This document shows positions 1 to 64,000 of a stretch of DNA of 64,000 nt, one piece after another. A program made the translations under genes and the position numbers. Numbering within the stretch: position 1 is the stretch's first letter; every line of letters begins with the position of its first letter. The DNA is from Dictyobacter arantiisoli (GTDB lineage Bacteria > Chloroflexota > Ktedonobacteria > Ktedonobacterales > Ktedonobacteraceae), in contig NZ_BIXY01000029.1 in the NCBI RefSeq assembly GCF_008326305.1, forward strand, positions 1 through 64,000, written 5' to 3'. The notes below the pieces were generated by a model that searched no databases, was not told where the DNA came from, and saw nothing but the letters and a program-made list of their open reading frames with translations.

Positions 1-1
1 C

Positions 2-79
2 ACCAAACGTCGAGCGCTTCGCCGTCTTGAGCAATTAGGGTACCAGGTCCAATTACAGCAGGCAGCAGAGACGGCATGA
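2..79 (+). CDS. C-terminal tail of a probable transposase (cut by window edge)
   Basis: An open frame enters from the left edge and ends at TGA 77-79, giving 25 basic residues ending in Leu-Gly-Tyr-Gln-Val and a short polar tail. Arginine-rich ends with a Leu-Gly-Tyr-x-Val strand are common at the C-terminus of insertion-sequence transposases. The frame points into a GTPase gene that stops abruptly at 113, which suggests the insertion sequence interrupted that gene. The family cannot be told from so little sequence, and a non-transposase origin remains possible. Confidence 0.35.
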   Translation, partial: TKRRALRRLEQLGYQVQLQQAAETA

Positions 80-97
80 TCTCTGCTGCCTGCTTTT
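61..97 (+). terminator. Intrinsic terminator overlapping the stop of the left-edge gene
   Basis: A perfect 11-bp stem (61-71 with 80-90) with an 8-nt loop is followed by TGCTTTT. The stop codon of the left-edge frame lies in the loop, an economical arrangement often seen at insertion-sequence ends. Confidence 0.6.
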
Positions 98-112
98 GTG
101 GAGCGGCTATTT

Positions 113-610
113 TCAGGAGAATAATGGGGTATAAAAATCTTGCATCCAGCGTTCCTGCGTTTCATCTCCCGCTGAGGTGACGGTGATGGAGAAATCGGGA
201 TCGATTGTATGGGTCAGACGATGAATTAATGCAGCAATATAATGCGTCTTCCCAGTGGCACGACCACCGATAATCGCGATCACTTTTTGTTCACATTGCT
301 CGATATTAGATGGAAGCGCATAGTGGCATTTGGGACAGAGGCGCGTGGTACTGACAACCTGGCAGGAGCTACAAAGAAGCTCATACGGTACCGTGAAGTG
401 AAAGATACTCTTTGATTTTTTTGGTAGTGGTAGTAGTACACGGCCCATAATGATGCGGTTTGTCCCTCGACTCCGCGCGTATTCGTTGTCGTTTCCCTTG
501 CTGGTACAACTGGGATTGATACAACGAAAATGTACATCCTGTAAGGTGAAGTGCGAGAAACAGTAAGGGCAAGTTATTTGTTGATGCGCCTGGGAAAGCG
601 AATTTTTCAT
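113..610 (-). pseudogene. Truncated zinc-ribbon/P-loop GTPase (paralogue of the 2430-3572 gene)
   Basis: The 165 residues carry zinc-ribbon cysteine pairs at Cys14/17, Cys30/35, Cys80/83 and Cys92/95, then a P-loop (GGRATGKT, residues 115-122) followed by HYIAALI. This matches the front half of the GTPase at 2430-3572, which has cysteine clusters, then GDGSAGKS and HYIASCI. The homologue continues for about 240 residues beyond this point, including G3 and G4 motifs. This copy instead meets an in-frame TGA at 113-115 right beside a probable insertion-sequence end. It therefore looks like a 5' remnant that cannot hydrolyse GTP. A short functional zinc-ribbon protein cannot be excluded. Confidence 0.6.
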
Positions 611-913
611 GCTCTAGAAATCCTTAGATGATAAGCCATTCCCTGTCTGTATAGGAAATTTTTATTTTGTCACACGTTTATTTGTAATTTTATGTACATT
701 AATGTTATTATTAATTTGAATACAATGCAACTGAGGGAGATGCTTCAAAGGTCATTCAATTTTTTCGTTCTTTCTACTGCTCTATCAAGCACTCTGTTAT
801 TTTATTCTATTATCTGGGTTTATGTATTCACCGTTCGCTTAAATCTGGACGCAATGCCAGGATTCTGATAAGCTCAAATTTTTTATCCTGCACAACAAGA
901 GGTGTTTTTATTC
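611..913. other. AT-rich divergent intergenic region
   Basis: This stretch separates the truncated GTPase copy (minus) from the membrane-protein gene (plus) and must hold the start signals for both. It is very A+T rich around 660-730. I see no convincing -35/-10 pair, repeat or small gene. Confidence 0.4.
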
Positions 914-2146
914 ATGCAAGATGCATATGCACTTTTCTGGGAAACATTTCGTTTTTTTCCATCGTCAGCACGTCCTCAGAAGTCGAAGCCAGCGGCACAT
1001 CCTCTCATGTGGGTCCATGCCCTTGTCATCGGCTTTTTTCTTTCTGAGTTTCTGATTGATATTTTGTATGATTGGCGCGTGTGTGTTGCCAATTTAACAC
1101 AAAATGCCTGTGGTTTTCCCTTGTCACGCTCAGATGTGACCTCCTTACGCCTGATTGTTCCGTTTGCACTATTTATCGTCATTGTCTGGCTCTTTGAGCG
1201 ATGGCAGCAACGCGTGCCCGCGATTTTTAAAAAGATCCTCTATCCTTCCCGACCGGAGCAATATATCCTTTCGAAGGTTGAGAGTGATAAAGAGGTCTTG
1301 CAGAAGAGATATTTTTCTTTCCTCGAAGGATATCAGGATGCTCTTCTGGCCCGGGGAAAGTTACGCAAATTTCGTCTTTACTATATATTTGCCTGGGTAC
1401 TGTTAGCTCTATGCCTCTTCTCAATCCTTCCTCTCACTGAAATATTGAAGCCATTTAGTTCTGACAATCTGCTCAATGCATTGGTGCTGCTGGGACGCAT
1501 TTTTGTCTGCCTCTTCGCCGTTACTTTTTCGTGTCTTGTGGCTATTGGAAGCTGGGCTATGGGGACAACAGGAGTTTATCTCACGAAACTCTGCTCGAAC
1601 TTCACACTCTTGCTACATCCCAACCATCCAGACAGTAGCAATGGTTTCAGATGGCTCGGCCTTTTCTGCCTGGATCTTGCGTTACCACTGCTATTGCTTG
1701 ATTTGACGTTGGCAATCTCTTTCTTCCTTGCGAGCATTTTTCCCTATATTGGTGCTGACATACTTTTACCAATCAAAATCATCAGTCCTACTTTTGTCAT
1801 CCTGTTAACATTAGTAGCTACCTATGCATTTTTTCGACCGCTCTGGGGTATCCATGTGCAAATGGCAGAGATGCTGGAGCGTGAGTCAAATATCTATGCC
1901 ATGAATATAGAACAATGGCAGCAGATCCTCCAGGTTGCCCTGGTTGCAGGTGAGTATGACGAGGCCAAAAAGGCCAAAGAACAGCTCGATATTGCGAAAC
2001 AGCTCCCTAATCCAGATGATTATTCTACCTGGCCGCTGCCTTTTGTGCGCATCCAGATCATCTCTTTTCTTAGTCCTATTCTGATCGCCGCGCTTGCCCC
2101 GTTTCTCCAGCAAATATTGCACACACTCTTTCACATTTCGATCTAG
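914..2146 (+). CDS. Polytopic membrane protein, first gene of the GTPase/GAP1 cluster
   Basis: An upstream in-frame GTG exists at 902, but ATG 914 is preferred because AAGAGGTG (897-904) sits 9 nt before it. The 410-residue product has about six to seven hydrophobic segments: near residues 30-50, 85-105, 155-175, 190-220, 245-275, 285-310 and a C-terminal one near 385-405. A soluble charged stretch (EYDEAKKAKEQ) lies before the last segment. No known family is recognised. It opens the plus-strand set that continues with a GTPase, a GAP1-like protein and a ZorAB-like pair, so a role as membrane anchor or effector is plausible but inferred only from position. The 280-bp gap to the next gene leaves room for a separate promoter. 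Confidence 0.75.
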   Translation: MQDAYALFWETFRFFPSSARPQKSKPAAHPLMWVHALVIGFFLSEFLIDILYDWRVCVANLTQNACGFPLSRSDVTSLRLIVPFALFIVIVWLFERWQQRVPAIFKKILYPSRPEQYILSKVESDKEVLQKRYFSFLEGYQDALLARGKLRKFRLYYIFAWVLLALCLFSILPLTEILKPFSSDNLLNALVLLGRIFVCLFAVTFSCLVAIGSWAMGTTGVYLTKLCSNFTLLLHPNHPDSSNGFRWLGLFCLDLALPLLLLDLTLAISFFLASIFPYIGADILLPIKIISPTFVILLTLVATYAFFRPLWGIHVQMAEMLERESNIYAMNIEQWQQILQVALVAGEYDEAKKAKEQLDIAKQLPNPDDYSTWPLPFVRIQIISFLSPILIAALAPFLQQILHTLFHISI

Positions 2147-2429
2147 CTCATATTTCGATCCAGGCGCAGTATGTCCGGTTTTATCCGTATCTCGGTTCTG
2201 GGTCTACCTGATCCAAAACCCGCATGTAAAACGGTGTTCAATCCCTACCTGGCAATAATGCTTGAGTTTAAAATCAGGCTGCTTTGCCAGAGCGGGATTG
2301 GTTGTAGTTCAAATGCTCAAAAATCTGGCGATTGAGCGTGAGAGGGTATTTCTCAAAAACCGTCTGAAATTTAAGCAAACGATACTTATGTATGTATATG
2401 GATATGTATATATTGAAGAGGTTCCTGGT

Positions 2430-3572
2430 ATGGCATTTATTGATCCCTGGCGTAAATTAAGCTGCCCGAGTTGCGGCACTCAATTTTATCCTGGCTATTG
2501 TGATATTGTTTCCGCTCTGCCCAATGGCACGGTACTTAAAAAAGCCCCCACATCCAGTATCCAACGTATGCTGGCGCGTGTTTGGATTACTACTGTTAAA
2601 GGCCAAAAATACGTGAAGCAGATGGCTGGCCGACAATGTCCTAATCCGGCCTGTAACAGTATCTTGCCTCCAAATATTGAGCAGGCTGATAATTATCTTA
2701 TTGCTCTGATTGGGGATGGCTCGGCGGGGAAAAGCCATTATATCGCTTCTTGTATTCAGTTGCTCAAGCAGCGCGAGACTTTAGAACTGATTGGTTGTAG
2801 TAAAATTGTGGGTTGGGGAAATACCGATACTACCTACAAAAACAAATATTACAATTACGTCTTTGGCAAATTACAGCAGATTCCTCTCACGCCCCGGGCT
2901 ACTTCTGAATTGAATGAGCCGCTGATTTATGAGCTTATCTTTCCGAAAGAGGCTGGACGCAAGCGAGCGAAAATTGTAAATCTCTTCTTCTATGATTCCT
3001 CGGGTGAAGATCTGGCGGACCAGTCGCGGATGGTCCAGTATAGCTCATATGTCTTGAAGGCGTCGGCATTTATCTTCCTGGCCGATCCTCTGACGATGCC
3101 CAATATCGTGAAATCCTTGCCAGATAATCTCAAGCCGCAGGTCGTCCGGGAGAGTAGCTCGGCGGATATGTTAAATCGGATTACAGAAACGTTTCGGTTG
3201 GGCATGGGTCTGAGTTCGGGTGAGGCCATTGATGTTCCTGTTGCCGTGACGCTCTCGAAGTCGGATCTGCTCAAATATGTGGTGCGTTCTGAGATATCCT
3301 CGACGCAGTTTTTGTATGAGGGTACATCCACCAATCGCTTAAATACTGATGATTATGCCACGATTGATAGCGAGGTACGCAATTTTATCCTGCGTTTTGG
3401 AGATAAGGTCCTGATCCAATCCAGCAAGCTCTTCAATACTGTCTCCTTCTTCGCCGTTTCCGCGACCGGTTGGGCAGCTAAAGATGGTCATTATCCTGTG
3501 ATTGAATCATTGCGCTGTCTTGATCCCCTGCTCTGGATTTTGTGGAAACTCCAGGTTATCGATGCCGATTAG
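2430..3572 (+). CDS. Zinc-ribbon TRAFAC-type GTPase (double-GTPase-2-like)
   Basis: ATG 2430 is chosen because GAAGAGG lies 7 nt upstream and the zinc ribbon begins at once; the frame is open 168 bp further up. The 380 residues show Cys12/Cys15 and a CPNPAC cluster at 70-75, the G1 P-loop GDGSAGKS at 95-102, a G3-like DSSG at 189-192 and a G4-like SKSD at 276-279. Those motifs indicate GTP binding. The zinc ribbon plus this layout resembles the GTPases found beside GAP1 proteins. It is followed after 50 bp by a GAP1-N2-type protein, the expected partner. The likely role is a GTP-gated switch controlling the cluster; that function is inferred. Confidence 0.75.
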   Translation: MAFIDPWRKLSCPSCGTQFYPGYCDIVSALPNGTVLKKAPTSSIQRMLARVWITTVKGQKYVKQMAGRQCPNPACNSILPPNIEQADNYLIALIGDGSAGKSHYIASCIQLLKQRETLELIGCSKIVGWGNTDTTYKNKYYNYVFGKLQQIPLTPRATSELNEPLIYELIFPKEAGRKRAKIVNLFFYDSSGEDLADQSRMVQYSSYVLKASAFIFLADPLTMPNIVKSLPDNLKPQVVRESSSADMLNRITETFRLGMGLSSGEAIDVPVAVTLSKSDLLKYVVRSEISSTQFLYEGTSTNRLNTDDYATIDSEVRNFILRFGDKVLIQSSKLFNTVSFFAVSATGWAAKDGHYPVIESLRCLDPLLWILWKLQVIDAD

Positions 3573-3622
3573 GATGGCTTGAAAGAAACGAAGCATACAG
3601 AGAAGATTAGGAAGGATGGATC

Positions 3623-5935
3623 ATGGATCAACTCTGGTATACCTGGTCGACCACTGGTCTTGGCAGTATCACCGGGCACAGGGTGCGTGCTGCCTCACAG
3701 AACTTGCTCAATCTCCACAGCGAGTGGTATCAGGAGCTCGAAAAGTATTTACACTATACCTTGCCGGAAGGTGTTAATCCCTATGAGAGTACCACTGCCT
3801 CGTCTCCCTATGGTCTGGCGTATATCGTGACCCTTGCCGGCCCGTGTCTGCTGCAGCGTGTCTACGGCGGTAAGGATGCCTATGGGCGGGCGGGGGTCTC
3901 CTTTATCCATGCGCTCACAAACCTGAATGATATCACTCCGCTTGAGGCGATTGATTCCTGGCATTCCCCGTTCTGGCAGATCCATGACAGTTTACCTGTT
4001 GAACAGATAGAATTGCCAGCAGTACATAAGACACAGCTTCATGCTGGATCACTCAGTGTAGCCGCTATCATGCGCGAAGCTGTCAATCAGAGGCACTACC
4101 GGGAACACCTGGAGATGCTGGTCAATGCCTATCTCACGTTTGAAGGTTGGGAAAATCTCTATCTGGAAACCTATGCGGAAGAGGGTATTCATAGCGCGAC
4201 CGAGCGCAATGCCGAGCTGATCTGGGGATTGCTGCATTGCTTACCGCCGTATCTAGCCAGACAGGCTACCTTTAGTACCTATGAAGACAGGTTAGAGGAC
4301 AGTCCAGCTACGCGGATTGTCGCGACCTGCTTTTCGACGCTGGAAGGTTTGCAACATGAGCCTTCGCATCCAGGTTATGTCTTGAAATGGGCTTATGGAC
4401 GTGATGGCGCTCTGCTACTACAAGAGGCTGGCGTGCCACAGGATCAGGCTTCTATGAAGCTATTAAGCGCGCATCGCTTGCAGGCGTGTGCCAGCTATGC
4501 CCATGATATAGTAGAGAAATTCCTGGCTGACAACCGCCAGGATCAAAAGACCATACATGCCTTTTATAAGATGACACTGCTCAAGAGGGTCAATAATCTA
4601 TCTTCTTTTCTGGATACCTATCAGCTCTTTTCGACCCGGCAATCCCATACAGCTCAACTATTCACAGTAGATGAGCATCTGGCTACTGTGCATCCCTACT
4701 ACGCGCAGAAGCTGGCAGCGCAGATCGATGAGGACGCCGCACAATCGACAGTCAACCATCTGCTCTCCCTCGTTGAGGTGGATGATCAGGACGACATATC
4801 CGCGATTGAACAACTCTTACAATTACAGACCTTGCTTCCTCAAGAAATCGAAGCTCTCTTGCTGCAATCCACTTTGAGTGCAGAAGAATTACATTCTCTC
4901 TTTCTGAAGCACTGGGAATATCTCTTATTGGTCATCCCAGATAAAGCTGTTACAGGCTATTGCATTGAACATTTTTTGCTCTGTAAGCTGGATCTATCTA
5001 TTCTCAAAGCAGCCGGGACAGGCGCACTGCTGGATACTATTACTCGAAACAACCGGTGTTATGCAGATGATCAGAAGCGTGCCAGAGATTGGCTTCACAT
5101 CCGTACAACATTGTTTAGTGGTGCGAATAATCATGCTCGTGAACTGGTGACAAATGAGTCAGAATTGCATGCTCTGGCAGGAGCTATTGCCAATCTACAG
5201 CTACAAAAAGATATTGATTACTGGGAATGCTTACTGAAATATCTTATTCCAGTAATCTGGGATGATGAGGATATAGCAAGTGTACTCACCATTCTCGCGC
5301 CAGTCTCTTTGTTCGCAGTCAAAACGGATTCAGTGATTGTGGATTTTATCGAAAATCTCTCTATATATGCTGCTCAAGCAGAGCAGGTAAAAAACAATTC
5401 CAGACGCTTGCTTCTGTATATGCAACATGCTATTGCGAATGTTTTGTATCAGGAAGATAAAGATTATAACATCAAATCTCATGAAGTTTTGCCGCGTATC
5501 TTTCACTTGCTGTTACAGTATAGTGATAAAAAAACCATTGATGAGCTTAATAATAAGCAGCGTTGGCACATCAGAGATTGGAAGATCTGGAAGATGTATC
5601 GTACGGGCGCCTACCCTGCTGGTTCGGGTGGTCTCAAACAGTTTTTTTCCAGGAGCAAAGAAACAGTGAAAATACCAGCTATCAGGCCCGATGTTCTGCC
5701 ATCCAGGAGATCGCAACTACAGGCTCCGGTAGCTTCTGTAGGACTGGTTAATGTACTCAAGCAGCCTCCCGTGACCTCGATAGCTCCTGCCAGAGCGTAT
5801 ACAGATACATCTGTTGCGCACATAGCCCCGGCTCCAAAGTATCGAGCTCCTCAAGGAAGCCATGTATCCTTTCCCCTATCACAAGAGGATAAGCAATCCT
5901 TGTCTGATCAGCCTGGGATCATCCATGAGCCGTGA
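3623..5935 (+). CDS. GTPase-associated protein, GAP1-N2 type
   Basis: This 770-residue protein opens with an aromatic strand (WYTWST), a glycine-rich turn and VRAAS near residues 20-25, then YGRAG at 87-91 with His96. The same spaced motif (YGRPG 85-89, His94) occurs in the protein encoded at 8158-9072, so the two share an N-terminal fold. This agrees with the GAP1-N2 and GAP1-N1 families of GTPase-associated proteins. The middle is largely helical; the last 110 residues are a Pro/Ala/Ser-rich tail without clear structure. An AAGGA motif 8 nt before ATG 3623 supports the start. It follows the GTPase by 50 bp and probably acts as its adaptor or regulator. No catalytic motif is visible. Confidence 0.7.
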   Translation: MDQLWYTWSTTGLGSITGHRVRAASQNLLNLHSEWYQELEKYLHYTLPEGVNPYESTTASSPYGLAYIVTLAGPCLLQRVYGGKDAYGRAGVSFIHALTNLNDITPLEAIDSWHSPFWQIHDSLPVEQIELPAVHKTQLHAGSLSVAAIMREAVNQRHYREHLEMLVNAYLTFEGWENLYLETYAEEGIHSATERNAELIWGLLHCLPPYLARQATFSTYEDRLEDSPATRIVATCFSTLEGLQHEPSHPGYVLKWAYGRDGALLLQEAGVPQDQASMKLLSAHRLQACASYAHDIVEKFLADNRQDQKTIHAFYKMTLLKRVNNLSSFLDTYQLFSTRQSHTAQLFTVDEHLATVHPYYAQKLAAQIDEDAAQSTVNHLLSLVEVDDQDDISAIEQLLQLQTLLPQEIEALLLQSTLSAEELHSLFLKHWEYLLLVIPDKAVTGYCIEHFLLCKLDLSILKAAGTGALLDTITRNNRCYADDQKRARDWLHIRTTLFSGANNHARELVTNESELHALAGAIANLQLQKDIDYWECLLKYLIPVIWDDEDIASVLTILAPVSLFAVKTDSVIVDFIENLSIYAAQAEQVKNNSRRLLLYMQHAIANVLYQEDKDYNIKSHEVLPRIFHLLLQYSDKKTIDELNNKQRWHIRDWKIWKMYRTGAYPAGSGGLKQFFSRSKETVKIPAIRPDVLPSRRSQLQAPVASVGLVNVLKQPPVTSIAPARAYTDTSVAHIAPAPKYRAPQGSHVSFPLSQEDKQSLSDQPGIIHEP

Positions 5936-6035
5936 GCCGTGAGAATGGCAAGGTGAAGTTATAAGAATACGTTATTTTGGATATTTATACATAACAAAAA
6001 TGAACAATGAGATGTGAAGGAGTATTGGATTATTT

Positions 6036-7283
6036 ATGTTAAACGATAAAGGTGTTGTAATTGATCAGCTGGCTGCTCTGGCTGACATGATTAAACCTGG
6101 AGATGAAAAGGGCGCTGAGCGTTTGCATGAATTACGCGATGCGGTCGCTGATGGTAAGTACGCGGATGCCTGGTCTGGCAATAATATTTATAAAATGATC
6201 GATATCGATGCGCTTGTCAATCGTTTCCGCGTGCAGCAAAGGGTGGATAATCTGGCTGTATGGATTGATGCTGTTAGAAACATTTGTATTTTTCTACCGC
6301 TTTTCTTTACCTGGTTAGCTATTTCAAAGGCTATTCCCGCCTACTACACGCTCGTCACTCAGTATCCAAAAAATAGCACAACGCCTTTCCTGCAATTATG
6401 GCAGGGTGGTTTTAATGACACTGTTCCCTGGTACGATAGATTGGCTGGTGTTGCCTCTATCGATGTTGGTCTTATCCTTGTGATTGTTCTTTTAACAGTT
6501 TCTTCCTCCATTTTGAACAATTACTTCCAATTGAAGCAAGATCGGAAGGCGGAGCTGTTACGTGATGATCTGGCGCATGCGCTGGCAGGTGCCACGCTCT
6601 TCCTCTCGATCCGCAATCGCTCGCAGCCGGTCAACTTTGTTGATCGCTTCAATACGGTCGTGGATAACTTTACTACGATGGTGGCTGGCTTTGAAGCGCA
6701 GATGAAGTCTGAGCGCGAGGAAATGTCACAATTGATCAAGCGCCAGAAGGAAGAATTTGCCCTCTTCAACTCCTTTAAAGCGTCGCTGGTCACAAGCATG
6801 GATAATGTCGCGTCCTCGATCCGCGATCTCGATCAGTCAAATAAGGTCTTGAACACGACTGTCGATCAGCTTGTTACGCCGACGCAGGAGACGGTCGGTC
6901 AGCAGAAAGACATGTTGACGATTTCCGGTCATATTCAGCAGCAATTGACACGGCAGGCGGACGCGCAAGAAGAAGTTGTCAGGCAACAAAACCTCTGGGG
7001 CGAGAAGCTCAATAACGTGCTGGTGGTCCTCGATGGCACTGTCAACGAAGCGAGAACCCTGGCTGGCAGTATCTCCCACTATACCGATGAGCAGAAGGAA
7101 CTGGTCCGAGAACTGCAAGTTGAGCACAATGCACAGAGACAACTGGTCACCAATATGATCGACCATACGACGGTGCTGCACCACATGACCGAAAAAGTTG
7201 ATGCAAGTGCGAACAACATCAGCGGCGCAACTGTTAACATAAGTGATATTGCACGGCGGATTGCAGCTAATATACCTGCCTGA
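6036..7283 (+). CDS. Membrane protein with long C-terminal coiled coil (ZorA-like partner, tentative)
   Basis: The 415-residue product has two clear hydrophobic segments (about 82-104 and 140-161). A long polar tail (about 215-400) is rich in Gln, Glu, Lys and spaced hydrophobics, as in chemoreceptor or ZorA coiled coils. It is followed after 37 bp by a protein with a MotB/ZorB-like single membrane helix. In Zorya defence systems and MotAB/ExbBD motors the stator subunit precedes the Asp-bearing subunit in the same way, and ZorA has a long cytoplasmic helical tail. Only two membrane helices are evident, fewer than in MotA or ExbB, so homology is uncertain. A GGAG lies 13 nt before ATG 6036, rather far. 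Confidence 0.5.
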   Translation: MLNDKGVVIDQLAALADMIKPGDEKGAERLHELRDAVADGKYADAWSGNNIYKMIDIDALVNRFRVQQRVDNLAVWIDAVRNICIFLPLFFTWLAISKAIPAYYTLVTQYPKNSTTPFLQLWQGGFNDTVPWYDRLAGVASIDVGLILVIVLLTVSSSILNNYFQLKQDRKAELLRDDLAHALAGATLFLSIRNRSQPVNFVDRFNTVVDNFTTMVAGFEAQMKSEREEMSQLIKRQKEEFALFNSFKASLVTSMDNVASSIRDLDQSNKVLNTTVDQLVTPTQETVGQQKDMLTISGHIQQQLTRQADAQEEVVRQQNLWGEKLNNVLVVLDGTVNEARTLAGSISHYTDEQKELVRELQVEHNAQRQLVTNMIDHTTVLHHMTEKVDASANNISGATVNISDIARRIAANIPA

Positions 7284-7320
7284 GGGGTAAGCGAGCAAGT
7301 GAGAAAAGAGAGGATAAATA

Positions 7321-8136
7321 ATGCTGCGTCCCGTTCAAAATAGTCCCGTTCTGCTGGCTGGTTGGCTTTTTGCCGACTTGTTCCTTGGCTTGATGGTGAT
7401 CTTTCTGGCCGCTATTCCTGGTGTGCCACCACCCTTGCCTGCTGCGCCACCCAGGCTGATCGTGTCCCCGCTGACGGCCCGACCTTCCAATGAGCAGGAA
7501 TGTTCGGCTGGTAATGTTAATACACCGCGCTGTGTCGGCCAGTTGATGCTCTCGGAAACGAGTGCTTCGAAGGTGCCCGTGAAGTGGTCGCTGGGAAGCG
7601 ATATCAGCGATACTATTCACTATAGTTATACTGTTGGCGGGATAAAGTATACGCAGACCGATGGAACCATCCATCCCGGCGAAACGATTACCATTCATCT
7701 ATCGGCCGTGCCCTGTCAGAACGGCTCTTTCATGTTCACTGGAACCGCCAATGCCGCGCCGGTGACCGCCTTCTGGAAGTGTACTGCCCGTCCGGATCGC
7801 CTGGAGACATCCTACAAGCCGATGCGCTTCGCCAATGAGGATACGCAGGGCCTTCTGGACGGCAACCAGGATGCGATCAATAAATTGAAGCACGATATTG
7901 AAGCGCGCCCGGAGTTGCGCGGTCGGCGCGTCGGCCTGGTTATCGTTGAGGCGGGTACGGATGATAACAATGTTGGACGGGCGCAAAATGTCGCCAACAA
8001 GGTCTATGCGCTGCTGGGAGACATGGGCAGAAAAGGCTTTGCGCCCTTTGCTGATGCTGTACCCTATCAACCGCTTTTCAATACAGCCGAGACCAATGAT
8101 GTCGTTCTTATCGACGTGTATCTCTTTAAAATATAA
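7321..8136 (+). CDS. Single-pass membrane protein with intramembrane Asp and OmpA-like C-terminus (ZorB/MotB-like)
   Basis: The 271 residues start with a membrane helix at about 10-32 containing Asp19 within ADLFLGLMVIF, closely resembling the proton-carrying helix of MotB, ExbD and ZorB. A proline-rich linker and a beta-rich domain with Cys pairs follow. The C-terminal 90 residues (VGLVIVEAGTDD, then N-x-x-RAQNVA) resemble the peptidoglycan-binding OmpA/MotB fold. The likely role is the cell-wall-anchored half of a proton-driven stator with the preceding gene as partner. AGAGGA 6 nt upstream supports the start. Its stop lies only 21 bp from the stop of the convergent GAP1-N1 gene. Confidence 0.6.
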   Translation: MLRPVQNSPVLLAGWLFADLFLGLMVIFLAAIPGVPPPLPAAPPRLIVSPLTARPSNEQECSAGNVNTPRCVGQLMLSETSASKVPVKWSLGSDISDTIHYSYTVGGIKYTQTDGTIHPGETITIHLSAVPCQNGSFMFTGTANAAPVTAFWKCTARPDRLETSYKPMRFANEDTQGLLDGNQDAINKLKHDIEARPELRGRRVGLVIVEAGTDDNNVGRAQNVANKVYALLGDMGRKGFAPFADAVPYQPLFNTAETNDVVLIDVYLFKI

Positions 8137-8157
8137 ATGATTGCTTTAATGCGCCAC

Positions 8158-9072
8158 CTACGCAGATATCCATGTTGCGGCAAGCTGATCCAGTTCACTA
8201 TCGATACGGGCGTGGGCCGCGCATTGGTCATAGTGAGCCTCAAAGAAAGGGAGCAGGATTTCTTCATATAGTTCTTCACTGGCGATTTTTTTGAGCAGGC
8301 GTGTATAGGCTGTATCCTCTCCCTGGCTCATTTTTCCGCTGGTGGCGTTGAGGATAAAGTAACTGTGGTAGTCGCTGGCGTCGGGTTGAAATTGCGCCTC
8401 GGCTACGCAGCCGGTGATCGTAAATGGGGATTGCCTGGGATCATGATGATAGGTGGTAAAGCTGAGCAGTGGACGATAGGCGGGTGGCAGCAGACAGCTG
8501 AGTGCGGCGATCCATAGCGCGACGTTGTCCGCGCTATCAATAATAATAATTGGCCTGACACGCTCCTCCATATGGATTACCGTGGACATCAGGGCCGCGA
8601 GGATCTGCCGTGCTGACTCTTTTTGGAGCAACTCCCAGACCTGTTCGATCTCGAATGAGGGATCTATCTCCATTTCTGATAGCGCTGGCAATTCCGCATG
8701 TTTGCTACTGAAGCTCGTGCACCAGAAGGGACTTCTCCAGAAGAAGATCGGGGGAATGCTGGTGAATAGATCCGGTGGCATGGCGAGCGAATGGGCGAAA
8801 AAGTTGCCCGGTCGCCCATAGTTGTCATTGCCACAGGATTGGCTGTGGATCAACAGACAACTCTCAGGATTTTGATAGTAGTAGCGCAAGGCGATAGGAT
8901 GGCGCTCAATCTCATATTCATTCATCCCTTTTGGGATACGATAGCCGAGCAGTCTTTCAATTTGTTGCTGATCGGCTGGCTCAAGGTCGGCGGACCTCGC
9001 AAGCATCTGAAATCCTCCTCGCGCATTTTTGACACTGTTATATGATGTATAGTAGTGTTGTTGAACCGCCAT
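8158..9072 (-). CDS. GTPase-associated protein, GAP1-N1 type
   Basis: ATG 9072 is preferred over the longer frame (to 9168): AGAGAGGAT lies about 10 nt upstream and the conserved region begins directly (HYYTSY). The 304-residue product has FQMLARS at about 21-27 and YGRPGNFFAHSL at 85-96, a pattern shared with the GAP1-N2-type protein at 3623. Later it has hydrophobic strands (RPIIIIDSAD, PLLSFTTYHHD) typical of the GAP1-N1 family. It ends the minus-strand set after GrpE, two Hsp70s and the J-like protein. It presumably links the chaperone module to the GTPase encoded on the other strand. The pairing of an N1 and an N2 type suggests a heteromeric complex; that is inference. Confidence 0.65.
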   Translation of the reverse strand: MAVQQHYYTSYNSVKNARGGFQMLARSADLEPADQQQIERLLGYRIPKGMNEYEIERHPIALRYYYQNPESCLLIHSQSCGNDNYGRPGNFFAHSLAMPPDLFTSIPPIFFWRSPFWCTSFSSKHAELPALSEMEIDPSFEIEQVWELLQKESARQILAALMSTVIHMEERVRPIIIIDSADNVALWIAALSCLLPPAYRPLLSFTTYHHDPRQSPFTITGCVAEAQFQPDASDYHSYFILNATSGKMSQGEDTAYTRLLKKIASEELYEEILLPFFEAHYDQCAAHARIDSELDQLAATWISA

Positions 9073-9103
9073 CTTTTTATCTGATCCTCTCTTCAATACC
9101 TGT

Positions 9104-12085
9104 TTAATCGAGCCTGAGTGTTGTATCGCTGGGATGCTGGATCTTGAGATAGTCGTAGGCGCTATCATCCTCTACATACAATTTGCTGAAGGTGCGCCCG
9201 CTATATTTTCTGTCTGGTAGTGGGAAACTGAGCTCTTTTTTGATAGAGATAGGACCTTCGAGCTGTAAAATTCTTTCTCCATCCGTCTTTTTTGCCGGCA
9301 GATGGTCCCGCCGTGCGATCAGCAGGATGGTCGGTAGCTCTCCTGGCGTGAGCGTGCGAATATGCAGCGTGCGTTTCTGGCTGAAGAGGGCTTTCTTGAT
9401 TTCATAGGTCAACGCCAGCTTGTTAACCAGCCTGGCCTGTATATCGACGCCGGCAGAGGTAATGAGATGTTGGCCCTGACGGATCAGGTTGGTAACACGT
9501 ATGAAATAATCACATTGCTTTTCGCCACGAATATCCAGATAGCCTGCGTTCGCATATTCAGAACGTGTGATCGTACGTGAGAATTCCATCTTGCTATCCC
9601 CGGCCGCATATTTATAAGCTATCATGACCTCTCGACATTCTGACGGCCAATCCCAGCGTAAGCGCAGAACAGTCCCAAGATTCTCCACACTCAGGTTTTC
9701 AACCTCGTCAATACAGGCATAGTGGACCTCCGTGCCACAATAAGCCATTCGTCCGACACAGACGAATGGTGTATAGTAGCAACTGCCCTGGCTCGGCCAT
9801 TCATCGGTCAGGTTGTCGGATTGTCCCTCCAGGGTAGTTCCATAGCGTGCTAAATGCTCCATCGGAATGATTTTGCCGCTCTTCAATCCGCTACTCTGTT
9901 CACTTTTAAGTATGATGGCTTTGCCTTTAGATGGTGTTTTCCATTTGAGGTATACCTGATAGCCGTCCGCCTGTTTTTCATTGGTGATAGCCAGCTCGGT
10001 GATCAGGTCTGGTGGGGCTTCGGGCCGTGCTTTGATCACCTTTCCCGGCGAGGTCAGAATCTTTCCTTGATTGTTAAATTGGCTGTAGATCTTATAGTAA
10101 TAAATATGCTCATTCAGCACATCGGTATCGATCAGGCGCGCATTGTCTGTGAGTATGAGGCGCTGTCCATCCTCGATAGTATGAGGGGCCAGACGCTCTT
10201 TTCTAACTACAACGATGCTCTGCACGTTGGGAGGCGTGCTCCATTGTAAGATAACTTTTTGATGATCGACTTCTAGCAACTCATCCTGAATATCCTGTAT
10301 CAGGAAGATGGGCATGCTGAGCAGGGCTGGCTGTGTCGCAATAATCCCTTCACATTCAGTGAAGATGGTATAGTAGAGTGGAATGCCGATTTCCGCCTGG
10401 GTGTCGGTATAGGTTATAGCGCTCACTGTGGCGAGCAATGTACCATCCCTGGGCGTCGCGGGCTGTTTGTATGCCATTCGGATAATTTGATAGCGCACAC
10501 CCTGCGTAGGTGAAGGAAGCCAGTTGAGCGTGACCTGGGCATTATTGATACGCACGCTTAGCGCGCTTGCTGGTGTTGGCGGCATCTTGCTCAGCTGTTC
10601 GCGTGCTTCATGATCATCGCTACAAATAAGCAACGCCTGCCGATAAAGATCAGCTTGCTCTTCAGTGTTCCGGCTGGCCTGTGCCCTGTTGCGCAGACTG
10701 CCTGCTTGCCTTATTCTGGCATCAATCTCTTGCCCCAGGGATGCCGCGTTATCGATCTGTTCACGATTATCTTCAAGATAACGCTGTGCTGCGTAAAACT
10801 GATTGTGTCTGATGTAGGCATCCAGTTGTTGGCGGTATGGTTGCCGTTCCTGCCGCTTTTGGAGCAAAGCTGCACGCTCAAGGTTTATCGTTTGTACACG
10901 TTTGTCGCTTCTGGCTGGTTTCCAGAGCCTGGCCGCTTCATCTAATAATTCCAACTGAGCTTCTATACCCTGAGTATGTGGTAGCTTTTCGAGCAGATCA
11001 TCGACCCTGAAGCGATTCCCGACTGCGAAACCACAGGCGTTGCAACCGACAGCATCCGCCTTCACGTTTGTTCCACAATCAGGACAGGTTGTCAGCAGCT
11101 CATAATTACAATACTGACAAAACTTGTGCTCCGGCTCATTCATGTGGGCGCAATGCCCACAACGTTGCAATTTCTGCGCCTGTGGATTGGCAACTGGTAG
11201 CTCCAGTGTCCATGCACGCTGCCTCGCCAGTTCGATCAACTCATTCAGCGCCTCCTCATCATCCCAGCCAGCCTCGCGTGTACGTTCCAGCAATGCCTCT
11301 ACCTGTTTGAGCGTGACATGCTTGCGCGTGCCAGAGCTGATCGCATTTGAAAACTCCTTGAGGATGGCCTCAAGCTTGCGATAGCGAATACTCTCATCAT
11401 AGCGATGACGCTCCTCCGCCGTTTTGAAGATAACCATGGCTTTACCTGCCAGATGCTTTTTAGCATCAATTTCCGAGGATGGTTTTCTTTTCACCACATC
11501 ATTGTAAAGTGCCTCGGCTGCCTGGTACAGGATTTCATTGGAAGTGGTAGCATCCAGATTCAGGAGCTCGTAAAAGGTCTGCATATGCAATATGGATAGA
11601 TTGTTATTGATATCCTTAAATGTGGTCTCATTAAGGCGTTGCACAGGTGGTTTTGCGGCGTTTCCCGAGTTTGGGGCTGTGCTGATAGGGACGGTCAACA
11701 GCTTACGAATATCCTGCTCGGTGAGCAGAGGATATCTTTTGAGTAGCGCGTCAATCTCGTTTTGTTCGATATAACCTTTGGCTGTGATGAACTCTAGAGC
11801 CTTTGTCATCTCTGCCATTTCTTTGTCTCTGGCTCCGGTTTGCGCATTGCGAGCCTCTCTGGCCTGCTTTTCTCGTTCTGCTGGATTCTTTAGAATCTCA
11901 TAACCCTTTAGTTGCTCCAGCTTCTGTTTTGCCGCCTGGGCTGCTGATCCCACCCCATTCCTTTTACGGCTCCAATCATTGCGTCGCTGCCGTACTATTT
12001 GATCAAAATCCGCGTCACTCCAGGGTGCATCGGGATTGATCTCAAGCAGGATAAAATAATTGACTGCTGGTTGTGTGGTACTCAT
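9104..12085 (-). CDS. J-like/zinc-ribbon/FN3-repeat protein
   Basis: This 993-residue protein begins with a J-like helical region (about 7-75: NYFILLEINPDA, ending KLEQLKGYEIL). A second lies at about 168-232 (FYELLNLDATTS, ending EERHRYD). Both lack the His-Pro-Asp loop that J proteins use to stimulate Hsp70. Two zinc ribbons follow (Cys309/312/323/326 and Cys334/337/348/351), then a helical TPR-like stretch to about 500. Four or so fibronectin-III-like repeats fill most of the rest, with recurring strands such as VTLNWLPSP, VILQWSTPP and VYLKWKTPS. It sits between the Hsp70-vWA gene and the GAP1-N1 gene. It is probably a scaffold linking Hsp70s to a client or to GAP1; assignment as a working co-chaperone is doubtful. 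Confidence 0.7.
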   Translation of the reverse strand: MSTTQPAVNYFILLEINPDAPWSDADFDQIVRQRRNDWSRKRNGVGSAAQAAKQKLEQLKGYEILKNPAEREKQAREARNAQTGARDKEMAEMTKALEFITAKGYIEQNEIDALLKRYPLLTEQDIRKLLTVPISTAPNSGNAAKPPVQRLNETTFKDINNNLSILHMQTFYELLNLDATTSNEILYQAAEALYNDVVKRKPSSEIDAKKHLAGKAMVIFKTAEERHRYDESIRYRKLEAILKEFSNAISSGTRKHVTLKQVEALLERTREAGWDDEEALNELIELARQRAWTLELPVANPQAQKLQRCGHCAHMNEPEHKFCQYCNYELLTTCPDCGTNVKADAVGCNACGFAVGNRFRVDDLLEKLPHTQGIEAQLELLDEAARLWKPARSDKRVQTINLERAALLQKRQERQPYRQQLDAYIRHNQFYAAQRYLEDNREQIDNAASLGQEIDARIRQAGSLRNRAQASRNTEEQADLYRQALLICSDDHEAREQLSKMPPTPASALSVRINNAQVTLNWLPSPTQGVRYQIIRMAYKQPATPRDGTLLATVSAITYTDTQAEIGIPLYYTIFTECEGIIATQPALLSMPIFLIQDIQDELLEVDHQKVILQWSTPPNVQSIVVVRKERLAPHTIEDGQRLILTDNARLIDTDVLNEHIYYYKIYSQFNNQGKILTSPGKVIKARPEAPPDLITELAITNEKQADGYQVYLKWKTPSKGKAIILKSEQSSGLKSGKIIPMEHLARYGTTLEGQSDNLTDEWPSQGSCYYTPFVCVGRMAYCGTEVHYACIDEVENLSVENLGTVLRLRWDWPSECREVMIAYKYAAGDSKMEFSRTITRSEYANAGYLDIRGEKQCDYFIRVTNLIRQGQHLITSAGVDIQARLVNKLALTYEIKKALFSQKRTLHIRTLTPGELPTILLIARRDHLPAKKTDGERILQLEGPISIKKELSFPLPDRKYSGRTFSKLYVEDDSAYDYLKIQHPSDTTLRLD

Positions 12086-12139
12086 ATGCTTTCTATCTCT
12101 TGTCTCGTTGTTTGATTATGTATATATTTTTACTGGAAG

Positions 12140-14182
12140 CTATCTTGGTGCGGCTACAGCTATCTCCTGGGCGATGGTACTGAAGGTCGAGCTCAGATTC
12201 CCCAGATCTGTAAACAAGCTTTGTTTGGCTGAAGAGGCGATCTGGGAAAGAAAATGATGTCTCGCATTTCCGAAACCAACGGCGATAACCTCTATCTGCT
12301 CGCTGTGGCACTTTTTTGCCGCCTTGATCGCTTTCTCTGGATAGACCCAGGCTCCATCAGTGAGCACCAGCGCGTAGTGCAATCCTCTCTCATGCCTCAG
12401 CAGATCTGAGAGGTGTTTGAAGGGATGTCCGAGGTTGCCGGGTCCGGTCCGTCCAATGAGCAGTCCATCAATGGCTTGTTCAATTTTATGGGGATCTTTC
12501 GTGGCCTTAAGATCGATATATATTTCATTTGAGAAGGAGATGAGGCCAATCGAGGTATACTGTAGATCGCTATTCAGCACAAAATCGCGAGCAGCCTTCT
12601 GTGCTGCTCGCAGCGGCTTCCCTCTCATGCTTCCCGATAAATCGAAGGCGAGATAGACGGTGGATGGTTGCTGTGGTGCCTGTCTGGCTGGTGCCAGCAG
12701 GAAACGCTCCGGCACATCGGCTGGCAGATCTTCAATCTTCAGGAGCAGCGGACAGCCGGTGCTCTTTTCTGTAGCGGCAATGTTGACCACGCCATTTTTA
12801 TCATAGGTATAGGTGACATCAACCTCCGTCTCACTAATCGTGAGGTGGGGAAAGCCGCTAAAAGTATACAGGCCGAGGTAGGTACATTCCTGGGGATCAT
12901 CACTTTCGCTCTGGGTCAGGTAGACTTCCATCTTCGTCGTGCCGTCAGGTAAAAGTCGCATTTTAAAGGTTTTCGTGCGCTCAGTCGGAATAGTGAGATT
13001 TTTCTGAATGAGAAAGCTATTAATATAGCGCTCGTTATCAGGGCTTTCGGCAACCATACCCAGGCTGTGCGCTATCACATCGGTTGTTTTTTTGCGTCCA
13101 GCCAGATGGAAATGGGGCGCGTTTTTCTGGCGCTGCTCAAGCTCCATCACCGCCTGGATGGCTGCTCCCAGCGCGACCGCCTCGTCAGGATTGATCCCGC
13201 TCATGGGTGCCTTGCCTGACATCTGTTCGATGAATGTGCGTACAACCGGCATACGTGTTGAACCACCAACCGGCAGCACGCCATCGATATCAGCCCAGGT
13301 GAGCTGTTTGGCGGCCAGGACACGCTCGGTGAGGAGCTTTGTTTTCTCCATCAGATCGCGTGTGATCTCTTCGAAGTGGGAGCGCGTGACTGTATAGTTG
13401 CCCACATGCCCACCACCATGAATCCTGATGGGGGCGCTTTGTCGTAATGAGAGAGTATGTTTGAGCCGTTCGGCCTGCACGCTCAAATCATTTAATTCTT
13501 CATCATTGAGTTCAATGCCAAACTCATGCTCGAACTGGATTGCAAGATATTGAATCAGGCTATCATCCCAATCCTTACCACCCAGTTTATGATCGCCATC
13601 GGTCGCCTGTACGTTTAGTTCGGTATCTGTAATTTCAACCAGGGAAACGTCGAAGGTGCCACCACCCAGATCGTAGACAAGCACGCGCTGTGCCCGGGCA
13701 TGGGGACGCAGTCCATAGGCCAGGGCCGCCGCTGTTGGTTCACTGATGATCTTGAGTACATTCAGTCCGGCCTGTGTGCCTGCTTCAATTGTGGCAGTTC
13801 TTTGAAGATGGGTGAAGTAGGCGGGCACAGTGATTACAGCGTCGGTCACTGGTTGGTGTAAATGGACCTCGGCCTGTTCTTTTAATTGTCGCAGGACCAG
13901 GGTTGAAAGTTCGGTCGGCGTATAATCTTTATCGTAGAACGAGACCAGGAACTCGCTATCGCCCATGCTGCGCTTGAAAAAAGCAATGGTATCCTTATCT
14001 CCATTGGCCTGAGCCTCCTTCGCGCTTGCTCCGACAAGCGGGCCCTGGGGTGTAAATTGGATGACCGATGGGGTTGTGGATTTGCCATCCTGGTTCGGGA
14101 TGATTTCTGGTTTGCCCTCTGCATTGACATAAGCGATGACTGAATAGGTGGTTCCCAGATCGATACCGACAACAGTACTCAT
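12140..14182 (-). CDS. Hsp70 (DnaK-like) fused to a C-terminal vWA domain
   Basis: The 680-residue protein starts with an Hsp70 ATPase domain: GIDLGTTYSVIAY at the N-terminus, a YDLGGGTFDVS phosphate motif, and GGSTRMP in the adenosine site. A substrate-binding beta domain follows to about residue 500. In place of the alpha-helical lid there is a von Willebrand A domain from about 505. Its metal site (MIDAS) appears intact: Asp514, Ser516 and Ser518 in DLSGS, a Thr at about 579 and Asp609 in LVLTDG. GGAG 9 nt before ATG 14182 supports the start. It is separated from the upstream Hsp70 gene by a repeat element. The vWA domain probably gives metal-dependent partner binding, as in MoxR-vWA pairs. 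The fusion is unusual for DnaK. Confidence 0.85.
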   Translation of the reverse strand: MSTVVGIDLGTTYSVIAYVNAEGKPEIIPNQDGKSTTPSVIQFTPQGPLVGASAKEAQANGDKDTIAFFKRSMGDSEFLVSFYDKDYTPTELSTLVLRQLKEQAEVHLHQPVTDAVITVPAYFTHLQRTATIEAGTQAGLNVLKIISEPTAAALAYGLRPHARAQRVLVYDLGGGTFDVSLVEITDTELNVQATDGDHKLGGKDWDDSLIQYLAIQFEHEFGIELNDEELNDLSVQAERLKHTLSLRQSAPIRIHGGGHVGNYTVTRSHFEEITRDLMEKTKLLTERVLAAKQLTWADIDGVLPVGGSTRMPVVRTFIEQMSGKAPMSGINPDEAVALGAAIQAVMELEQRQKNAPHFHLAGRKKTTDVIAHSLGMVAESPDNERYINSFLIQKNLTIPTERTKTFKMRLLPDGTTKMEVYLTQSESDDPQECTYLGLYTFSGFPHLTISETEVDVTYTYDKNGVVNIAATEKSTGCPLLLKIEDLPADVPERFLLAPARQAPQQPSTVYLAFDLSGSMRGKPLRAAQKAARDFVLNSDLQYTSIGLISFSNEIYIDLKATKDPHKIEQAIDGLLIGRTGPGNLGHPFKHLSDLLRHERGLHYALVLTDGAWVYPEKAIKAAKKCHSEQIEVIAVGFGNARHHFLSQIASSAKQSLFTDLGNLSSTFSTIAQEIAVAAPR

Positions 14183-14289
14183 GCGCTAACTCCGCGTAAT
14201 TTCTAGTTGTATTGAGTTCTTCTTTGGTTGAAAACAGGGATGCAGCGTGCGCAAGCGAAGTATATAGAACACACAGCCTTCCCTGTATG

Positions 14290-14555
14290 ACAAAGTGTTT
14301 GATTCCCATCCCCGTCGGGATCTTACTGTTTGACCTGCTGGCAGGCGCCTGCGCGCCTGCGCCCTTGGCTCTCTCTCCTTCCGGGGGATTGAGAGGAGGG
14401 AGAGTTTGCGAGGACTGTCATGCCCCCGGCATGCCTGCCATCGCGTTCCGTCATGGGCTGCCGCCCCTGCACCACACTAAAAAGGGCGCGGATCTCCGTA
14501 GGTGCGAAAACTCAAGCACAGAGATCTTGCTATTAACTTGCAGGCAGGCACAACC
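14290..14555. repeat. Hairpin-repeat family copy B (rearranged core)
   Basis: The left part (ACAAAGTGTTTG at 14290, then GATTCCCAT and the GGCAGGCGC/GCGCCTGC palindrome to about 14363) matches the copy at 18763. The right part (TGCACCACACTAAAAAGGGCGC near 14468-14489, then GTGCGAAAACTCAAGCACAGAGAT) matches the copies at 18763 and 36905. The perfect central hairpin is lost. About 100 bp of different sequence replace it, including a CTCTCTCC/GGAGGGAGAG stem near 14370-14404. The element occupies the whole gap between the lidless Hsp70 gene and the Hsp70-vWA gene, so it is probably transcribed with the chaperone operon. Confidence 0.7.
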
Positions 14556-14562
14556 CTTCGGA

Positions 14563-16230
14563 TCAGGAGATGACCAGGCGACTGGAGCGTTTCTTCGCTT
14601 CCGCAGCCTCTTCAGGGGTAATCCCGCGTGCTGTCTCGATGTCAATTTCAATGGAAACGTTGCTGACCGGTTCGCGTCCGACAATATGCAGGCGTCCTTC
14701 ACGATTAAGATTGAAGGTGACTTCGATGGGATGGTCGACTGGCAGGTTGGATGGTAGATGCAGCACAGCATTGCCGATCTCCTCACCCAATGTTAGATCC
14801 CTGAGCACATTTTCGGTTCCCTTATTCTCCAGGACCTTGAGTTCCACTGTTTCCTGCTCGGCAACTTCTGTATAGAAATTTTCAGTTTTATGGGCGGGCA
14901 ACTGATCATTTGCCAGGACGAGATTGTAGATAATGTCCTCGTGGGTACGTGGATCGAGCGCGATAATCCCAAAGCTGTGACTGGCAACGTTGGTGACGGA
15001 CATATCATTGTACTTTTTGACCGCGTGCAATTTCAATCCGCTATCGCGTGCTACCTCTTGTTGTGCCTGCTCTTTGATTGTTGTGGAGACGGTCTCAAGG
15101 TCAACCCTTTCCTCTTCTTGTCCGGTTAACTCGGCAACCTTAATCGTGATTTTCTCATCGATAGCCAGCTTGCGCCCATAGACAGCCGCGCCCTTCGCCA
15201 CCGCCTGATCTGGATCGAACATCTTAACGGGAATACTGAACTCAGCTTTGAGGCGTTCCGCAACCTGTAGCATCTTGCTCGAACCGCCTACCAGCAAGAT
15301 TTGATCGAAATGGTCATAGCCGCGCGCCCGTGCCGTCTGGATGGTTGCATTGGTAAATGCAATGGTTTGTTCAAGCAAAGAACTCGTCAATTCATCGAAT
15401 TTCTCGCGTGAGAGAGGAATGCCAATGCGTTTGCTGGCATGCGTGACAACCACATTTGTTTCTTTGCGGGCTGTCAACGCATGTTTTCCCACTTCAGCGC
15501 GCATCCATAAATCCTGAAGTGTCTCTTCATTATCCCCGGGATCGTCCTCGGAAGCCGCCTCAGCCATCCATTGATCCGCCAGATAGCCTACCACAGCTTC
15601 ATCCCAGTTGCGTCCGCCGAGAGTATGATCGCCACCGGTTGCCACTACTGTAATGGCGCCATTTTTAATCTCAATAACCGTAATATCGAAGGTGCCACCA
15701 CCCAGATCATAGACCAGTACCACCTGATCCTGTTCGTTTTGCAGTCCATAGGTCACGGCAGCGGCTGTCGGCTCATTGATAATCTCTCTGACATTGAAAT
15801 TCGCGATCTCACCGGCCCGTGTGGTCGCATCACGTTCAGCGATACCGAAGTAGGCAGGACAGGTGATCACTACATCCTTGACTGGAATGCCGGTGGCTTG
15901 CTCGGCATCATCTGCCAGCTTGCGTAGGATATAGGATGAGATTTCCTCGGGGGTATAGTCGAAGCCATTGTAGTTGAAGCGCCATTCATTCTCGCCCATG
16001 TGGCGTTTGACCAGTTCACAGACCTGCGCGGGAGCCAGGACCGCGCTATTCTTCGCCTCTTTGCCGACAATACGACTCTCATCCTCAAACTGCACCACGG
16101 ATGGAGTGGTTAAATCGCCTTCCATATTGGCAATAACGACGGGCTTACCAAATTCATCGACATAGGCTATGCAAGAATAGGTGGTACCAAGATCGATACC
16201 AAAGACGGTTGATACTGTTTGATCGCTCAC
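14563..16230 (-). CDS. DnaK-like Hsp70 lacking the C-terminal lid
   Basis: The 555-residue protein has Hsp70 signatures: FGIDLGTTYSCIAY near the start, VYDLGGGTFDITV, and ILLVGGSSKM. A beta substrate-binding domain runs to about residue 525. A short charged C-terminus (EEAAEAKKRSSR) follows. Housekeeping DnaK is about 600-640 residues and has a helical lid that is missing here. GTG 16230 is taken as the start because AGGAGA lies 5-6 nt upstream; a GTG at 16245 is the alternative. It follows grpE by 126 bp and precedes the Hsp70-vWA gene. It is probably a specialised chaperone for the GAP1/GTPase locus rather than the cell's main DnaK. Confidence 0.85.
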   Translation of the reverse strand: MSDQTVSTVFGIDLGTTYSCIAYVDEFGKPVVIANMEGDLTTPSVVQFEDESRIVGKEAKNSAVLAPAQVCELVKRHMGENEWRFNYNGFDYTPEEISSYILRKLADDAEQATGIPVKDVVITCPAYFGIAERDATTRAGEIANFNVREIINEPTAAAVTYGLQNEQDQVVLVYDLGGGTFDITVIEIKNGAITVVATGGDHTLGGRNWDEAVVGYLADQWMAEAASEDDPGDNEETLQDLWMRAEVGKHALTARKETNVVVTHASKRIGIPLSREKFDELTSSLLEQTIAFTNATIQTARARGYDHFDQILLVGGSSKMLQVAERLKAEFSIPVKMFDPDQAVAKGAAVYGRKLAIDEKITIKVAELTGQEEERVDLETVSTTIKEQAQQEVARDSGLKLHAVKKYNDMSVTNVASHSFGIIALDPRTHEDIIYNLVLANDQLPAHKTENFYTEVAEQETVELKVLENKGTENVLRDLTLGEEIGNAVLHLPSNLPVDHPIEVTFNLNREGRLHIVGREPVSNVSIEIDIETARGITPEEAAEAKKRSSRLVIS

Positions 16231-16356
16231 TTTTTGTCTCCTCACGAGGGTATAAATAAAATAGTATGCTTTGTATTGAGTACAGATAAATAAACGTTTC
16301 TTGTCGGGCTATTTTAAATGGTACCCGGCAAGCTCAGAAATAATGCGTGTGCTTCT

Positions 16357-17157
16357 TTATGATGTTGTTGTATAGCGATACGTTTCAACAATTTCGGGGC
16401 GTAAGATGCGATTTTCGTAGCGAAAGCCTTTGCGTAGCCGACGTGCGATATGTCTATCCAGTGTCACATCATGAGTTGGGATAACGTGTAAAACGCGCTG
16501 CTTCTGCGTAACAAAGATCTCCTCTTCAATCTCAAAAGCTTCAACGCCATTATTGCTCAGCATATCTTCTACGGTCTTTGAGAAGGATTGGATATTCTTA
16601 ATAATCGTCTCATCCAGATCTGGAAATTTTTTACCCATACTCTCGATAATGCTATTCATATCATCGTAGAGCGTGATGAGTTCCATAAATAATGGACGCA
16701 GGATCTTGAAATGCAGTCCTTCGCGATAGCCCTGTAATTCGTTGTGCAGGACATCGATCAAGCGTTCTTTGCTCTCATCATACTTGACCTTGGTATCAAA
16801 ATCCTGCTTCAATAGCTGCATTTCCGCCAATACCTGCTGGACTCCCTGAACTGTTTCAGTCAGTAAATCCGCTACATATGGTTCTGTTAACACAACAGGC
16901 TCGCTTGCCCCTGTAATCTCAGCTTGAATTTCAGCGGCAGTTTCAGGTTGATCTATAGCAGGAGCCTCAGCTTGAATTTCAGTGGCAGTTTCAGGTTGTA
17001 TCTCTGTTGAAAGCTCGGATGTGGTCTCAGAAGGGGATACAGGTGCATTATTTATATCTGGGATAGTTGCTGTTGGGTGGTGTGTGGTAAGGATCTCTGC
17101 TATAATGGGGGAATTTGAAAGAATATCAGCAAGGCTGTCTGATGGATCTTCTAGCAT
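16357..17157 (-). CDS. grpE: GrpE nucleotide-exchange factor for the linked Hsp70s
   Basis: The 266-residue product ends with a GrpE beta domain (LRKGFRYENRILRPEIVETYRY region) preceded by the long dimerisation helix (about 100-200). The N-terminal third is acidic and low in complexity, with a near-repeat of QPETATEIQAE and QPETAAEIQAE. ATG 17157 is preferred because GAGG lies 7 nt upstream; an ATG at 17199 has its purine run touching the codon. GrpE swaps ADP for ATP on Hsp70. As first gene of the set it implies that the two downstream Hsp70s have a dedicated exchange factor. A promoter with near-consensus boxes lies about 110 bp upstream. Confidence 0.85.
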   Translation of the reverse strand: MLEDPSDSLADILSNSPIIAEILTTHHPTATIPDINNAPVSPSETTSELSTEIQPETATEIQAEAPAIDQPETAAEIQAEITGASEPVVLTEPYVADLLTETVQGVQQVLAEMQLLKQDFDTKVKYDESKERLIDVLHNELQGYREGLHFKILRPLFMELITLYDDMNSIIESMGKKFPDLDETIIKNIQSFSKTVEDMLSNNGVEAFEIEEEIFVTQKQRVLHVIPTHDVTLDRHIARRLRKGFRYENRILRPEIVETYRYTTTS

Positions 17158-17268
17158 GTATGAACCTCGTCCTATAAATGAAGGAAAATAAGATGGCATT
17201 CCTTCGTGCTTAAATTTTTGTGTAATGAAAATAGATTTAATAGTTTATGGGATAAGTAATACTTTAAT

Positions 17269-17297
17269 AGTATATTCTGATCTAAGAAGGTTGTCAA
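17269..17297 (-). promoter_or_regulatory. Vegetative-type promoter of the grpE-hsp70 set
   Basis: On the minus strand TTGACA (17292-17297) and TATACT (17269-17274) are separated by exactly 17 bp, close to the housekeeping sigma consensus. Transcription would start near 17262 and lead into grpE. No CIRCE-like inverted repeat is seen, so heat-shock control by HrcA is not suggested. Confidence 0.7.
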
Positions 17298-17566
17298 GCA
17301 ATAGCATAGGTACATTTTTAGCATGCTAAAGAAGCCAAAAGAGTTTGAGGAATATTATTTATAATTGGATTATTGTGGAGGATACTGACGGTTGCTAGCT
17401 TTAGGTTTGGGAAGGAGCCAGATATGGGATCATCCACATAACACAAAAACTTCCCACGGTCTTAATGGTAGATCACACTGCCTGAATATGTGGCTGTGGA
17501 TTGTGCATACCATCGATTGCCGAAGGTCGTTCTCATGCGTGGGTAAGTGTGTCATATGAGGTCGAC
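17298..17566. other. Intergenic stretch without a recognised feature
   Basis: The sequence between the grpE promoter and the next small gene holds no convincing coding frame or structured repeat. The small gene downstream is transcribed towards it, so a terminator may be present, but no clear stem with a T-run was found. Confidence 0.3.
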
Positions 17567-17701
17567 CTAGACGCGATCATTAAATTGGTTGCGTTTCTTT
17601 TCTTTTGCCCTGCGTATTGACTCACGATGATAGGACATATAGCTGGTGGTACAGATGAAAACCAGAATGACTACGACAAGAACGAGTATGATGGATTGCA
17701 T
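17567..17701 (-). CDS. Small single-pass membrane protein, 44 aa
   Basis: ATG 17701 has AAGGAG 7 nt upstream, a strong ribosome site that argues for this start rather than the longer frame to 17827. The product has one hydrophobic helix (about residues 4-22, rich in Val, Ile and Leu) and a basic tail (RRAKEKKR). Its function is unknown. Confidence 0.6.
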   Translation of the reverse strand: MQSIILVLVVVILVFICTTSYMSYHRESIRRAKEKKRNQFNDRV

Positions 17702-18018
17702 GGGATGCTCCTTAATGCATACATATGCTGTTGGATATGAGCGTGCTCGCGTATTTCTGTGTATTATTGTATGTGGTACACCGCTGCATACGGGGAACAT
17801 GGTTGGTGGGGACTGAACCCATAGCAATTGCTACGATCCCTTGTAAGTATACACTATTTTGCCAGGGATGCAATTTTTCCGTTATTTCTTTACACACTCA
17901 TAAAACGCAAGCATGTTATTTGGCTACAGGGAGAACAGGAATGATGGAATTTGGGACTTACTGCTCTGGTCTCAAATCCACCATTCCTGCATAGAGGAAG
18001 CGTATGATAAGCTGCCAA

Positions 18019-18588
18019 TCAGGCGTTAAAGCCGCCCATACGATTATTCTCTGACATGAGATTGCTTCTTGATCGCATCTGGAAGGCATGGACGATGAAT
18101 AGGATGCCGAATACAATCGCGTAAACACCGAGCAACCAGAGCAGGGATAACAGGCCAGCGCCTGGCCGCGCGTAAAGCAAAATTCCAAAGATGATTGAAA
18201 GCAGGCCAGCGACACCGATCATCCAGTTACGGGTCGTGAAGGCCGCGCCAACTTCTATCACTCCTGTAATAATAGCCCAGGCTGCGACGATATAGAGGAG
18301 GATAAGCGCCGTCTCGCCGGGCCATACAAACGCAACGATACCAAGAATAATGCTCACAACCCCCTCCACCAATAACCATTTCCAGCGAGGCAGGACATCT
18401 CGTTCCTGAATGGCGGCTACGACAGCCATCACACCATCGATAAGTGCATAGGCACCGAACACAATAATCAATGCCAGCAGGGCAATCCCTGGAATAGCGA
18501 GCACGATGATCCCGAAGATAATCGCGAGCACGCCCCGTACCAACAAAGCTCCCCAGGAACGTTGCACGGTGTTAACAGATGGATTCAT
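18019..18588 (-). CDS. HdeD-like six-helix membrane protein
   Basis: The 189 residues form six hydrophobic helices in three repeats, each with a glycine-rich start and FGI or LGI turn (IIFGIIVLAIPG, IILGIVAFVWPG, IIFGILLYARPG). This is typical of the HdeD/DUF308 family, which includes an E. coli acid-resistance protein. The C-terminus is short and polar. AAAGGAGG about 10 nt upstream supports ATG 18588; a TTG lies just before it at 18591. The gene is monocistronic. The next gene is divergent and a repeat element lies between them. Confidence 0.85.
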   Translation of the reverse strand: MNPSVNTVQRSWGALLVRGVLAIIFGIIVLAIPGIALLALIIVFGAYALIDGVMAVVAAIQERDVLPRWKWLLVEGVVSIILGIVAFVWPGETALILLYIVAAWAIITGVIEVGAAFTTRNWMIGVAGLLSIIFGILLYARPGAGLLSLLWLLGVYAIVFGILFIVHAFQMRSRSNLMSENNRMGGFNA

Positions 18589-18762
18589 CAAAATGGGGCC
18601 TCCTTTTTAGCTATAAACCATCCTTTACTACTTTAACCACGCCCCGGCCCGCTTAATGTGACAGCTAAACTGAGCCCAACGCATCTCAACTCGAGCATAC
18701 ATGGACTATAATTATTTGTAATAAAACGATAAAACCGACACACAAGTTATTTTTTATCGATA

Positions 18763-18955
18763 GTGTTTGATTCCCACTCCCATTGAGATCTTGCTGCTCA
18801 CCTGCTGGCAGGCGCGTGCGCGCCTGCGCCTTTTTAGTATGTATTGTAGAAAAGTTCTGAGAATTTTTTCTACAATACATACTAAAAAGATATTTGAGCA
18901 CTGTAGGTGCGAAAACTCATGCACAGAGACCGTGGAGACCACGGGAGGCAAACAC
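18763..18955. repeat. Hairpin-repeat family copy A
   Basis: A 193-bp element begins with GTGTTTG and ends with the inverted CAAACAC. The left flank contains the palindromic run GGCAGGCGCGTGCGCGCCTG. The centre is a hairpin with 23-bp arms (18831-18853 with 18866-18888) starting TTTTTAGT and ending ACTAAAAA. The right flank carries GGTGCGAAAACTCATGCAC. Three related copies occur at 14290, 33600 and 36905, the last two inverted. It lies between the start of the HdeD-like gene and the diacylglycerol-kinase-like gene, so it is not simply a terminator. Nothing else is seen in this 530-bp gap. Confidence 0.8.
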
Positions 18956-19120
18956 ACTCTAGCAAAGGATAGGGATGTGTTGATAATAGCGCAGGTGATC
19001 TATGCGTGTCTTTTGCGCATATAAAAGCTCACCCGAATCTTTATCTAATGCGTACTAAAGGTAGTGTTTATTTTTTATGAGATGTGAAATGCTATCCAAT
19101 AGATATATAGGATGAGATAT

Positions 19121-20125
19121 ATGCAGCAAGAAATGCAAGACCAACCTATCGTTTCCTCCAGACAGGAGCAGAAGACAGCGATTGCGATTGCTAATCCTAC
19201 CGCGGGTAGCTATACCCAGCGGCAGTCACAAATCGAGGACACGATGCGCTATCTCCGGGAGCACGGCTGGGATATCGAGCTCAAGTTGACGCAGGCTCAG
19301 GGTGATGCTGGTAAATTCACCCACGAAGCTGTCCAGCAAGGCCTGGATGTGGTGGTGGCCATCGGTGGCGATGGCACAATCAATGAAGTGATCCAGGAAT
19401 TGGCTGGCAGCAATACCGCGCTGGCTGTCCTGCCTGGCGGTACTGTCAATGTCTGGGCGCGCGAAACTGGTATCTCTCTCGATATTATGGAGGCTCGTGA
19501 GGTACTCTTGCATGGACAAATGTGCCGTATCGATCTGGGAAAAGTCAACGAGCGTTACTTTCTTCTGATGGCTACTATCGGCTTCGATGCTGAGGTGACC
19601 CACGCCGTTGAGAAGAATCCTGTCAAGCGCCTGGGTGTGATCGCGTATGTGGTTTGGGGTACCTGTTTCGGTTTTGGCTATCGTGATTTCCATGCTGACT
19701 TAAAAAGTGAAGGAAAAAACAAACACTTCCATGCGTTACAGCTCGTGTTTGGCAATACTCAGTTATATGCAGGTAAGATCAAATTTACGGAGCATGCTAA
19801 ATTCGATGATGGCAAATTGGATGTCTGTGTTGTGCGTAGCACGACCATACTGGGTCGTCTGGGTATTCTGGTTGATTTTGTCTTACGACGTCCCGAGCGT
19901 AGGCAATGGGTTTATACAGAAATGGCTAATACCATTGAGGTTCGTACCAGCAAAGCCGTCGCGATCCAGGTTGATGGTGATCCCGCTGAGCATACCACAG
20001 CCAATGGATCTCCGACAGTGATTGCTGTCGTCCCGGATGCGCTCAAGGTGCTCGTACCGCAACACCTGCCAGAGGCATTATTCTGTGCACACAAAACCCA
20101 TTCCCTGACTGCTGACAAGGCATAG
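19121..20125 (+). CDS. Diacylglycerol kinase / YegS-like lipid kinase
   Basis: The 334-residue protein has the family's nucleotide-binding GGDGT motif (about residues 82-86, in AIGGDGTINEV). It then has LAVLPGGTVNVWAR, matching the conserved Pro-Gly-Gly-Thr substrate loop. The later half contains GNTQLYAG and a beta sandwich ending with QVDGDPAE, also typical. Such enzymes phosphorylate diacylglycerol or related lipids at the membrane. ATG 19121 is chosen since AGGATGAG lies just upstream; an ATG at 19112 has no ribosome site. Its 3' end overlaps the end of the convergent propeller gene by 83 bp. Confidence 0.85.
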   Translation: MQQEMQDQPIVSSRQEQKTAIAIANPTAGSYTQRQSQIEDTMRYLREHGWDIELKLTQAQGDAGKFTHEAVQQGLDVVVAIGGDGTINEVIQELAGSNTALAVLPGGTVNVWARETGISLDIMEAREVLLHGQMCRIDLGKVNERYFLLMATIGFDAEVTHAVEKNPVKRLGVIAYVVWGTCFGFGYRDFHADLKSEGKNKHFHALQLVFGNTQLYAGKIKFTEHAKFDDGKLDVCVVRSTTILGRLGILVDFVLRRPERRQWVYTEMANTIEVRTSKAVAIQVDGDPAEHTTANGSPTVIAVVPDALKVLVPQHLPEALFCAHKTHSLTADKA

Positions 20126-21458
20126 TTACTGAGAATGCTCTTCCCAGGCTTCTCCCTGCACCTGGAGTATGCTTTTGATGGAGTTCCATATCGGGTTGTG
20201 TAGATGGCAGAATTGGGAAGGTAAGATTGCCTATCTGTCCGGTATTCATCTCAGTAAACCAGACGCTCCCTTGCTTGCCACCAGTAATACTGAATGGAAG
20301 GGCGTCGGGGGTAGGAAGTGTGAATTCGCTCATTGAACCATCCATCGTAATGCGCCCGATCTGATTGGCGTGTTCTTCAGTAAATGCTATTGTGCCATCT
20401 CCTACGGCGCTGATGCGGCTAAGGACGCTGGTGGGGGTTGGCACCTGAAACTCGGTCAGAATACCGGCAGATGTGAGGCGTCCAATGCGATTGGTTGTGC
20501 GTTCGGTAAACCAGAGCGCACCGTCAGGACCAGTGGTAATACTGAACGGTTTAGTATCTCTGGTGGGCAATGGAAACTCGGTCAGGATACCTCTGGTCGT
20601 GAGACGACCAATACGGTTTCCATCGGTCTCGGTAAACCAGAGCGCACCATCAGGACCCGCTGTGATATCAGTGGGATCGCTAAGGGTAGCGGGGAGGAGA
20701 TATTCGTTGACTGTACCGCTGTTGTTGATGCGTCCGATTTTATTCAGGGTATCTTCAGCGAACCAGATGGCATCATCGGGCCCCTGCGTAATACCCAGCG
20801 CAATCACATTGGGAGCAGGCAATTTATACTCGGTAATAGTAGCAGCATTAGAATCTTTAGCTGTTTTGCTTGCTGAAGAGGTAGTTGCGAGATGTCCAAT
20901 GCGGTTGTTTTCGGCGAACCAGAGTGTGCCATCAGTCGCCAGGGTTATCCCTTCTATATCCGTATTTGCGGTTGGTATGGAATAGCTGATGACGTTGCCA
21001 TTGTTTGTGACGCGATCAATGGTACCGCTTTGCAGATCGGTCACCCAATAGCTTCCATCCAGGCCCTGTTTGATTGCAATGGGCAACGCGATACCCGATG
21101 GCAATTGGATCTCGTTAAAGGTTGCCACTAATTGTTTTGAGGATTGCACAAGCTGTGAAGCCGCCTGAACATGGATGATTGTTTGCTGATGATCATCATG
21201 ATTGGCCTCACCCATCACATGGTACGTTGTCTGGGATGTCATAAGTTGATCACTGCGGGCGCGCATTGTTTTCCCACTCAACACGCTATCGCCATGCCCA
21301 CTCTTCTCCCCGGGTTTATCCTTTCCCAGTGCTTGTGTTATTGATGCTGGCGCCAGCACAACAACGAGTAACAGGTACAATGTAAGCAGTTCCAGAAACA
21401 TGCGCGTTTTGAATTCACCTGGATAATATTTGCCTGAATGGTCGTATTGATAACTCAT
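20043..21458 (-). CDS. Secreted Vgb-like beta-propeller (streptogramin-lyase family)
   Basis: The 471-residue product has a signal peptide or N-terminal membrane helix (FLELLTLYLLLVVVLAPAS, about residues 22-40). At least six repeats of the form GPDGALWFTE-x-x-x-N-x-IGR-(I/L)-T follow, as in the virginiamycin B lyase propeller. Catalytic identity as a streptogramin lyase is not shown; most such proteins are of unknown activity. The last 45 residues lie beyond the repeats, are low in pattern, and are encoded over the end of the neighbouring kinase gene. That suggests the original stop may have been lost. ATG 21458 is preceded by GAGG 3 nt away and GGAGG further up. Confidence 0.75.
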   Translation of the reverse strand: MSYQYDHSGKYYPGEFKTRMFLELLTLYLLLVVVLAPASITQALGKDKPGEKSGHGDSVLSGKTMRARSDQLMTSQTTYHVMGEANHDDHQQTIIHVQAASQLVQSSKQLVATFNEIQLPSGIALPIAIKQGLDGSYWVTDLQSGTIDRVTNNGNVISYSIPTANTDIEGITLATDGTLWFAENNRIGHLATTSSASKTAKDSNAATITEYKLPAPNVIALGITQGPDDAIWFAEDTLNKIGRINNSGTVNEYLLPATLSDPTDITAGPDGALWFTETDGNRIGRLTTRGILTEFPLPTRDTKPFSITTGPDGALWFTERTTNRIGRLTSAGILTEFQVPTPTSVLSRISAVGDGTIAFTEEHANQIGRITMDGSMSEFTLPTPDALPFSITGGKQGSVWFTEMNTGQIGNLTFPILPSTQPDMELHQKHTPGAGRSLGRAFSVTMPCQQSGNGFCVHRIMPLAGVAVRAP

Positions 21459-21740
21459 AAACCTCACACTTACCTCCACTTCCCCTGTAATCAAGCTCGA
21501 CATACCTTCATATAGAAGTTTCTACCAGACCTCAACACTACAATTACCGGCCATCGTCTCTCGCAAGAGGCACATAATCTGTCTTAATGTACAGAACTAT
21601 TTTAGCAAAAAATGCTTCATAAGTGATTGTAATACGTAAAAGATATAGAAGATAGATGCACTCTTCCTTTTATGTGGTCTCTTACGCTTATTTTTACAGC
21701 TACAGTTACAGCACAGTACAGGTGACATTGATACATTGTC

Positions 21741-22433
21741 TTAAAAGTGTTCGCTCAACTCGGCAAATTTTTGTAAGACGAGATGTTTACCTGGACCATC
21801 CAGCCATAATGCGGTGAGTTCGGCGCGCCAGGTGTGGGCATGGGGTATGAAGACAGTGTTCAGACCGGCTTGCCGTGATGCATTGATATCTGAATGTGGT
21901 GAATTTCCAATCATCCAGGTAGTAGTGGCGTCGAGATGGAGCTGTTGCAACAGTTGTTGGTATGCTTCTGGATGCTTTTCAGGCAGGACAATAATATGCT
22001 CGAAGTAGTCCGCCAGACTGGAGCGTTCGACTTTCAGTTGCTGTTCTTCAGCGTGCCCTTTCGTAACCAGCACGAGTGTATGACGATGACTTAGATCTCT
22101 GAGTGTCTGTTCAACTCCGTCCAGGACCTCCATCGGATGGTTTGCCAGTTGCGTGCCGAAAGTACGGATCTGCTCAATATCCTCATCTTGTATTGGGCGC
22201 TCGCTTAATTGACGATAGGTTGCGATCAGACTTTCCGTAAATTTTTGGAAACCATAACCCAACTGATGTTGTATTTCGTTGATCACAGCTTCAACTTCTT
22301 GTGGGCTAAGTGTGGAGTGACGTAAAAATTGAATAAAATTGCTGGTAGCTTGCTCGAAGTAAATGTTATTTTCCCATAATGTGTCGTCGGCATCGATGAA
22401 TAAGGTGTATGAAATGTGTGTGTTCTGCGACAT
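21741..22433 (-). CDS. HAD-superfamily phosphatase
   Basis: The 230-residue protein has the HAD motif I DADDT (about residues 13-17, nucleophile Asp first). Motif II is the Thr in LVLVTKG, motif III a Lys near the PEKHPEAY segment, and motif IV MIGNSPHSDINAS. The helical cap lies between motifs I and II. This matches phosphoglycolate-phosphatase-like or 5'-nucleotidase-like HAD hydrolases; the substrate cannot be read from sequence. AGGA 8 nt upstream selects ATG 22433. No operon partner. Confidence 0.8.
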   Translation of the reverse strand: MSQNTHISYTLFIDADDTLWENNIYFEQATSNFIQFLRHSTLSPQEVEAVINEIQHQLGYGFQKFTESLIATYRQLSERPIQDEDIEQIRTFGTQLANHPMEVLDGVEQTLRDLSHRHTLVLVTKGHAEEQQLKVERSSLADYFEHIIVLPEKHPEAYQQLLQQLHLDATTTWMIGNSPHSDINASRQAGLNTVFIPHAHTWRAELTALWLDGPGKHLVLQKFAELSEHF

Positions 22434-22530
22434 AATTGCTTCCTGGACCTCCTGATTGTTTGCGTACTGCAACCATAGCAGAGATATATTGTTTGCGCAA
22501 GAGCTCTTGTATTTCAAGATATGAATTTTA

Positions 22531-22654
22531 AACTATTCAGGTACCCAGTACCTCTCAAGCCGCCTTACGGCGGCGAAGGAGGGGGTTTGGCGGGGACACC
22601 CCGCACCCCGCGAAGGGGCCTTGCAGGCCCCTTCGACCCCCTTGCTGAATAGTT
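22531..22654. repeat. Three-hairpin element with terminal inverted repeats (ends AACTATTCAG)
   Basis: The ends are the 10-bp inverted repeat AACTATTCAG / CTGAATAGTT. Inside, in order, are GCCGCC-ttac-GGCGGC, a purine run, GGGGACACCCC and GAAGGGGCC-ttgca-GGCCCCTTC. The same order occurs in elements at 32169, 44313, 61124 and 61268, which have other ends. A direct repeat overlaps the boundaries (GAATTTTAAACTATTCAG at 22523 and a two-mismatch copy at 22657). Confidence 0.7.
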
Positions 22655-22688
22655 ACGAATTTTAAATTGTTCAGCACGTGAGATAAGA

Positions 22689-22716
22689 GCGCCCTTCCGC
22701 CAGGAGGGAAGGGCGC
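22689..22716 (-). terminator. Terminator-like hairpin after the GH15 gene
   Basis: A perfect 10-bp GC-rich stem (GCGCCCTTCC at 22689-22698 with 22707-22716) with an 8-nt loop lies just after the stop of the glucodextranase-like gene. On the minus strand it is followed by TCTTATCTC, a weak T-run. Confidence 0.55.
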
Positions 22717-22722
22717 CTGGGA

Positions 22723-25700
22723 TTATGGGATAGTCACCGCTTGTAACACGACTGTATGCTTGGTGTAATCAAGTTCGTCGGATTGACTAACTCCGTTAGG
22801 TGTGAGGGTATCCATGATTTTGGGCACTGTAGTTGGATCAACCGTACAGTGGGGATCATTATTCGCCGTCTGGCAAATGCCAAAGCTGTATGCACCGGGT
22901 GTTGTAGTGAAGGCACGTGCCTGGTCCGGGCTGTAGCCATCCTGACCGGTCAGGGTGACAGTGAATCCCCAGCTGGATGTAGGGGTACCCAGGATGGCTT
23001 TGGGAACACTAAATGTTATGGTACGTGAGATTGCGTTGGCGCTGATTGTGATATTTCCCAGCGTTTTGCCTTGCCCATCGATATAGCGTTGTCCGAAGCC
23101 TTCTACCTCCAATAACTGGCTCCAGGCTGCGCTCTGCGCCAGGGTATAGTTGCGCTGTGGATATGCAGCGGCCGTTGATAGCACTGCGGCATTGGGATTA
23201 TGCACGTAGACGTCGATTAACTGTGCCCCTAGCGCACTACCAAAGGTTGGTGTCAGATCGCGTGTTTGCAATTTAAAGACAATCGTATCGCCAGTATCAT
23301 AGACACGGAAATCCTGAATATCATACGCGCCTGCATGGAAATCTGCGGCAGTTGGGTAGGCATAATTTCCGGGACCATAATCATCATTGCCTGGATCATG
23401 ACTCTCAAAGAGGAGCGTACCGGCTGTGTAATCATAGTAAATGGTACGTTGATCATGCGCCGTCGCACCCTGCGGGCTGAGCGCGACCGTATTCAAAACG
23501 GTGTTACCACCTGTGACAGGTATGGATGTTTTAAATGTACCATTGCTGGCGACTTTTATCATGGCTGTACTGGTCTGGCTCTGTTGATCAGTATTGGTGG
23601 CTGAGATAACAATCGTGTCGCCTGCTGTCCCTGTGCCAGTAACTGTGATCGGAGAAGCGCTGACGGCTGAATTTTGAGCTGGCGAGGTTATCGTTAACCG
23701 GGCCTGACTGGTTTTATGCGCGACATAGCGCTGATAGGTATCGTCTGGTTGTTCACCTATCTTCTGTGTGGCGATATCGTTGAACAGACGAACATAGGAA
23801 GCTGTCGACCAGGTAAGAGGATTGGCCGAACCGTCAGGTTTGCCAATTTGGAAGCCAATCGACGCCGTGGTAGGATCAGTTCCATAGGCAGAAGGAGCCA
23901 AATTTGCGCTATCCCAATCCTGTTCTGGGATCAGCCCCACGCCTCCGCTCAATTGTTGCATACTGGCTAATAGTGATAGTGCTGTGCCTGTCGCGCCATT
24001 TGCCAGTTGATATTCGCCACGTTCCGCGCTCAATGCAGGCCAGATATGACCTGCCCCCTTACCACCGGGCGCCCAGGGATGTCCATCATTAGCACCATCG
24101 CCATAACCATCCCCGTTATAGCGATCCCAACCTGCCCCGCTTGCCGTCTGTACCTTGATCGTCTTATCCACAACAGCCAGTGAATTGGCGATATCGGCAT
24201 CCTGAGGGGATAATTCACCTAGACGAACCAGTTCTAGGAAACCTGCATCGATGACGCTGCGCTGATCCAATGTAGGGCCACCATTGCCGAGATTATAAGG
24301 ATTGGCGATATTGGGATCACCTGTCTTGGAGAGACGGATGAAGTAGGGTTGCTTTGAGAGTGGACCATTGTCGGTCACGGTCCAGCTTTTGAGTGAGCGC
24401 TGCCAATCATCTGCTACTCCGCGCCATACAGTGGCACTTGGCAGATCGTGGTTCTTTTGGGCAATATCGGCCGCTGCGACCAATCCCGCGATCTCTGCTG
24501 CAATTGTAGAAGGAGAATAGCCACCTTGCTCCTCCCAGCGTTCCACCCCATAGGATGGGCCATGGCTGATTACAAAGTTAGCGGCCGCTTTGATATGGTT
24601 TTTATACAGAGTAGCATCCGTCATGCCCATCTGATAGGCCATGATGATTGGATAGCTGGCCTCGTCGAGTTGTGTATTGAACGAATCAGGGGCCGTTTTG
24701 CCATTGAGCAGGCTATTGCGTGGCATCGAGCCATCTGCCTGTTGCTGATGATAGAACAGAAAGTTAACCGCGTCACGTGCTGTACTCAGATCGCCATCGA
24801 GATAGAGCGCGGTCCACGTCTCATAGAGATCGCGTGCGAAAATCTCGCGATACGAGCCGAAGTACGTATTATTGGGATCACCGGCTGAGATAGCCTGTCC
24901 CCAGGGAGATGCCAGACTGGCGACAATTGCACCTGCAAATGTTTTATCCTCGGAAGCCTTGATGACATTGGCATTCAGATAATATTCCTGCAGTAGTTTG
25001 CCTGGATCGATATGGCTCTGCGTTACCTCCGCGGCCTGTGGATGGGGTATCTTTAACTGCGTATCATAGCGCAACCAGCCAGCCGTATATTGTGCCAGAA
25101 TAGTTGCGAAACTGCTATTTAGCGAACCACGGACTGACTGCACGGCTGCAGTTTGCGTTTCACCAAAGCCCAATGCCAGCGTTAAATCCCCCTTATGGGA
25201 AAGATCCGCCTGTGTTGTCTGCACCACATTGCCATCGATGGCATCGCTTGTAAGCGTCGTCAACATATGGGATGTGTCCAACTGTTGTAAGCCATCACTA
25301 CTGGTATCTACAAAACCACTACTCGCCTGTTTAAAGGGTAGGGATGCATCCAGCGCACTGTAGACAGGTTGAGCATAATCCCGATTTGCAGCGTTTGTCT
25401 TTGTATTTGTATCATAGGAGATCGGTATTGATCGCCCCTGCGAGGTATCGATGGCCGCATTGTCGGCCCCGCCATTGCCCGTGCCACCGCCGCCATTGCC
25501 ATTGATGGTTGCGTCGTAGCGTATATAGAGCTTATAGTCAGATACTGTGCCGGTCAGTGGCGTAAAACGAATATTTAGCACGACCGTGTTATGATGTGGA
25601 TCAGTCACATAATCAGTCACGATACGATACTTCCCGCTTTTCGCGGTCGAAGTCACCTCACATGCCAACTCTGGGCCATTTAGCTCTTTCACGGTATACG

Positions 25701-26067
25701 TCATATCGCGCGTTTGCAGATCCGTAAAGCTACGGCCATCCGTCACCACGAACTGTAACGTCTTCACATTCGTAGTATCGATAGTTGGATAATACACATC
25801 GCTGAGTACTCCATCAGCCACCGTATACCATACTTTTGATGACGTATTTTGAGCTGTTCCCAGACAATCCTTGCGTGCCAGATCAAAATAAGCAAGCGCT
25901 CCTGGACCGCCAGCCGCCGCTGCCGTCTTCATTGCACCCACCTGGCCGGTATCAATTATCCATCGACCGACAGGCAGCAGTACTATCATCAGCGCCAGCA
26001 ATACATACCAGTAGAGCTGTCTCCGGGTAAATTGTTGTGAAAAGGCATCATTACCATCTTGCAGCAT
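22723..26067 (-). CDS. Secreted GH15 glucodextranase/glucoamylase
   Basis: The 1114-residue protein starts with a signal or anchor helix (YWYVLLALMIVLLPVG, about 18-34). A glucodextranase N-terminal beta domain follows (about 60-340), then the (alpha/alpha)6 catalytic domain (about 345-770). The likely general acid is a Glu in RWEEQGGYSPS and the likely base the Glu in GHIWPALSAERGEY. Both motifs match GH15 enzymes that remove glucose from the ends of dextran or starch. An Ig-like domain (about 800-890) and a C-terminal domain (about 895-1085) resembling the glucodextranase C-terminal fold complete it. The layout matches Arthrobacter-type glucodextranase better than fungal glucoamylase. Substrate choice is inferred. 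AAGGA 10 nt upstream supports the start. Confidence 0.9.
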   Translation of the reverse strand: MLQDGNDAFSQQFTRRQLYWYVLLALMIVLLPVGRWIIDTGQVGAMKTAAAAGGPGALAYFDLARKDCLGTAQNTSSKVWYTVADGVLSDVYYPTIDTTNVKTLQFVVTDGRSFTDLQTRDMTYTVKELNGPELACEVTSTAKSGKYRIVTDYVTDPHHNTVVLNIRFTPLTGTVSDYKLYIRYDATINGNGGGGTGNGGADNAAIDTSQGRSIPISYDTNTKTNAANRDYAQPVYSALDASLPFKQASSGFVDTSSDGLQQLDTSHMLTTLTSDAIDGNVVQTTQADLSHKGDLTLALGFGETQTAAVQSVRGSLNSSFATILAQYTAGWLRYDTQLKIPHPQAAEVTQSHIDPGKLLQEYYLNANVIKASEDKTFAGAIVASLASPWGQAISAGDPNNTYFGSYREIFARDLYETWTALYLDGDLSTARDAVNFLFYHQQQADGSMPRNSLLNGKTAPDSFNTQLDEASYPIIMAYQMGMTDATLYKNHIKAAANFVISHGPSYGVERWEEQGGYSPSTIAAEIAGLVAAADIAQKNHDLPSATVWRGVADDWQRSLKSWTVTDNGPLSKQPYFIRLSKTGDPNIANPYNLGNGGPTLDQRSVIDAGFLELVRLGELSPQDADIANSLAVVDKTIKVQTASGAGWDRYNGDGYGDGANDGHPWAPGGKGAGHIWPALSAERGEYQLANGATGTALSLLASMQQLSGGVGLIPEQDWDSANLAPSAYGTDPTTASIGFQIGKPDGSANPLTWSTASYVRLFNDIATQKIGEQPDDTYQRYVAHKTSQARLTITSPAQNSAVSASPITVTGTGTAGDTIVISATNTDQQSQTSTAMIKVASNGTFKTSIPVTGGNTVLNTVALSPQGATAHDQRTIYYDYTAGTLLFESHDPGNDDYGPGNYAYPTAADFHAGAYDIQDFRVYDTGDTIVFKLQTRDLTPTFGSALGAQLIDVYVHNPNAAVLSTAAAYPQRNYTLAQSAAWSQLLEVEGFGQRYIDGQGKTLGNITISANAISRTITFSVPKAILGTPTSSWGFTVTLTGQDGYSPDQARAFTTTPGAYSFGICQTANNDPHCTVDPTTVPKIMDTLTPNGVSQSDELDYTKHTVVLQAVTIP

Positions 26068-26459
26068 ACATCATTGTCCTTTAGCATCTAAGCAAACGAT
26101 AGAAGAGACGTCAGGGATGATTCAAGCCATTTGCATACCATGTGCGAAGTATACACTAAAGCACAGAATATTCCTGCCTTTCCAACACTCATAACAGGCT
26201 TTTTTGTTATCATCGGCGCGTCCTCCCCACCACAAGTTGTAATGTATACCGATTTGTAAAGGCTTTAAACTTGCACTTACTATGTTTTGTTATGCACTAG
26301 ATGCAGCACGCTATTAGTTATAGCACCAATATTTAAAAATTTCTATAGGCAAAGCGCCTAATATGGCAGCGATACAGAAAAACATTATTGCAAAGAAAAT
26401 TTTATCTGCTTATGTTGTGAATACAGCGAAATATTACATAAAATGCAAAGATGGCGAAG

Positions 26460-26510
26460 TGATACCTTTATTCTGAAAAATGATACCTGGATGATGTGAA
26501 AATGATACCT
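26460..26510. repeat. Three TGATACCT direct repeats
   Basis: TGATACCT occurs at 26460-26467, 26481-26488 and 26503-26510, about two helical turns apart. The last two copies share AATGATACCT. Regularly spaced repeats like this can be protein-binding sites or the multiple end repeats of some insertion sequences, such as IS21 types. Confidence 0.5.
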
Positions 26511-26781
26511 GATGAGGCTTTTCTTTTGGTTGGGGATTGGGTATCCTTAGAACGGAACAGTTGATATACAAGATAGTGAATATAGCGGATAAGCAATGTC
26601 ATCACACCACTGGCTGATATGCGCCTGGACAGGTTCTCAGTACGCCCTGAGATAGAAATTGGACAGAGGTTGCTCCTTCTATTAAAAACTGGTGGTATAT
26701 GACAAAAGTCGCCTTTTTCTGACGTCACGGTTAATTGCACAACTCACGATTGTGTGATAGCTCGTCTCGTTCATTGGTGAA

Positions 26782-26820
26782 AGAGTAGAATGTGATCGCA
26801 GTCGCATCCTGCTCTTTTTT
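26782..26820 (+). terminator. Orphan intrinsic terminator
   Basis: A 14-bp imperfect stem (26782-26795 with 26802-26815; 11 Watson-Crick pairs, two G-U and one mismatch) has a 6-nt loop and is followed by five further T residues. No plus-strand gene precedes it, so it may end a small RNA or a decayed gene. Confidence 0.6.
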
Positions 26821-26923
26821 GTGCATTTTTGGCTTTATTATGGTTTTTGTTGCTAAGTATTGAGGATAAGGATCGCTAAGGTAGATTGGTTGACAGTGGG
26901 TGCATCGGGACTGAGATCTGTTT

Positions 26924-27877
26924 TTATATAGGCGGAATTCCTATTGCGCTGGCGGTAATGTAGGAGTAGCATTGTAAACCGAAGTAGAGAAGAACAAAGG
27001 CGAGAAACAGGCTGTGAATGAGTACAACTTTAGCTGGATGCAGAGGCGTTGATGGTGTATGTTCCTGTTGATATTGCGTGATCATATATGGTAAGGCGAA
27101 GAAAGTCCCGCAAAAAAATGGAAGCACAGTGATAAGCTGCTCACTTGCATCGTGCGGATTGAAGTTAGCAAGGATAGGCGATGGTATGAGCATATTCAGT
27201 AGACCGACAAGCATGAGATAGCCAATAAAAAGAAGTGGGAGGCTGGTAAGCTGAAATATTCTTGTGTGTAAACGTGAAGTGAAACTGGGAGGAGTTAGGA
27301 TACTGGTAGCGGATGTTAAGCGCTGCCACTTATGGGTAGTGGGTGGATGGGTGCACATCCAGTGTAGGCCAGTGAGTAAAGTGGCACATGCCAGGATGTT
27401 TAAACTGAGAAGCAAGCCACTGAGTAGTCCAATGCCGAGGAAGCGTAGCAGTAATTCACACCTGGATATTTCGTCTTGCCAGCGCTGTGTCAATCGAAAA
27501 ACGCAGAAGAGGAGCCATAGTATAGCGACCAGAAGTGCGTTTGTACTCACTCCATGCCAGAATGTTAATCCTTGCTCGGTGGCGTAAAGCGGAGGTGCAG
27601 CTGCGCTGAGTGTCGACATTACCATCAAGCGCTCTTTCCCACGCGTCGATAACCGGGCGCGGTCAGCTAGTTGTCCAGCAAAAAGCCACGTCAGACCAAC
27701 TAAACAGAGTGAGAGGAGTAGCGCCGGTAAGGATTGTGACCAGAAAGCATATGCGGTAAATGCAGGAATGTTGATCAGTAACCAAACCCGGACCAGTGCA
27801 CCAATGAGCAGTATGATGCATAACCAGAGAGGTAGCTGTAGACGATCGCGGAGCGAGAAAAATTGTTTCATAGGCAT
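26924..27877 (-). CDS. Polytopic membrane protein of unknown function
   Basis: The 317 residues contain about eight hydrophobic helices (near 17-37, 48-67, 82-100, 110-128, 145-170, 205-225, 245-265 and 285-310). Short arginine-containing loops suggest the positive-inside topology. The arrangement recalls the membrane half of GT39/PMT-like glycosyltransferases, but the acidic catalytic pair near the N-terminus is not seen, so no function is assigned. No clear ribosome site precedes ATG 27877; a second ATG is two codons in. Confidence 0.6.
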   Translation of the reverse strand: MPMKQFFSLRDRLQLPLWLCIILLIGALVRVWLLINIPAFTAYAFWSQSLPALLLSLCLVGLTWLFAGQLADRARLSTRGKERLMVMSTLSAAAPPLYATEQGLTFWHGVSTNALLVAILWLLFCVFRLTQRWQDEISRCELLLRFLGIGLLSGLLLSLNILACATLLTGLHWMCTHPPTTHKWQRLTSATSILTPPSFTSRLHTRIFQLTSLPLLFIGYLMLVGLLNMLIPSPILANFNPHDASEQLITVLPFFCGTFFALPYMITQYQQEHTPSTPLHPAKVVLIHSLFLAFVLLYFGLQCYSYITASAIGIPPI

Positions 27878-28033
27878 TTACAATATCATTTTACCGTAGG
27901 AATTCGAATACACGAATTCGAGCATATAAAAGGGATATCTGATGAATTAGCAACAGGATACGAGGATCGGCAGAATCAAATTTGCGCTATCAGGTGGCAG
28001 ATTCCTTTGGCTCCCGCTGATCCTCGTTTGTAT

Positions 28034-29155
28034 TTAGTCCATAGGAGCAGGCTCAGTCTGGGATTGATCGATTTTTTTGAAAAGGAGTTGGAAGAGGCTA
28101 ACGATTTCTACGGTTGACAGGTCCATTGTGGCATCTCCAACAGCGAGTTCGATTTTTTGATAGGCTGGGATTTGTGTAGGAGAGACGGCACCAAATAGCC
28201 AGATATTGGTCTCTTCAGCAATATCGAGGGCAGCTTCAACCAATGCAGTGGCACCTCCGCGTAGGAAAATATGCATCATGTTGGTTTGAGGCACACCCGG
28301 CATGATTTCGATCTGTGGGATTACGGCCAGCGCGGCGGCGATGTCCCTGGCCTTCTCATAATATGATTCCATGCGCTCTAGCCGCTCGTTAAATCCTTTG
28401 CGGGCTGCCAGAATATAGGGATACAGGGCGAAAAGATTGCCTCCATGACGGCGTTGCCAGATTTTTGCTTCAGCGATAACGTCGGCTGGACCCGCCAGTA
28501 TCGCACCTGCAATGCCGCCTAAACTTTTGTAAAACGAGACGTAGACAGTATCAAATAATCCGGCAATCTCAGCGTACTCGCGTTGATAGTAGGGTTTACA
28601 TTCCCAGAGGCGTGCTCCATCCAGATGGATAGGTATCCCACGCTCGCGTGCCCAACTCGTGAGGCTGGTCAAATCCTGCCAGGAAGGAAGTTGACCACCA
28701 ATCTCGCGCTGTGGCAATTCAAGCAATAGTGTTCCCAATGGTTCGGCAACGGCTTCAAGGTCCGCTACTGTAATTAACTGATAAGGAGATCCGATTAAGC
28801 GGCTAGATATACCATGCAGGCGTTGCGCCGCCTGGAATTCATGAAGTTCCAGATGCGAGGTTGCGTGATACCCTACTAGCGGTATATGTTTACGATCTGT
28901 CCAGATCCGTACGGCGATCTGCTGTGCCATTGTTCCGCTGGGCATAAATACTGCTGCTTCTTTACCCAATAAGCGAGCCACATCGGCTTCAAAATCGGCA
29001 ATCAACTTGCCTCCGCCATAGATATCGGATCGCTCATCCGATCCAGTTGTATCAATCAGGGAGCGTAATACCTCCCGGGGTGTAGAGGGATAATGGTTAT
29101 TCAGGAAGCGCGTACAGGCACGTTGGATCTTTTGCTTGTCTCTTGCGTTTGGCAT
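28034..29155 (-). CDS. Low-specificity L-threonine aldolase / beta-eliminating lyase family
   Basis: The 373-residue PLP enzyme has the aldolase-type layout: FMPSGTMAQQIA in the cofactor phosphate region, IHLDGARLWE with the Asp that contacts the pyridine nitrogen, and SFYKSLGG with the Schiff-base lysine. Threonine aldolases cleave threonine or allo-threonine to glycine and acetaldehyde. The relation to the family is clear but the substrate is inferred. It is slightly longer than typical LtaE (about 335-345). AAGGA 5 nt upstream of ATG 29155 supports the start. It is divergent from the exporter gene at 29403. Confidence 0.8.
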   Translation of the reverse strand: MPNARDKQKIQRACTRFLNNHYPSTPREVLRSLIDTTGSDERSDIYGGGKLIADFEADVARLLGKEAAVFMPSGTMAQQIAVRIWTDRKHIPLVGYHATSHLELHEFQAAQRLHGISSRLIGSPYQLITVADLEAVAEPLGTLLLELPQREIGGQLPSWQDLTSLTSWARERGIPIHLDGARLWECKPYYQREYAEIAGLFDTVYVSFYKSLGGIAGAILAGPADVIAEAKIWQRRHGGNLFALYPYILAARKGFNERLERMESYYEKARDIAAALAVIPQIEIMPGVPQTNMMHIFLRGGATALVEAALDIAEETNIWLFGAVSPTQIPAYQKIELAVGDATMDLSTVEIVSLFQLLFKKIDQSQTEPAPMD

Positions 29156-29402
29156 AGAAGTCCTTCTCTATTCTGAATGAGGTATATGAATGTCATGAAT
29201 AAATTGAAGTATTGCTTGAAATTTCTGCAAGGAATAAATTCCATCTAGATGAGATTGTAACATGGATAGTTATGAATATCAAAAGCATGGCTCACGCAAG
29301 ATTTTATCCCACTTTGCCCATGGTCTATACAGCTACTTTATTATACAATAGAGTAATTACTTCAAATTTATCAATCAATTATCTGGAAATTGGAAACATG
29401 AG

Positions 29403-30938
29403 ATGAAACAACATGCACAAAATCCTTCAACGCTTAGTAGTCGACCCGTGCCTTCTTCTGTCCCGGGTGGTCAAATTTCGCCGCCAGGAGCTTCAAATAA
29501 TAAATGGGCCATTTTGATCGTTGCCGCTATTGGTACTTTTATGGCAACGTTGGATTCATCAATTGTCAATATCAGTTTACCCTCCATTGCGCATGAGTTC
29601 GGTGTACCACTGAGTGGCGAGGTAGAATGGGTTGTTATCGCCTATCTGGTAGCTACCGCTGCAATTATGCTGACGGCTGGACGTCTGGCTGATATGTTGG
29701 GGAAAAAAGTTATCTGGGTTAGCGGCCTGATTATTTTCACTGTCAGCTCAGCCTGCTGCGGCCTGGCGCCGACACTGCCCATCTTAATCATTGCTCGCGC
29801 TGTACAGGGTATCGGTGGTGCTCTTACGATGGCTGTTGGTCCCGCTATGATTACTGGCGCTTTCCCGACTCATGAACGAGGTCGTGCATTAGGTTTAAAT
29901 GCCATCACCGTCTCGTTGGGAATCAGTGTGGGGCCGGTTCTTGGCGGTTTCCTCACCGGTGCGTTATCCTGGCGCTGGATCTTTTTTGTCAATTTGCCTA
30001 TGGGCATCATTGGTCTGATTGCCACCTTTATCGTACTTAAAGGCGGCATCCAGCACAATGAAGCCCACTTTGATCCTCTGGGCGCTTTGCTCCTTGCTAT
30101 TGGTCTGGCCTGTATTACCGCCGCTCTCTCATTTGGTGTGGAGCTTGGTTGGCTCTCGCCACTTATCCTGACTCTTTTAAGCATAGGGATTTTGAGTCTG
30201 CTTGCTTTGCCCTACGTTGAGATGCATGTTGGCACGCCGGTTATCGTGCTTTCACTATTAAAAAATCGCGTCTTCACATCCTCAATTTTGAGCTTGCTCC
30301 TCGGTACCCTGGCCCTCTTCGCCGTGGGCTTTATGATGCCATTCTATCTTGAGGAACTGCGCGGTTTTTCAACCCAACTTTCTGGATTATTGCTGACGCC
30401 CATGCCGCTTGCCATCGCCTTTATCGCTCCCTTTAGCGGTGCGTTGGCTGATCGCATTGGTACGCGCTGGCTGGCCGCGGGCGGACTGACCATTTGTTGT
30501 ATCGGTCTGGTACTGGTGAGCTTTCTTAATGCACACAGCAGCATCTTTGATATTGTCTGGCGGCTCTTTCTTATCGGTGTGGGACAGGCTATCTTTCAAT
30601 CGCCGAATAACAGTGCCCTCCTGGGTGCTGCGCCCAGAGAGCATCAAGGGAGCGCCTCTGGTTTCCTTGCTACCAGTCGCACAATAGGACAAAGTGTCAG
30701 TATTGCGCTGGCGGGAGCGGTCTTTACGAGCCTGGGCGGTGCCACTGCAGGTGCGATCCTGTCTTCTGGCAAGAGCGGCATTCAGACCGCGGCGCTGCAA
30801 CAGACCTTTGTTAACAGTTTTCATGCCGCTTTCTTGACCTGTGCGGGAGTTGCCGCCATCGGTATTCTTACCTCGCTTGTGCGCGGTAAAGAAGTACGCC
30901 ATTCCACGCAAAAAGCAGAAGCAGCGATTACAAGATAG
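29403..30938 (+). CDS. DHA2-type MFS drug exporter (14 helices)
   Basis: The 511-residue protein has about 14 hydrophobic helices. Helix 1 contains LDSSIVNISLPSI, the LDxTxVNxALP-like motif D1 of the EmrB/QacA family. Motif A appears as GRLADMLGKK and again as GALADRIGTR. Antiporter motif C is seen in LGISVGPVLGGFL. It probably exports hydrophobic compounds using the proton gradient. The N-terminal 35 residues are polar and cytoplasmic. No regulator gene is adjacent. A short mobile element follows immediately. Confidence 0.85.
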   Translation: MKQHAQNPSTLSSRPVPSSVPGGQISPPGASNNKWAILIVAAIGTFMATLDSSIVNISLPSIAHEFGVPLSGEVEWVVIAYLVATAAIMLTAGRLADMLGKKVIWVSGLIIFTVSSACCGLAPTLPILIIARAVQGIGGALTMAVGPAMITGAFPTHERGRALGLNAITVSLGISVGPVLGGFLTGALSWRWIFFVNLPMGIIGLIATFIVLKGGIQHNEAHFDPLGALLLAIGLACITAALSFGVELGWLSPLILTLLSIGILSLLALPYVEMHVGTPVIVLSLLKNRVFTSSILSLLLGTLALFAVGFMMPFYLEELRGFSTQLSGLLLTPMPLAIAFIAPFSGALADRIGTRWLAAGGLTICCIGLVLVSFLNAHSSIFDIVWRLFLIGVGQAIFQSPNNSALLGAAPREHQGSASGFLATSRTIGQSVSIALAGAVFTSLGGATAGAILSSGKSGIQTAALQQTFVNSFHAAFLTCAGVAAIGILTSLVRGKEVRHSTQKAEAAITR

Positions 30939-30949
30939 CCGCTATTACT

Positions 30950-31024
30950 CTGTCAAGCTTCATTTGAAGGGCAGGGGTGCAGGAGATGCAATCCCGCTTG
31001 AACCTTTCAAATGAAGCCAGTCAG
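30950..31024. repeat. Short internal-deletion copy of the element at 61124
   Basis: Ends CTGTCAAGCTTCATTTGAA and the inverted TTCAAATGAAGCCAGTCAG enclose a GGGCAGGGGTGCAGG-A-GATGCAATCCC segment. The ends and the internal GGGCAGGGGTGCAGG block match the 129-bp element at 61124-61252, but most of the hairpin interior is gone. It would depend on factors supplied elsewhere to move. Confidence 0.7.
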
Positions 31025-31159
31025 AACACTATATACGTGAAAAAAGAGGGATCTTATGAATGGCCATTACAGCGTCTCTGCTTTTTCATGGATGTTACCT
31101 TGATCAGAACAAGTATCATAAGAGAAGAAGCATCTAGAAGTAGATATGAAAGGATTTTT

Positions 31160-32071
31160 ATGGCTCAGGTTGATTTTGGATGGATGGTTCCCGTTGGTAG
31201 CGATAATGCTCATCGGCAAGAATTCCTACAGCAGTTGCGTCAGGGACTGGCAATGATTGCTGGTCATTTTGATTCGGTCTGGTTTCCTGATCATCTGCAA
31301 TTTGATGATCAGCCCTTTCTGGAAGGTTGGACAGCCTTGACCTATCTGGCCGCGCTACAACCAGATCTGAAATATGGTCATATCGTGCTCTGCCAGCTAT
31401 TTCGTAATCCTGCTTTGCTGGCAAAAATGTGCGCAACCTTCCAATTTATGAGTCAGGGCAACTTCATTGCCGGGATTGGCGCGGGCTGGAATGAGGCTGA
31501 ATGTATTGCCTACCATATCCCATTCCCGGCACCTGGGCAGCGTGTCACGGAATTGGACGAGGCGTTACAGATTATGAAGGCGCTCTGGCGCGAAGATCAT
31601 GTTACTTTTGAGGGGAAATATCACCAGGTGACCAATGCTTTCTGCCAGCCCAAACCCGATCCTCTACCACCCATTATGGTGGCTGCCTTCCAACCTCGCA
31701 TGATGCGTCTGGTGGCTCGTCATGCTGATTGGTGGAATACTGGTTTTAAGGATATCCAGAGCTTGCAAGAGCAAACAAAAATGCTTGATGCTGCCTGTGA
31801 GGCCATCGGAAGAGATCCTGCTACCGTCAAGCGTACCGCAATGATCAGATGTTCTTGTGCGCCTAACGAACAGAAATTGAAAGAGCTGGTTGAAAAGGAT
31901 CCCAGTCCCTTTGGACCGGGAATTACGGGGACGCCCCAGCAGGTTGCGGAACAGCTACACGAGCTAGTTGAGCATGGTCTCAGCTACTTTATGCTCTCGG
32001 CGGGCGGTTTTCCTGATCCTACGACGCTTGAGTTGTTGACTCATGAAGTGCTTCCGCTCTTAAATAAATAG
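31160..32071 (+). CDS. LLM-class (F420 or FMN dependent) oxidoreductase
   Basis: ATG 31160 has AAGGA 6 nt upstream and the conserved strand begins at once (VDFGWMVPVG); the open frame runs further up to 30977 without a site. The 303-residue TIM-barrel protein shows the luciferase-like pattern: SVWFPDHLQF, FIAGIGAGWNEAE, VTELDEALQIMKALW and LPPIMVAAFQPRMMRLVARHADWWN. The last two are typical of F420-dependent members, but cofactor choice cannot be fixed. The substrate is unknown. Confidence 0.85.
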   Translation: MAQVDFGWMVPVGSDNAHRQEFLQQLRQGLAMIAGHFDSVWFPDHLQFDDQPFLEGWTALTYLAALQPDLKYGHIVLCQLFRNPALLAKMCATFQFMSQGNFIAGIGAGWNEAECIAYHIPFPAPGQRVTELDEALQIMKALWREDHVTFEGKYHQVTNAFCQPKPDPLPPIMVAAFQPRMMRLVARHADWWNTGFKDIQSLQEQTKMLDAACEAIGRDPATVKRTAMIRCSCAPNEQKLKELVEKDPSPFGPGITGTPQQVAEQLHELVEHGLSYFMLSAGGFPDPTTLELLTHEVLPLLNK

Positions 32072-32168
32072 TTCAGTTCTCACCACCAGTGCCGCATCTT
32101 TGTTAATAATGGCTCTACCAGCAGGATAAGGAATAGATGCGGCATCAATGTTGTTTTCTAATTACTAG

Positions 32169-32420
32169 CATCGATTATCCCGAACTTTTGAAACAAACGT
32201 TCGCTACAATGGGAGTGCAGAGGGCGAAGCCTTCTGCCGGGGTGTGGGGTGTCCCCACATACTTCTTTTCCCCTTTTTGCACGCCGCCTGCGGCGGCGCG
32301 AGGAAAAAGAAAAAGGACAGGGGACACCCCTGTAACCCCGGCAAGGGGCTAGCCGCCCCTTGCAACCCCGTTTGTAGAGCGGATTGAAGTGGATCGAACG
32401 ACTGTTTGAAAAATTTGCTG
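32169..32420. repeat. Three-hairpin element, copy 1 of the pair with 44313
   Basis: About 210 bp (32190-32400) are almost identical to 44335-44541. Order: GGGGTGT/ACACCCC-type segment, CGCCGCC-tgc-GGCGGCG hairpin, purine run, GGGGACACCCC, then GCAAGGGGC-tagcc-GCCCCTTGC. The outermost terminal repeats are more decayed than at 44313. Frames crossing it are accidental. The element fills most of the gap between the LLM oxidoreductase and peroxiredoxin genes. Confidence 0.8.
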
Positions 32421-32460
32421 AATATAATCCACTGATCATAAACGAAAGAGGAGATACCAG

Positions 32461-32952
32461 ATGAGTACACAAGCTGCTGATGGCGGTATCAAAGTAGGCG
32501 ATATTGCGCCCGATTTTAGCTTACCGACACAAGATGGCAAACAGGTGAGCCTGAAGGATTTTCAGGGCAAAGAGGCTGTTGTGCTTTATTTCTATCCTAA
32601 AGATGATACTCCTGGATGTACTGCTGAAGCCTGTACATTCCGTGATAGCTATGAAGCATTTAAAGATGTGGGTGCAGAGGTAATCGGGATCAGCTCTGAT
32701 GATACCGCGTCACACCAGCAATTTGCATCCAAATATAAGCTGCCCTTTATCCTGGTCAGTGACAATGGTGCTGCGGTTCGCAAACGTTATGGGGTCAAAG
32801 ATGAGAACACCGAAAAATTTGGTGTTTTGCCTGGTCGTGTGACATTTGTCATCGGCAAAGATGGTATCGTTCTTCACGTTTTCTCATCGTTATTCTCACC
32901 AGAGAAGCATATCACCGAAGCCATCACTATCCTCAAAGCTAACGACAAATAA
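32461..32952 (+). CDS. bcp: Thioredoxin-dependent peroxiredoxin, Bcp/PrxQ type
   Basis: The 163-residue protein has the peroxidatic Cys53 and the resolving Cys58 five residues later within DDTPGCTAEAC, the hallmark of Bcp/PrxQ. AVVLYFYPKDDTPG and FGVLPGRVTFVIGKDG are further family motifs. It reduces hydroperoxides and is recycled by thioredoxin in the cytoplasm. GAGGAG upstream gives a good start, and the 30-bp terminator hairpin follows two bases after the stop. It is a single-gene unit. Confidence 0.9.
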   Translation: MSTQAADGGIKVGDIAPDFSLPTQDGKQVSLKDFQGKEAVVLYFYPKDDTPGCTAEACTFRDSYEAFKDVGAEVIGISSDDTASHQQFASKYKLPFILVSDNGAAVRKRYGVKDENTEKFGVLPGRVTFVIGKDGIVLHVFSSLFSPEKHITEAITILKANDK

Positions 32953-32953
32953 A

Positions 32954-33019
32954 GCAATTATGACCTATAAAAATGGTGCATCCAACAATGGATGCACCAT
33001 TTTTATAGGTCATAATTGC
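32954..33019. terminator. Perfect 30-bp hairpin, bidirectional terminator
   Basis: Arms 32954-32983 and 32990-33019 are perfectly complementary with a 6-nt loop (AACAAT). The inner part has A5 before and T5 after a GC-rich core, so it can stop transcription on either strand. It ends the peroxiredoxin transcript and faces the minus-strand gene ending at 33078. Confidence 0.75.
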
Positions 33020-33077
33020 ATCATTACTCTGTATTTTAGGGGTAGAATCGACCATTCAAAGAAGATAGAGCGATTAT

Positions 33078-33368
33078 TTACCAGGAGGGCGGTTGTTGTG
33101 CGGAGAGAATCTGATCGAGCGCGCCATTTACAAATGCATGAATATACATGTGTGTGAGCTGGACCTGGTGGGCGGGTGTGAGAGGATGTGCGTTACATAA
33201 GCGCACCAGGGCACGACGTGCCTGTTTAGAACCATACAGTTTTAAGTCGATAAATGCTCGATCTTCGGGGGTATGAACAAAGACAAAGGCACCGGACTCA
33301 ATGGCTTTGCGCCCTGTGTCCCATGCCTCTTTACCAAAGGGAGCCCAGATGGAAAGTGGAAGCATCAT
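33078..33368 (-). CDS. Conserved-looking small protein of unknown function, 96 aa
   Basis: ATG 33368 has GAGG about 6 nt upstream. The product is soluble, with an aromatic N-terminus (PLSIWAPFGKEAW), a strand (AFVFVHTPEDRAFIDLKLYG) and helices with RRALVRLC. I do not recognise a family. It is not in an operon; a dense patch of repeats lies upstream. Confidence 0.6.
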   Translation of the reverse strand: MMLPLSIWAPFGKEAWDTGRKAIESGAFVFVHTPEDRAFIDLKLYGSKQARRALVRLCNAHPLTPAHQVQLTHMYIHAFVNGALDQILSAQQPPSW

Positions 33369-33502
33369 AATTTACCTCGTTGCTTAACGGTACAGGGTTT
33401 TCTATACCTACTATAACATAAAAATCTGTACTGTTGCTGAAATATTGCAACCACTCTCCTCAAGATCGCACCGAATAGTAATGGAATATGAGCATTTTAA
33501 CC

Positions 33503-33595
33503 TCGACATTGTACATTTTTAGGCTTTTGAGCCTGCGAAAAAGGGCGAGTGCGACGCATTTTCGAGCTCACGTTTTCAAAAATGTACAAAGTCGA
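33503..33595. repeat. 93-bp inverted-repeat element beside hairpin-repeat copy C
   Basis: TCGACATTGTACATTTTT (33503-33520) pairs with AAAAATGTACAAAGTCGA (33578-33595) with one mismatch, enclosing about 57 bp. The length and ends suggest a miniature transposable element. It ends four bases before copy C of the hairpin-repeat family, so one may have inserted next to the other. Confidence 0.65.
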
Positions 33596-33599
33596 GCTA

Positions 33600-33806
33600 A
33601 CAAAGTGTTTGACTCCCATGTTCTCCACGATCTCTGTACATGAGTTTTCGCACCAATGGTGCTCAAACAGATTTTTTATCATGTGATGTAGAAAAGGTTC
33701 GAAGAACCTTTTCTACATCACATGATAAAAAAGGCGCAGGCGCGCATGCGCCTGCCAGCAGGTCAAACAGTAAGAACCTGATGGGAGTGGGAAACAAACA
33801 CTTTGT
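33600..33806. repeat. Hairpin-repeat family copy C (inverted relative to copy A)
   Basis: This 207-bp copy has the fullest ends: ACAAAGTGTTTG (33600-33611) and CAAACACTTTGT (33795-33806). The central hairpin is a perfect 29-bp stem (33672-33700 with 33704-33732) with a 3-nt loop, bounded by T6 and A6. Its stem sequence differs from copies A and D, yet the flanking CACC-nnn-GGTGCTCA and GGCGCAGGCGCG blocks are shared. Confidence 0.8.
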
Positions 33807-33868
33807 AAATGAAAAGGACCTGTTCTGCAATAGAGGCTTTGCATAAAAGCGTGTTCAAAGGTGCTGCC

Positions 33869-34708
33869 TTATGCTTGCAGGAATGCGTTGATAGCCTGTA
33901 AGAATTCATCAAATTTGTTGCGATGAATATTATGGCTAGCCCCAGGAATCTGGATTGCCGTGCTATGGCCGGGCAGGAGTTTTTTTGCCTCTTCCCATGC
34001 GCTATCCGTGAAGGTTGATTCCAGGGCCGGATCGGCGCGCACAAGCAACGTTGGGGCTGATAGTTTGCTTAATAATGGTAAGAGTTCGCCTTCGCGGTCG
34101 GTATCCTTGAATACGCTGATGACGGCCTCGCGATTGACATGGCGATTAGCATAGATTTTGCTTTCAATATCCGCTTCGCTCCAGGCTGGATTCTTGATAC
34201 GCACTTCGGCGCGGAGTTGATCGTCGGGCTTACCGATGTCACCAGTGAAGTAGCTTGCCCGTTTGACAGGATCACCTGTACCCATATTATGGGCAGGATC
34301 TTCAAGGATAATCCTGGTGAAGTGTAAACTGGGATAGTCGTTGGTGACTTCACTGGCAAGCATGATGGCTGTGGCCCCGCCCCAGGAGTGTCCTAACAGA
34401 TAAGGATCTTGCAGATCGAGAGCCTGGATGAAAGCTGCCGCATCGTTAGCTGTATCGTGCAGGCTATAGGTTCCGGGCGCTGGTTGAATGCTTTCACCAT
34501 GACCGCGCATGTCTAGCGCAAAGACACGGAAGCGATTCGCCAGGGCAGGTCCCAGCCGCACCCAGCTATGTGCTGAACTGGTAATGCCATGTAATAGTAC
34601 AAATGCCGGGCGGTCCTTTTGTTCTGCTCCCCAGCTGAGATAATGAAAGCGTCCAGCAGGTAAATCAATCATATGTGAAGCAGTCTGTGCGATAAGTTGA
34701 TCAGTCAT
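33869..34708 (-). CDS. Alpha/beta-hydrolase fold enzyme
   Basis: The 279-residue protein has the oxyanion-hole LLHGITSS, then DMRGHGES, and the nucleophile elbow GHSWGG (Ser in the middle). An acid lies in LVRADPALES and the catalytic His in PGASHNIHRNKF. The pattern is that of esterases, haloperoxidase-like enzymes and epoxide hydrolases; substrate unknown. It is cytoplasmic with no signal peptide. It stands alone on the minus strand. Confidence 0.85.
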   Translation of the reverse strand: MTDQLIAQTASHMIDLPAGRFHYLSWGAEQKDRPAFVLLHGITSSAHSWVRLGPALANRFRVFALDMRGHGESIQPAPGTYSLHDTANDAAAFIQALDLQDPYLLGHSWGGATAIMLASEVTNDYPSLHFTRIILEDPAHNMGTGDPVKRASYFTGDIGKPDDQLRAEVRIKNPAWSEADIESKIYANRHVNREAVISVFKDTDREGELLPLLSKLSAPTLLVRADPALESTFTDSAWEEAKKLLPGHSTAIQIPGASHNIHRNKFDEFLQAINAFLQA

Positions 34709-34790
34709 ATAAGCTCTTCCTATTCTATGTATCTCTATAGTTCCTGACTATTATTATGCCATAGCAGGGCTTCAATGTGAGATTGCCTGA

Positions 34791-36641
34791 TCAGTTTTCA
34801 TTGGCTTCATTTTTATTATCAGGTAGCAGCGTTTTCCACGGGCTTCTGGTGTTGCCATCGCTGATTTCTTCGGGACGGATCGGCTCGTGCGGGTTTGGCA
34901 TATCTGCGGGTGGCAGATTTCCGGTCAGGATAGGCTCTTGCACCTCTTGTATCCTTTCGCGAAGCTGGTCGCGCTTGAGTGGTTGCGTCTCCTGTTTTTC
35001 AAGGGCCAGTCGATTATCCACTTCCGCCAGTAACAAGGCGATTTCTGGTCGTAACAGGCGGTTGCGTTCCGGGATACGATTCCATTGTGCCAGGGCCGCT
35101 GGATAATAGCCTGCCCGGTAGCAATAGAGGCCTAGCATGGAGCGAGCGTCAAAGATGCTCATACGCTGCCAGAGCGCGATATCTTCAGTGGGCGTTTCGA
35201 TCATATCTTCGCTGGCTTCGATATTCTCGACATGATGATAGAGTTTGACGCCCAGTACCTCGAGCGGATAGCCATAGTAAAGGGCGAGACGCTGATGGCG
35301 CTTAAGTCCTGACATAGCTTGCTTGCCAACAAAGTAGTTTTTGGTCCAGGTTCCACTGGTCCAGATAATCCCCATCAGTATAAAGCCCAGGAAGCGGGCC
35401 ATATAGCGCTGCCAGACGATTGTATCCACCGAGATAAACACACTGAGCGAAGCAAAAATGGCCCCAAGCATCCAGGCTCCATAGACGAGCCGTTTGCGAT
35501 CCCAACCCAGCAGATCAAAGTGATGATGCAGCGGTGCTGCCAGGAAAGGTAAAGGGAACTCAGTATGTGGCACAAACTGACTGGTGTTGGCGAAGCGTAA
35601 AATCTTGAGTCGTTTGCGATAGAGCGGTGTCAGGATACGTGTGGAGATGATGACCGAGAGGGCTTCCAGGACGAAGACACTGCCGATAGTGGTGAGAAGC
35701 AGAATTTCGTTACGTGAGAAGATGGCAATTAAGGCCAGCAAACCGCCAAGCGCCAGAGCGCCGCTATCGCCCATATAGATCTTCGCGTGCCGTTTTGATC
35801 CAGCACTGCGGCGTGCGGCCCAGGAAGAGGGCCAGTTCCAGGGTAGAAATCCCAGCACGCTGCCAGCGCACAACATTGCCAGTACTTCCAGGACAATCCC
35901 CTCAGGGTGATGAGCCAGATCGTCCAGACGTCCTGTAATTGCCAGGGCCAGGGCCAGAGCAGCACTGAAAACCAGGCCGCCAGCCAATCCATCGAAGCCA
36001 TCGCTAAAATCAACTGCCACAGATGTTGCTGTTCCGGTACAAGCCGTCAGCAATATGAGAAAAATGAACCAACCAAAGAAGGCAGTCTGCGGAAACACAA
36101 CCAGGCAGGGATGATCACCGATGTTTGGATTACCACAGATCAGCCGTCCCAGAAAAGGCAAATCTTTCCAGAGGCTGTATGATTCTTGTCCACCTGGAAA
36201 CAGGAAGAAGTAGCCAATGGCGGCGGCAATCGAGACCGCAAAGATACCAGAAAACTTGGCTGCTTCTGACAATCCCTGATTACGGTAGACCTTGCGCCAG
36301 TCATCCAGGAATCCTACAATCCCATAACACAGTGTAGCTCCAAGCGCGATCAAGAGTAGCGACCACTGTGCCTGACTGAGATGGAAGAGATAACCAGCGG
36401 CAATGCCGGTACCAATAATCGCGATAATAAAGGCTGGCCCACCAACCAGGGGCAATTCAACTGTCTTGATCTCGCGACCACTGGTGGGCATATCCGTGCG
36501 ATGGGTACCTGGCTTATGTTCTCCACTGCGAAAAGTCGGGAATAGTTTCCGTGCGACCCCACACAGCAACAGGCTACCGAGCAGGCAGATAGCAAAGACG
36601 AGTAATAACCAGCAGATTTGCATAAATTGTATGGCATTCAT
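34791..36641 (-). CDS. MraY-like phospho-sugar transferase with C-terminal extension
   Basis: The 616-residue membrane protein has about ten helices and MraY/WecA-family motifs: VDFSDGFDGLAGGL (the Asp-rich metal site), MGDSGALALGGLLA, and APLHHHFDLLGW, which is specific to MraY. MraY transfers phospho-MurNAc-pentapeptide to undecaprenyl phosphate in peptidoglycan synthesis. Typical MraY is about 320-360 residues. Here a long polar insert (about 30-60) and a soluble C-terminal extension of about 160 residues with helical, TPR-like character (RAGYYPAALAQWNRIP) are added. It is not among other cell-wall genes, so it may be a paralogue with a changed substrate. The start site is weakly supported. 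Confidence 0.75.
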   Translation of the reverse strand: MNAIQFMQICWLLLVFAICLLGSLLLCGVARKLFPTFRSGEHKPGTHRTDMPTSGREIKTVELPLVGGPAFIIAIIGTGIAAGYLFHLSQAQWSLLLIALGATLCYGIVGFLDDWRKVYRNQGLSEAAKFSGIFAVSIAAAIGYFFLFPGGQESYSLWKDLPFLGRLICGNPNIGDHPCLVVFPQTAFFGWFIFLILLTACTGTATSVAVDFSDGFDGLAGGLVFSAALALALAITGRLDDLAHHPEGIVLEVLAMLCAGSVLGFLPWNWPSSWAARRSAGSKRHAKIYMGDSGALALGGLLALIAIFSRNEILLLTTIGSVFVLEALSVIISTRILTPLYRKRLKILRFANTSQFVPHTEFPLPFLAAPLHHHFDLLGWDRKRLVYGAWMLGAIFASLSVFISVDTIVWQRYMARFLGFILMGIIWTSGTWTKNYFVGKQAMSGLKRHQRLALYYGYPLEVLGVKLYHHVENIEASEDMIETPTEDIALWQRMSIFDARSMLGLYCYRAGYYPAALAQWNRIPERNRLLRPEIALLLAEVDNRLALEKQETQPLKRDQLRERIQEVQEPILTGNLPPADMPNPHEPIRPEEISDGNTRSPWKTLLPDNKNEANEN

Positions 36642-36904
36642 AATTATAGTAAACTCTCATAGCCGATTGGCGGGTAAAATGGCTTCATCTCTCGCTATAG
36701 AACGATTATGCATGTGTATATGTCACTACAGTGTTGCTTCACTAGGAGAATAGTCAGAGGGTCGGTGGTTGTGGCTCTATATCTGTTTCTCTCCAGCTTT
36801 CATTTCCAATCGCTGATACTTCGAGCTTGTTCCCACTTTATACGTTTCACGCTGCTAAAATTAGGCCATGAAAAGGGAGACTGATCCTCGTCATAAAGAG
36901 TATC

Positions 36905-37052
36905 AGGCTCCCATGATCTCCACAATATCTGTGCATGAGTTTTCGCACCTGCGGTGCTCAAAACAGTTTTTAGTGCGTGGTGCAGGAAAGGTGCACAGCA
37001 CCTTTCCTGCACCACGCACTAAAAAGGGCGCAGGCGCGCAAGCGCCTGCCAG
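36905..37052. repeat. Hairpin-repeat family copy D (truncated at both ends)
   Basis: The centre is a perfect 28-bp stem (36967-36994 with 36998-37025), 3-nt loop, bounded TTTTTAGT/ACTAAAAA. The flanks TCTGTGCATGAGTTTTCGCACC and GGGCGCAGGCGCGC match the other copies in the orientation of copy C. The terminal GTGTTTG/CAAACAC is missing. It sits directly after the stop of the glycosyltransferase gene and could end its transcript. Nothing else is seen between 36642 and 37060. Confidence 0.8.
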
Positions 37053-37060
37053 CCTTGAAG

Positions 37061-38161
37061 TCAGGCTTGAGCTGTGAATAGCTTCAAGGCTGCTTGTATC
37101 ACTTCATCAGTGGTAATATTTGAAACTATCGATGCTTGATGCTGGCAATTTTTGGTGAGATAACTTTCACCGCAGAGAGGACAGTCTGTCTGCCAGGAGA
37201 CAAGGGGTAGATTGCGCTCACGTGTGAGCGGACTGGCAGTGATCATATTAAAGCACCAGTAGATGCCAACTGTAGGGGTCCCGATAGCGTCAGCCAGATG
37301 GCGCGGCCCCGTATCGTTAGAAACAAGGATGTGGCTGCGTGCAAGCAAGCCGGTAAGTTTTTTAAGCGAAAGCTTGCCGCCCAGATCACGGGCTGGTGCA
37401 TGCATCTGTTCTACTACGCTGGCAGTGAGGTCTTTTTCCGCCTCGTTGCCGGTTACCAGGATCTGGGCTCCGGCAGCTACCAGAGCATCTCCAACGCTGG
37501 CAAATTTATCCGCAGGCCAGCGACGCCTGGGATCGCTCGCTCCCGGATGCAGTACCGCCAGGGGAGTACGCTCTTCAGGTACAAGCTGAAACGATGCTGC
37601 GAGATCCTCACGCGTCACGGTCAATTGAGGAATGAGATAGCTCTCACGCGGTGCTCCCACGAGGCTGGCGACCTCCTGATACCGTACCACTTCATGCTGC
37701 AATAGAATATAAGGGAGCCAGCGATCCAGCGCTGGTGCATCCTCGGCGCGCAATCCAATCGTGATACGCGCGCCGAGTTGTTGGATAAAAGGATTGGAGT
37801 AACGCCCACCACCGTGGAACTGGCAGGCCAGATCGAAGTGTTCCTGTTCCATTTTTGCAAAGAAGTCAGCCATCTCTAGCGGATCTTCCCGATAGCCTGG
37901 CTCCTCACTTACGCCTCCGAAAGGTGGTACGACAATAACACGGTCAATGGGAGATGGACGCGCTTGCATAAAGGTGGCGCACCAGGCTTTGGCAAGTAAT
38001 ACAATTTCAGCTTCGGGATAGGTGTGATGGAGGGCCTGGAGAGCTGGCAAGACGAAAATGAAATCTCCTAACGCATTCGCTCGTAGGACCGCTATTTTCT
38101 TAACATCAGGTATGCGGTCAGCATGTCTGATAATGTGCTCTGGCTGATAGCGATACTCCAT
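37061..38161 (-). CDS. Family 9 glycosyltransferase (heptosyltransferase-like)
   Basis: The 366-residue GT-B protein has the N-terminal motif AVLRANALGDFIFVLPALQAL, then LAVLHPGASDPRRRWPADKFA. The C-terminal nucleotide-binding part reads ILVSNDTGPRHLADAIGTPTVGIY. These are the GT9 signatures shared with WaaC/WaaF, although a presumed single-membrane organism would not make LPS heptose; the sugar and acceptor are unknown. Two Cys (DCPLCGE) and a later Cys near the C-terminus recall a pattern common in GT9 proteins. ATG 38161 is preferred (AAAGGAA upstream) over an ATG at 38233 with no ribosome site. Confidence 0.8.
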   Translation of the reverse strand: MEYRYQPEHIIRHADRIPDVKKIAVLRANALGDFIFVLPALQALHHTYPEAEIVLLAKAWCATFMQARPSPIDRVIVVPPFGGVSEEPGYREDPLEMADFFAKMEQEHFDLACQFHGGGRYSNPFIQQLGARITIGLRAEDAPALDRWLPYILLQHEVVRYQEVASLVGAPRESYLIPQLTVTREDLAASFQLVPEERTPLAVLHPGASDPRRRWPADKFASVGDALVAAGAQILVTGNEAEKDLTASVVEQMHAPARDLGGKLSLKKLTGLLARSHILVSNDTGPRHLADAIGTPTVGIYWCFNMITASPLTRERNLPLVSWQTDCPLCGESYLTKNCQHQASIVSNITTDEVIQAALKLFTAQA

Positions 38162-38481
38162 ACTGTATAGGTTCCTTTCCTCAGAGTAAGCTTCGTGATG
38201 AAATAGCCCATACTGCTCATCGACATCGTTCATTATACGTATTGCTGGGTATGGTTGGTGACGACGGCATAGGTGACTCGCGCAGAGAATGAGCCTGTGC
38301 TATTTTTACGTACAAAAGCCATAAATAGGTACTCAGCAATTCGGAGGCGAGGCTGATGGGTCTGTATGGATCGCTATAGGAGCAGTTATATGGTCATGAT
38401 GATCATTGTGCGCGTAGTTGAGTACTGCCTGCAGCGTACTGGATAACACTATTGTGGCTTGCGGCATAAGGAGCCGCAGCA
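38162..38481. other. Intergenic stretch, no clear feature
   Basis: This is the leader of the glycosyltransferase gene and the trailer of the Fur-family gene. A short hairpin (GCGGC at 38461 with GCCGC at 38473) lies just after the Fur stop but lacks a T-run. I see nothing else. Confidence 0.3.
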
Positions 38482-38919
38482 TTACTGGCGGCAGTTCTGG
38501 CAACGACCAAACAATGAGAGCGCATGGCCTTCAATTTGAAAGTTGGTTTGATCTCCAATGGCATGGAGCTGTTCGGCTGGCAGGCAGAGATGAACCTCGA
38601 CCACACGATGACACTTCGTGCAGGTCAGGTGATGATGATGTGTGCCTCCGCACACGCGATAATGATGTGATCCATCGGCGAATTCGATGCGATCCAGCAA
38701 ACTTTGATCGACCAACTTTTCGATAGAGCGGAAGACGGTGGCGCGCCCAATGGTAGGTTCGATGGCACGTAACTCTTGCCAGAGATCATCAGTCGTGAAA
38801 TCATCCCCTTTCTGGGCGAGTTCAACCAGCCGTTCTGCGATGAGGCGACGTGGACGAGTATTACGCTGGCTCATTTCCTCAAAAGCTGCTAAAATTTTAT
38901 CCCCTATCTCCGTTGACAT
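38482..38919 (-). CDS. Fur-family metal-dependent repressor (probably Zur- or Mur-like)
   Basis: The 145-residue protein has an N-terminal winged helix (RATVFRSIEKLVDQSLL as recognition region). The C-terminal metal domain has GGTHHHHLTCTKC and a final CQNC pair, giving the structural Cys4 zinc site of Fur proteins. ATG 38919 is chosen for GGAG 8 nt upstream. It lies 234 bp behind the last gene of a metal-uptake ABC operon on the same strand. It is the obvious candidate to bind the palindrome at 42902-42920. Whether it senses zinc, manganese or iron cannot be decided from sequence. Confidence 0.85.
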   Translation of the reverse strand: MSTEIGDKILAAFEEMSQRNTRPRRLIAERLVELAQKGDDFTTDDLWQELRAIEPTIGRATVFRSIEKLVDQSLLDRIEFADGSHHYRVCGGTHHHHLTCTKCHRVVEVHLCLPAEQLHAIGDQTNFQIEGHALSLFGRCQNCRQ

Positions 38920-39153
38920 TGCTATTTCTCCATTTTTAGTGTGCACATAAAATTTCTTGCAGATTGTGCTTTTTGGCTGTTTCACGGTAATTAAGTATGC
39001 TATGCTCGGCTAATACCTGTTTGTTGTCTACTTATAGTCTACCACATCCGGACTGGTTTCTGCGTCTCCAGGATTCGTGACGGAGCGCGCCAGCCCTGGT
39101 TTTATCCCACATGTGATATCTGTACTGGATAGTTTAATGCGCTTTCTCTCCTC

Positions 39154-40053
39154 TTAATACAGCGGTGCTGTGTGCTCTTCTTTATCGCCACAGCAAGGGA
39201 CTATTGGCTCGCACCTGACGACATGGACCAATCCCAGGCGATTGACCAGCACGGCGCTAAAATAGAGGAGCGCGGCCAGTGTGGCGATATAGAAGCCAAC
39301 AGGCAGATAATGACCGAAGCTTCCTGTGAAGGCCAGTAGTAGACCACCCCAGGTGATGAACAGGCTGAGGGTAATCGCCAGAGTGAGGGATGTGCCGGGA
39401 CGATGAGTCAAACGGAGCGCTGTTGCTGCGGGCGCGATCAAGAGCGCAATGATCAATAAAACTCCCACGACCAGGATCGAGATTGAAATAGTGACGGAAA
39501 GCATCAGCAAGAAAGCCATCGACAAGAAACGGACCGGCACACCACGCGTCTGCGCCACCATTGGATCAATAGATGAGAAGAGCAGGGGCCGATAAAGAAT
39601 GGTCAGGAGCAGCAGGATAATAATACCGCAGATAAAGGTTGTCATGACATCCGAGCGTTGTACACTTAAGATAGAACCGAAGAGAATACCCAATCCTGAG
39701 CTATTAGCGCTGGCGCTACCCGTCTGGGTATAGACGGTCAGAAACAGGGCTCCCAGTCCCAGGGCAAAAGAAAGGACCATTCCAATCTCAACATCGCGGC
39801 CACGGATACGCTCTCCAAGAGCTCCCATGCCCAGGGCAGAGATCAAAGAGAAAATGAGCATACCAATGAGCGAACTGAAACCAAAGATAAGCGCTCCCGT
39901 AGCTCCCGCAAAACCAATATCTGAGAGTGCCTCACTGGCAAAGGTTTGTGAGCGTAACACGACAAAATAGCCCATACAGGCTGCAATGATAGCGACAATC
40001 GTGCCCGCTAAAAAGGCGTTTTGGACAAATTCCTGTTTTAATAATTCTAGCAT
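39154..40053 (-). CDS. ABC-3 family metal permease, second subunit
   Basis: The 299 residues form about eight helices with the ABC-3 pattern: SEALSDIGFAGATGA near residue 40 and LLIIALLIAPAATALRLTHRP near 205. The C-terminus carries an extra CEPIVPCCGDKEEH tail with three Cys and a His that could bind metal. It follows the first permease by 21 bp and is about 40 percent alike by eye, so the channel is probably a heterodimer. The ribosome site is weak. Confidence 0.85.
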   Translation of the reverse strand: MLELLKQEFVQNAFLAGTIVAIIAACMGYFVVLRSQTFASEALSDIGFAGATGALIFGFSSLIGMLIFSLISALGMGALGERIRGRDVEIGMVLSFALGLGALFLTVYTQTGSASANSSGLGILFGSILSVQRSDVMTTFICGIIILLLLTILYRPLLFSSIDPMVAQTRGVPVRFLSMAFLLMLSVTISISILVVGVLLIIALLIAPAATALRLTHRPGTSLTLAITLSLFITWGGLLLAFTGSFGHYLPVGFYIATLAALLYFSAVLVNRLGLVHVVRCEPIVPCCGDKEEHTAPLY

Positions 40054-40074
40054 GCTGCTTTTTATCTACCTCTT

Positions 40075-41004
40075 TTATCTACGCTCGGCAGGCTCAATGA
40101 TAGTGGATGAGGTGCTTTCATGGGCGAACTGTGTACTGGCTAGCGAATGTGCTATTGGATCGCGGCCCGCCTGGGAACGGCGTTTTTGCCCTATCCAGTA
40201 AGGTGAGACGACGCGCGCTATCAGATAGACAATAAATGAGATGGTTGCGATATAAAAACTGGCCGGCCAGATACCGTTGGCGACAGCCAGCAGGATGCCC
40301 CCCCACATATAGCTCAGTCCCAGCATCACGGCGATCAGAAGTGCCCAGACAGGACGATGCGCAAGACGGACGGCGGTCGCTGCCGGACCCACCAGCAAGG
40401 TGAACACGAGAAGTGCGCCAACGATCTGAATCGAGACCGACACTGCAATAGCCGTCAGAATCATGAAGATAATTGCCAGCATACGCACCGGAAGTCCGCG
40501 TGCCAGCGCGACCATAGGATCAAACGAGCTAAATAAGAGTGGGCGATAGAGCAGCAGAATGGCAAGCAAGGTGAGCAAGCAAGTCACTGCCATAATCCAG
40601 ACGTCACTATGGCTGATGCCCAGGATGCTACCAAAGAGCACGCCGTAAACACGTTCGGCATAGCCTGAGTAAAGCGAGAGAAACATCACGCCCAATCCCA
40701 GTGCCAGTGTCATGATGACCCCAATCGAGATATCACGCTCACGTACCTCTTTGCCCAGTAATGCGATGACGATGCCAGCCACGATGGTAAAGACAAACAG
40801 TCCATAGATAGGACTGATGCCCAGCAATACTGCCCCGGCAGCCCCGGCAAAGCCAATATTTGGTAAGGCATGTCCTGCGAAGGTTAGCCCGCGTGCGATC
40901 AGAAAATAGCCCACCACCGCTGCTACAATCGCGATACACGATCCCGCCAGCAGGGCGTTGCGCACAAATTCATATTGAAGAGAGTCTATGATTGAATTGA
41001 TCAT
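40075..41004 (-). CDS. ABC-3 family metal permease, first subunit
   Basis: ATG 41004 has GAGG about 5 nt upstream and starts just after the ATPase stop at 41012. The 309-residue protein has ABC-3 features: GHALPNIGFAGAAGAVLLG, RERDISIGVIMTLALG and LVFTLLVGPAATAVRLAHRP. It forms the membrane pore for zinc or manganese uptake with the next gene's product. The C-terminal tail is basic and cytoplasmic. Confidence 0.85.
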   Translation of the reverse strand: MINSIIDSLQYEFVRNALLAGSCIAIVAAVVGYFLIARGLTFAGHALPNIGFAGAAGAVLLGISPIYGLFVFTIVAGIVIALLGKEVRERDISIGVIMTLALGLGVMFLSLYSGYAERVYGVLFGSILGISHSDVWIMAVTCLLTLLAILLLYRPLLFSSFDPMVALARGLPVRMLAIIFMILTAIAVSVSIQIVGALLVFTLLVGPAATAVRLAHRPVWALLIAVMLGLSYMWGGILLAVANGIWPASFYIATISFIVYLIARVVSPYWIGQKRRSQAGRDPIAHSLASTQFAHESTSSTIIEPAERR

Positions 41005-41011
41005 GCTAGCC

Positions 41012-41833
41012 TCATATTTCCGCGCCAACCACAAACATCCGCCCCAATGCTTTCACCACCTCAACCGGAGAACCATACAAGCGGGTAAGCGATTCAGTGG
41101 TGATGACCTCATCAGGAGTACCAATGGTGCTCCGTTTATTCGCCACATAAATAACCTTATCCACTACATTGAGCAGTGGATTAATATCGTGCGCAACCAG
41201 CAATACTGCCACATTCCGTGCCCGGCAGACATGATTGACCAGGGCCACAATTTCCTGTCCACGCGTAATATCGAGATTTGAGAGTGGCTCATCGAGCAAT
41301 AAAAGACGAGGATTTGTCAGGAGTGCTTGTGCGATCAACAGGCGTTGCTGTTCTCCACCAGATAATTGTCCTACCGGTGCGTTCGCAAAGTGTAAGGCAT
41401 CCACTTCTTCCAGTGCCTGCTCGATGATCGCGTTACGCTTACGATTGGGCCAACCGGGTCCCCAACGATGACCATCCAGTCCAAAGCCAACCACATCGCG
41501 TGCCCGTAAGGCTAAATCCGCCTCCAGTGTACGATGTTGGGGCGCATAACCAATATCAGTATTTCCTCGATGGGGGAGTTTCCCTAATACTTGAATCTTG
41601 CCCGCGCTGGGTTTGATCAGGCCCAGCAACAGTTTTAAGAGCGTGCTCTTGCCCGCTCCATTAGGCCCCAGAATCGTGACAAACTCACCACTTTGTACGC
41701 TCAAATTAATATTTTCCTGGATAATCTGCTTGCCCAGGCGTATCTGGACCTGTTCAAGTGAGATAACAGGTGTGCTCTGTTCAGCAGAGACATCTTTCAC
41801 ATGTCTGCCCTTGTCCTGCACGTCTGTGGTCAT
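41012..41833 (-). CDS. Metal ABC transporter ATPase (ZnuC/MntA-like)
   Basis: The 273 residues contain Walker A GPNGAGKST (about 56-64), the Q-loop near YAPQHR, signature LSGGEQQRLLIAQAL, Walker B LLLLDEPLSNLD and the H-loop VAHD. This is the complete set for an ABC ATPase of the metal-uptake group. An N-terminal 25-residue polar extension is extra. It starts 10 bp after the stop of the binding protein and touches the first permease gene, consistent with one transcript. Confidence 0.9.
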   Translation of the reverse strand: MTTDVQDKGRHVKDVSAEQSTPVISLEQVQIRLGKQIIQENINLSVQSGEFVTILGPNGAGKSTLLKLLLGLIKPSAGKIQVLGKLPHRGNTDIGYAPQHRTLEADLALRARDVVGFGLDGHRWGPGWPNRKRNAIIEQALEEVDALHFANAPVGQLSGGEQQRLLIAQALLTNPRLLLLDEPLSNLDITRGQEIVALVNHVCRARNVAVLLVAHDINPLLNVVDKVIYVANKRSTIGTPDEVITTESLTRLYGSPVEVVKALGRMFVVGAEI

Positions 41834-41842
41834 GCTACCGCC

Positions 41843-42766
41843 TTATTTGCTATTACCTAACGCGTGTTCTAATGATGACAATTGAGAGAGCATCCAGCTC
41901 TGATAGTTTTGATCAGGGGGCATCAACTCGGTGACAGCCACAACTGGAATATGTTGCTGTTGCGCGCTCTTCTGTAATCTGGTCGTGATTGAGGATTGTG
42001 TTTGTTGATTATAGATCAGTACTTTTACCTGATGCTGATTGACCTGATTATTGGTTGTCACGACCGTATCCGCTGGTGGATCGTTGCCCTCGGCCATCGC
42101 CTTTTGGAAACCTTGCGGTGTCAGAACTTTGAGATTCATCAAGCGTGTCTGATACAGATAAATCGTCTCTGTCAACCCCACAGGCGTTTGCGCATACGTA
42201 TCTTTGATTGACGCAAGTTTTTGGTCGATGGTGCCCACTGCATTCTGGAAGATGTGGAGGTTGCGCTCATAGTCCGTAGCATGAGAGGCGTCAATCGTTT
42301 TGAGCGCGGACGCAACAGCCGCAGCGATGGCTTTTGCATTCGTGGGATCGTACCATACATGTTCGTTATTGGACAATTTGACGGGAGCAATATCGTAGCC
42401 CTTTAGCACGGTTTGGTTATTCGCCTGCGTGCTTGCCAGAAGATTGTCCATCCAATCATCATAACCACCGCCATTGGCAACCACCAGCTGCGCCTGCGCA
42501 ATAGCCTTCACCTGATTGACACTGCTCTCATAACTATGGGGATCGATATTTGGATCGGACAACATACTGGTGACAGAAACATGCGTGCCGCCTACCTGTT
42601 TGACGATATCGCCATAGAAATTCTCTGCCGCCACCACCCGAACTAAGCCATTGGTGGTTGACAGAGAACTGCCCTGCCCATTTGCGCTCGTGCCGCAGGA
42701 GCTAAGTAAGATGAGCGCGCAAAAGGAGAGAAGTAGCCCTGATGACCGAATTCTTCTGAAATACAT
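41843..42766 (-). CDS. Metal-binding lipoprotein of the ABC uptake system
   Basis: ATG 42766 is selected by GGAG 10 nt upstream; the frame continues upstream to 42859 without a site. The 307-residue product has a lipoprotein signal with lipobox LLSSCG. The cluster A-I fold follows: DPNIDPHSYESS and NEHVWYDPTNAK give two metal-ligand histidines. The usual third His region reads TETIYLYQTRL, so a Glu may replace it. There is no His-rich loop of the kind seen in many ZnuA proteins, so manganese or iron remains possible. It is the first gene of the operon, behind the palindromic operator. Confidence 0.85.
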   Translation of the reverse strand: MYFRRIRSSGLLLSFCALILLSSCGTSANGQGSSLSTTNGLVRVVAAENFYGDIVKQVGGTHVSVTSMLSDPNIDPHSYESSVNQVKAIAQAQLVVANGGGYDDWMDNLLASTQANNQTVLKGYDIAPVKLSNNEHVWYDPTNAKAIAAAVASALKTIDASHATDYERNLHIFQNAVGTIDQKLASIKDTYAQTPVGLTETIYLYQTRLMNLKVLTPQGFQKAMAEGNDPPADTVVTTNNQVNQHQVKVLIYNQQTQSSITTRLQKSAQQQHIPVVAVTELMPPDQNYQSWMLSQLSSLEHALGNSK

Positions 42767-42897
42767 AAATCGTACGCTCCTGAAAAGATATTTATGAGTA
42801 ATGCACGTTGTAATAATTGCAAAGGTTGAAGCTATCAGCCAGCCCCTTAATGAGACCATATCTCTCTATGCGCAGGATATCATACACTTCGAGCACT

Positions 42898-42920
42898 TGT
42901 CAATGAGATATATTCTCATT
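42898..42920 (-). promoter_or_regulatory. Fur/Zur-type operator overlapping the -35 box of the metal operon
   Basis: AATGAGATATATTCTCATT (42902-42920) is a perfect 7-5-7 inverted repeat like Fur-family operators. On the minus strand it overlaps TTGACA (42898-42903), a perfect -35 box. A -10-like TGATAT lies at 42877-42882 with a short spacer of 15 bp. A repressor bound here would block the promoter of the operon beginning at 42766. The Fur-family gene ends the same operon. Confidence 0.7.
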
Positions 42921-43200
42921 AACAATGATTTTATGAGCAAATTTTTTTCGATAAGAAATGACATAAAAGCTGTCTACAGGCTGCTTCAGACCTGTAGACA
43001 TTCGGGCTCTATTATTGGTATGTGGTCTCAATAGTCTTGTTTTTTATAGAAGTACATGCCATACTCTATAAGTGATTGTTTGCAAACATGACAAAGCAGA
43101 AGCGCTGATAGGACTTCAGTTGCTATGAAGTCTGAATAAGCACCTTTTCATTGTAATATTTTTTTGCGATCCTTTTGATCGTAATGAAAGGTACAAAAAT
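42921..43200. other. Divergent intergenic stretch
   Basis: The sequence between the operator and the SCO5389-like gene is A+T rich. It contains GACATAAAAGCTG and a CTACAGG/CCTGTAG inverted repeat near 42973-42999. No gene is seen. Confidence 0.3.
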
Positions 43201-43590
43201 ATGTCTTTGGATGTTTCACCGAGCCTCCTTAAGCAGGCAGAGAATCGCACTATGCAGACAGAGGATTTCTTGCAGTGTATTCGCGAATCTTTGCCGTATG
43301 CCTGGGAATTAGTTGAGCACCTGGCTGCTCGTTTACAACAGGGAAATGTAAGCTTTGTCGATAATCAGATTCCACCACCGAACGAGCAGGCGCGCGGTCA
43401 GTTGTTGCGGATGCTTGCCAGTGATGCGATGCGGCATGCCGTTGAGCAGCATTATGGGGTAAAACTGGCCTTTCAAAATTGTCATCGCCTGGCCCTCTTT
43501 CCCCAGGATAAGTTGGGTACTGCATATCAAGAATTTATCACGCCACGTAGCCAGATCCTGAATCAGAGTCCTGAATTACGCGATTGCTAA
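43201..43590 (+). CDS. SCO5389-family protein
   Basis: The 129-residue protein begins MSLDVSPSLL and ends NQSPELRDC, with an internal PPPNEQARGQLLR-ASDA block and LAFQNCHRLALFP. These strings match, from memory, the Streptomyces SCO5389 family, a small conserved protein of unknown function found mainly in Actinobacteria. GAAAGG about 9 nt upstream supports the start. It is monocistronic with a terminator about 60 bp downstream. Presence in this presumed Chloroflexota genome suggests old sharing or transfer. Confidence 0.8.
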   Translation: MSLDVSPSLLKQAENRTMQTEDFLQCIRESLPYAWELVEHLAARLQQGNVSFVDNQIPPPNEQARGQLLRMLASDAMRHAVEQHYGVKLAFQNCHRLALFPQDKLGTAYQEFITPRSQILNQSPELRDC

Positions 43591-43648
43591 AGCCATTACA
43601 GATAGCTTAACGAGAGTACGATAGCCGTATCCTCGCCGAGTTGATAGT

Positions 43649-43689
43649 GTCATGAGCTGTCGGGCTATAACGGTGGCTCATGACTTTTT
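43649..43689 (+). terminator. Terminator of the SCO5389-like gene
   Basis: GTCATGAGC (43649-43657) pairs perfectly with GCTCATGAC (43676-43684) across an 18-nt loop and is followed by TTTTTC. Confidence 0.7.
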
Positions 43690-43884
43690 CATGATTTTTG
43701 TGCATAGGATCGTAATGACGCTAGCAGCATGATTTTTGTGGCTTCCGTTTTTTTCCTTCTTTCGCTTGATTGTGGTTGGTCGGCAGGGCGTGTTTTGTCC
43801 TCTTGCATGTGTGAAGATACGTGTAAAAAACAGCATTGAAGATGCTTGAGCGTGTCATTATGTGCTATAGCGAGAGGAGTAGTT

Positions 43885-44280
43885 ATGTCTGAGGTACAAT
43901 TGTTTGCCAGCTCTACGCCCGGTCGTTACGCGATAGGGACGCCCTATGGTCCAGATGTGGTGAATGGACAGGCGTTGACTCTTCTGGTGGGCGGACACTG
44001 GATCAGTGGTCGCATCCGCTATCAAAATCAGCAGCCAGGAGCGACAAAACAAGGTGAACCGATTCCTGGTACGTATGCCCTTGCTCAAATGGATGATACA
44101 GATACCGTCATGGAGGCGTCTGAAGAATCATTTCCCGCCAGCGACTCACCAGCCTGGGCTGGCTCTACTCAGGCTGGACAGTCAGCCTCCGCCGGGCAGG
44201 TTGCTTCTGGCTATTATTTTGTGGCCGATATGGATGGGAGCGTGTGTGGTCTCTGTGCTGGAATGCGCGTGCGTCCATAA
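43885..44280 (+). CDS. Small protein with SH3-like N-terminus (DUF5348-like, tentative)
   Basis: ATG 43885 has GAGGAG 6 nt upstream. The 131-residue product has a compact beta region (TLLVGGHWISGRIRYQ) recalling DUF5348. Next comes an acidic low-complexity linker containing EASEESFPASDSPAW, a motif found in many short bacterial proteins of unknown role. It ends with a beta segment bearing two Cys (SVCGLCAGMRV). Function unknown. A mobile element follows 32 bp after the stop. Confidence 0.6.
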   Translation: MSEVQLFASSTPGRYAIGTPYGPDVVNGQALTLLVGGHWISGRIRYQNQQPGATKQGEPIPGTYALAQMDDTDTVMEASEESFPASDSPAWAGSTQAGQSASAGQVASGYYFVADMDGSVCGLCAGMRVRP

Positions 44281-44312
44281 AAGAGTGGAGATGACGCGAG
44301 CAGGGGGGCATC

Positions 44313-44573
44313 CATGAGTCATCCCGGACTTTTGAAACAAACGTTCGCTACAATGGGAGTGCAGAGGGCGAAGCCTTCTGCCGGGGTGTGGGGTGTCCCC
44401 ACATACTTCTTTTCCCCTTTTTGCACGCCGCCTGCGGCGGCGCGAGGAAAAAGAAAAAGGACAGGGGACACCCCTGTAACCCCGGCAAGGGGCTAGCCGC
44501 CCCTTGCAACCCCGCTTGTAGAGCGGATTGAAGTCGATCGAACATCTGTTCGAAAAATTCGGGATAACTCATG
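44313..44573. repeat. Three-hairpin element with 33-bp-scale terminal inverted repeats, copy 2
   Basis: The left end CATGAGTCATCCCGGAC and the right end read backwards (CATGAGTTATCCCGAAT) agree at nearly every position for about 33 bp. The interior is almost identical to 32190-32400. The right end stops 8 bp before the murA stop codon, so the element probably landed in the murA trailer without breaking the gene. Near-identity of the two copies indicates recent movement. Confidence 0.85.
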
Positions 44574-44581
44574 GTGCTATT

Positions 44582-45874
44582 TTATGGCGCAACTGCTTCA
44601 AGGCGTTCTTCGGTAATTTGAAGACCCAGGCGGCTCAGACGGCGAATAATCGAGCTATAGCCTCGCTCAATCATTTGCGCGTTATCGATGATCGTTTCGC
44701 CTTCAGCAACAGCGCCAGCAATAATCATCGCGCTACCTGCACGCAGATCATGTGCCCATACGGTTGCTCCGGTGAGGTCCGTTGGTCCTGGAATGACCGC
44801 CGAGCCATCCTCTACTTTGATGTGCGCACCCATCTTGTTGAGCTCATCGATGACGCCAAAGCGCTGATCAAAGAGGGTTTCGCGTACATATGAGGTGCCC
44901 GAAGCCAGACAGGCCAGAGTGATCAAGGGGGATTGCAGGTCGGTTGGATAGCCAGGATAAGGCCAGGTGATAACGTTGACCGGACGGAGCGCACCCCGGC
45001 GACGCACCCGGATGACTGGCCCATCCTCTTCCAATTCGACGCCCATCTGCTCTAATTTGGCTCGTGCAACCCCAAAGTGGCGTAGATTGGCGCCAATCAA
45101 TGCGATATCTCCTTGCGTCGCGGCGGCCAGAATCGCCATCGTGCCTGCATCAATGCGGTCTGGCATGATAGTATATTCGACCGCAGTTAATTCTTTGACC
45201 CCATCAATCTGGATGACGCCAGTGCCGACACCTGAGATTTTCGCACCCATCAGATTCAGGAAATTCGCGACATGGGCAATCTCTGGTTCAAGGGCTGCGT
45301 TTTCAATGATCGTTGTTCCCTCGGCCAGGCAGGCGGCTGCCATCAGATTCTCGGTTCCGGTATGGCTGGGCGTATCCAGGTAGAGATAGGCCCCCTTCGC
45401 ATGATCCATACGGACAGAGATAGCCTGTTCGTCCTCGGTAACCTCAGCTCCCAGACGCACAAAGCCGCGATAATGGAAGTCGAGGCTCCGTTTGCCCAGG
45501 TTACAGCCGCCAACCTTCTCGATTTTTACCTGTCCGGTGCGTATCATTACAGGGGGCAGAAAGAGGACAGAGCCACGAATCAAATTGGTCAAGGCAGGTG
45601 GAAGGACATTCGAGGTCAGGTTAGAGGCGTCAATGATAAGTACTTGTTCTTCTTCATGCAGTTTGACACGTGCTCCCAGTGTTCTGGCAATCTCAATGGC
45701 TACGTAGACATCGTTGATTAAGGGTACATTATGCAGGATCGTCTGTCCTTTTTTAGCAAGCAAGGAAGCGGCAATGATCGGAAGAGCAGCATTTTTCGCC
45801 CCCTGGATGATCACTGTACCTTCGAGGCGTTGACCGCCGTGCACATGATAGCGAACTGGTTGGCGTATCGACAT
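44582..45874 (-). CDS. murA: UDP-N-acetylglucosamine 1-carboxyvinyltransferase
   Basis: The 430-residue enzyme has the active-site GAKNAALP (Lys-Asn pair, near residue 22) and the catalytic Cys124 in KVGGCNLGKR, which Gram-positive and Gram-negative MurA share. The GYPTDLQSP motif lies near the C-terminal third. It transfers enolpyruvate from PEP to UDP-GlcNAc, the first committed step of peptidoglycan synthesis, and is the fosfomycin target; with Cys rather than Asp in the loop it should be sensitive. ATG 45874 is preferred to a longer frame; AGGGGA lies 12 nt upstream. It is monocistronic. Confidence 0.92.
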   Translation of the reverse strand: MSIRQPVRYHVHGGQRLEGTVIIQGAKNAALPIIAASLLAKKGQTILHNVPLINDVYVAIEIARTLGARVKLHEEEQVLIIDASNLTSNVLPPALTNLIRGSVLFLPPVMIRTGQVKIEKVGGCNLGKRSLDFHYRGFVRLGAEVTEDEQAISVRMDHAKGAYLYLDTPSHTGTENLMAAACLAEGTTIIENAALEPEIAHVANFLNLMGAKISGVGTGVIQIDGVKELTAVEYTIMPDRIDAGTMAILAAATQGDIALIGANLRHFGVARAKLEQMGVELEEDGPVIRVRRRGALRPVNVITWPYPGYPTDLQSPLITLACLASGTSYVRETLFDQRFGVIDELNKMGAHIKVEDGSAVIPGPTDLTGATVWAHDLRAGSAMIIAGAVAEGETIIDNAQMIERGYSSIIRRLSRLGLQITEERLEAVAP

Positions 45875-46167
45875 AGAATTAGAAATCCCCTTTAATGTAT
45901 GTGCATAATCTATGCATAGATAGCATATCATATCGTTTATGGCAGTAGGGGAATGCGAGTAGTGAGGAGCGGAAAAAGGGCTATCCCTTTGTACCCCCTT
46001 TCACCCATGACACGTAGATACGTCAAATAGCTTGTAACATGCTTTTAAATGAATACCAGGGTTTTTCTATAAGCTATAATAGGACCGGAGTGTCTCTTTT
46101 TAGAGCTGAGAAAAGATATCTGTGACTCTGTGTTCTGCATAAAAACTATCAATCAGGAGGCGATGCA

Positions 46168-46833
46168 GTGATGGCATCCCTTATTTCGCTACAAACACTG
46201 CAACACTTGTTGCAAGTTATAGGATATCCTGCGGTTACACTTTTTGTTTTAATCGAGTGTATTGGTATTCCTATACCCGGCGAAACAATACTCTTGCTCG
46301 CTTCTTTCTACGCGGCTTCTGACTCCCATTTGCAAATATCTATCGTGATCGCCTGTGCTGCCTTTGGCGCGATTATAGGAGATAATATTGGCTATTATCT
46401 TGGAGGCACTGGCGGGCGTGCTTTTGTCGCTAAATTTGGACGTTTCTTCTTTGTGAAGATGGAGCATCTAGATCTTGCCGAAAAATTCTTCCTGCGCCAT
46501 GGAGCGAAGACTGTCTTCTTTGGCCGTTTTATTTCGATCTTGCGCATATTCTCTGCTTTTCTCGCAGGCATGAATCGGATGCCACGGGGTACTTTCCTGC
46601 TTTACAATAGTCTGGGTGGTATTATCTGGGCAACCTATGTGGGCCTCTTAGGCTATATTGCGGGCTATTATTTCCATGAGCATTTTGATCAGGTGGACCA
46701 TCTGGCTAAAACGCTGGGCTGGTTAGGATTGGCCATTGGCGTATTGATCACCATTACCACAATATTTTTTGTGCGACGGAGCATCGCACGCCGGGTTAAG
46801 GCTGCTGTAACAGCAGATAAAACAACAGTTTAA
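46168..46833 (+). CDS. DedA-family membrane protein
   Basis: The 221-residue protein has the DedA core: CIGIPIPGETILLLA, AIIGDNIGYYLGG, and FFGRFISILRIFSAFLAGMNRMP with the conserved Arg. About five to six helices are present. DedA proteins flip or recycle undecaprenyl phosphate and other lipids and support membrane homeostasis. AGGAGG lies 7 nt before GTG 46168 and 10 nt before ATG 46171, so either may be used. The phosphoesterase gene begins 11 bp after the stop, so the two are co-transcribed. Confidence 0.85.
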   Translation: MMASLISLQTLQHLLQVIGYPAVTLFVLIECIGIPIPGETILLLASFYAASDSHLQISIVIACAAFGAIIGDNIGYYLGGTGGRAFVAKFGRFFFVKMEHLDLAEKFFLRHGAKTVFFGRFISILRIFSAFLAGMNRMPRGTFLLYNSLGGIIWATYVGLLGYIAGYYFHEHFDQVDHLAKTLGWLGLAIGVLITITTIFFVRRSIARRVKAAVTADKTTV

Positions 46834-46844
46834 GGAGAGTAATA

Positions 46845-47753
46845 GTGAAGATACGTATTATGGGTGGCATTATCATCGGCATCGTTCTGGTGCTCGTGGC
46901 GGTAGCGATCATAGGAGGCTTGTATCCGGGTGCATCTGGTGCGCGTTCACAGGCCACTGTACCACAGGCTAAATTACCTCGTCCTGAGCATGTGGTGATT
47001 GTGATTGAGGAGAATAAAAGTTATACACAGATTATAGGTTCAGCAGCGGCCCCCTATATAAATACTTTAGCCAGCCAGGGAGCATCCCTGACAAACATGC
47101 ATGCTGAGACACATCCCAGTGAACCTGATTATCTGGCCCTTTTCGCTGGTTCAACGTTTGGGATTAGCAGTGATGCCTGTCCAAATACGTTTGCCGATGC
47201 GAATCTAGCTAGCACTCTCACACAGGCGGGAGCTAGCTTTGCAGGCTATTCGGAGAGTATGCCCGTTACAGGCTATACTGGTTGTTTTGCACCCGCCAAT
47301 GGAGGCTCTTCGGCTGCTTTGTATGCACGAAAACACAATCCATGGGTCAATTTTACCAATGTTCCTGCCAGTCAAAATTTGTCCTATAGTAGTTTTCCAA
47401 CCGATTATAGCAAGTTGCCGACCATCTCGTTTGTCATTCCCAATCAACTCAATGATATGCATTCTGCTTCGATTGGGAGGGGGGATAGCTGGCTCAAGGT
47501 GCATCTTGATGGCTATGCTCAATGGGCGAAGACGCATAATAGCTTGTTGATCGTCACCTGGGATGAAGATGATGGATCTAAAAGTAATCAAATTCCTACT
47601 ATCTTTGTTGGTTCAGTCGTGAAAATCGGGCTCTACAGCCCTTTACTCAATCACTATTCTCTCCTGCGCACCCTTGAAGACATGTATGGTCTTCCTTATC
47701 TGCAACAAAGTGCCAGCGTGACGCCCATTACTGGCATCTGGCAGCAGCGTTAA
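46845..47753 (+). CDS. Secreted phosphoesterase (acid phosphatase/phospholipase C superfamily)
   Basis: A GTG start at 46845 is supported by AAGGAGAG 6 nt upstream. The 302-residue product has an N-terminal membrane helix (GGIIIGIVLVLVAVAIIGG, uncleaved or signal). The phosphoesterase fold follows: HVVIVIEENKSY with metal-ligand Glu-Asn, a Thr-His-Pro-Ser segment (ETHPSEPDYLALFAG), and IVTWDEDDG. It is close to AcpA-like acid phosphatases. Being linked to DedA, it may act on lipid phosphates outside the membrane. Confidence 0.8.
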   Translation: MKIRIMGGIIIGIVLVLVAVAIIGGLYPGASGARSQATVPQAKLPRPEHVVIVIEENKSYTQIIGSAAAPYINTLASQGASLTNMHAETHPSEPDYLALFAGSTFGISSDACPNTFADANLASTLTQAGASFAGYSESMPVTGYTGCFAPANGGSSAALYARKHNPWVNFTNVPASQNLSYSSFPTDYSKLPTISFVIPNQLNDMHSASIGRGDSWLKVHLDGYAQWAKTHNSLLIVTWDEDDGSKSNQIPTIFVGSVVKIGLYSPLLNHYSLLRTLEDMYGLPYLQQSASVTPITGIWQQR

Positions 47754-47758
47754 TATAC

Positions 47759-47797
47759 ACTGCTGGTCATGAGTGTTTCGTGATCAGCAGTTTTTTT
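47759..47797 (+). terminator. Terminator of the dedA-phosphoesterase operon
   Basis: ACTGCTGGTCA (47759-47769) pairs with TGATCAGCAGT (47781-47791), with one G-U pair, and is followed by six T residues. It lies just after the stop at 47753. Confidence 0.8.
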
Positions 47798-47887
47798 ATG
47801 ATTTTTTTATGTATTTTTCAAGTGTTTTTTTCATTTATCTTCTATAATAGAAGCAATGAATATTGCTATAGAACAGAGGGATGGAAG

Positions 47888-48820
47888 ATGAACAATGGTG
47901 GATTTTGTTCTGGTAAATATATTTTATTCTCTATGCTGATGACCGAGAGATATCCTTTTATACGTTTTGAGGCTGTGAGTGCTCCTGGGGAATGGGATGC
48001 TATGGTGGTAGGTGAGCCTCTCATCGCTGTGCTCTCAGAACCTATTGAACACGAAGGTGATGCTATGGATGTAAATGTTGTAACTGATGTTGTAGTTACA
48101 TTGAGAAAGTTGAATGATAAACGTGCACTTGAACCACTTGAGGCGGAAATTGAACGCAGAGATGAGCAGACACGGGCGGTAATCGCGCTTTCTCTCGGTA
48201 GTTTTGGGGATATGCGCGCGGTTGAGCCACTTTTAAACTTGCTCTATGATGAAGAGGCTTTGATACGTCGTGCCGCTGCCTATGCCCTGGGCGACCTGGG
48301 CGATCAACGCGCGGTTGGCCCCTTGATGGCTATCCTTGATGATAGTGATTTTGAGACGCGCAGTAATGTTGTCAAGGCCTTAGGTTTACTTGGCGACAGG
48401 CGTGCCGTGCCTCCTTTAATTGCCGCGCTTCAACAACAAGAACCTCTTTATCGGCGTGTGTTTATTATCGAGGCATTGGATCGCCTGGGAGATGTGTGCG
48501 CGGTTGATGCCCTGCTTGAGCGTTTACAAGATCCCTGTGAGGAGAAAGAGGTACGTGCCGCCGCTATCGAAGTCCTGGGGCATTTCGGCGCTAAACGTGC
48601 CGTGCCGCCTCTGCTGTCTTGCTTGTATGATAGGGGGGATGACATGGTCTACGAAATGCGCTGGCGTGCCGCCGTTGCACTTGGTCAGATCGGGGATACG
48701 CAGGCGATTGTTCCCTTACGTGCTTTTCTCAGCGATCCCGAGCCAGTCATGCGTATGGCGGTCAGCGGTGCCCTACGCCAACTAGAAATGGTACGTGTCG
48801 TCGCATCTCCTTTGAGCTGA
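47888..48820 (+). CDS. HEAT-repeat (PBS-lyase-like) scaffold protein
   Basis: ATG 47888 follows GAGGGATGG; a longer hydrophobic frame upstream lies over the previous terminator and is unlikely. The 310 residues contain at least six roughly 31-residue HEAT repeats. Each is marked by A-(L/V)-G-x-(L/F)-GD-x-RAV-PPL, such as ALGDLGDQRAVGPLM, ALGLLGDRRAVPPLI and VLGHFGAKRAVPPLL. Such repeats form a curved helical surface for protein binding and occur in phycobilin lyase relatives. The first 75 residues are outside the repeats. The partner is unknown. Confidence 0.75.
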   Translation: MNNGGFCSGKYILFSMLMTERYPFIRFEAVSAPGEWDAMVVGEPLIAVLSEPIEHEGDAMDVNVVTDVVVTLRKLNDKRALEPLEAEIERRDEQTRAVIALSLGSFGDMRAVEPLLNLLYDEEALIRRAAAYALGDLGDQRAVGPLMAILDDSDFETRSNVVKALGLLGDRRAVPPLIAALQQQEPLYRRVFIIEALDRLGDVCAVDALLERLQDPCEEKEVRAAAIEVLGHFGAKRAVPPLLSCLYDRGDDMVYEMRWRAAVALGQIGDTQAIVPLRAFLSDPEPVMRMAVSGALRQLEMVRVVASPLS

Positions 48821-48860
48821 AAGCCCGCTAATCTCACTGCACGCACCTCTGACTTGAAGT

Positions 48861-48883
48861 CGGCCCATCATGGGCCGATTTTT
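48861..48883 (+). terminator. Terminator after the HEAT-repeat gene
   Basis: CGGCCCA-TCA-(minus one base)-TGGGCCG forms a tight hairpin (48861-48867 with 48871-48877), followed by ATTTTTG. Confidence 0.7.
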
Positions 48884-49184
48884 GTGTCTGACCTTACGCA
48901 AGGCCAGAAAACCATTCAAACATTCTGTCTCTTACGAAACTGTGGATTCTTTGCCAGGAGAAAAACAGCCAGAATTTTCGTGACGGATACACAAAGAGAT
49001 CCGTCTAAGGTGTATGTGGAGCGTTATATGTAGACATGTAAAACCTTCTATCAGGTAAGTGTGACGCGGTAGCTTTGAGTACAATTGTTCAAAAGGAGCA
49101 TAGCAGCTCTTTTTCCTCCTCACATGGCAAAGGCGTGATCTTCCGCTCTCAAACTCCTATCTAAAAAGCGGTGAAAAGAAGTAG
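48884..49184. other. Leader region of the MFS gene
   Basis: No convincing gene is present; a 63-codon minus-strand frame here lacks a ribosome site. An ACGGAT/ATCCGT inverted repeat is seen near 48980-49004. Confidence 0.3.
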
Positions 49185-50474
49185 ATGAAAGATCAAATCA
49201 TAACATCACGACAACGATCATTTATGCGTGATCGTTTTACCTGGCTCGCGTATGCGCTTTTGGCCTGCTACGCGTATTTGCAGAATTCACCTGGCCTGTT
49301 GGTCCCATTTATTCACGCCGATATGCACCTCGATTATACCGTTGATAGTATGCATTTGAGTAGTCTTGCCCTGGGTGGAATTATCGCTGGCTTGATTGGT
49401 GCTCCTGTCACGGCCCGTTGGGGACGGCAGGCTGTGCTCTGGGGCGGAGCCCTTGGCATGTTGTTCGGAGCTGGTATTGTTTTTATCAGCCATTATCCAA
49501 TTGTTAGCATTACAGGGATGTTTGTAATTGGTTTCCTGGGTGCCCTGGTTGGTATGACGGTCCAATCCACGCTCTCCGATCATCATGGACAATTTCGGGC
49601 AGTGGCGATTGTAGAGGCTAATATGTTAGCCAGCCTGGGGGCTGGTATTGCTCCCCTGTTGTTAGGAGGACTGGTTGTACTGGGATTTGGCTGGCGCAGT
49701 ATGTTGTTCTTGCCGGTGCTCGTGGTGGTCTTACTGGTATTATTCAATGTTCGTATTCCAGTACCAGAGGCACCACAAAGTATGGACTCACGTCCTGGAC
49801 AGCGTTCCACCTTGCCTCGTGAACGTGTCAAATTGCCTGGAGCATTCTGGCTTTATTGGATTGCCATGGTTGCTGGTATCGCGGGTGAGTGGGGCGTCTC
49901 GTTCTGGGGCGCGAATTATATGATCTCGGTGGTCGGGATGCCGAAGGCGACTGCCGCCAGCTTGATGACGCTCTTCTTTCTGGCATCAGTGATTGGACGT
50001 TTGATTGCCAGCCGCCTGACGAGACGCATTGCAGCTGAACGCTTGATCTTGCCGATGCTTGGTATTGCTATCTTTGGTTTCTTGCTGTTCTGGTTAGGAT
50101 CCACAGTTGTGCTCCATATCAGCGGCCTGTTTGTGGCTGGTCTGGGGATCGCGAATCTGTTTCCATTAAATTATTCGGCAGCTGCCAATCGTATCCCTCA
50201 GTATGCCGATATTGCCAGTGCGCGGGCCACGGTCGGTGGAGGAATCGCTATGTTTGTGTGTCCTCTTATTCTTGGCCGGCTGGGCGATATGCTGGGACTG
50301 AGGATAGCCTTTAGCGTTATCTTTGTCTTCTTTGTCTTGACTGGCATTTTTGTTTTGTTCGCAAGTCGTGCTACCCGACGCCTGGATGCTGTGCCTACCA
50401 CTCATACTTTAGATATCATCTCAGAATCTGTAATAACAAATATTGATGCCACTCCCGATTTATTGTTAAAATAA
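49185..50474 (+). CDS. MFS transporter, CynX/NNP-like 12-helix type
   Basis: The 429-residue protein has about 12 helices. An early SPGLLVPFI segment and GLIGAPVTARWGRQAVLWGG (motif-A-like loop with charged residues) match the MFS plan. A second half-repeat has GRLIASRLTRRIAAERLIL. The substrate is unknown. There is only a weak AGAAG site before ATG 49185. Divergent or partner genes are absent; an inverted repeat follows. Confidence 0.8.
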   Translation: MKDQIITSRQRSFMRDRFTWLAYALLACYAYLQNSPGLLVPFIHADMHLDYTVDSMHLSSLALGGIIAGLIGAPVTARWGRQAVLWGGALGMLFGAGIVFISHYPIVSITGMFVIGFLGALVGMTVQSTLSDHHGQFRAVAIVEANMLASLGAGIAPLLLGGLVVLGFGWRSMLFLPVLVVVLLVLFNVRIPVPEAPQSMDSRPGQRSTLPRERVKLPGAFWLYWIAMVAGIAGEWGVSFWGANYMISVVGMPKATAASLMTLFFLASVIGRLIASRLTRRIAAERLILPMLGIAIFGFLLFWLGSTVVLHISGLFVAGLGIANLFPLNYSAAANRIPQYADIASARATVGGGIAMFVCPLILGRLGDMLGLRIAFSVIFVFFVLTGIFVLFASRATRRLDAVPTTHTLDIISESVITNIDATPDLLLK

Positions 50475-50504
50475 TCATCAAGAGATAGCATCGCTAGAGC
50501 GCCT

Positions 50505-50559
50505 ATATCAACAATCTTCCTCCTATACTTTAAAAAGTCGGGAGGAAGATTGTTGATAT
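50505..50559. terminator. Long inverted repeat between MFS and Dps genes
   Basis: ATATCAACAATCTTCCTCC (50505-50523) pairs perfectly with 50541-50559 across a 17-nt loop. It lies between convergent genes (stops at 50474 and 50600) and probably ends both transcripts, although T-runs are poor. Confidence 0.55.
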
Positions 50560-50599
50560 GGCGTTCTTTGTTGTTCCTATCATAGGCAAGGTATTGTTT

Positions 50600-51166
50600 T
50601 TAAACGGTATTATCCTTGCCCTGCATGACTTCAAACAGAAACCATTTGCGGCGTTCGGTCTCATCCAATATTTCTTCAAGCGCATTAGCAGTCGCATTGT
50701 CCCGACTATGTTCTGCTGCCTCGATGGCGGCGCGTATCATCTGCGCAATATGGGTATTATCATCCATCAGGCGTTTTACCATCTCTCCTGGGGGAACAAA
50801 ATCGTCGTTGTCATCTTTAATGGTCTGTAGCTCACTGATCATACTGATACTGCGTATCGTTGTGCCACCGATGCGGCGCACGCGCTCAGCCATGACATCA
50901 ATCGACGCCAGAATCGTCCCTGCCTGTTGATCGAATAATTTGTGATAATCGCGAAAGTGCGATCCTGACAGATGCCAGTGGAAATTCTTAGTTTTGGTAT
51001 AGAGTGCAAAAGCGTCAGCGATCAAAGGATTCACCGCGTTGGAGACCGCCTGGACCTCTTCTGAATTTAAGTCTGTTACCGTTGCAAGCTGTGCGGGCAC
51101 TTTTTGTTTGCCCATAATTGGTTTTGCGTTGATTGCTTTACCCTGGGTCTTTTCTTGTGTGCTCAC
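50600..51166 (-). CDS. dps: Dps-family DNA-binding ferritin-like protein
   Basis: The 188-residue protein has the Dps ferroxidase pattern: KTKNFHWHLSG with the His ligands, then HKLFDQQAGTILASIDVMAERVRRIGG with the Asp and Glu ligands. The N-terminal 30 residues are Lys-rich and could contact DNA. Dps oxidises and stores iron and protects DNA under stress. GTG 51166 is preferred: the GAGGAG lies 8 nt before it but touches the alternative GTG at 51175. The last residues (MQGKDNTV) are short and polar. Confidence 0.88.
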   Translation of the reverse strand: MSTQEKTQGKAINAKPIMGKQKVPAQLATVTDLNSEEVQAVSNAVNPLIADAFALYTKTKNFHWHLSGSHFRDYHKLFDQQAGTILASIDVMAERVRRIGGTTIRSISMISELQTIKDDNDDFVPPGEMVKRLMDDNTHIAQMIRAAIEAAEHSRDNATANALEEILDETERRKWFLFEVMQGKDNTV

Positions 51167-51379
51167 AATCTTCACTCCTCTTTAGTTTCTACAAGAAAGG
51201 AAGACGTTACAGACCGCCGTTCCTCTATTTCTGCATCTATCATATCGTTGGTCCTACGTCTGGTAGCTTTTCACTGCATTATAGATATGTGCCTTGAGTA
51301 TATGGTTACTCACAAACCACACATATCTATCCTTTGATTTACACGAGCTGTTTAAAGAAAGAGTGACAGTTGATAAATT

Positions 51380-51706
51380 TTAGATAAAGTTGCTGAGCAA
51401 ACATGTTATCAGTACTGCTAATCCCGGTATGGCGCCGATCAAGGTCCAGCCAGCCAGTAACGGGACCAGATCAAACATATACAAGCCACCATAGAAAAAG
51501 GTGATAGCGAGCATTTCCAGGAAGAAGAGATGGGTCCAGCGTATGCAAAATGTCTGCACATTTTGCCCTGATTCGATGTTATGTTGAACACGATAGACCA
51601 GCCGAGGTCCCATAAAGAAGAGAAGCGCGCCGCACAAGAGCGATAAAATTGCTGAGCTGTTTCTGATCATCATCCAGAACTGCGCTAATGTGATTGCCAA
51701 TTGCAT
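51380..51706 (-). CDS. Small three-helix membrane protein, unknown function
   Basis: ATG 51706 has AGGGGA 5 nt upstream. The 108 residues contain three hydrophobic segments (about 13-35, 57-75 and 78-105) and one short basic loop (RLVYRVQHN). I do not recognise a family. It is divergent from the response-regulator gene. Confidence 0.6.
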   Translation of the reverse strand: MQLAITLAQFWMMIRNSSAILSLLCGALLFFMGPRLVYRVQHNIESGQNVQTFCIRWTHLFFLEMLAITFFYGGLYMFDLVPLLAGWTLIGAIPGLAVLITCLLSNFI

Positions 51707-51940
51707 GGTTTCCCCTTTGTTCGTGTGTGGCAGATAATAGTCCTGGTTACACATACGCCGATTTCTTTTCTATGCTTTAAGCATAGTGCTCATCTGTCAT
51801 CAATGCATCGTGTATTTGTCGCAACTTTGTCGCAACCTGGCTGATATATAGCTGCTTCGTACTTGCAGCATTACACTGGAACTTCTCAGCGGTTATAATT
51901 GAACAGGAAGTAGAGAACGATAGGAAAAAGAGAATGCTTA

Positions 51941-52654
51941 ATGACAACTGTATTGTTAGTGGAAGATGAAATGGCCCTGGCTCAGGTGGTACTACGCGAA
52001 CTCTCTTCGTCTGGCTACTCGACCTTACACGCGAGCGATGGTGTAAACGCACTGGTATTGCATGCTCGTTCACAGGTTGATCTGGTGATTTTGGATTGGA
52101 TGTTGCCAGGTTTGAATGGCCTGGAGGTCTTGCGGAAGCTGCGGCAGAGTTCGGCTACGCCGGTTTTGATGTTAACCGCTCGTAGCGAGGAGGCTGACCG
52201 GGTACTTGGTCTGGAAGTAGGTGCGGATGATTATTTGACCAAGCCGTTTAGTGTTCGTGAGTTGATTGCGCGCGTACGTGCCTTACTACGTCGGAATGAG
52301 CTGATTCGGCAAACTTTGATGACCGACCGCGGTGACGCCAATAGGCTGCTCAAGCGGGGACCATTGCAGTTGAATCCTCAGACGCATAGCGCCACGCTGG
52401 CTGGCACGGCCCTGGATTTAAGTCCAACCGAATTTACATTGCTGCAACTATTGTTGCGTAGTCCTGGCCGCGCCTTCAGCCGTGCCTATTTAATCGAGAC
52501 GGTGTGGAGCGAGACGTATGTTGGCGGTGATCGTTCAGTAGATAATGTGGTGCTACGTTTACGCAAGAAGCTTGGTTCTCTGGGAGATGCTATTGAGACA
52601 GTCTGGGGGGTAGGCTATCGTTTACGTGCCGAAACATCCTCCAGCGATACCTGA
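51941..52654 (+). CDS. OmpR/PhoB-family response regulator
   Basis: The 237-residue protein has a receiver domain with the acidic pair VEDE near residue 8, phospho-acceptor Asp52 in VILDWMLPG, the Thr in LMLTAR and Lys in LTKPF. The C-terminal winged helix has LDLSPTEFTLLQLLLRSPGR and VDNVVLRLRKKLG. A 20-residue linker separates the domains. It is followed by a sensor kinase after 84 bp, so the two form a system. The input signal is unknown. Confidence 0.9.
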   Translation: MTTVLLVEDEMALAQVVLRELSSSGYSTLHASDGVNALVLHARSQVDLVILDWMLPGLNGLEVLRKLRQSSATPVLMLTARSEEADRVLGLEVGADDYLTKPFSVRELIARVRALLRRNELIRQTLMTDRGDANRLLKRGPLQLNPQTHSATLAGTALDLSPTEFTLLQLLLRSPGRAFSRAYLIETVWSETYVGGDRSVDNVVLRLRKKLGSLGDAIETVWGVGYRLRAETSSSDT

Positions 52655-52738
52655 TAGATAGACTGTATTTATATGTTTATGACAATTTTGTTGTGATGCG
52701 TTAAACACAAAGGAAGCAAGCGCTGGAGTAGAGAGAAG

Positions 52739-54403
52739 ATGCGACAATTTTTGCGCTATATGAGTCCGTTACCCTGGGTATCAGGATGGCGTATGCCTTT
52801 TGTGCGTGCCTGTTTTGATCTCTTAGCTCTACAAATGTTATTAGTGATCGTTTTCACGGGGAAAAATGTAACTGTTCATGTTCCAGGACTTAACACAATA
52901 AATGAATTTCCTAGATTTTTCCTATTCATTTATTGTCTAATTTCTTGTGTCTTTTTCGCATTTCGCTGGCAGGCGCGTCCCGCTTCTCGTACTTTCTGGC
53001 AACAATTGTTGATTGAAATTGAAGTAGCTGGTTTTTTGTTTTTTGAGCTAGCAGGAAGCCTTTATCTCTTTTTCTTCCTTTTCCAATATAATCAGTTGCA
53101 ATTTTTGCTTGCGCAACCAGATCTCTGGCATACTGCAGCCTTCTCATTTCTTCCATTAAGCAGTATTTGTTTTTTCTGCTTACGCGCAACGTTATATCTA
53201 TTGAGTGTCTGGAATCGTCTCCGTGCAACGCGCCTGCGCTGGGAGGTGACACACTCCCATTTGATGACGGTGGTGATCGGGGCGGGAGCAATCAGCTTTC
53301 TGTTTGTCTGTTTACAAGTGGGCTGGGGCGTTGTAAATGTGATGAACAATACTTCTGTTCTCATGAGAATAGTGGGCTTCTTGTTGATTATGTTTGTGGT
53401 AACTGCGATTGCGATGGCTTGTGTATTACCCCCTTCCATTTTATCTTCTTATATTTTCACCCGGCGCTTTACGCGAAGGATTGAGCGGCTGGCTGCCGCC
53501 ACCAGTATTCTGCGCAATGGAGGCTATAGTATTCGTGTGTCGGTAGAAGGACAGGATGAAATCGCTCATTTGCAGGCTGACTTTAATGCCATGGCAGCTG
53601 AGCTAGAGCGCACCATGCGTGAGCTCAAGGAAGAACGGGATAATGTGGCGACCTTGCTCCATGCACGCCGTGAATTGATTGCCAGTGTTTCGCATGAACT
53701 ACGGACGCCGGTTGCGACGGTCCGGAGTTATCTTGAATCGACACTTGCTAATTGGCCGGATGATCAGCCGCCAGCGACGTTAAAGCAGGATATGTCGATT
53801 GTCGAGCAGCAGACGATCCGCTTGCAGTCCCTTATCAACGATCTCTTCACGCTCTCGCGCGCCGAGGTAGGTCATCTCGAGATGCGTTGTGAGCCAACCA
53901 ATGTGGATGTATTAGTACAACGGGTAGTCGATATGAGTTCTCCACTGGCCTGGCGCGGTAGCCGTGTGGAGGTTCTGGCTGAAATTGCTGCATGTAAACC
54001 TGCCTTTCCACGTGCGCTGATAGATCATCAGCGCCTTGAACAAATCCTCCACAATCTGATTCACAACGGTATTCGTCATACACCACCGGGAGGCATCGTT
54101 GCCATCTCAGCATATGCCGATGAGCGCTCGATAATCTTGCAGGTAAAAGATACCGGTGAGGGTATTGCTGCCGCAGAGCTAGCAAAAATCTGGGACCGTT
54201 TTTATCGAGCCTCAAATGCCCAATCTCAGTATGGAACTGGCACTGGACTGGGCTTAGCCATTGTAAAAGAGCTGACAGAAGCCATGGGCGGCACGGTTGC
54301 GGTTGAAAGCAAGGTAGGACAGGGGTCCTGCTTCACCATTTGTTTACCGCGTGTGCTGCCCGATAGCATAACTGCTCCGACTCAGATTATCCAACACGCA
54401 TGA
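52739..54403 (+). CDS. Membrane sensor histidine kinase
   Basis: The 554-residue kinase has about six N-terminal helices (to about 235), a HAMP-like region (about 236-295, RRIERLAAATSILRNGG), then HisKA with His319 in SVSHELRTP. The ATPase domain follows with an N-box (LEQILHNLIHNGIRH), G1 (DTGEGI) and G2 (GTGTGLGLAI). With six helices and no large outer loop it probably senses something in or near the membrane. It partners the regulator at 51941. The ribosome site is not strong. It ends 11 bp from the stop of the convergent NACHT gene. Confidence 0.9.
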   Translation: MRQFLRYMSPLPWVSGWRMPFVRACFDLLALQMLLVIVFTGKNVTVHVPGLNTINEFPRFFLFIYCLISCVFFAFRWQARPASRTFWQQLLIEIEVAGFLFFELAGSLYLFFFLFQYNQLQFLLAQPDLWHTAAFSFLPLSSICFFCLRATLYLLSVWNRLRATRLRWEVTHSHLMTVVIGAGAISFLFVCLQVGWGVVNVMNNTSVLMRIVGFLLIMFVVTAIAMACVLPPSILSSYIFTRRFTRRIERLAAATSILRNGGYSIRVSVEGQDEIAHLQADFNAMAAELERTMRELKEERDNVATLLHARRELIASVSHELRTPVATVRSYLESTLANWPDDQPPATLKQDMSIVEQQTIRLQSLINDLFTLSRAEVGHLEMRCEPTNVDVLVQRVVDMSSPLAWRGSRVEVLAEIAACKPAFPRALIDHQRLEQILHNLIHNGIRHTPPGGIVAISAYADERSIILQVKDTGEGIAAAELAKIWDRFYRASNAQSQYGTGTGLGLAIVKELTEAMGGTVAVESKVGQGSCFTICLPRVLPDSITAPTQIIQHA

Positions 54404-54414
54404 AAAATCCTCCT

Positions 54415-57324
54415 TTAGCGTGGATAATCCTGTATTGTTGGCAATTGGGGTGTCTCTGCTTTTTGCCGCGGCAGGAGCGAGGCGAAGTAATCCAGCAACA
54501 GACGATGGACGAAGATATAGCCACCTCCTACCTTGCGTAACAGAATACGTTCAGTCGCAAAGTCGAGAAAGTGTGAATAATTCCACGGCATTGCCCCGCT
54601 GCGCCAGAGCAGTAGACGTAATACCGTATGCTGAATGCAGGCCCAACCCCCGATCAGCAGTCCAACCAGCAGACCGCAAGATGGACCAATAAAGAGGGCA
54701 TTATGCAATCCCAGAAACAGGACCTCATCCAGTCCTTGATGGAGCAATAAAGGGATCTGCGTATCTGACCCCTGTTCAACCAGCGTACTGAATTGCAGGC
54801 TGAATAGATCATAAGAGTGGGTGAACAGGAATAACATCGCGACCTGAATGAGCCAGCTCACCCAGGCACAAATTGTGCCTACGATCAGTCCATTACGTGC
54901 GGAGCGACCGATGCCCTGATTGGGTGTCATACGGTGATGTTCTTCGAGTTTATGGTTTGAGAGGCCATGCAGCAGCCCTAAAATAAAGCAATAACTTAAG
55001 CCCAGACTGATACCAGTAGTCAGACCAAAACCGAGCCCAACAATGGCGCGATAAAGAAGATCTATATTGTTTCCAATCGTAGGAATTTTGTTTAATTGAA
55101 TGCTCAAAATTTTAGTGAGTGTGACGCTTGGTCCAAAGATCAAAGCATTGCTCAAGCCTACGCCCAGGCCGACCAGCCCGGCCACCAGAGCTCCCTGTTT
55201 CAGATAGCGTGTGCTCACCAATCCATGCCATAGCCCCTGTGGGGACCAGCTGATGATCTCCGCCAGTTGAATCGTCTGGCTGCGCTGCGAGAAGAAGAGC
55301 AGAAGCAGCAGCGCGATCAGGGCAAAGCTGATGCCCACAATTAACCCAAAGCCGATACCTACGACCGGTCCAATTGTAAGAGTAAAGCTCAGACCAGTAC
55401 TCAGGCCAATCAATACTCCAATCAGTGCTCCCTGTTTCAGAATCGTGCCCGTCCTATATTGCCGATTATTGGTCGCATCTGGCACCAGGAGGAGGCTGAG
55501 AAGCGCACTGATCAGACCAAAGGTGCTGCTGATAATGATACCCTTTAACGGAGCATGCCAGGTAGAGCCTCCGGGTGTGCATAAAATCATTAGAGCTACA
55601 CCCAGGCCATTGCGCAAGGGACTATTATGAAGAAGCAACCTTATTTTGTTTCTGTTGTGATGTTGTGGGTGTTTTCTTTCTGGTAGCGGTTCAATACTGC
55701 GTCCACTGAGTAAGGCTCCCAGCAAGGCGCCCATGATTTCATAAATGGCCCGTACTGTAATGGTCATGGTACCCAGAAACAATAGACTCACAACCAGACT
55801 GATCAATGCTCCCACACAGATACCAATCAACTGGATAGCCAGGCGGTCGTAAAGACGGTGAAAAGGTACATCTTCAAGCCAATCTGGCTGAATGTGTTCA
55901 ATGTAAAAGACGCTTTGATTCTGATGCTTCATTTGGCGCGCCAGGTAGGCAAGCCATTGTACCGTTTTGGCCGGTGAATGATGGGTTGAGCTGCCACGGC
56001 GTGTCAACATGCGCTGGACATAGGTTGCAAAAATTTGCTGCCGCTTGGCCTCTAGCGTACTGTTTTCAAGAATTTCATCCAACGGTAGCCCATGATATGC
56101 CAGAGTCAGGACGCTTAACATTAATGGTGTGGTGGCGAGTTCTTGTAGCGCCAGATCATGCTGTAGCGCCATCCTCAGTGCTTCGAGTGGCTTGCCGACC
56201 TGCTGTAAGTAGCGCTCAATTTGTTGCAGCGACAGCGGTTGGATCACCACTGCCATCTGAAGATTTAACTGTGTGCTGAGTGTATGATATTCGGCGCTAC
56301 GGCTACAGACCACTACCGGTACCATGCCATATTTTTGACGGAATGCATTAATCGCCTCAATACAGCTCATGCGATAGAAGGATGTTACCTCATCCAATCC
56401 ATCGAGTAAGAGCAGAATACGTTCATTGTCAATCCAGTTTTGACCGATCTTGCGTGGAACTTGATACTTATCATGAAGCTCTTCGACCAGCCATTCACGC
56501 ATTGGCATACGCTTGATCGCCCATGAAGAAAGATTAAAGACGACCGGTATCAATTGCGTCTCATCCTGTTCTGCTCGATTCAGAAGATGGCGCGTGAGAT
56601 CCAACAGGAGGGTTGTTTTACCCGCTCCGGGTTCACCCAGAATCAAGAGGGCGCCATCAGCTTCATCGTAGACCTGAATAATAGCGGTCTTTGGCGGCAA
56701 TGTGCGTTTTGCTTGTGCCGATTCTTGCAAAAGGTGCCAGGGATTGACCAGCGCATCAGGGCGAGTTTGAAAGCCTAACTCAATCAACGCGGCATGATGG
56801 AGGGAATGTTCCAGAACATCAGTAATCCAGAAGCGTCGCACACGTCTGAGCAGGTGTTGTCGATTATTTCTCTCTTGTGGTAATGACTGTTTTATATTCC
56901 TGAATACTGTATTATCGATATGTGTCGGCGCATGAGTGAAACCACTATTTTGTGGCTGCTGGTTAAGCGCCGCCCAGAGTGTTCCAAAGTTCTGTTCCTC
57001 GTCATATGCCACGGTTTGATAGCTATCCCTGGTGGGTGTTAAGACCCCTCGATACCTCGCATTGGCAGGGGCTGGAAACAAACCCAGGGCCTGAGCATCC
57101 ATCTGGAAAATTGTACAGAGGGCCTGACAATAGCGAGGACCAGGGGGAGTTAGCCCACATTCCCAATGCTCGACCAGTGCGGAATCAGTCTCAGTTGATC
57201 CAAAGTCGGGTAAAAGATTAATATAGCGAGCGACATCTGCGTGTGTCCAGAAGCGTCGTTCGCGCTCTTGTCTTAGTTTCTGGTTGGGGATTTTCATCTC
57301 TCCTGGACAAGCTCGATCTTCCAT
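54415..57324 (-). CDS. XRE-NACHT NTPase with large membrane C-terminus
   Basis: The 969-residue protein has an XRE-type helix-turn-helix at about 10-85 and a linker. The NACHT/STAND NTPase runs from about 225 to 480: Walker A LGEPGAGKTTLL, Walker B ILLLLDGLDEV and sensor region VVVCSRSAEYH. About 12 to 14 hydrophobic, glycine-rich segments fill 490-930. NACHT proteins with a sensor and an effector module defend bacteria against phage and DNA. Here the membrane part would be the effector or anchor. The Walker A Lys and the Asp-Glu pair are present, so it should be active. GGAGG 9 nt upstream supports ATG 57324. Confidence 0.8.
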   Translation of the reverse strand: MEDRACPGEMKIPNQKLRQERERRFWTHADVARYINLLPDFGSTETDSALVEHWECGLTPPGPRYCQALCTIFQMDAQALGLFPAPANARYRGVLTPTRDSYQTVAYDEEQNFGTLWAALNQQPQNSGFTHAPTHIDNTVFRNIKQSLPQERNNRQHLLRRVRRFWITDVLEHSLHHAALIELGFQTRPDALVNPWHLLQESAQAKRTLPPKTAIIQVYDEADGALLILGEPGAGKTTLLLDLTRHLLNRAEQDETQLIPVVFNLSSWAIKRMPMREWLVEELHDKYQVPRKIGQNWIDNERILLLLDGLDEVTSFYRMSCIEAINAFRQKYGMVPVVVCSRSAEYHTLSTQLNLQMAVVIQPLSLQQIERYLQQVGKPLEALRMALQHDLALQELATTPLMLSVLTLAYHGLPLDEILENSTLEAKRQQIFATYVQRMLTRRGSSTHHSPAKTVQWLAYLARQMKHQNQSVFYIEHIQPDWLEDVPFHRLYDRLAIQLIGICVGALISLVVSLLFLGTMTITVRAIYEIMGALLGALLSGRSIEPLPERKHPQHHNRNKIRLLLHNSPLRNGLGVALMILCTPGGSTWHAPLKGIIISSTFGLISALLSLLLVPDATNNRQYRTGTILKQGALIGVLIGLSTGLSFTLTIGPVVGIGFGLIVGISFALIALLLLLFFSQRSQTIQLAEIISWSPQGLWHGLVSTRYLKQGALVAGLVGLGVGLSNALIFGPSVTLTKILSIQLNKIPTIGNNIDLLYRAIVGLGFGLTTGISLGLSYCFILGLLHGLSNHKLEEHHRMTPNQGIGRSARNGLIVGTICAWVSWLIQVAMLFLFTHSYDLFSLQFSTLVEQGSDTQIPLLLHQGLDEVLFLGLHNALFIGPSCGLLVGLLIGGWACIQHTVLRLLLWRSGAMPWNYSHFLDFATERILLRKVGGGYIFVHRLLLDYFASLLPRQKAETPQLPTIQDYPR

Positions 57325-57783
57325 CCCTTTCTTCCTCCTTCACATTGCCCATGAAACGCTACCTGACTCGCATGCCAGCTTCAGTAACGTATGCCCATAC
57401 TATTCACTATCACAATTTACCCATTGAATGATGTGGAATTATTATAACATGCCCATCAGAATAAAGCATCCCAAACTCCTGATTATCCTATCGAAACATG
57501 AGATGATGGAAATAAATATTTCTAATCTGTTGTCCTGTATAAATATAGATACATATGAATGCAAAAATATTGGTAGCTGTGTTATCTTATCGTTATGCAA
57601 ATAAATTCTTGTATAAAGCAGCATAGTAGTATAATATTCCTATTTCCTCATGAAATGCGGCAAAAGGTCTTCTGTTTCGTCGTAATGTTTAGTATGTAGT
57701 CATTGGCACACTTTACTGAGGCAATTTCATAACAAAAATTATACTGATGAATGTAGTGGTCTTTAAGAAGGGTTGGAGAAGGT
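57325..57783. other. Divergent intergenic region between NACHT and lanM genes
   Basis: The sequence is A+T rich, consistent with two divergent promoters. I see no clear -35/-10 pair, operator or small gene. Confidence 0.35.
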
Positions 57784-60700
57784 ATGATTGAAGAGTGGAA
57801 TAAAGCATTATCTACATGGTCCCTGCGAAATATTCCTGTTTCCTGGTATCGAGCTCTCACATTACCCGAACGTGTAGCTTTATGGGAAGCTGCTGGCAAG
57901 CCACGTTTACCTGTAGAAAAACTTGATCTGGCATTGGCGGAGCAAAAGTTGCAATGGTGGAAGGAAGTTTCTTCGACCGATACTGGTGGAATAGCTTTTA
58001 GTGCGCATCTGGCAATTGATGATGTGACAGAAGATGAATTGTTATATCTCCTGGCCGAACCAATTGAGGAGATGCGTGAGCGTATTATCAACGATATGGA
58101 TTGGTTGAATACGCTGTTCCAGGCATTTCTGGTCACGGATAAGGATCTGCCATATCCTCTCCCCACGCTACCAGTGCTTCCTGAACTGGATATCCTCTTA
58201 CCTGCGCTCCTTCCTTTGTTGCGCCATGCCTGGAAGCGCATTTGTATGGAAGTGCAGTTTTTGTCGAGACGTCAGAAGACGCCCCCATTTGATCAGACAG
58301 CGATTGTAGGTCCACTTTTTGCCCCTCTTCCAGCTCTCTTGATGTCAAAGGTGAGCAAGGTACTGGCACTGGAACTCAATGTGATGCGTATCGAAGGACG
58401 TTTGCCCGGTGCGAATCCTGAGGAGCGCTTTGTCGCTTTTGCGAACTGGTGCAGCCAGCCTTCTTCCATGCTCTCCGTGTTTATGAAATATCCAGTGCTG
58501 GGGCGGCAATTGGTGCTCCTGTTAGATCAGTGGCGTGAGACATCCCTCGAATTCTTGCAGCGCCTGTGTGATGATTGGAAGGAGATGCGGGCATGTTTTT
58601 CGCCTGCGTGTGATCCAGGACTGCTGGTAGATGTACAGAGTGAGGTAGGAGATGCTCATCGCGGTGGGCGAACTGTCCTACTCTTGCGCTTTCGTTCTGG
58701 CCTGCGATTGGTCTATAAGCCTCGCTCATTGGCTGTTGATACGCATTTTCAAGAGTTGCTCACCTGGTTGAATACGCGGAGTAATCTCCCTCCATTCTAT
58801 GTGATGCGTATTCTGGATAAAGGGACATATGGGTGGTCAGAATTCATCGAAGCCCATGATTGTAGCACGCCAGATCAGGTGGAGCGTTTTTATATCCGGC
58901 AGGGAGCGTATCTGGCTTTGCTGCATATGCTGGCGGCGACTGATATTCATGCTGAAAATCTCATCGCAGCTGGTGAGCAGCCAGTTCTGGTCGATCTAGA
59001 AGCATTGTTTCATCCTCATATGCGTCGTGATGATGAAGCAGCGCAGGCAGACACTATCATGGATGAGTTATTGCAGTCGTCGGTGCTGGCGATTGGTCTA
59101 TTGCCGTGTCGTCTCTGGTCTAATCAGCAGATGGTCGGGGTTGATCTGGGTGGCATGAGTGAGGTACGTGGACAGGTATTTCCGCTTCCGCTGGCTAAAT
59201 GGAGCGCGGTTGGAACGGATCAGATGCATGTGGAGCGGGATTATCTAAGTTTAGCAAGCTGCCAGAATCGTCCGCATTTGCAAGGTCAGGATGTCAACCT
59301 TTCTGTGTATCAGCACTGTATTGTGTTTGGTTTTGTCTCTCTCTACCAGTCGTTGGTCGCGTGCCGGGATGATTTGTTGATGCAGATATTACCTCGCTTC
59401 GCCCGGGATGAGATCCGTTTTATTCTTCGCCCAACTATGGCCTATAGCCTGATGATACAGGAGAGTTTTCATCCCCATGTGTTGCGGGATGCATTGGATC
59501 TCTATCGCTACCTGGATCGTTTGTGGACGATTACGGTGCAACAACCCCATCTGGCTGGCGTCATCGCATCGGAACGGACCGATCTTCTCAATGGGGATAT
59601 TCCTCTCTTTTTGACGCTGGCTGCCAGCCGCAACCTTTATACTGGCCGCGCCGAGCGTCTGGAGGATTTTTTCTCGCTGACAGGTATGGAGACTGCTGTA
59701 CAGCGTCTACATAGCCTGAATGAGCAAGATTTGGAACGGCAGGTATGGATTATTCAGGCGGCTCTGGCGACAGCTCAGGATGTCGGGAATACGGTCGGAC
59801 ATCGCCACGAGCTGGCTCTCCAATTTGATCCATCTCCTCCAGCGGCGGATTCAGAGCAGCTATTACATGCCGCATTGACTATTGGGAAGCGCCTGGACAA
59901 TTTAGCGGTGCGCGATGCCCATCATATTCACTGGCTCGGATTGTCCCTGGGCACTGATCGGTCATGGAAGATTTCCCCTGCTCACTATGATCTTTACAGT
60001 GGTTTGCCCGGGATTGCTTTTTTTCTGGCTTATCTGGGGGCCAATGCCGATCAGGAGCAGGATCAAATTCACTATACTGAGCTGGCTCGTACGCTAGCAT
60101 TTTCAATCTATCAGCAGGTAACGCAGCCAACGATGCCTCCTGTGTATGGGAATGCTCTCGGTGCCTTTGACGGCTGGGGATCACTACTCTACCTCTTTGC
60201 CCATTTACAGTCCCTCTGGGATGAGCCCTGGCTGCTGGAGGCGATTGACAAGATCGTGGCTCATATCCCACCTTTCCTGGCGCTGGACCAAACACTCGAT
60301 ATCATGCATGGTGCGGCTGGCTGCCTCGCCGCTTTATTAAGCGTCTATGCTATCGCGCCTGCACCCTCTATTCTAGCGGAAGCTTTGCACTGTGGCGAGC
60401 ATATTGTGGAGGCATTAGAGCTATCGTCACCTCTACCCTCTCCCCTGGCCTTACATGAGAAAGGATTGTTGACTGGCTATGCCCACGGTGCGGCTGGTAT
60501 GGCATTAAGCCTGGCCCAATTAGCCAGGCTAAGCAAGCGTGAACATTTTCAAGCTGCCGCGCTGGTTTTATTACAATATGAACGTGCTTTGTTTTCGCCT
60601 CAACAGCGGAATTGGCCCGATCTCCGTCTCTCTGAAGTTCCCCATTCTATCCAGCAGAGCCAGCCAGTGCCAATCACGCCGTCTCGATTTATGGTTGCCT

Positions 60701-61119
60701 GGTGTCATGGCGCGGCTGGCATAGGTTTGAGCCGTCTGGAATTGCTGAAATATATGGATAACGATGAGGCGCAGCTGCAAGAGGAGATTGCGGCGGCGCT
60801 ACAAACAACAGTAGAGGGGGGCTTCGGATATAACCACTCATTATGTCATGGAGATATGGGCAATCTGGAATTGCTGCTGACAGCTACACAACAACCGAGT
60901 ATGCATCGCTATTTGGAGCCTCTTGCTCATTTGACGGCGCAATTACTGGATAGTGGTATGCGCAATGGATGGGTAACAGGACTTCCTCTTGGTGTCGAAA
61001 CTCCTGGGATGATGCCTGGTCTGGCTGGTATTGGCTATGAACTTTTGCGTCTGGCGCAACCGCATAAAGTTCCCAATCTGCTGGTACTGGCTCCTCCGTT
61101 GCATGTGAAGATTGGCTAG
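57784..61119 (+). CDS. lanM: Class II lanthipeptide synthetase (LanM)
   Basis: The 1111-residue enzyme has an N-terminal dehydratase (about 100-690) with LVYKPRSLAVDTHF and LLHMLAATDIHAENLIAAGEQPVLVDLEALF, typical of the kinase-like LanM dehydratase. The C-terminal LanC-like cyclase (about 730-1105) has the zinc ligands Cys974 (WCHG), Cys1021 and His1022 (LCHG). It phosphorylates and removes water from Ser/Thr of a precursor and then closes thioether rings. GGTTGGAGAAGGT gives a ribosome site for ATG 57784. The precursor at 61572 is the likely substrate. No transporter, protease or immunity gene follows within the window. Confidence 0.9.
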   Translation: MIEEWNKALSTWSLRNIPVSWYRALTLPERVALWEAAGKPRLPVEKLDLALAEQKLQWWKEVSSTDTGGIAFSAHLAIDDVTEDELLYLLAEPIEEMRERIINDMDWLNTLFQAFLVTDKDLPYPLPTLPVLPELDILLPALLPLLRHAWKRICMEVQFLSRRQKTPPFDQTAIVGPLFAPLPALLMSKVSKVLALELNVMRIEGRLPGANPEERFVAFANWCSQPSSMLSVFMKYPVLGRQLVLLLDQWRETSLEFLQRLCDDWKEMRACFSPACDPGLLVDVQSEVGDAHRGGRTVLLLRFRSGLRLVYKPRSLAVDTHFQELLTWLNTRSNLPPFYVMRILDKGTYGWSEFIEAHDCSTPDQVERFYIRQGAYLALLHMLAATDIHAENLIAAGEQPVLVDLEALFHPHMRRDDEAAQADTIMDELLQSSVLAIGLLPCRLWSNQQMVGVDLGGMSEVRGQVFPLPLAKWSAVGTDQMHVERDYLSLASCQNRPHLQGQDVNLSVYQHCIVFGFVSLYQSLVACRDDLLMQILPRFARDEIRFILRPTMAYSLMIQESFHPHVLRDALDLYRYLDRLWTITVQQPHLAGVIASERTDLLNGDIPLFLTLAASRNLYTGRAERLEDFFSLTGMETAVQRLHSLNEQDLERQVWIIQAALATAQDVGNTVGHRHELALQFDPSPPAADSEQLLHAALTIGKRLDNLAVRDAHHIHWLGLSLGTDRSWKISPAHYDLYSGLPGIAFFLAYLGANADQEQDQIHYTELARTLAFSIYQQVTQPTMPPVYGNALGAFDGWGSLLYLFAHLQSLWDEPWLLEAIDKIVAHIPPFLALDQTLDIMHGAAGCLAALLSVYAIAPAPSILAEALHCGEHIVEALELSSPLPSPLALHEKGLLTGYAHGAAGMALSLAQLARLSKREHFQAAALVLLQYERALFSPQQRNWPDLRLSEVPHSIQQSQPVPITPSRFMVAWCHGAAGIGLSRLELLKYMDNDEAQLQEEIAAALQTTVEGGFGYNHSLCHGDMGNLELLLTATQQPSMHRYLEPLAHLTAQLLDSGMRNGWVTGLPLGVETPGMMPGLAGIGYELLRLAQPHKVPNLLVLAPPLHVKIG

Positions 61120-61123
61120 TGCT

Positions 61124-61252
61124 CTGACACTGTTCATTTGAAGGGCAGGGGTGCAGGGGATGCAATCCCCTGACTGGGTTCCAGGGCTGTGCCCTGGCCT
61201 CTTCCCACCACCCGCCCGCGTAGCGGGCAACCATTCAAATGAAGCCAGTCAG
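61124..61252. repeat. Three-hairpin element, long copy of the 30950 type
   Basis: CTGACACTGTTCATTTGAA and the inverted TTCAAATGAAGCCAGTCAG bound 129 bp. Read on the minus strand the interior has GCCCGC-tac-GCGGGC, a purine run, CCAGGG-cac-AGCCCTGG and GGGGATTGCATCCCC, the same order as at 22531 and 44313. It follows the lanM stop by 5 bp. Confidence 0.75.
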
Positions 61253-61267
61253 AACTCAGACATCATG

Positions 61268-61379
61268 TGATGAGAGGCGGGGATGCAAGGGGCGGCGAGC
61301 CCCTTGACTGGGGGATCGGGGGCTGTGCCCCCGTCATCTCCCCCCCATCCCGCCCGCGTAGCGGGCGCACAACTCATCA
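61268..61379. repeat. Three-hairpin element with TGATGAG ends
   Basis: TGATGAG (61268-61274) and CTCATCA (61373-61379) bound 112 bp. On the minus strand: GCCCGC-tac-GCGGGC, a G-rich run, GGGGGCACAGCCCCC, then AAGGGGC-tcgcc-GCCCCTT. It lies directly beside the element at 61124 yet has different ends. Confidence 0.7.
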
Positions 61380-61413
61380 AACGAAGTTTGACAAAGTACT
61401 AGTTCGGTCAATC

Positions 61414-61453
61414 TTCAAGCGAATGGGATTTTATTCCCTATCATTCGCTTGAA
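61414..61453. promoter_or_regulatory. Long hairpin upstream of the lanthipeptide precursor gene
   Basis: TTCAAGCGAATG (61414-61425) pairs perfectly with CATTCGCTTGAA (61442-61453) around an inner GGGA/TTCCC pairing. It has no T-run. It may stop or process the lanM transcript, or act as a leader structure before the precursor gene 118 bp downstream. Confidence 0.5.
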
Positions 61454-61571
61454 CACAACAAGCTCTTGCTTTCAGAAGTTCGATACTGCTTTTTTTAGAT
61501 TTGGTCAGGAGATGTTTGTTTGGTAGCGTAAAGATGGGATGGTCCATCTTTATAACAGGAAGGATGTTCTT

Positions 61572-61811
61572 ATGTCTATTGATATTGTACGCGCCTGGAC
61601 CGATGAAGCCTATCGCCGTAGTTTGTCTCCAGATGATCTAGCACGACTTCCAGCTCATCCGGCGGGTCAAATGGAACTGCTGGATGTTGATCTGGCCACG
61701 ATATGTGGTGGTGCTGGCAAAGGGCTGATCGAACATTTTTCATTAGTATGTTCGAGCGATTGTTTAAAATCATCCTATTGCTTTACCTTTGGACCCTGCT
61801 GTCAGAGTTAA
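61572..61811 (+). CDS. lanA: Mersacidin/lichenicidin-like lanthipeptide precursor (LanA)
   Basis: ATG 61572 has GGAAGGA 9 nt upstream. The 79-residue peptide has a leader with RAWTDEAYRRSLS, LPAHPAGQMELLD and DVDLATICGG, the double-glycine site of the mersacidin/lichenicidin type. Cleavage after GG would leave a 32-residue core with Cys at core positions 13, 17, 23, 29 and 30, and Ser/Thr at 10, 14, 15, 20, 21, 25 and 32. That gives up to five thioether rings. A Cys also stands in the leader just before the GG. It is the natural substrate of LanM at 57784 and is encoded 450 bp behind it, with two mobile elements between. The ring pattern cannot be read from sequence. Confidence 0.88.
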   Translation: MSIDIVRAWTDEAYRRSLSPDDLARLPAHPAGQMELLDVDLATICGGAGKGLIEHFSLVCSSDCLKSSYCFTFGPCCQS

Positions 61812-61831
61812 CTCATGTACACAACCCCGTA

Positions 61832-61854
61832 GCCCTCACCTCTATGGTGAGGGC
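61832..61854 (+). terminator. Terminator-like hairpin after the precursor gene
   Basis: GCCCTCACC (61832-61840) pairs with GGTGAGGGC (61846-61854) across a 5-nt loop, 20 bp after the precursor stop. It is GC-rich but not followed by a T-run. Confidence 0.45.
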
Positions 61855-61920
61855 CTTGCGATGGGGCTTGAGCCAGGAACTTTGTAGTGCTTGCCTTGCA
61901 ATTCGGAAGAAGTGTAAAGG

Positions 61921-63075
61921 TTACGAGGAGATTTTATTGTATGAACCAGTGCTGATTGGTATGTTCAATCCTCTGGCTGTTTCGGTGACGACAAAATCTA
62001 CAACTGCTTCGTGCTGCTCGGTCCGTTGAAAGATTTCTCGTTGACGCGTTGCCCCATTACCATTGCGCAATAGGAGCTGAACTTGCGTTGAAATTTCGTC
62101 CCATTCTCCGCGTTCTTTCAGTACCGGATGCAGAAGAAGCAGCAGGCGTTCAATCAGTTCATGTGCGGGCAGGCTGTTTCTGGCATCTGGATCGACGAGC
62201 GTACTGTTCAGGCCATAGCGTGCGGCCCGCCAATGGGCAGCGCGCAACAGTTCATTGGGAGCTTGTATGTAAGGAATTTTCTTGAGGGCTTGTTCCGCAC
62301 AGGTTTGTGCTAATGCTCGAATCAGTCCTGCGAGCATCACAGTTTCATCAATGCTCAGGCAAACATCCATGACGCGGAATTCGATGGTTGGATAACGATC
62401 TGAAAGACGAATATCCCAATAGATATGGCTGGCATCAGCGATGGTGTTGGTCTGAATAAGCATGCGTACAAGTTGATCGTATTCGGTGCTAGAGGCGAGA
62501 TGAGGGGGAGGACCAGCCATCGGCCAGCGGCACCAGATGGGCGTGCGATAACTGGCATAGCCAGTGTCATCTCCCAACCAGAAAGGAGAATTTGCGCTCA
62601 AGGCGAGCAGAGGAGCCAGCCAGAGGCGTGCCCGATTCATAATTTGAATTGCAAGCTCCCGGTCAGGACAACCGATATGGATATGGCAACCGAGGATAAC
62701 TTGCTCACGTGCTAGCTGACGGTAGCGCTGTTCCATAATCGCATAGCGTTCGGTATGTGTAATCTCCTGGTCATGCCAATGCGAAAAAGGATGGGTACCA
62801 CTGGCGGCGATCCAGCGGTTGGCTCGAGCGGCGGCTGTAATCAAAACTTCACGCTGATGCATAACGGCGCTACGTGCTTCTGAGAGGGTAAGACAGATGG
62901 GCGTAGCTGATTCGATCTGGCTGGTCTGGAGTTCAGCCTCAATGCTTTTTTGCTCCCCTGGCTCTATCAGGGAGAAGATCTGTTGTGAATCGGGTGCCAG
63001 GGCGCGTGTGACAGGATCAATAATCTGATATTCTTCTTCGATGCCGATGGTCCAGGATTCCAGGTGAGATGACAT
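61921..63075 (-). CDS. Carboxylate-amine ligase (YbdK/GCS2 family)
   Basis: The 384-residue protein starts with the family motif TIGIEEEYQIIDP and has GCHIHIGCPD and PTIEFRVMDVCLS, typical of glutamate-cysteine ligase family 2 and YbdK. These enzymes join an amino acid carboxylate to an amine, often making gamma-glutamyl compounds in the cytoplasm. The true substrate here is unknown. AAGGAGGAAAC upstream gives a strong start. It is on the other strand from the lanthipeptide genes and appears unrelated to them. Confidence 0.85.
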   Translation of the reverse strand: MSSHLESWTIGIEEEYQIIDPVTRALAPDSQQIFSLIEPGEQKSIEAELQTSQIESATPICLTLSEARSAVMHQREVLITAAARANRWIAASGTHPFSHWHDQEITHTERYAIMEQRYRQLAREQVILGCHIHIGCPDRELAIQIMNRARLWLAPLLALSANSPFWLGDDTGYASYRTPIWCRWPMAGPPPHLASSTEYDQLVRMLIQTNTIADASHIYWDIRLSDRYPTIEFRVMDVCLSIDETVMLAGLIRALAQTCAEQALKKIPYIQAPNELLRAAHWRAARYGLNSTLVDPDARNSLPAHELIERLLLLLHPVLKERGEWDEISTQVQLLLRNGNGATRQREIFQRTEQHEAVVDFVVTETARGLNIPISTGSYNKISS

Positions 63076-63330
63076 GCGTGTTTCCTCCTTTTAAGGATTG
63101 CATGGTGAGTTAATAGTGGTGTTCAACGCTGGAGCAGCCATTGAGGAGCGATATCGGGCCATTGATCCGCTCATTCATCTTCTCATGCTTAGTGTGCCTG
63201 ACTTATCCCGTAAAATGGGTATTTTTGTCGCGCCTTTTGGTAATGAACGTCTCAAATATTGGTGATGTTCTCTTCATCGCATGTTTTTGTTGCGCATGTG
63301 TAGATATGGCTATTTCGTGGTCCTGTTCAG
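63076..63330. other. Intergenic stretch, no clear feature
   Basis: Leader of the YbdK-like gene and trailer of the hydrolase gene on the minus strand. No terminator stem or small gene was found. Confidence 0.3.
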
Positions 63331-64000
63331 CTAACTATTGGACTGAAGAAAGGTAAGGACGTGTTTGTCGAACAGGCTGGCTTGCTCAAACATACAGACA
63401 TGTCCGGCACGTGGAAGGACCACGAGTTGCGCCTGTGAGAGTGTTTTGACAAGCTTATAGCCTGTTTCGACTGGTACAAGGGTATCATAGCGACCCCAGA
63501 TGAGGAGTGTTGGATTGGTAACTGCTTTGAGGTGTGCCTGACTATCGTGGGTCAGTATCTGCTGTGCGACACGAAGGAGCGTACAGGGACCAGTACGAAG
63601 CGCATCGTAGGTCAGGATCGGCCAGAAGGTTGGTGTTGTATGCCAGATGCCCTTTCCCAGGGGTAGTAAATAGTGTCGTATCAAGCGTTCAGGAGGCATG
63701 ACGGCTGGCGCAACAAGTATCAGCCGTTCAACCAGAGTGGGATGTTCGGCTGCCAGGCGGGCGCAGATGACACCGCCCATCGAGTGACCAATAAAATGGG
63801 CATGCGTCAGCCCGACCGCCTGCGTCCATTGAAAGAGCCAGGAGGTTGCTGTCGCCAGTTGAAATTGACGATGTTGTCGGTGCATGCTACCAAAGCCGGG
63901 CAGGTCAATTAAATACAGGTGGTAGTATGCTGCCAGAGCGGTGAGATTACGCTGCCACCAGTAGCTGGAGGCAGCCAGACCATGCACCAGCACAATCGTT
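63331..64000 (-). CDS. Alpha/beta hydrolase, N-terminus beyond the window
   Basis: The frame runs off the right edge: at the edge it reads TIVLVHGLAASS, the oxyanion-hole strand, so the true start lies outside. It continues with IDLPGFGS, nucleophile motif GHSMGG, acid WGRYDTLVPV and His in PRAGHVCMFEQ. About 223 residues are present of a usual 270. It is a hydrolase of the esterase/MhpC type with unknown substrate. Confidence 0.8.
   Translation of the reverse strand, partial: TIVLVHGLAASSYWWQRNLTALAAYYHLYLIDLPGFGSMHRQHRQFQLATATSWLFQWTQAVGLTHAHFIGHSMGGVICARLAAEHPTLVERLILVAPAVMPPERLIRHYLLPLGKGIWHTTPTFWPILTYDALRTGPCTLLRVAQQILTHDSQAHLKAVTNPTLLIWGRYDTLVPVETGYKLVKTLSQAQLVVLPRAGHVCMFEQASLFDKHVLTFLQSNS

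What the first reader, a model, noticed from the sequence alone, without database searches (positions are those of the whole stretch)
6036..8136. MotB/ZorB-like protein and coiled-coil membrane partner inside a GAP1 locus
The second protein has Asp19 in a MotB-type helix and an OmpA-like end; the first has a long helical tail. This is the ZorA-ZorB layout but without ZorC-E, with the GTPase and GAP1 genes in their place.
Basis: partly seen in the sequence, partly recalled or inferred. Interest (0 to 1): 0.65.

Follow-up and report, generated by a model that had tools for sequence, protein, structure and literature searches.

The report
Ion-motor-like gene pair in GTPase locus
Two adjacent genes look like a previously undescribed family of the ring-and-axle ion-driven membrane motors (relatives of the parts that spin flagella and arm the Zorya antiviral system). 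They are built into GTPase-controlled and BREX-like suspected defence gene clusters in soil bacteria, which suggests that motor-driven immunity is more widespread than Zorya alone.

Summary
Gene A (6036-7283, 415 aa) has two membrane helices and a long helical tail. Gene B (7321-8136, 271 aa) has an N-terminal helix with Asp19 and a βαβαββ C-terminal domain. They form a conserved two-gene module across Chloroflexota and, sporadically, Actinomycetota. Asp19 is invariant, also in loci found through gene A alone. Gene B's helix is of ExbD/TolR type: all five PDB sequences its profile lists at E up to 10 are ExbD/TolR, aligned on the catalytic Asp (individually weak, E 0.5-3). Gene A has no sequence relation to a known stator, but a confident model of residues 1-195 weakly matches ExbB, and both its helices carry conserved Thr/Ser (Thr92, Thr154), as the ring of known 5:2 motors does. 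So it most likely works like a 5:2 ion-driven stator. It is not Zorya: no ZorA/B profile match, no ZorC-E found among the neighbours scanned. The pair sits in a DO-GTPase/GAP1-N2/HSP70/GrpE locus, whose 2020 description does not name a stator. In Streptosporangiales the pair heads vWA-PP2C-kinase-BrxD-BrxHI operons, in Streptomyces it precedes a CHAT/EAD1 gene. Stoichiometry, ion flow and defence function are inferred, not shown.

The parts
6036..7283 (+). Gene A (415 aa): proposed pentameric A (ring) subunit. N-terminal helical cytoplasmic domain 5-85, TM1 about 83-109, outside loop with FLxLWQxGF (118-126), TM2 about 139-158 running into a long cytoplasmic helix and tail
   Evidence: (residues 1-190 mostly at mean pLDDT about 90 or more, tail 40-75)
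6309..6311 (+). Thr92 of gene A in TM1: candidate S/T ring residue facing Asp19
   Evidence: T in 40 and S in 2 of 42; T in 39 of 39 when the B-less paralogues are left out
6495..6497 (+). Thr154 of gene A in TM2: second candidate S/T ring residue
   Evidence: T 32, S 7, I 3 of 42
7321..8136 (+). Gene B (271 aa): proposed dimeric B (axle) subunit, N-in/C-out
7345..7413 (+). TM helix of gene B (residues 9-31, contains GWLFADLFLGLMVIFLA)
7375..7377 (+). Asp19 codon (gac)
   Evidence: invariant
7438..7788 (+). Ig/PapD-like domain of gene B (residues 40-156), present only in some Ktedonobacteria members
   Evidence: VIA Z up to 9.7; alignments
7816..8127 (+). C-terminal beta-alpha-beta-alpha-beta-beta periplasmic domain of gene B (OmpA-like topology, no canonical peptidoglycan motif)
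2262..3572 (+). DO-GTPase2 with Zn-ribbon-like CxxC pairs at its N-terminus (listed TTG start probably too early; an ATG lies at about 2430)
   Evidence: PF19993 E 1.4e-8; CxxC pairs seen in the sequence
3623..5935 (+). GAP1 (GAP1-N2 + GAP1-M), 770 aa; shorter than in relatives
   Evidence: alignment
8158..9168 (-). second, short GAP1-N2/M protein
   Evidence: PF20013 E 7.7e-26
9104..12085 (-). 993 aa protein with double zinc ribbon; J-like N-terminus and FnIII-like repeats by eye only
   Evidence: PF12773 E 7.4e-7; FnIII/DnaJ not detected by Pfam
12140..14182 (-). HSP70 fused to vWA
14563..16245 (-). HSP70
16357..17199 (-). GrpE
   Evidence: PF01025 E 1.3e-11

Best explanation
Genes A and B encode a stator-like complex of the 5:2 ion-driven motor kind. 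Gene A subunits form a ring in the membrane, with TM1/TM2 corresponding to ExbB TM2/TM3 and Thr92/Thr154 facing inward. Two gene B helices sit inside as the axle, carrying the ion-binding Asp19. B's outer domain reads the state of the cell envelope. When released it would let ions flow, and the movement or conformational change would pass down the bundled cytoplasmic tails of A to the DO-GTPase/GAP1 machinery, which together with HSP70-vWA, HSP70 and GrpE would set off the response, most likely against phage or envelope damage. Shown here: the conserved pair, invariant Asp19, conserved Thr92/154, predicted topology and recurrent gene context. Inferred: 5:2 stoichiometry, ion flow, rotation, contact with GAP1 or the GTPase, and the defence role.
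For: A-B adjacency was seen in nearly all loci examined in two phyla. D19 is invariant without search bias. The B-helix profile against all PDB sequences gives five hits at E up to 10, all ExbD/TolR, with Asp on Asp; each alone is weak, E 0.47-2.9. The same profile puts ExbD/TolR in the top 6 of 211 scored non-family proteins from a set of membrane ORFs; hhalign to ExbD/TolR P = 2e-4. Gene A T92 and T154 are conserved, each about ten residues from the cytoplasmic end of its helix, as is D19 in B (depth judged from sequence). W93 is lost in the four A paralogues for which no B was found. Topology by positive-inside: A N-in/C-in, B N-in/C-out. Three ExbB structures appear in the structural list over 157-159 residues, rmsd 4.0-4.7, Z 6.7-6.8, model 1-199 on ExbB 64-233. 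Published ZorAB are 5:2 motors with an S/T ring round Asp, a cytoplasmic ZorA tail and a periplasmic ZorB domain, all needed for defence (PMC11890865). Context: GAP1/DO-GTPase loci in both phyla, vWA-PP2C-kinase-BrxD-BrxHI in 11 loci.
Against: No sequence profile links gene A to a stator (hhalign to ExbB P = 0.12). ExbB Z of 6.8 is within the range that chance helical matches reach (note). No complex could be predicted. The tail is modelled with low confidence. The peptidoglycan-binding motif is absent. GAP1-N2 systems have no experimental proof of function in the papers found. Several A-B pairs stand outside any recognised signalling or defence genes.
Confidence: 0.6

Rival explanations
1. 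The pair is a stator-like machine used for ordinary envelope work (cell-wall remodelling, division, differentiation) in these filamentous or multicellular bacteria, and the neighbouring GTPase/kinase genes regulate that work; it has no immune role.
For: GAP1-N2 systems correlate with multicellular habit (PMC7159879). Short-tailed A-B pairs in a group of Chloroflexota families lie beside genes such as an O-antigen ligase rather than defence genes.
Against: The pair is patchily distributed (32 of 400 Chloroflexota genomes; in a spread of 396 Actinomycetota genomes only the query genome matched), which is unusual for a housekeeping part. Recurrent BrxD-BrxHI, restriction-type and CHAT/EAD1 neighbours.
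Confidence: 0.2
2. A and B form a non-conducting membrane scaffold or sensor: Asp19 and the Thr residues hold the helices together, and the complex tethers GAP1/GTPase to the membrane without ion flow.
For: No ion flux can be shown from sequence. The low-confidence tail could be a tether. No canonical peptidoglycan motif to anchor a working stator.
Against: Absolute conservation of an acid in the middle of a TM helix, together with Ser/Thr on both A helices, is what the ion path of ExbBD/MotAB/ZorAB requires (PMC11890865).
Confidence: 0.15
3. The helix resemblance to ExbD/TolR is convergent and gene A is an unrelated coiled-coil membrane adaptor.
For: Gene A has no significant relation to a stator by sequence, and the structural match is weak. 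Only about 17-25 residues of B carry the similarity.
Against: Two independent lines point the same way: the B helix lists only ExbD/TolR among 177,635 PDB sequences, and A has an ExbB-like overall match with matching N-in/C-in orientation.
Confidence: 0.05

Closest known systems
Zorya ZorA-ZorB (PMC11890865)
   Same: A subunit with cytoplasmic helical tail; B subunit with N-terminal Asp helix and periplasmic domain; defence-type surroundings. Type II ZorA also has its membrane part within about the first 100 residues.
   Different: No ZorA/ZorB profile match, no ZorC/D/E found, no canonical peptidoglycan motif, B helix closer to ExbD/TolR, different partners.
ExbB-ExbD / TolQ-TolR
   Same: B helix of FxDxxLxLxxIF type, Asp to Phe spacing 9; A model aligns to ExbB 64-233 (TM2, TM3 and cytoplasmic helices).
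   Different: Gene A lacks ExbB TM1 and any significant sequence relation; B lacks the ExbD periplasmic domain; no TonB/TolA seen; PF02472 absent from 201 Chloroflexota genomes searched.
MotA-MotB flagellar stator
   Same: [FY]AD[LF] helix followed by a domain of OmpA-like strand order.
   Different: PF01618 and PF13677 find nothing in this genome or its family; A has 2 TM helices, MotA has 4.
GAP1-N2 / DO-GTPase conflict systems, HSP70-GrpE theme (Kaur et al. 2020, PMC7159879)
   Same: DO-GTPase2, GAP1-N2/M, HSP70, HSP70-vWA, GrpE and a zinc-ribbon/J-like protein in one locus.
   Different: The paper's text does not contain MotB, ExbB or TolQ, and uses OmpA only for iSTAND systems; the stator pair is an undescribed component as far as its main text goes (its supplement could not be read).
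BREX/Pgl BrxD-BrxHI modules
   Same: In Streptosporangiales the A-B pair heads an operon ending in BrxD and BrxHI (PADLOC E 7e-175 and 0).
   Different: No stator term found in the 2026 BREX survey text (PMC12839542); the window locus has no BrxD/BrxHI.

Membership tests
5:2 ion-driven motor (stator) superfamily | B subunit N-terminal TM helix with conserved ion-binding Asp | tested here: met
5:2 ion-driven motor (stator) superfamily | A subunit with ExbB/MotA-type channel helices, Ser/Thr facing the Asp | tested here: inconclusive
   T92/T154 conserved; ExbB structural match weak, Z 6.8; no sequence match
5:2 ion-driven motor (stator) superfamily | A5B2 stoichiometry and ion flow | not testable with these tools
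   no complex prediction or electrophysiology available
Zorya | ZorA/ZorB recognised by family profiles | tested here: not met
   NCBIfam and PADLOC scans list no ZorA/ZorB for A or B; search with NF033914 (antiphage_ZorA_1) finds nothing in G000
Zorya | ZorC/ZorD or ZorE effector genes in the operon | tested here: not met
   no ZorC/D/E family for the neighbours scanned
Zorya / MotB | peptidoglycan-binding OmpA domain | tested here: inconclusive
   OmpA-like strand order in the model but no motif and no profile match
ExbD/TolR | Pfam ExbD (PF02472) domain | tested here: not met
   only the TM helix is alike
MotA/ExbB (PF01618), MotB_plug (PF13677) | profile match in this genome | tested here: not met
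GAP1-N2 GTPase-centric system (the locus) | DO-GTPase plus GAP1-N2/M | tested here: met
   PF19993, PF20013, PF20014 over cut-off
GAP1-N2 GTPase-centric system (the locus) | FnIII-repeat component | tested here: inconclusive
   993 aa protein looks FnIII-like by eye; Pfam reports only zinc ribbons above cut-off
GAP1-N2 system, HSP70 theme | HSP70 and GrpE genes | tested here: met

The most novel reading that the evidence does not exclude
A further lineage of motor-driven immunity besides Zorya: a minimal two-gene ion-powered stator acts as an interchangeable envelope-sensing front end that is plugged into different cytoplasmic machines (DO-GTPase/GAP1/HSP70, vWA-PP2C-kinase-BrxD-BrxHI, possibly CHAT/EAD1) and drives or licenses them mechanically through its tail.
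Probability: 0.4. Interest if true: 0.85.

Novelty: new variant of a known kind. Interest (0 to 1): 0.68.

Why it matters
GAP1/DO-GTPase systems have been predicted from comparative genomics, with no known trigger. A stator-type module would give them one: a change at the cell envelope, read and powered by the ion gradient. Finding the same module at the head of BrxD-BrxHI operons would tie a second, unrelated defence machinery to an ion motor. It would turn Zorya from a single oddity into one case of a general design, and it gives simple point mutants (D19N, T92A, T154A) to test it.

Tried and rejected
Pfam, NCBIfam and PADLOC scans of A and B: nothing above chance. PDB search with full-length A: only coiled-coil look-alikes; ZorA chains 8vvn/8vvi appear but only through the tail, E 0.003-0.011, so not used as evidence. 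PDB search with the TM part of A: nothing. Foldseek with the gene B model was filled by the Ig-like middle domain, so the C-terminal domain was hardly tested. Foldseek with the gene A model: no hit at E under 0.001, an ExbB chain (5zfp_B) at rank 21 with E 1.5. hhalign of the B C-terminus to Pal/MotB: not significant. The gene A profile does not rank ExbB/TolQ/MotA among membrane ORFs. MotB scores poorly with the B-helix profile although it shares the motif. Flagellar stator: rejected, no PF01618/PF13677 in the genome or its family. Motif conservation in the genome contigs set was not used as evidence because that search required GWLFADL. A family tree of A shows contexts clustered by clade (11 changes on the tree, shuffled mean 30): GAP1 context falls in a Ktedonobacteria-containing and an actinobacterial clade, so the context is old or was gained more than once. 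Literature searches for a stator in GAP1, TerY/vWA-PP2C or BREX-type systems found none.

Full report
What is there. The window is contig C29 of a 7.2 Mb genome whose nearest relatives in the named collection are Ktedonobacteria such as Dictyobacter. On the + strand lie, in order, a DO-GTPase2 (PF19993), a GAP1 protein (GAP1-N2 + GAP1-M), gene A (6036-7283) and gene B (7321-8136). Facing them on the - strand are a short second GAP1, a 993 aa zinc-ribbon protein, an HSP70-vWA fusion, an HSP70 and a GrpE. This matches the GAP1-N2 systems of Kaur et al. 2020, second theme (HSP70/GrpE); that paper's main text does not contain MotB, ExbB or TolQ.

A conserved pair. Relatives of A and B occur side by side in Ktedonobacteria. 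A gene A profile run over 400 Chloroflexota genomes hit 32. In the 13 further loci read from that set a gene B was found in every one, directly beside or overlapping gene A except in L162, where gene B lies some 7 kb off at the locus end, and L164, where only a remnant of A is read in one ORF with B. The 13 gene B sequences all carry GWL[FYW]AD, so Asp19 is conserved without having been selected for. A scan of named genomes with a GWLFADL pattern added Streptosporangiales, Streptomyces, Pseudonocardiaceae and Micromonosporaceae, plus Chloroflexia, Anaerolineae and Thermomicrobia (biased for the motif). In a spread of 396 Actinomycetota genomes only the query genome matched, so the pair is rare there (only the best few candidates per genome were scored, so this is a lower bound).

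Gene B. The AF2 model (mean pLDDT 87) shows helix 9-31, a beta-rich middle part, and a C-terminal domain of strand order beta-alpha-beta-alpha-beta-beta. The middle part (40-156) is Ig/PapD-like, VIA Z up to 9.7, and is absent from the short members. The helix is the informative part. Searched against 177,635 distinct PDB sequences, its profile lists five at E up to 10, all ExbD or TolR, each with its functional Asp on Asp19. Singly these E-values (0.47 to 2.9) are not significant; that no other family appears is the point. In a set of membrane ORFs from the fetched loci, ExbD/TolR take the six best places after the family itself (211 non-family proteins scored), and the pattern [FYW]xD[LIVMF]x7F occurs outside the family only in ExbD, MotB and one gene A relative. 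hhalign gives P = 2e-4 to ExbD/TolR and 0.017 to MotB. The C-terminal domain lacks the Pal/MotB-type peptidoglycan motif.

Gene A. Residues 1-190 are modelled mostly at about 90 or more, the tail at 40-75. Charge bias puts both ends inside (K+R per 20 residues: 3.2 before TM1, 1.4 in the loop, 3.9 after TM2), and gene B N-in/C-out. Inside the helices, position 92 is T in 40 and S in 2 of 42, and position 154 is T/S in 39 of 42; among the 39 rows left after removing the B-less paralogues, T92 and W93 are invariant. Four A paralogues (L067-L070), beside which no gene B was found, have lost W93. In published ZorAB/MotAB structures a ring of Ser/Thr from the A subunits surrounds the B Asp (PMC11890865). 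VIA-align lists three ExbB structures (Z 6.7-6.8, rmsd 4.0-4.7, 157-159 residues) with A 1-199 on ExbB 64-233, which is ExbB without TM1. Many unrelated helical proteins score alike or better, so this is supportive only. No sequence comparison reaches significance, although the best hhalign alignment lays T92 on the conserved Thr of ExbB TM2.

Context. Of 63 A-B loci placed in one tree (the window included), 16 have GAP1 and/or DO-GTPase neighbours, in Ktedonobacteria and in Actinomycetota; 11 have vWA-PP2C-kinase-BrxD-BrxHI directly downstream and two more kinase-BrxD-BrxHI. PADLOC names BrxD (E 7e-175) and BrxHI (E 0) in Sphaerisporangium, with type IIG-like methyltransferase and DrmD-like helicase genes upstream. 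A Streptomyces locus reads DO-GTPase, GAP1-like protein, A, B, then CHAT with EAD1; the DO-GTPase and EAD1 matches there are below the Pfam cut-offs and the GAP1-like call is by similarity of sequence pattern. Others have tubulin plus kinase, or PP2C plus kinase-WD40. 28 of the 63 had no such neighbour in the stretch examined.

Mechanism. The best reading is a 5:2-type stator whose outer domain reads the envelope and whose tail acts on the GTPase/GAP1 machine, in the manner proposed for Zorya. The pair, the Asp, the Thr positions, the predicted topology and the gene context are shown. The stoichiometry, ion flow, movement, direct contact with GAP1 or GTPase, and antiphage role are inferred.

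Family. It works like ZorAB/ExbBD but fails the tested membership marks of Zorya, ExbD and MotAB by profile. It is best called a new, so far unnamed stator-like family.

Noticed in passing
window 3623-5935: GAP1 here is 770 aa against 1157 (L051) and 1142 aa (L052) in close relatives: an internal stretch of about 190 aa and a C-terminal stretch of about 200 aa are missing.
   Followed up: partly
window 113-610 (-): Short DO-GTPase-like fragment (zinc ribbon plus P-loop, weak PF19975/PF19993), possibly a broken second GTPase.
   Followed up: no
window 902-2146: 414 aa multi-helix membrane protein without any profile match, just upstream of the DO-GTPase; no relative in the loci compared.
   Followed up: no
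L067-L070 (includes G000:C65): Gene A paralogues without a neighbouring gene B, after two proteins of about 690-830 aa without Pfam match; the TW motif of TM1 is lost.
   Followed up: partly
L089:8148-17022 and relatives L090, L091, L093, L094, L102, L111, L116, L117, L119, L123: Operon A-B-vWA-PP2C-kinase-BrxD-BrxHI in Streptosporangiales and an Actinomadura, not found in the papers searched; the kinase-like protein's C-terminus resembles the PglZ C-terminus (PADLOC E 1.4e-18).
   Followed up: partly
L156, L157, L158, L166, L167, L168: Short-tailed gene A (about 240-260 aa) with gene B in a group of Chloroflexota families, near an O-antigen ligase gene in L157; may be an envelope function rather than defence.
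   Followed up: no
window 54415-57324 (-) and 57784-61119 (+): NACHT-domain protein (969 aa) beside a LanM-type lanthipeptide synthetase (DUF4135 + LANC_like).
   Followed up: no
window 20043-21503 (-): Virginiamycin B lyase family protein.
   Followed up: no
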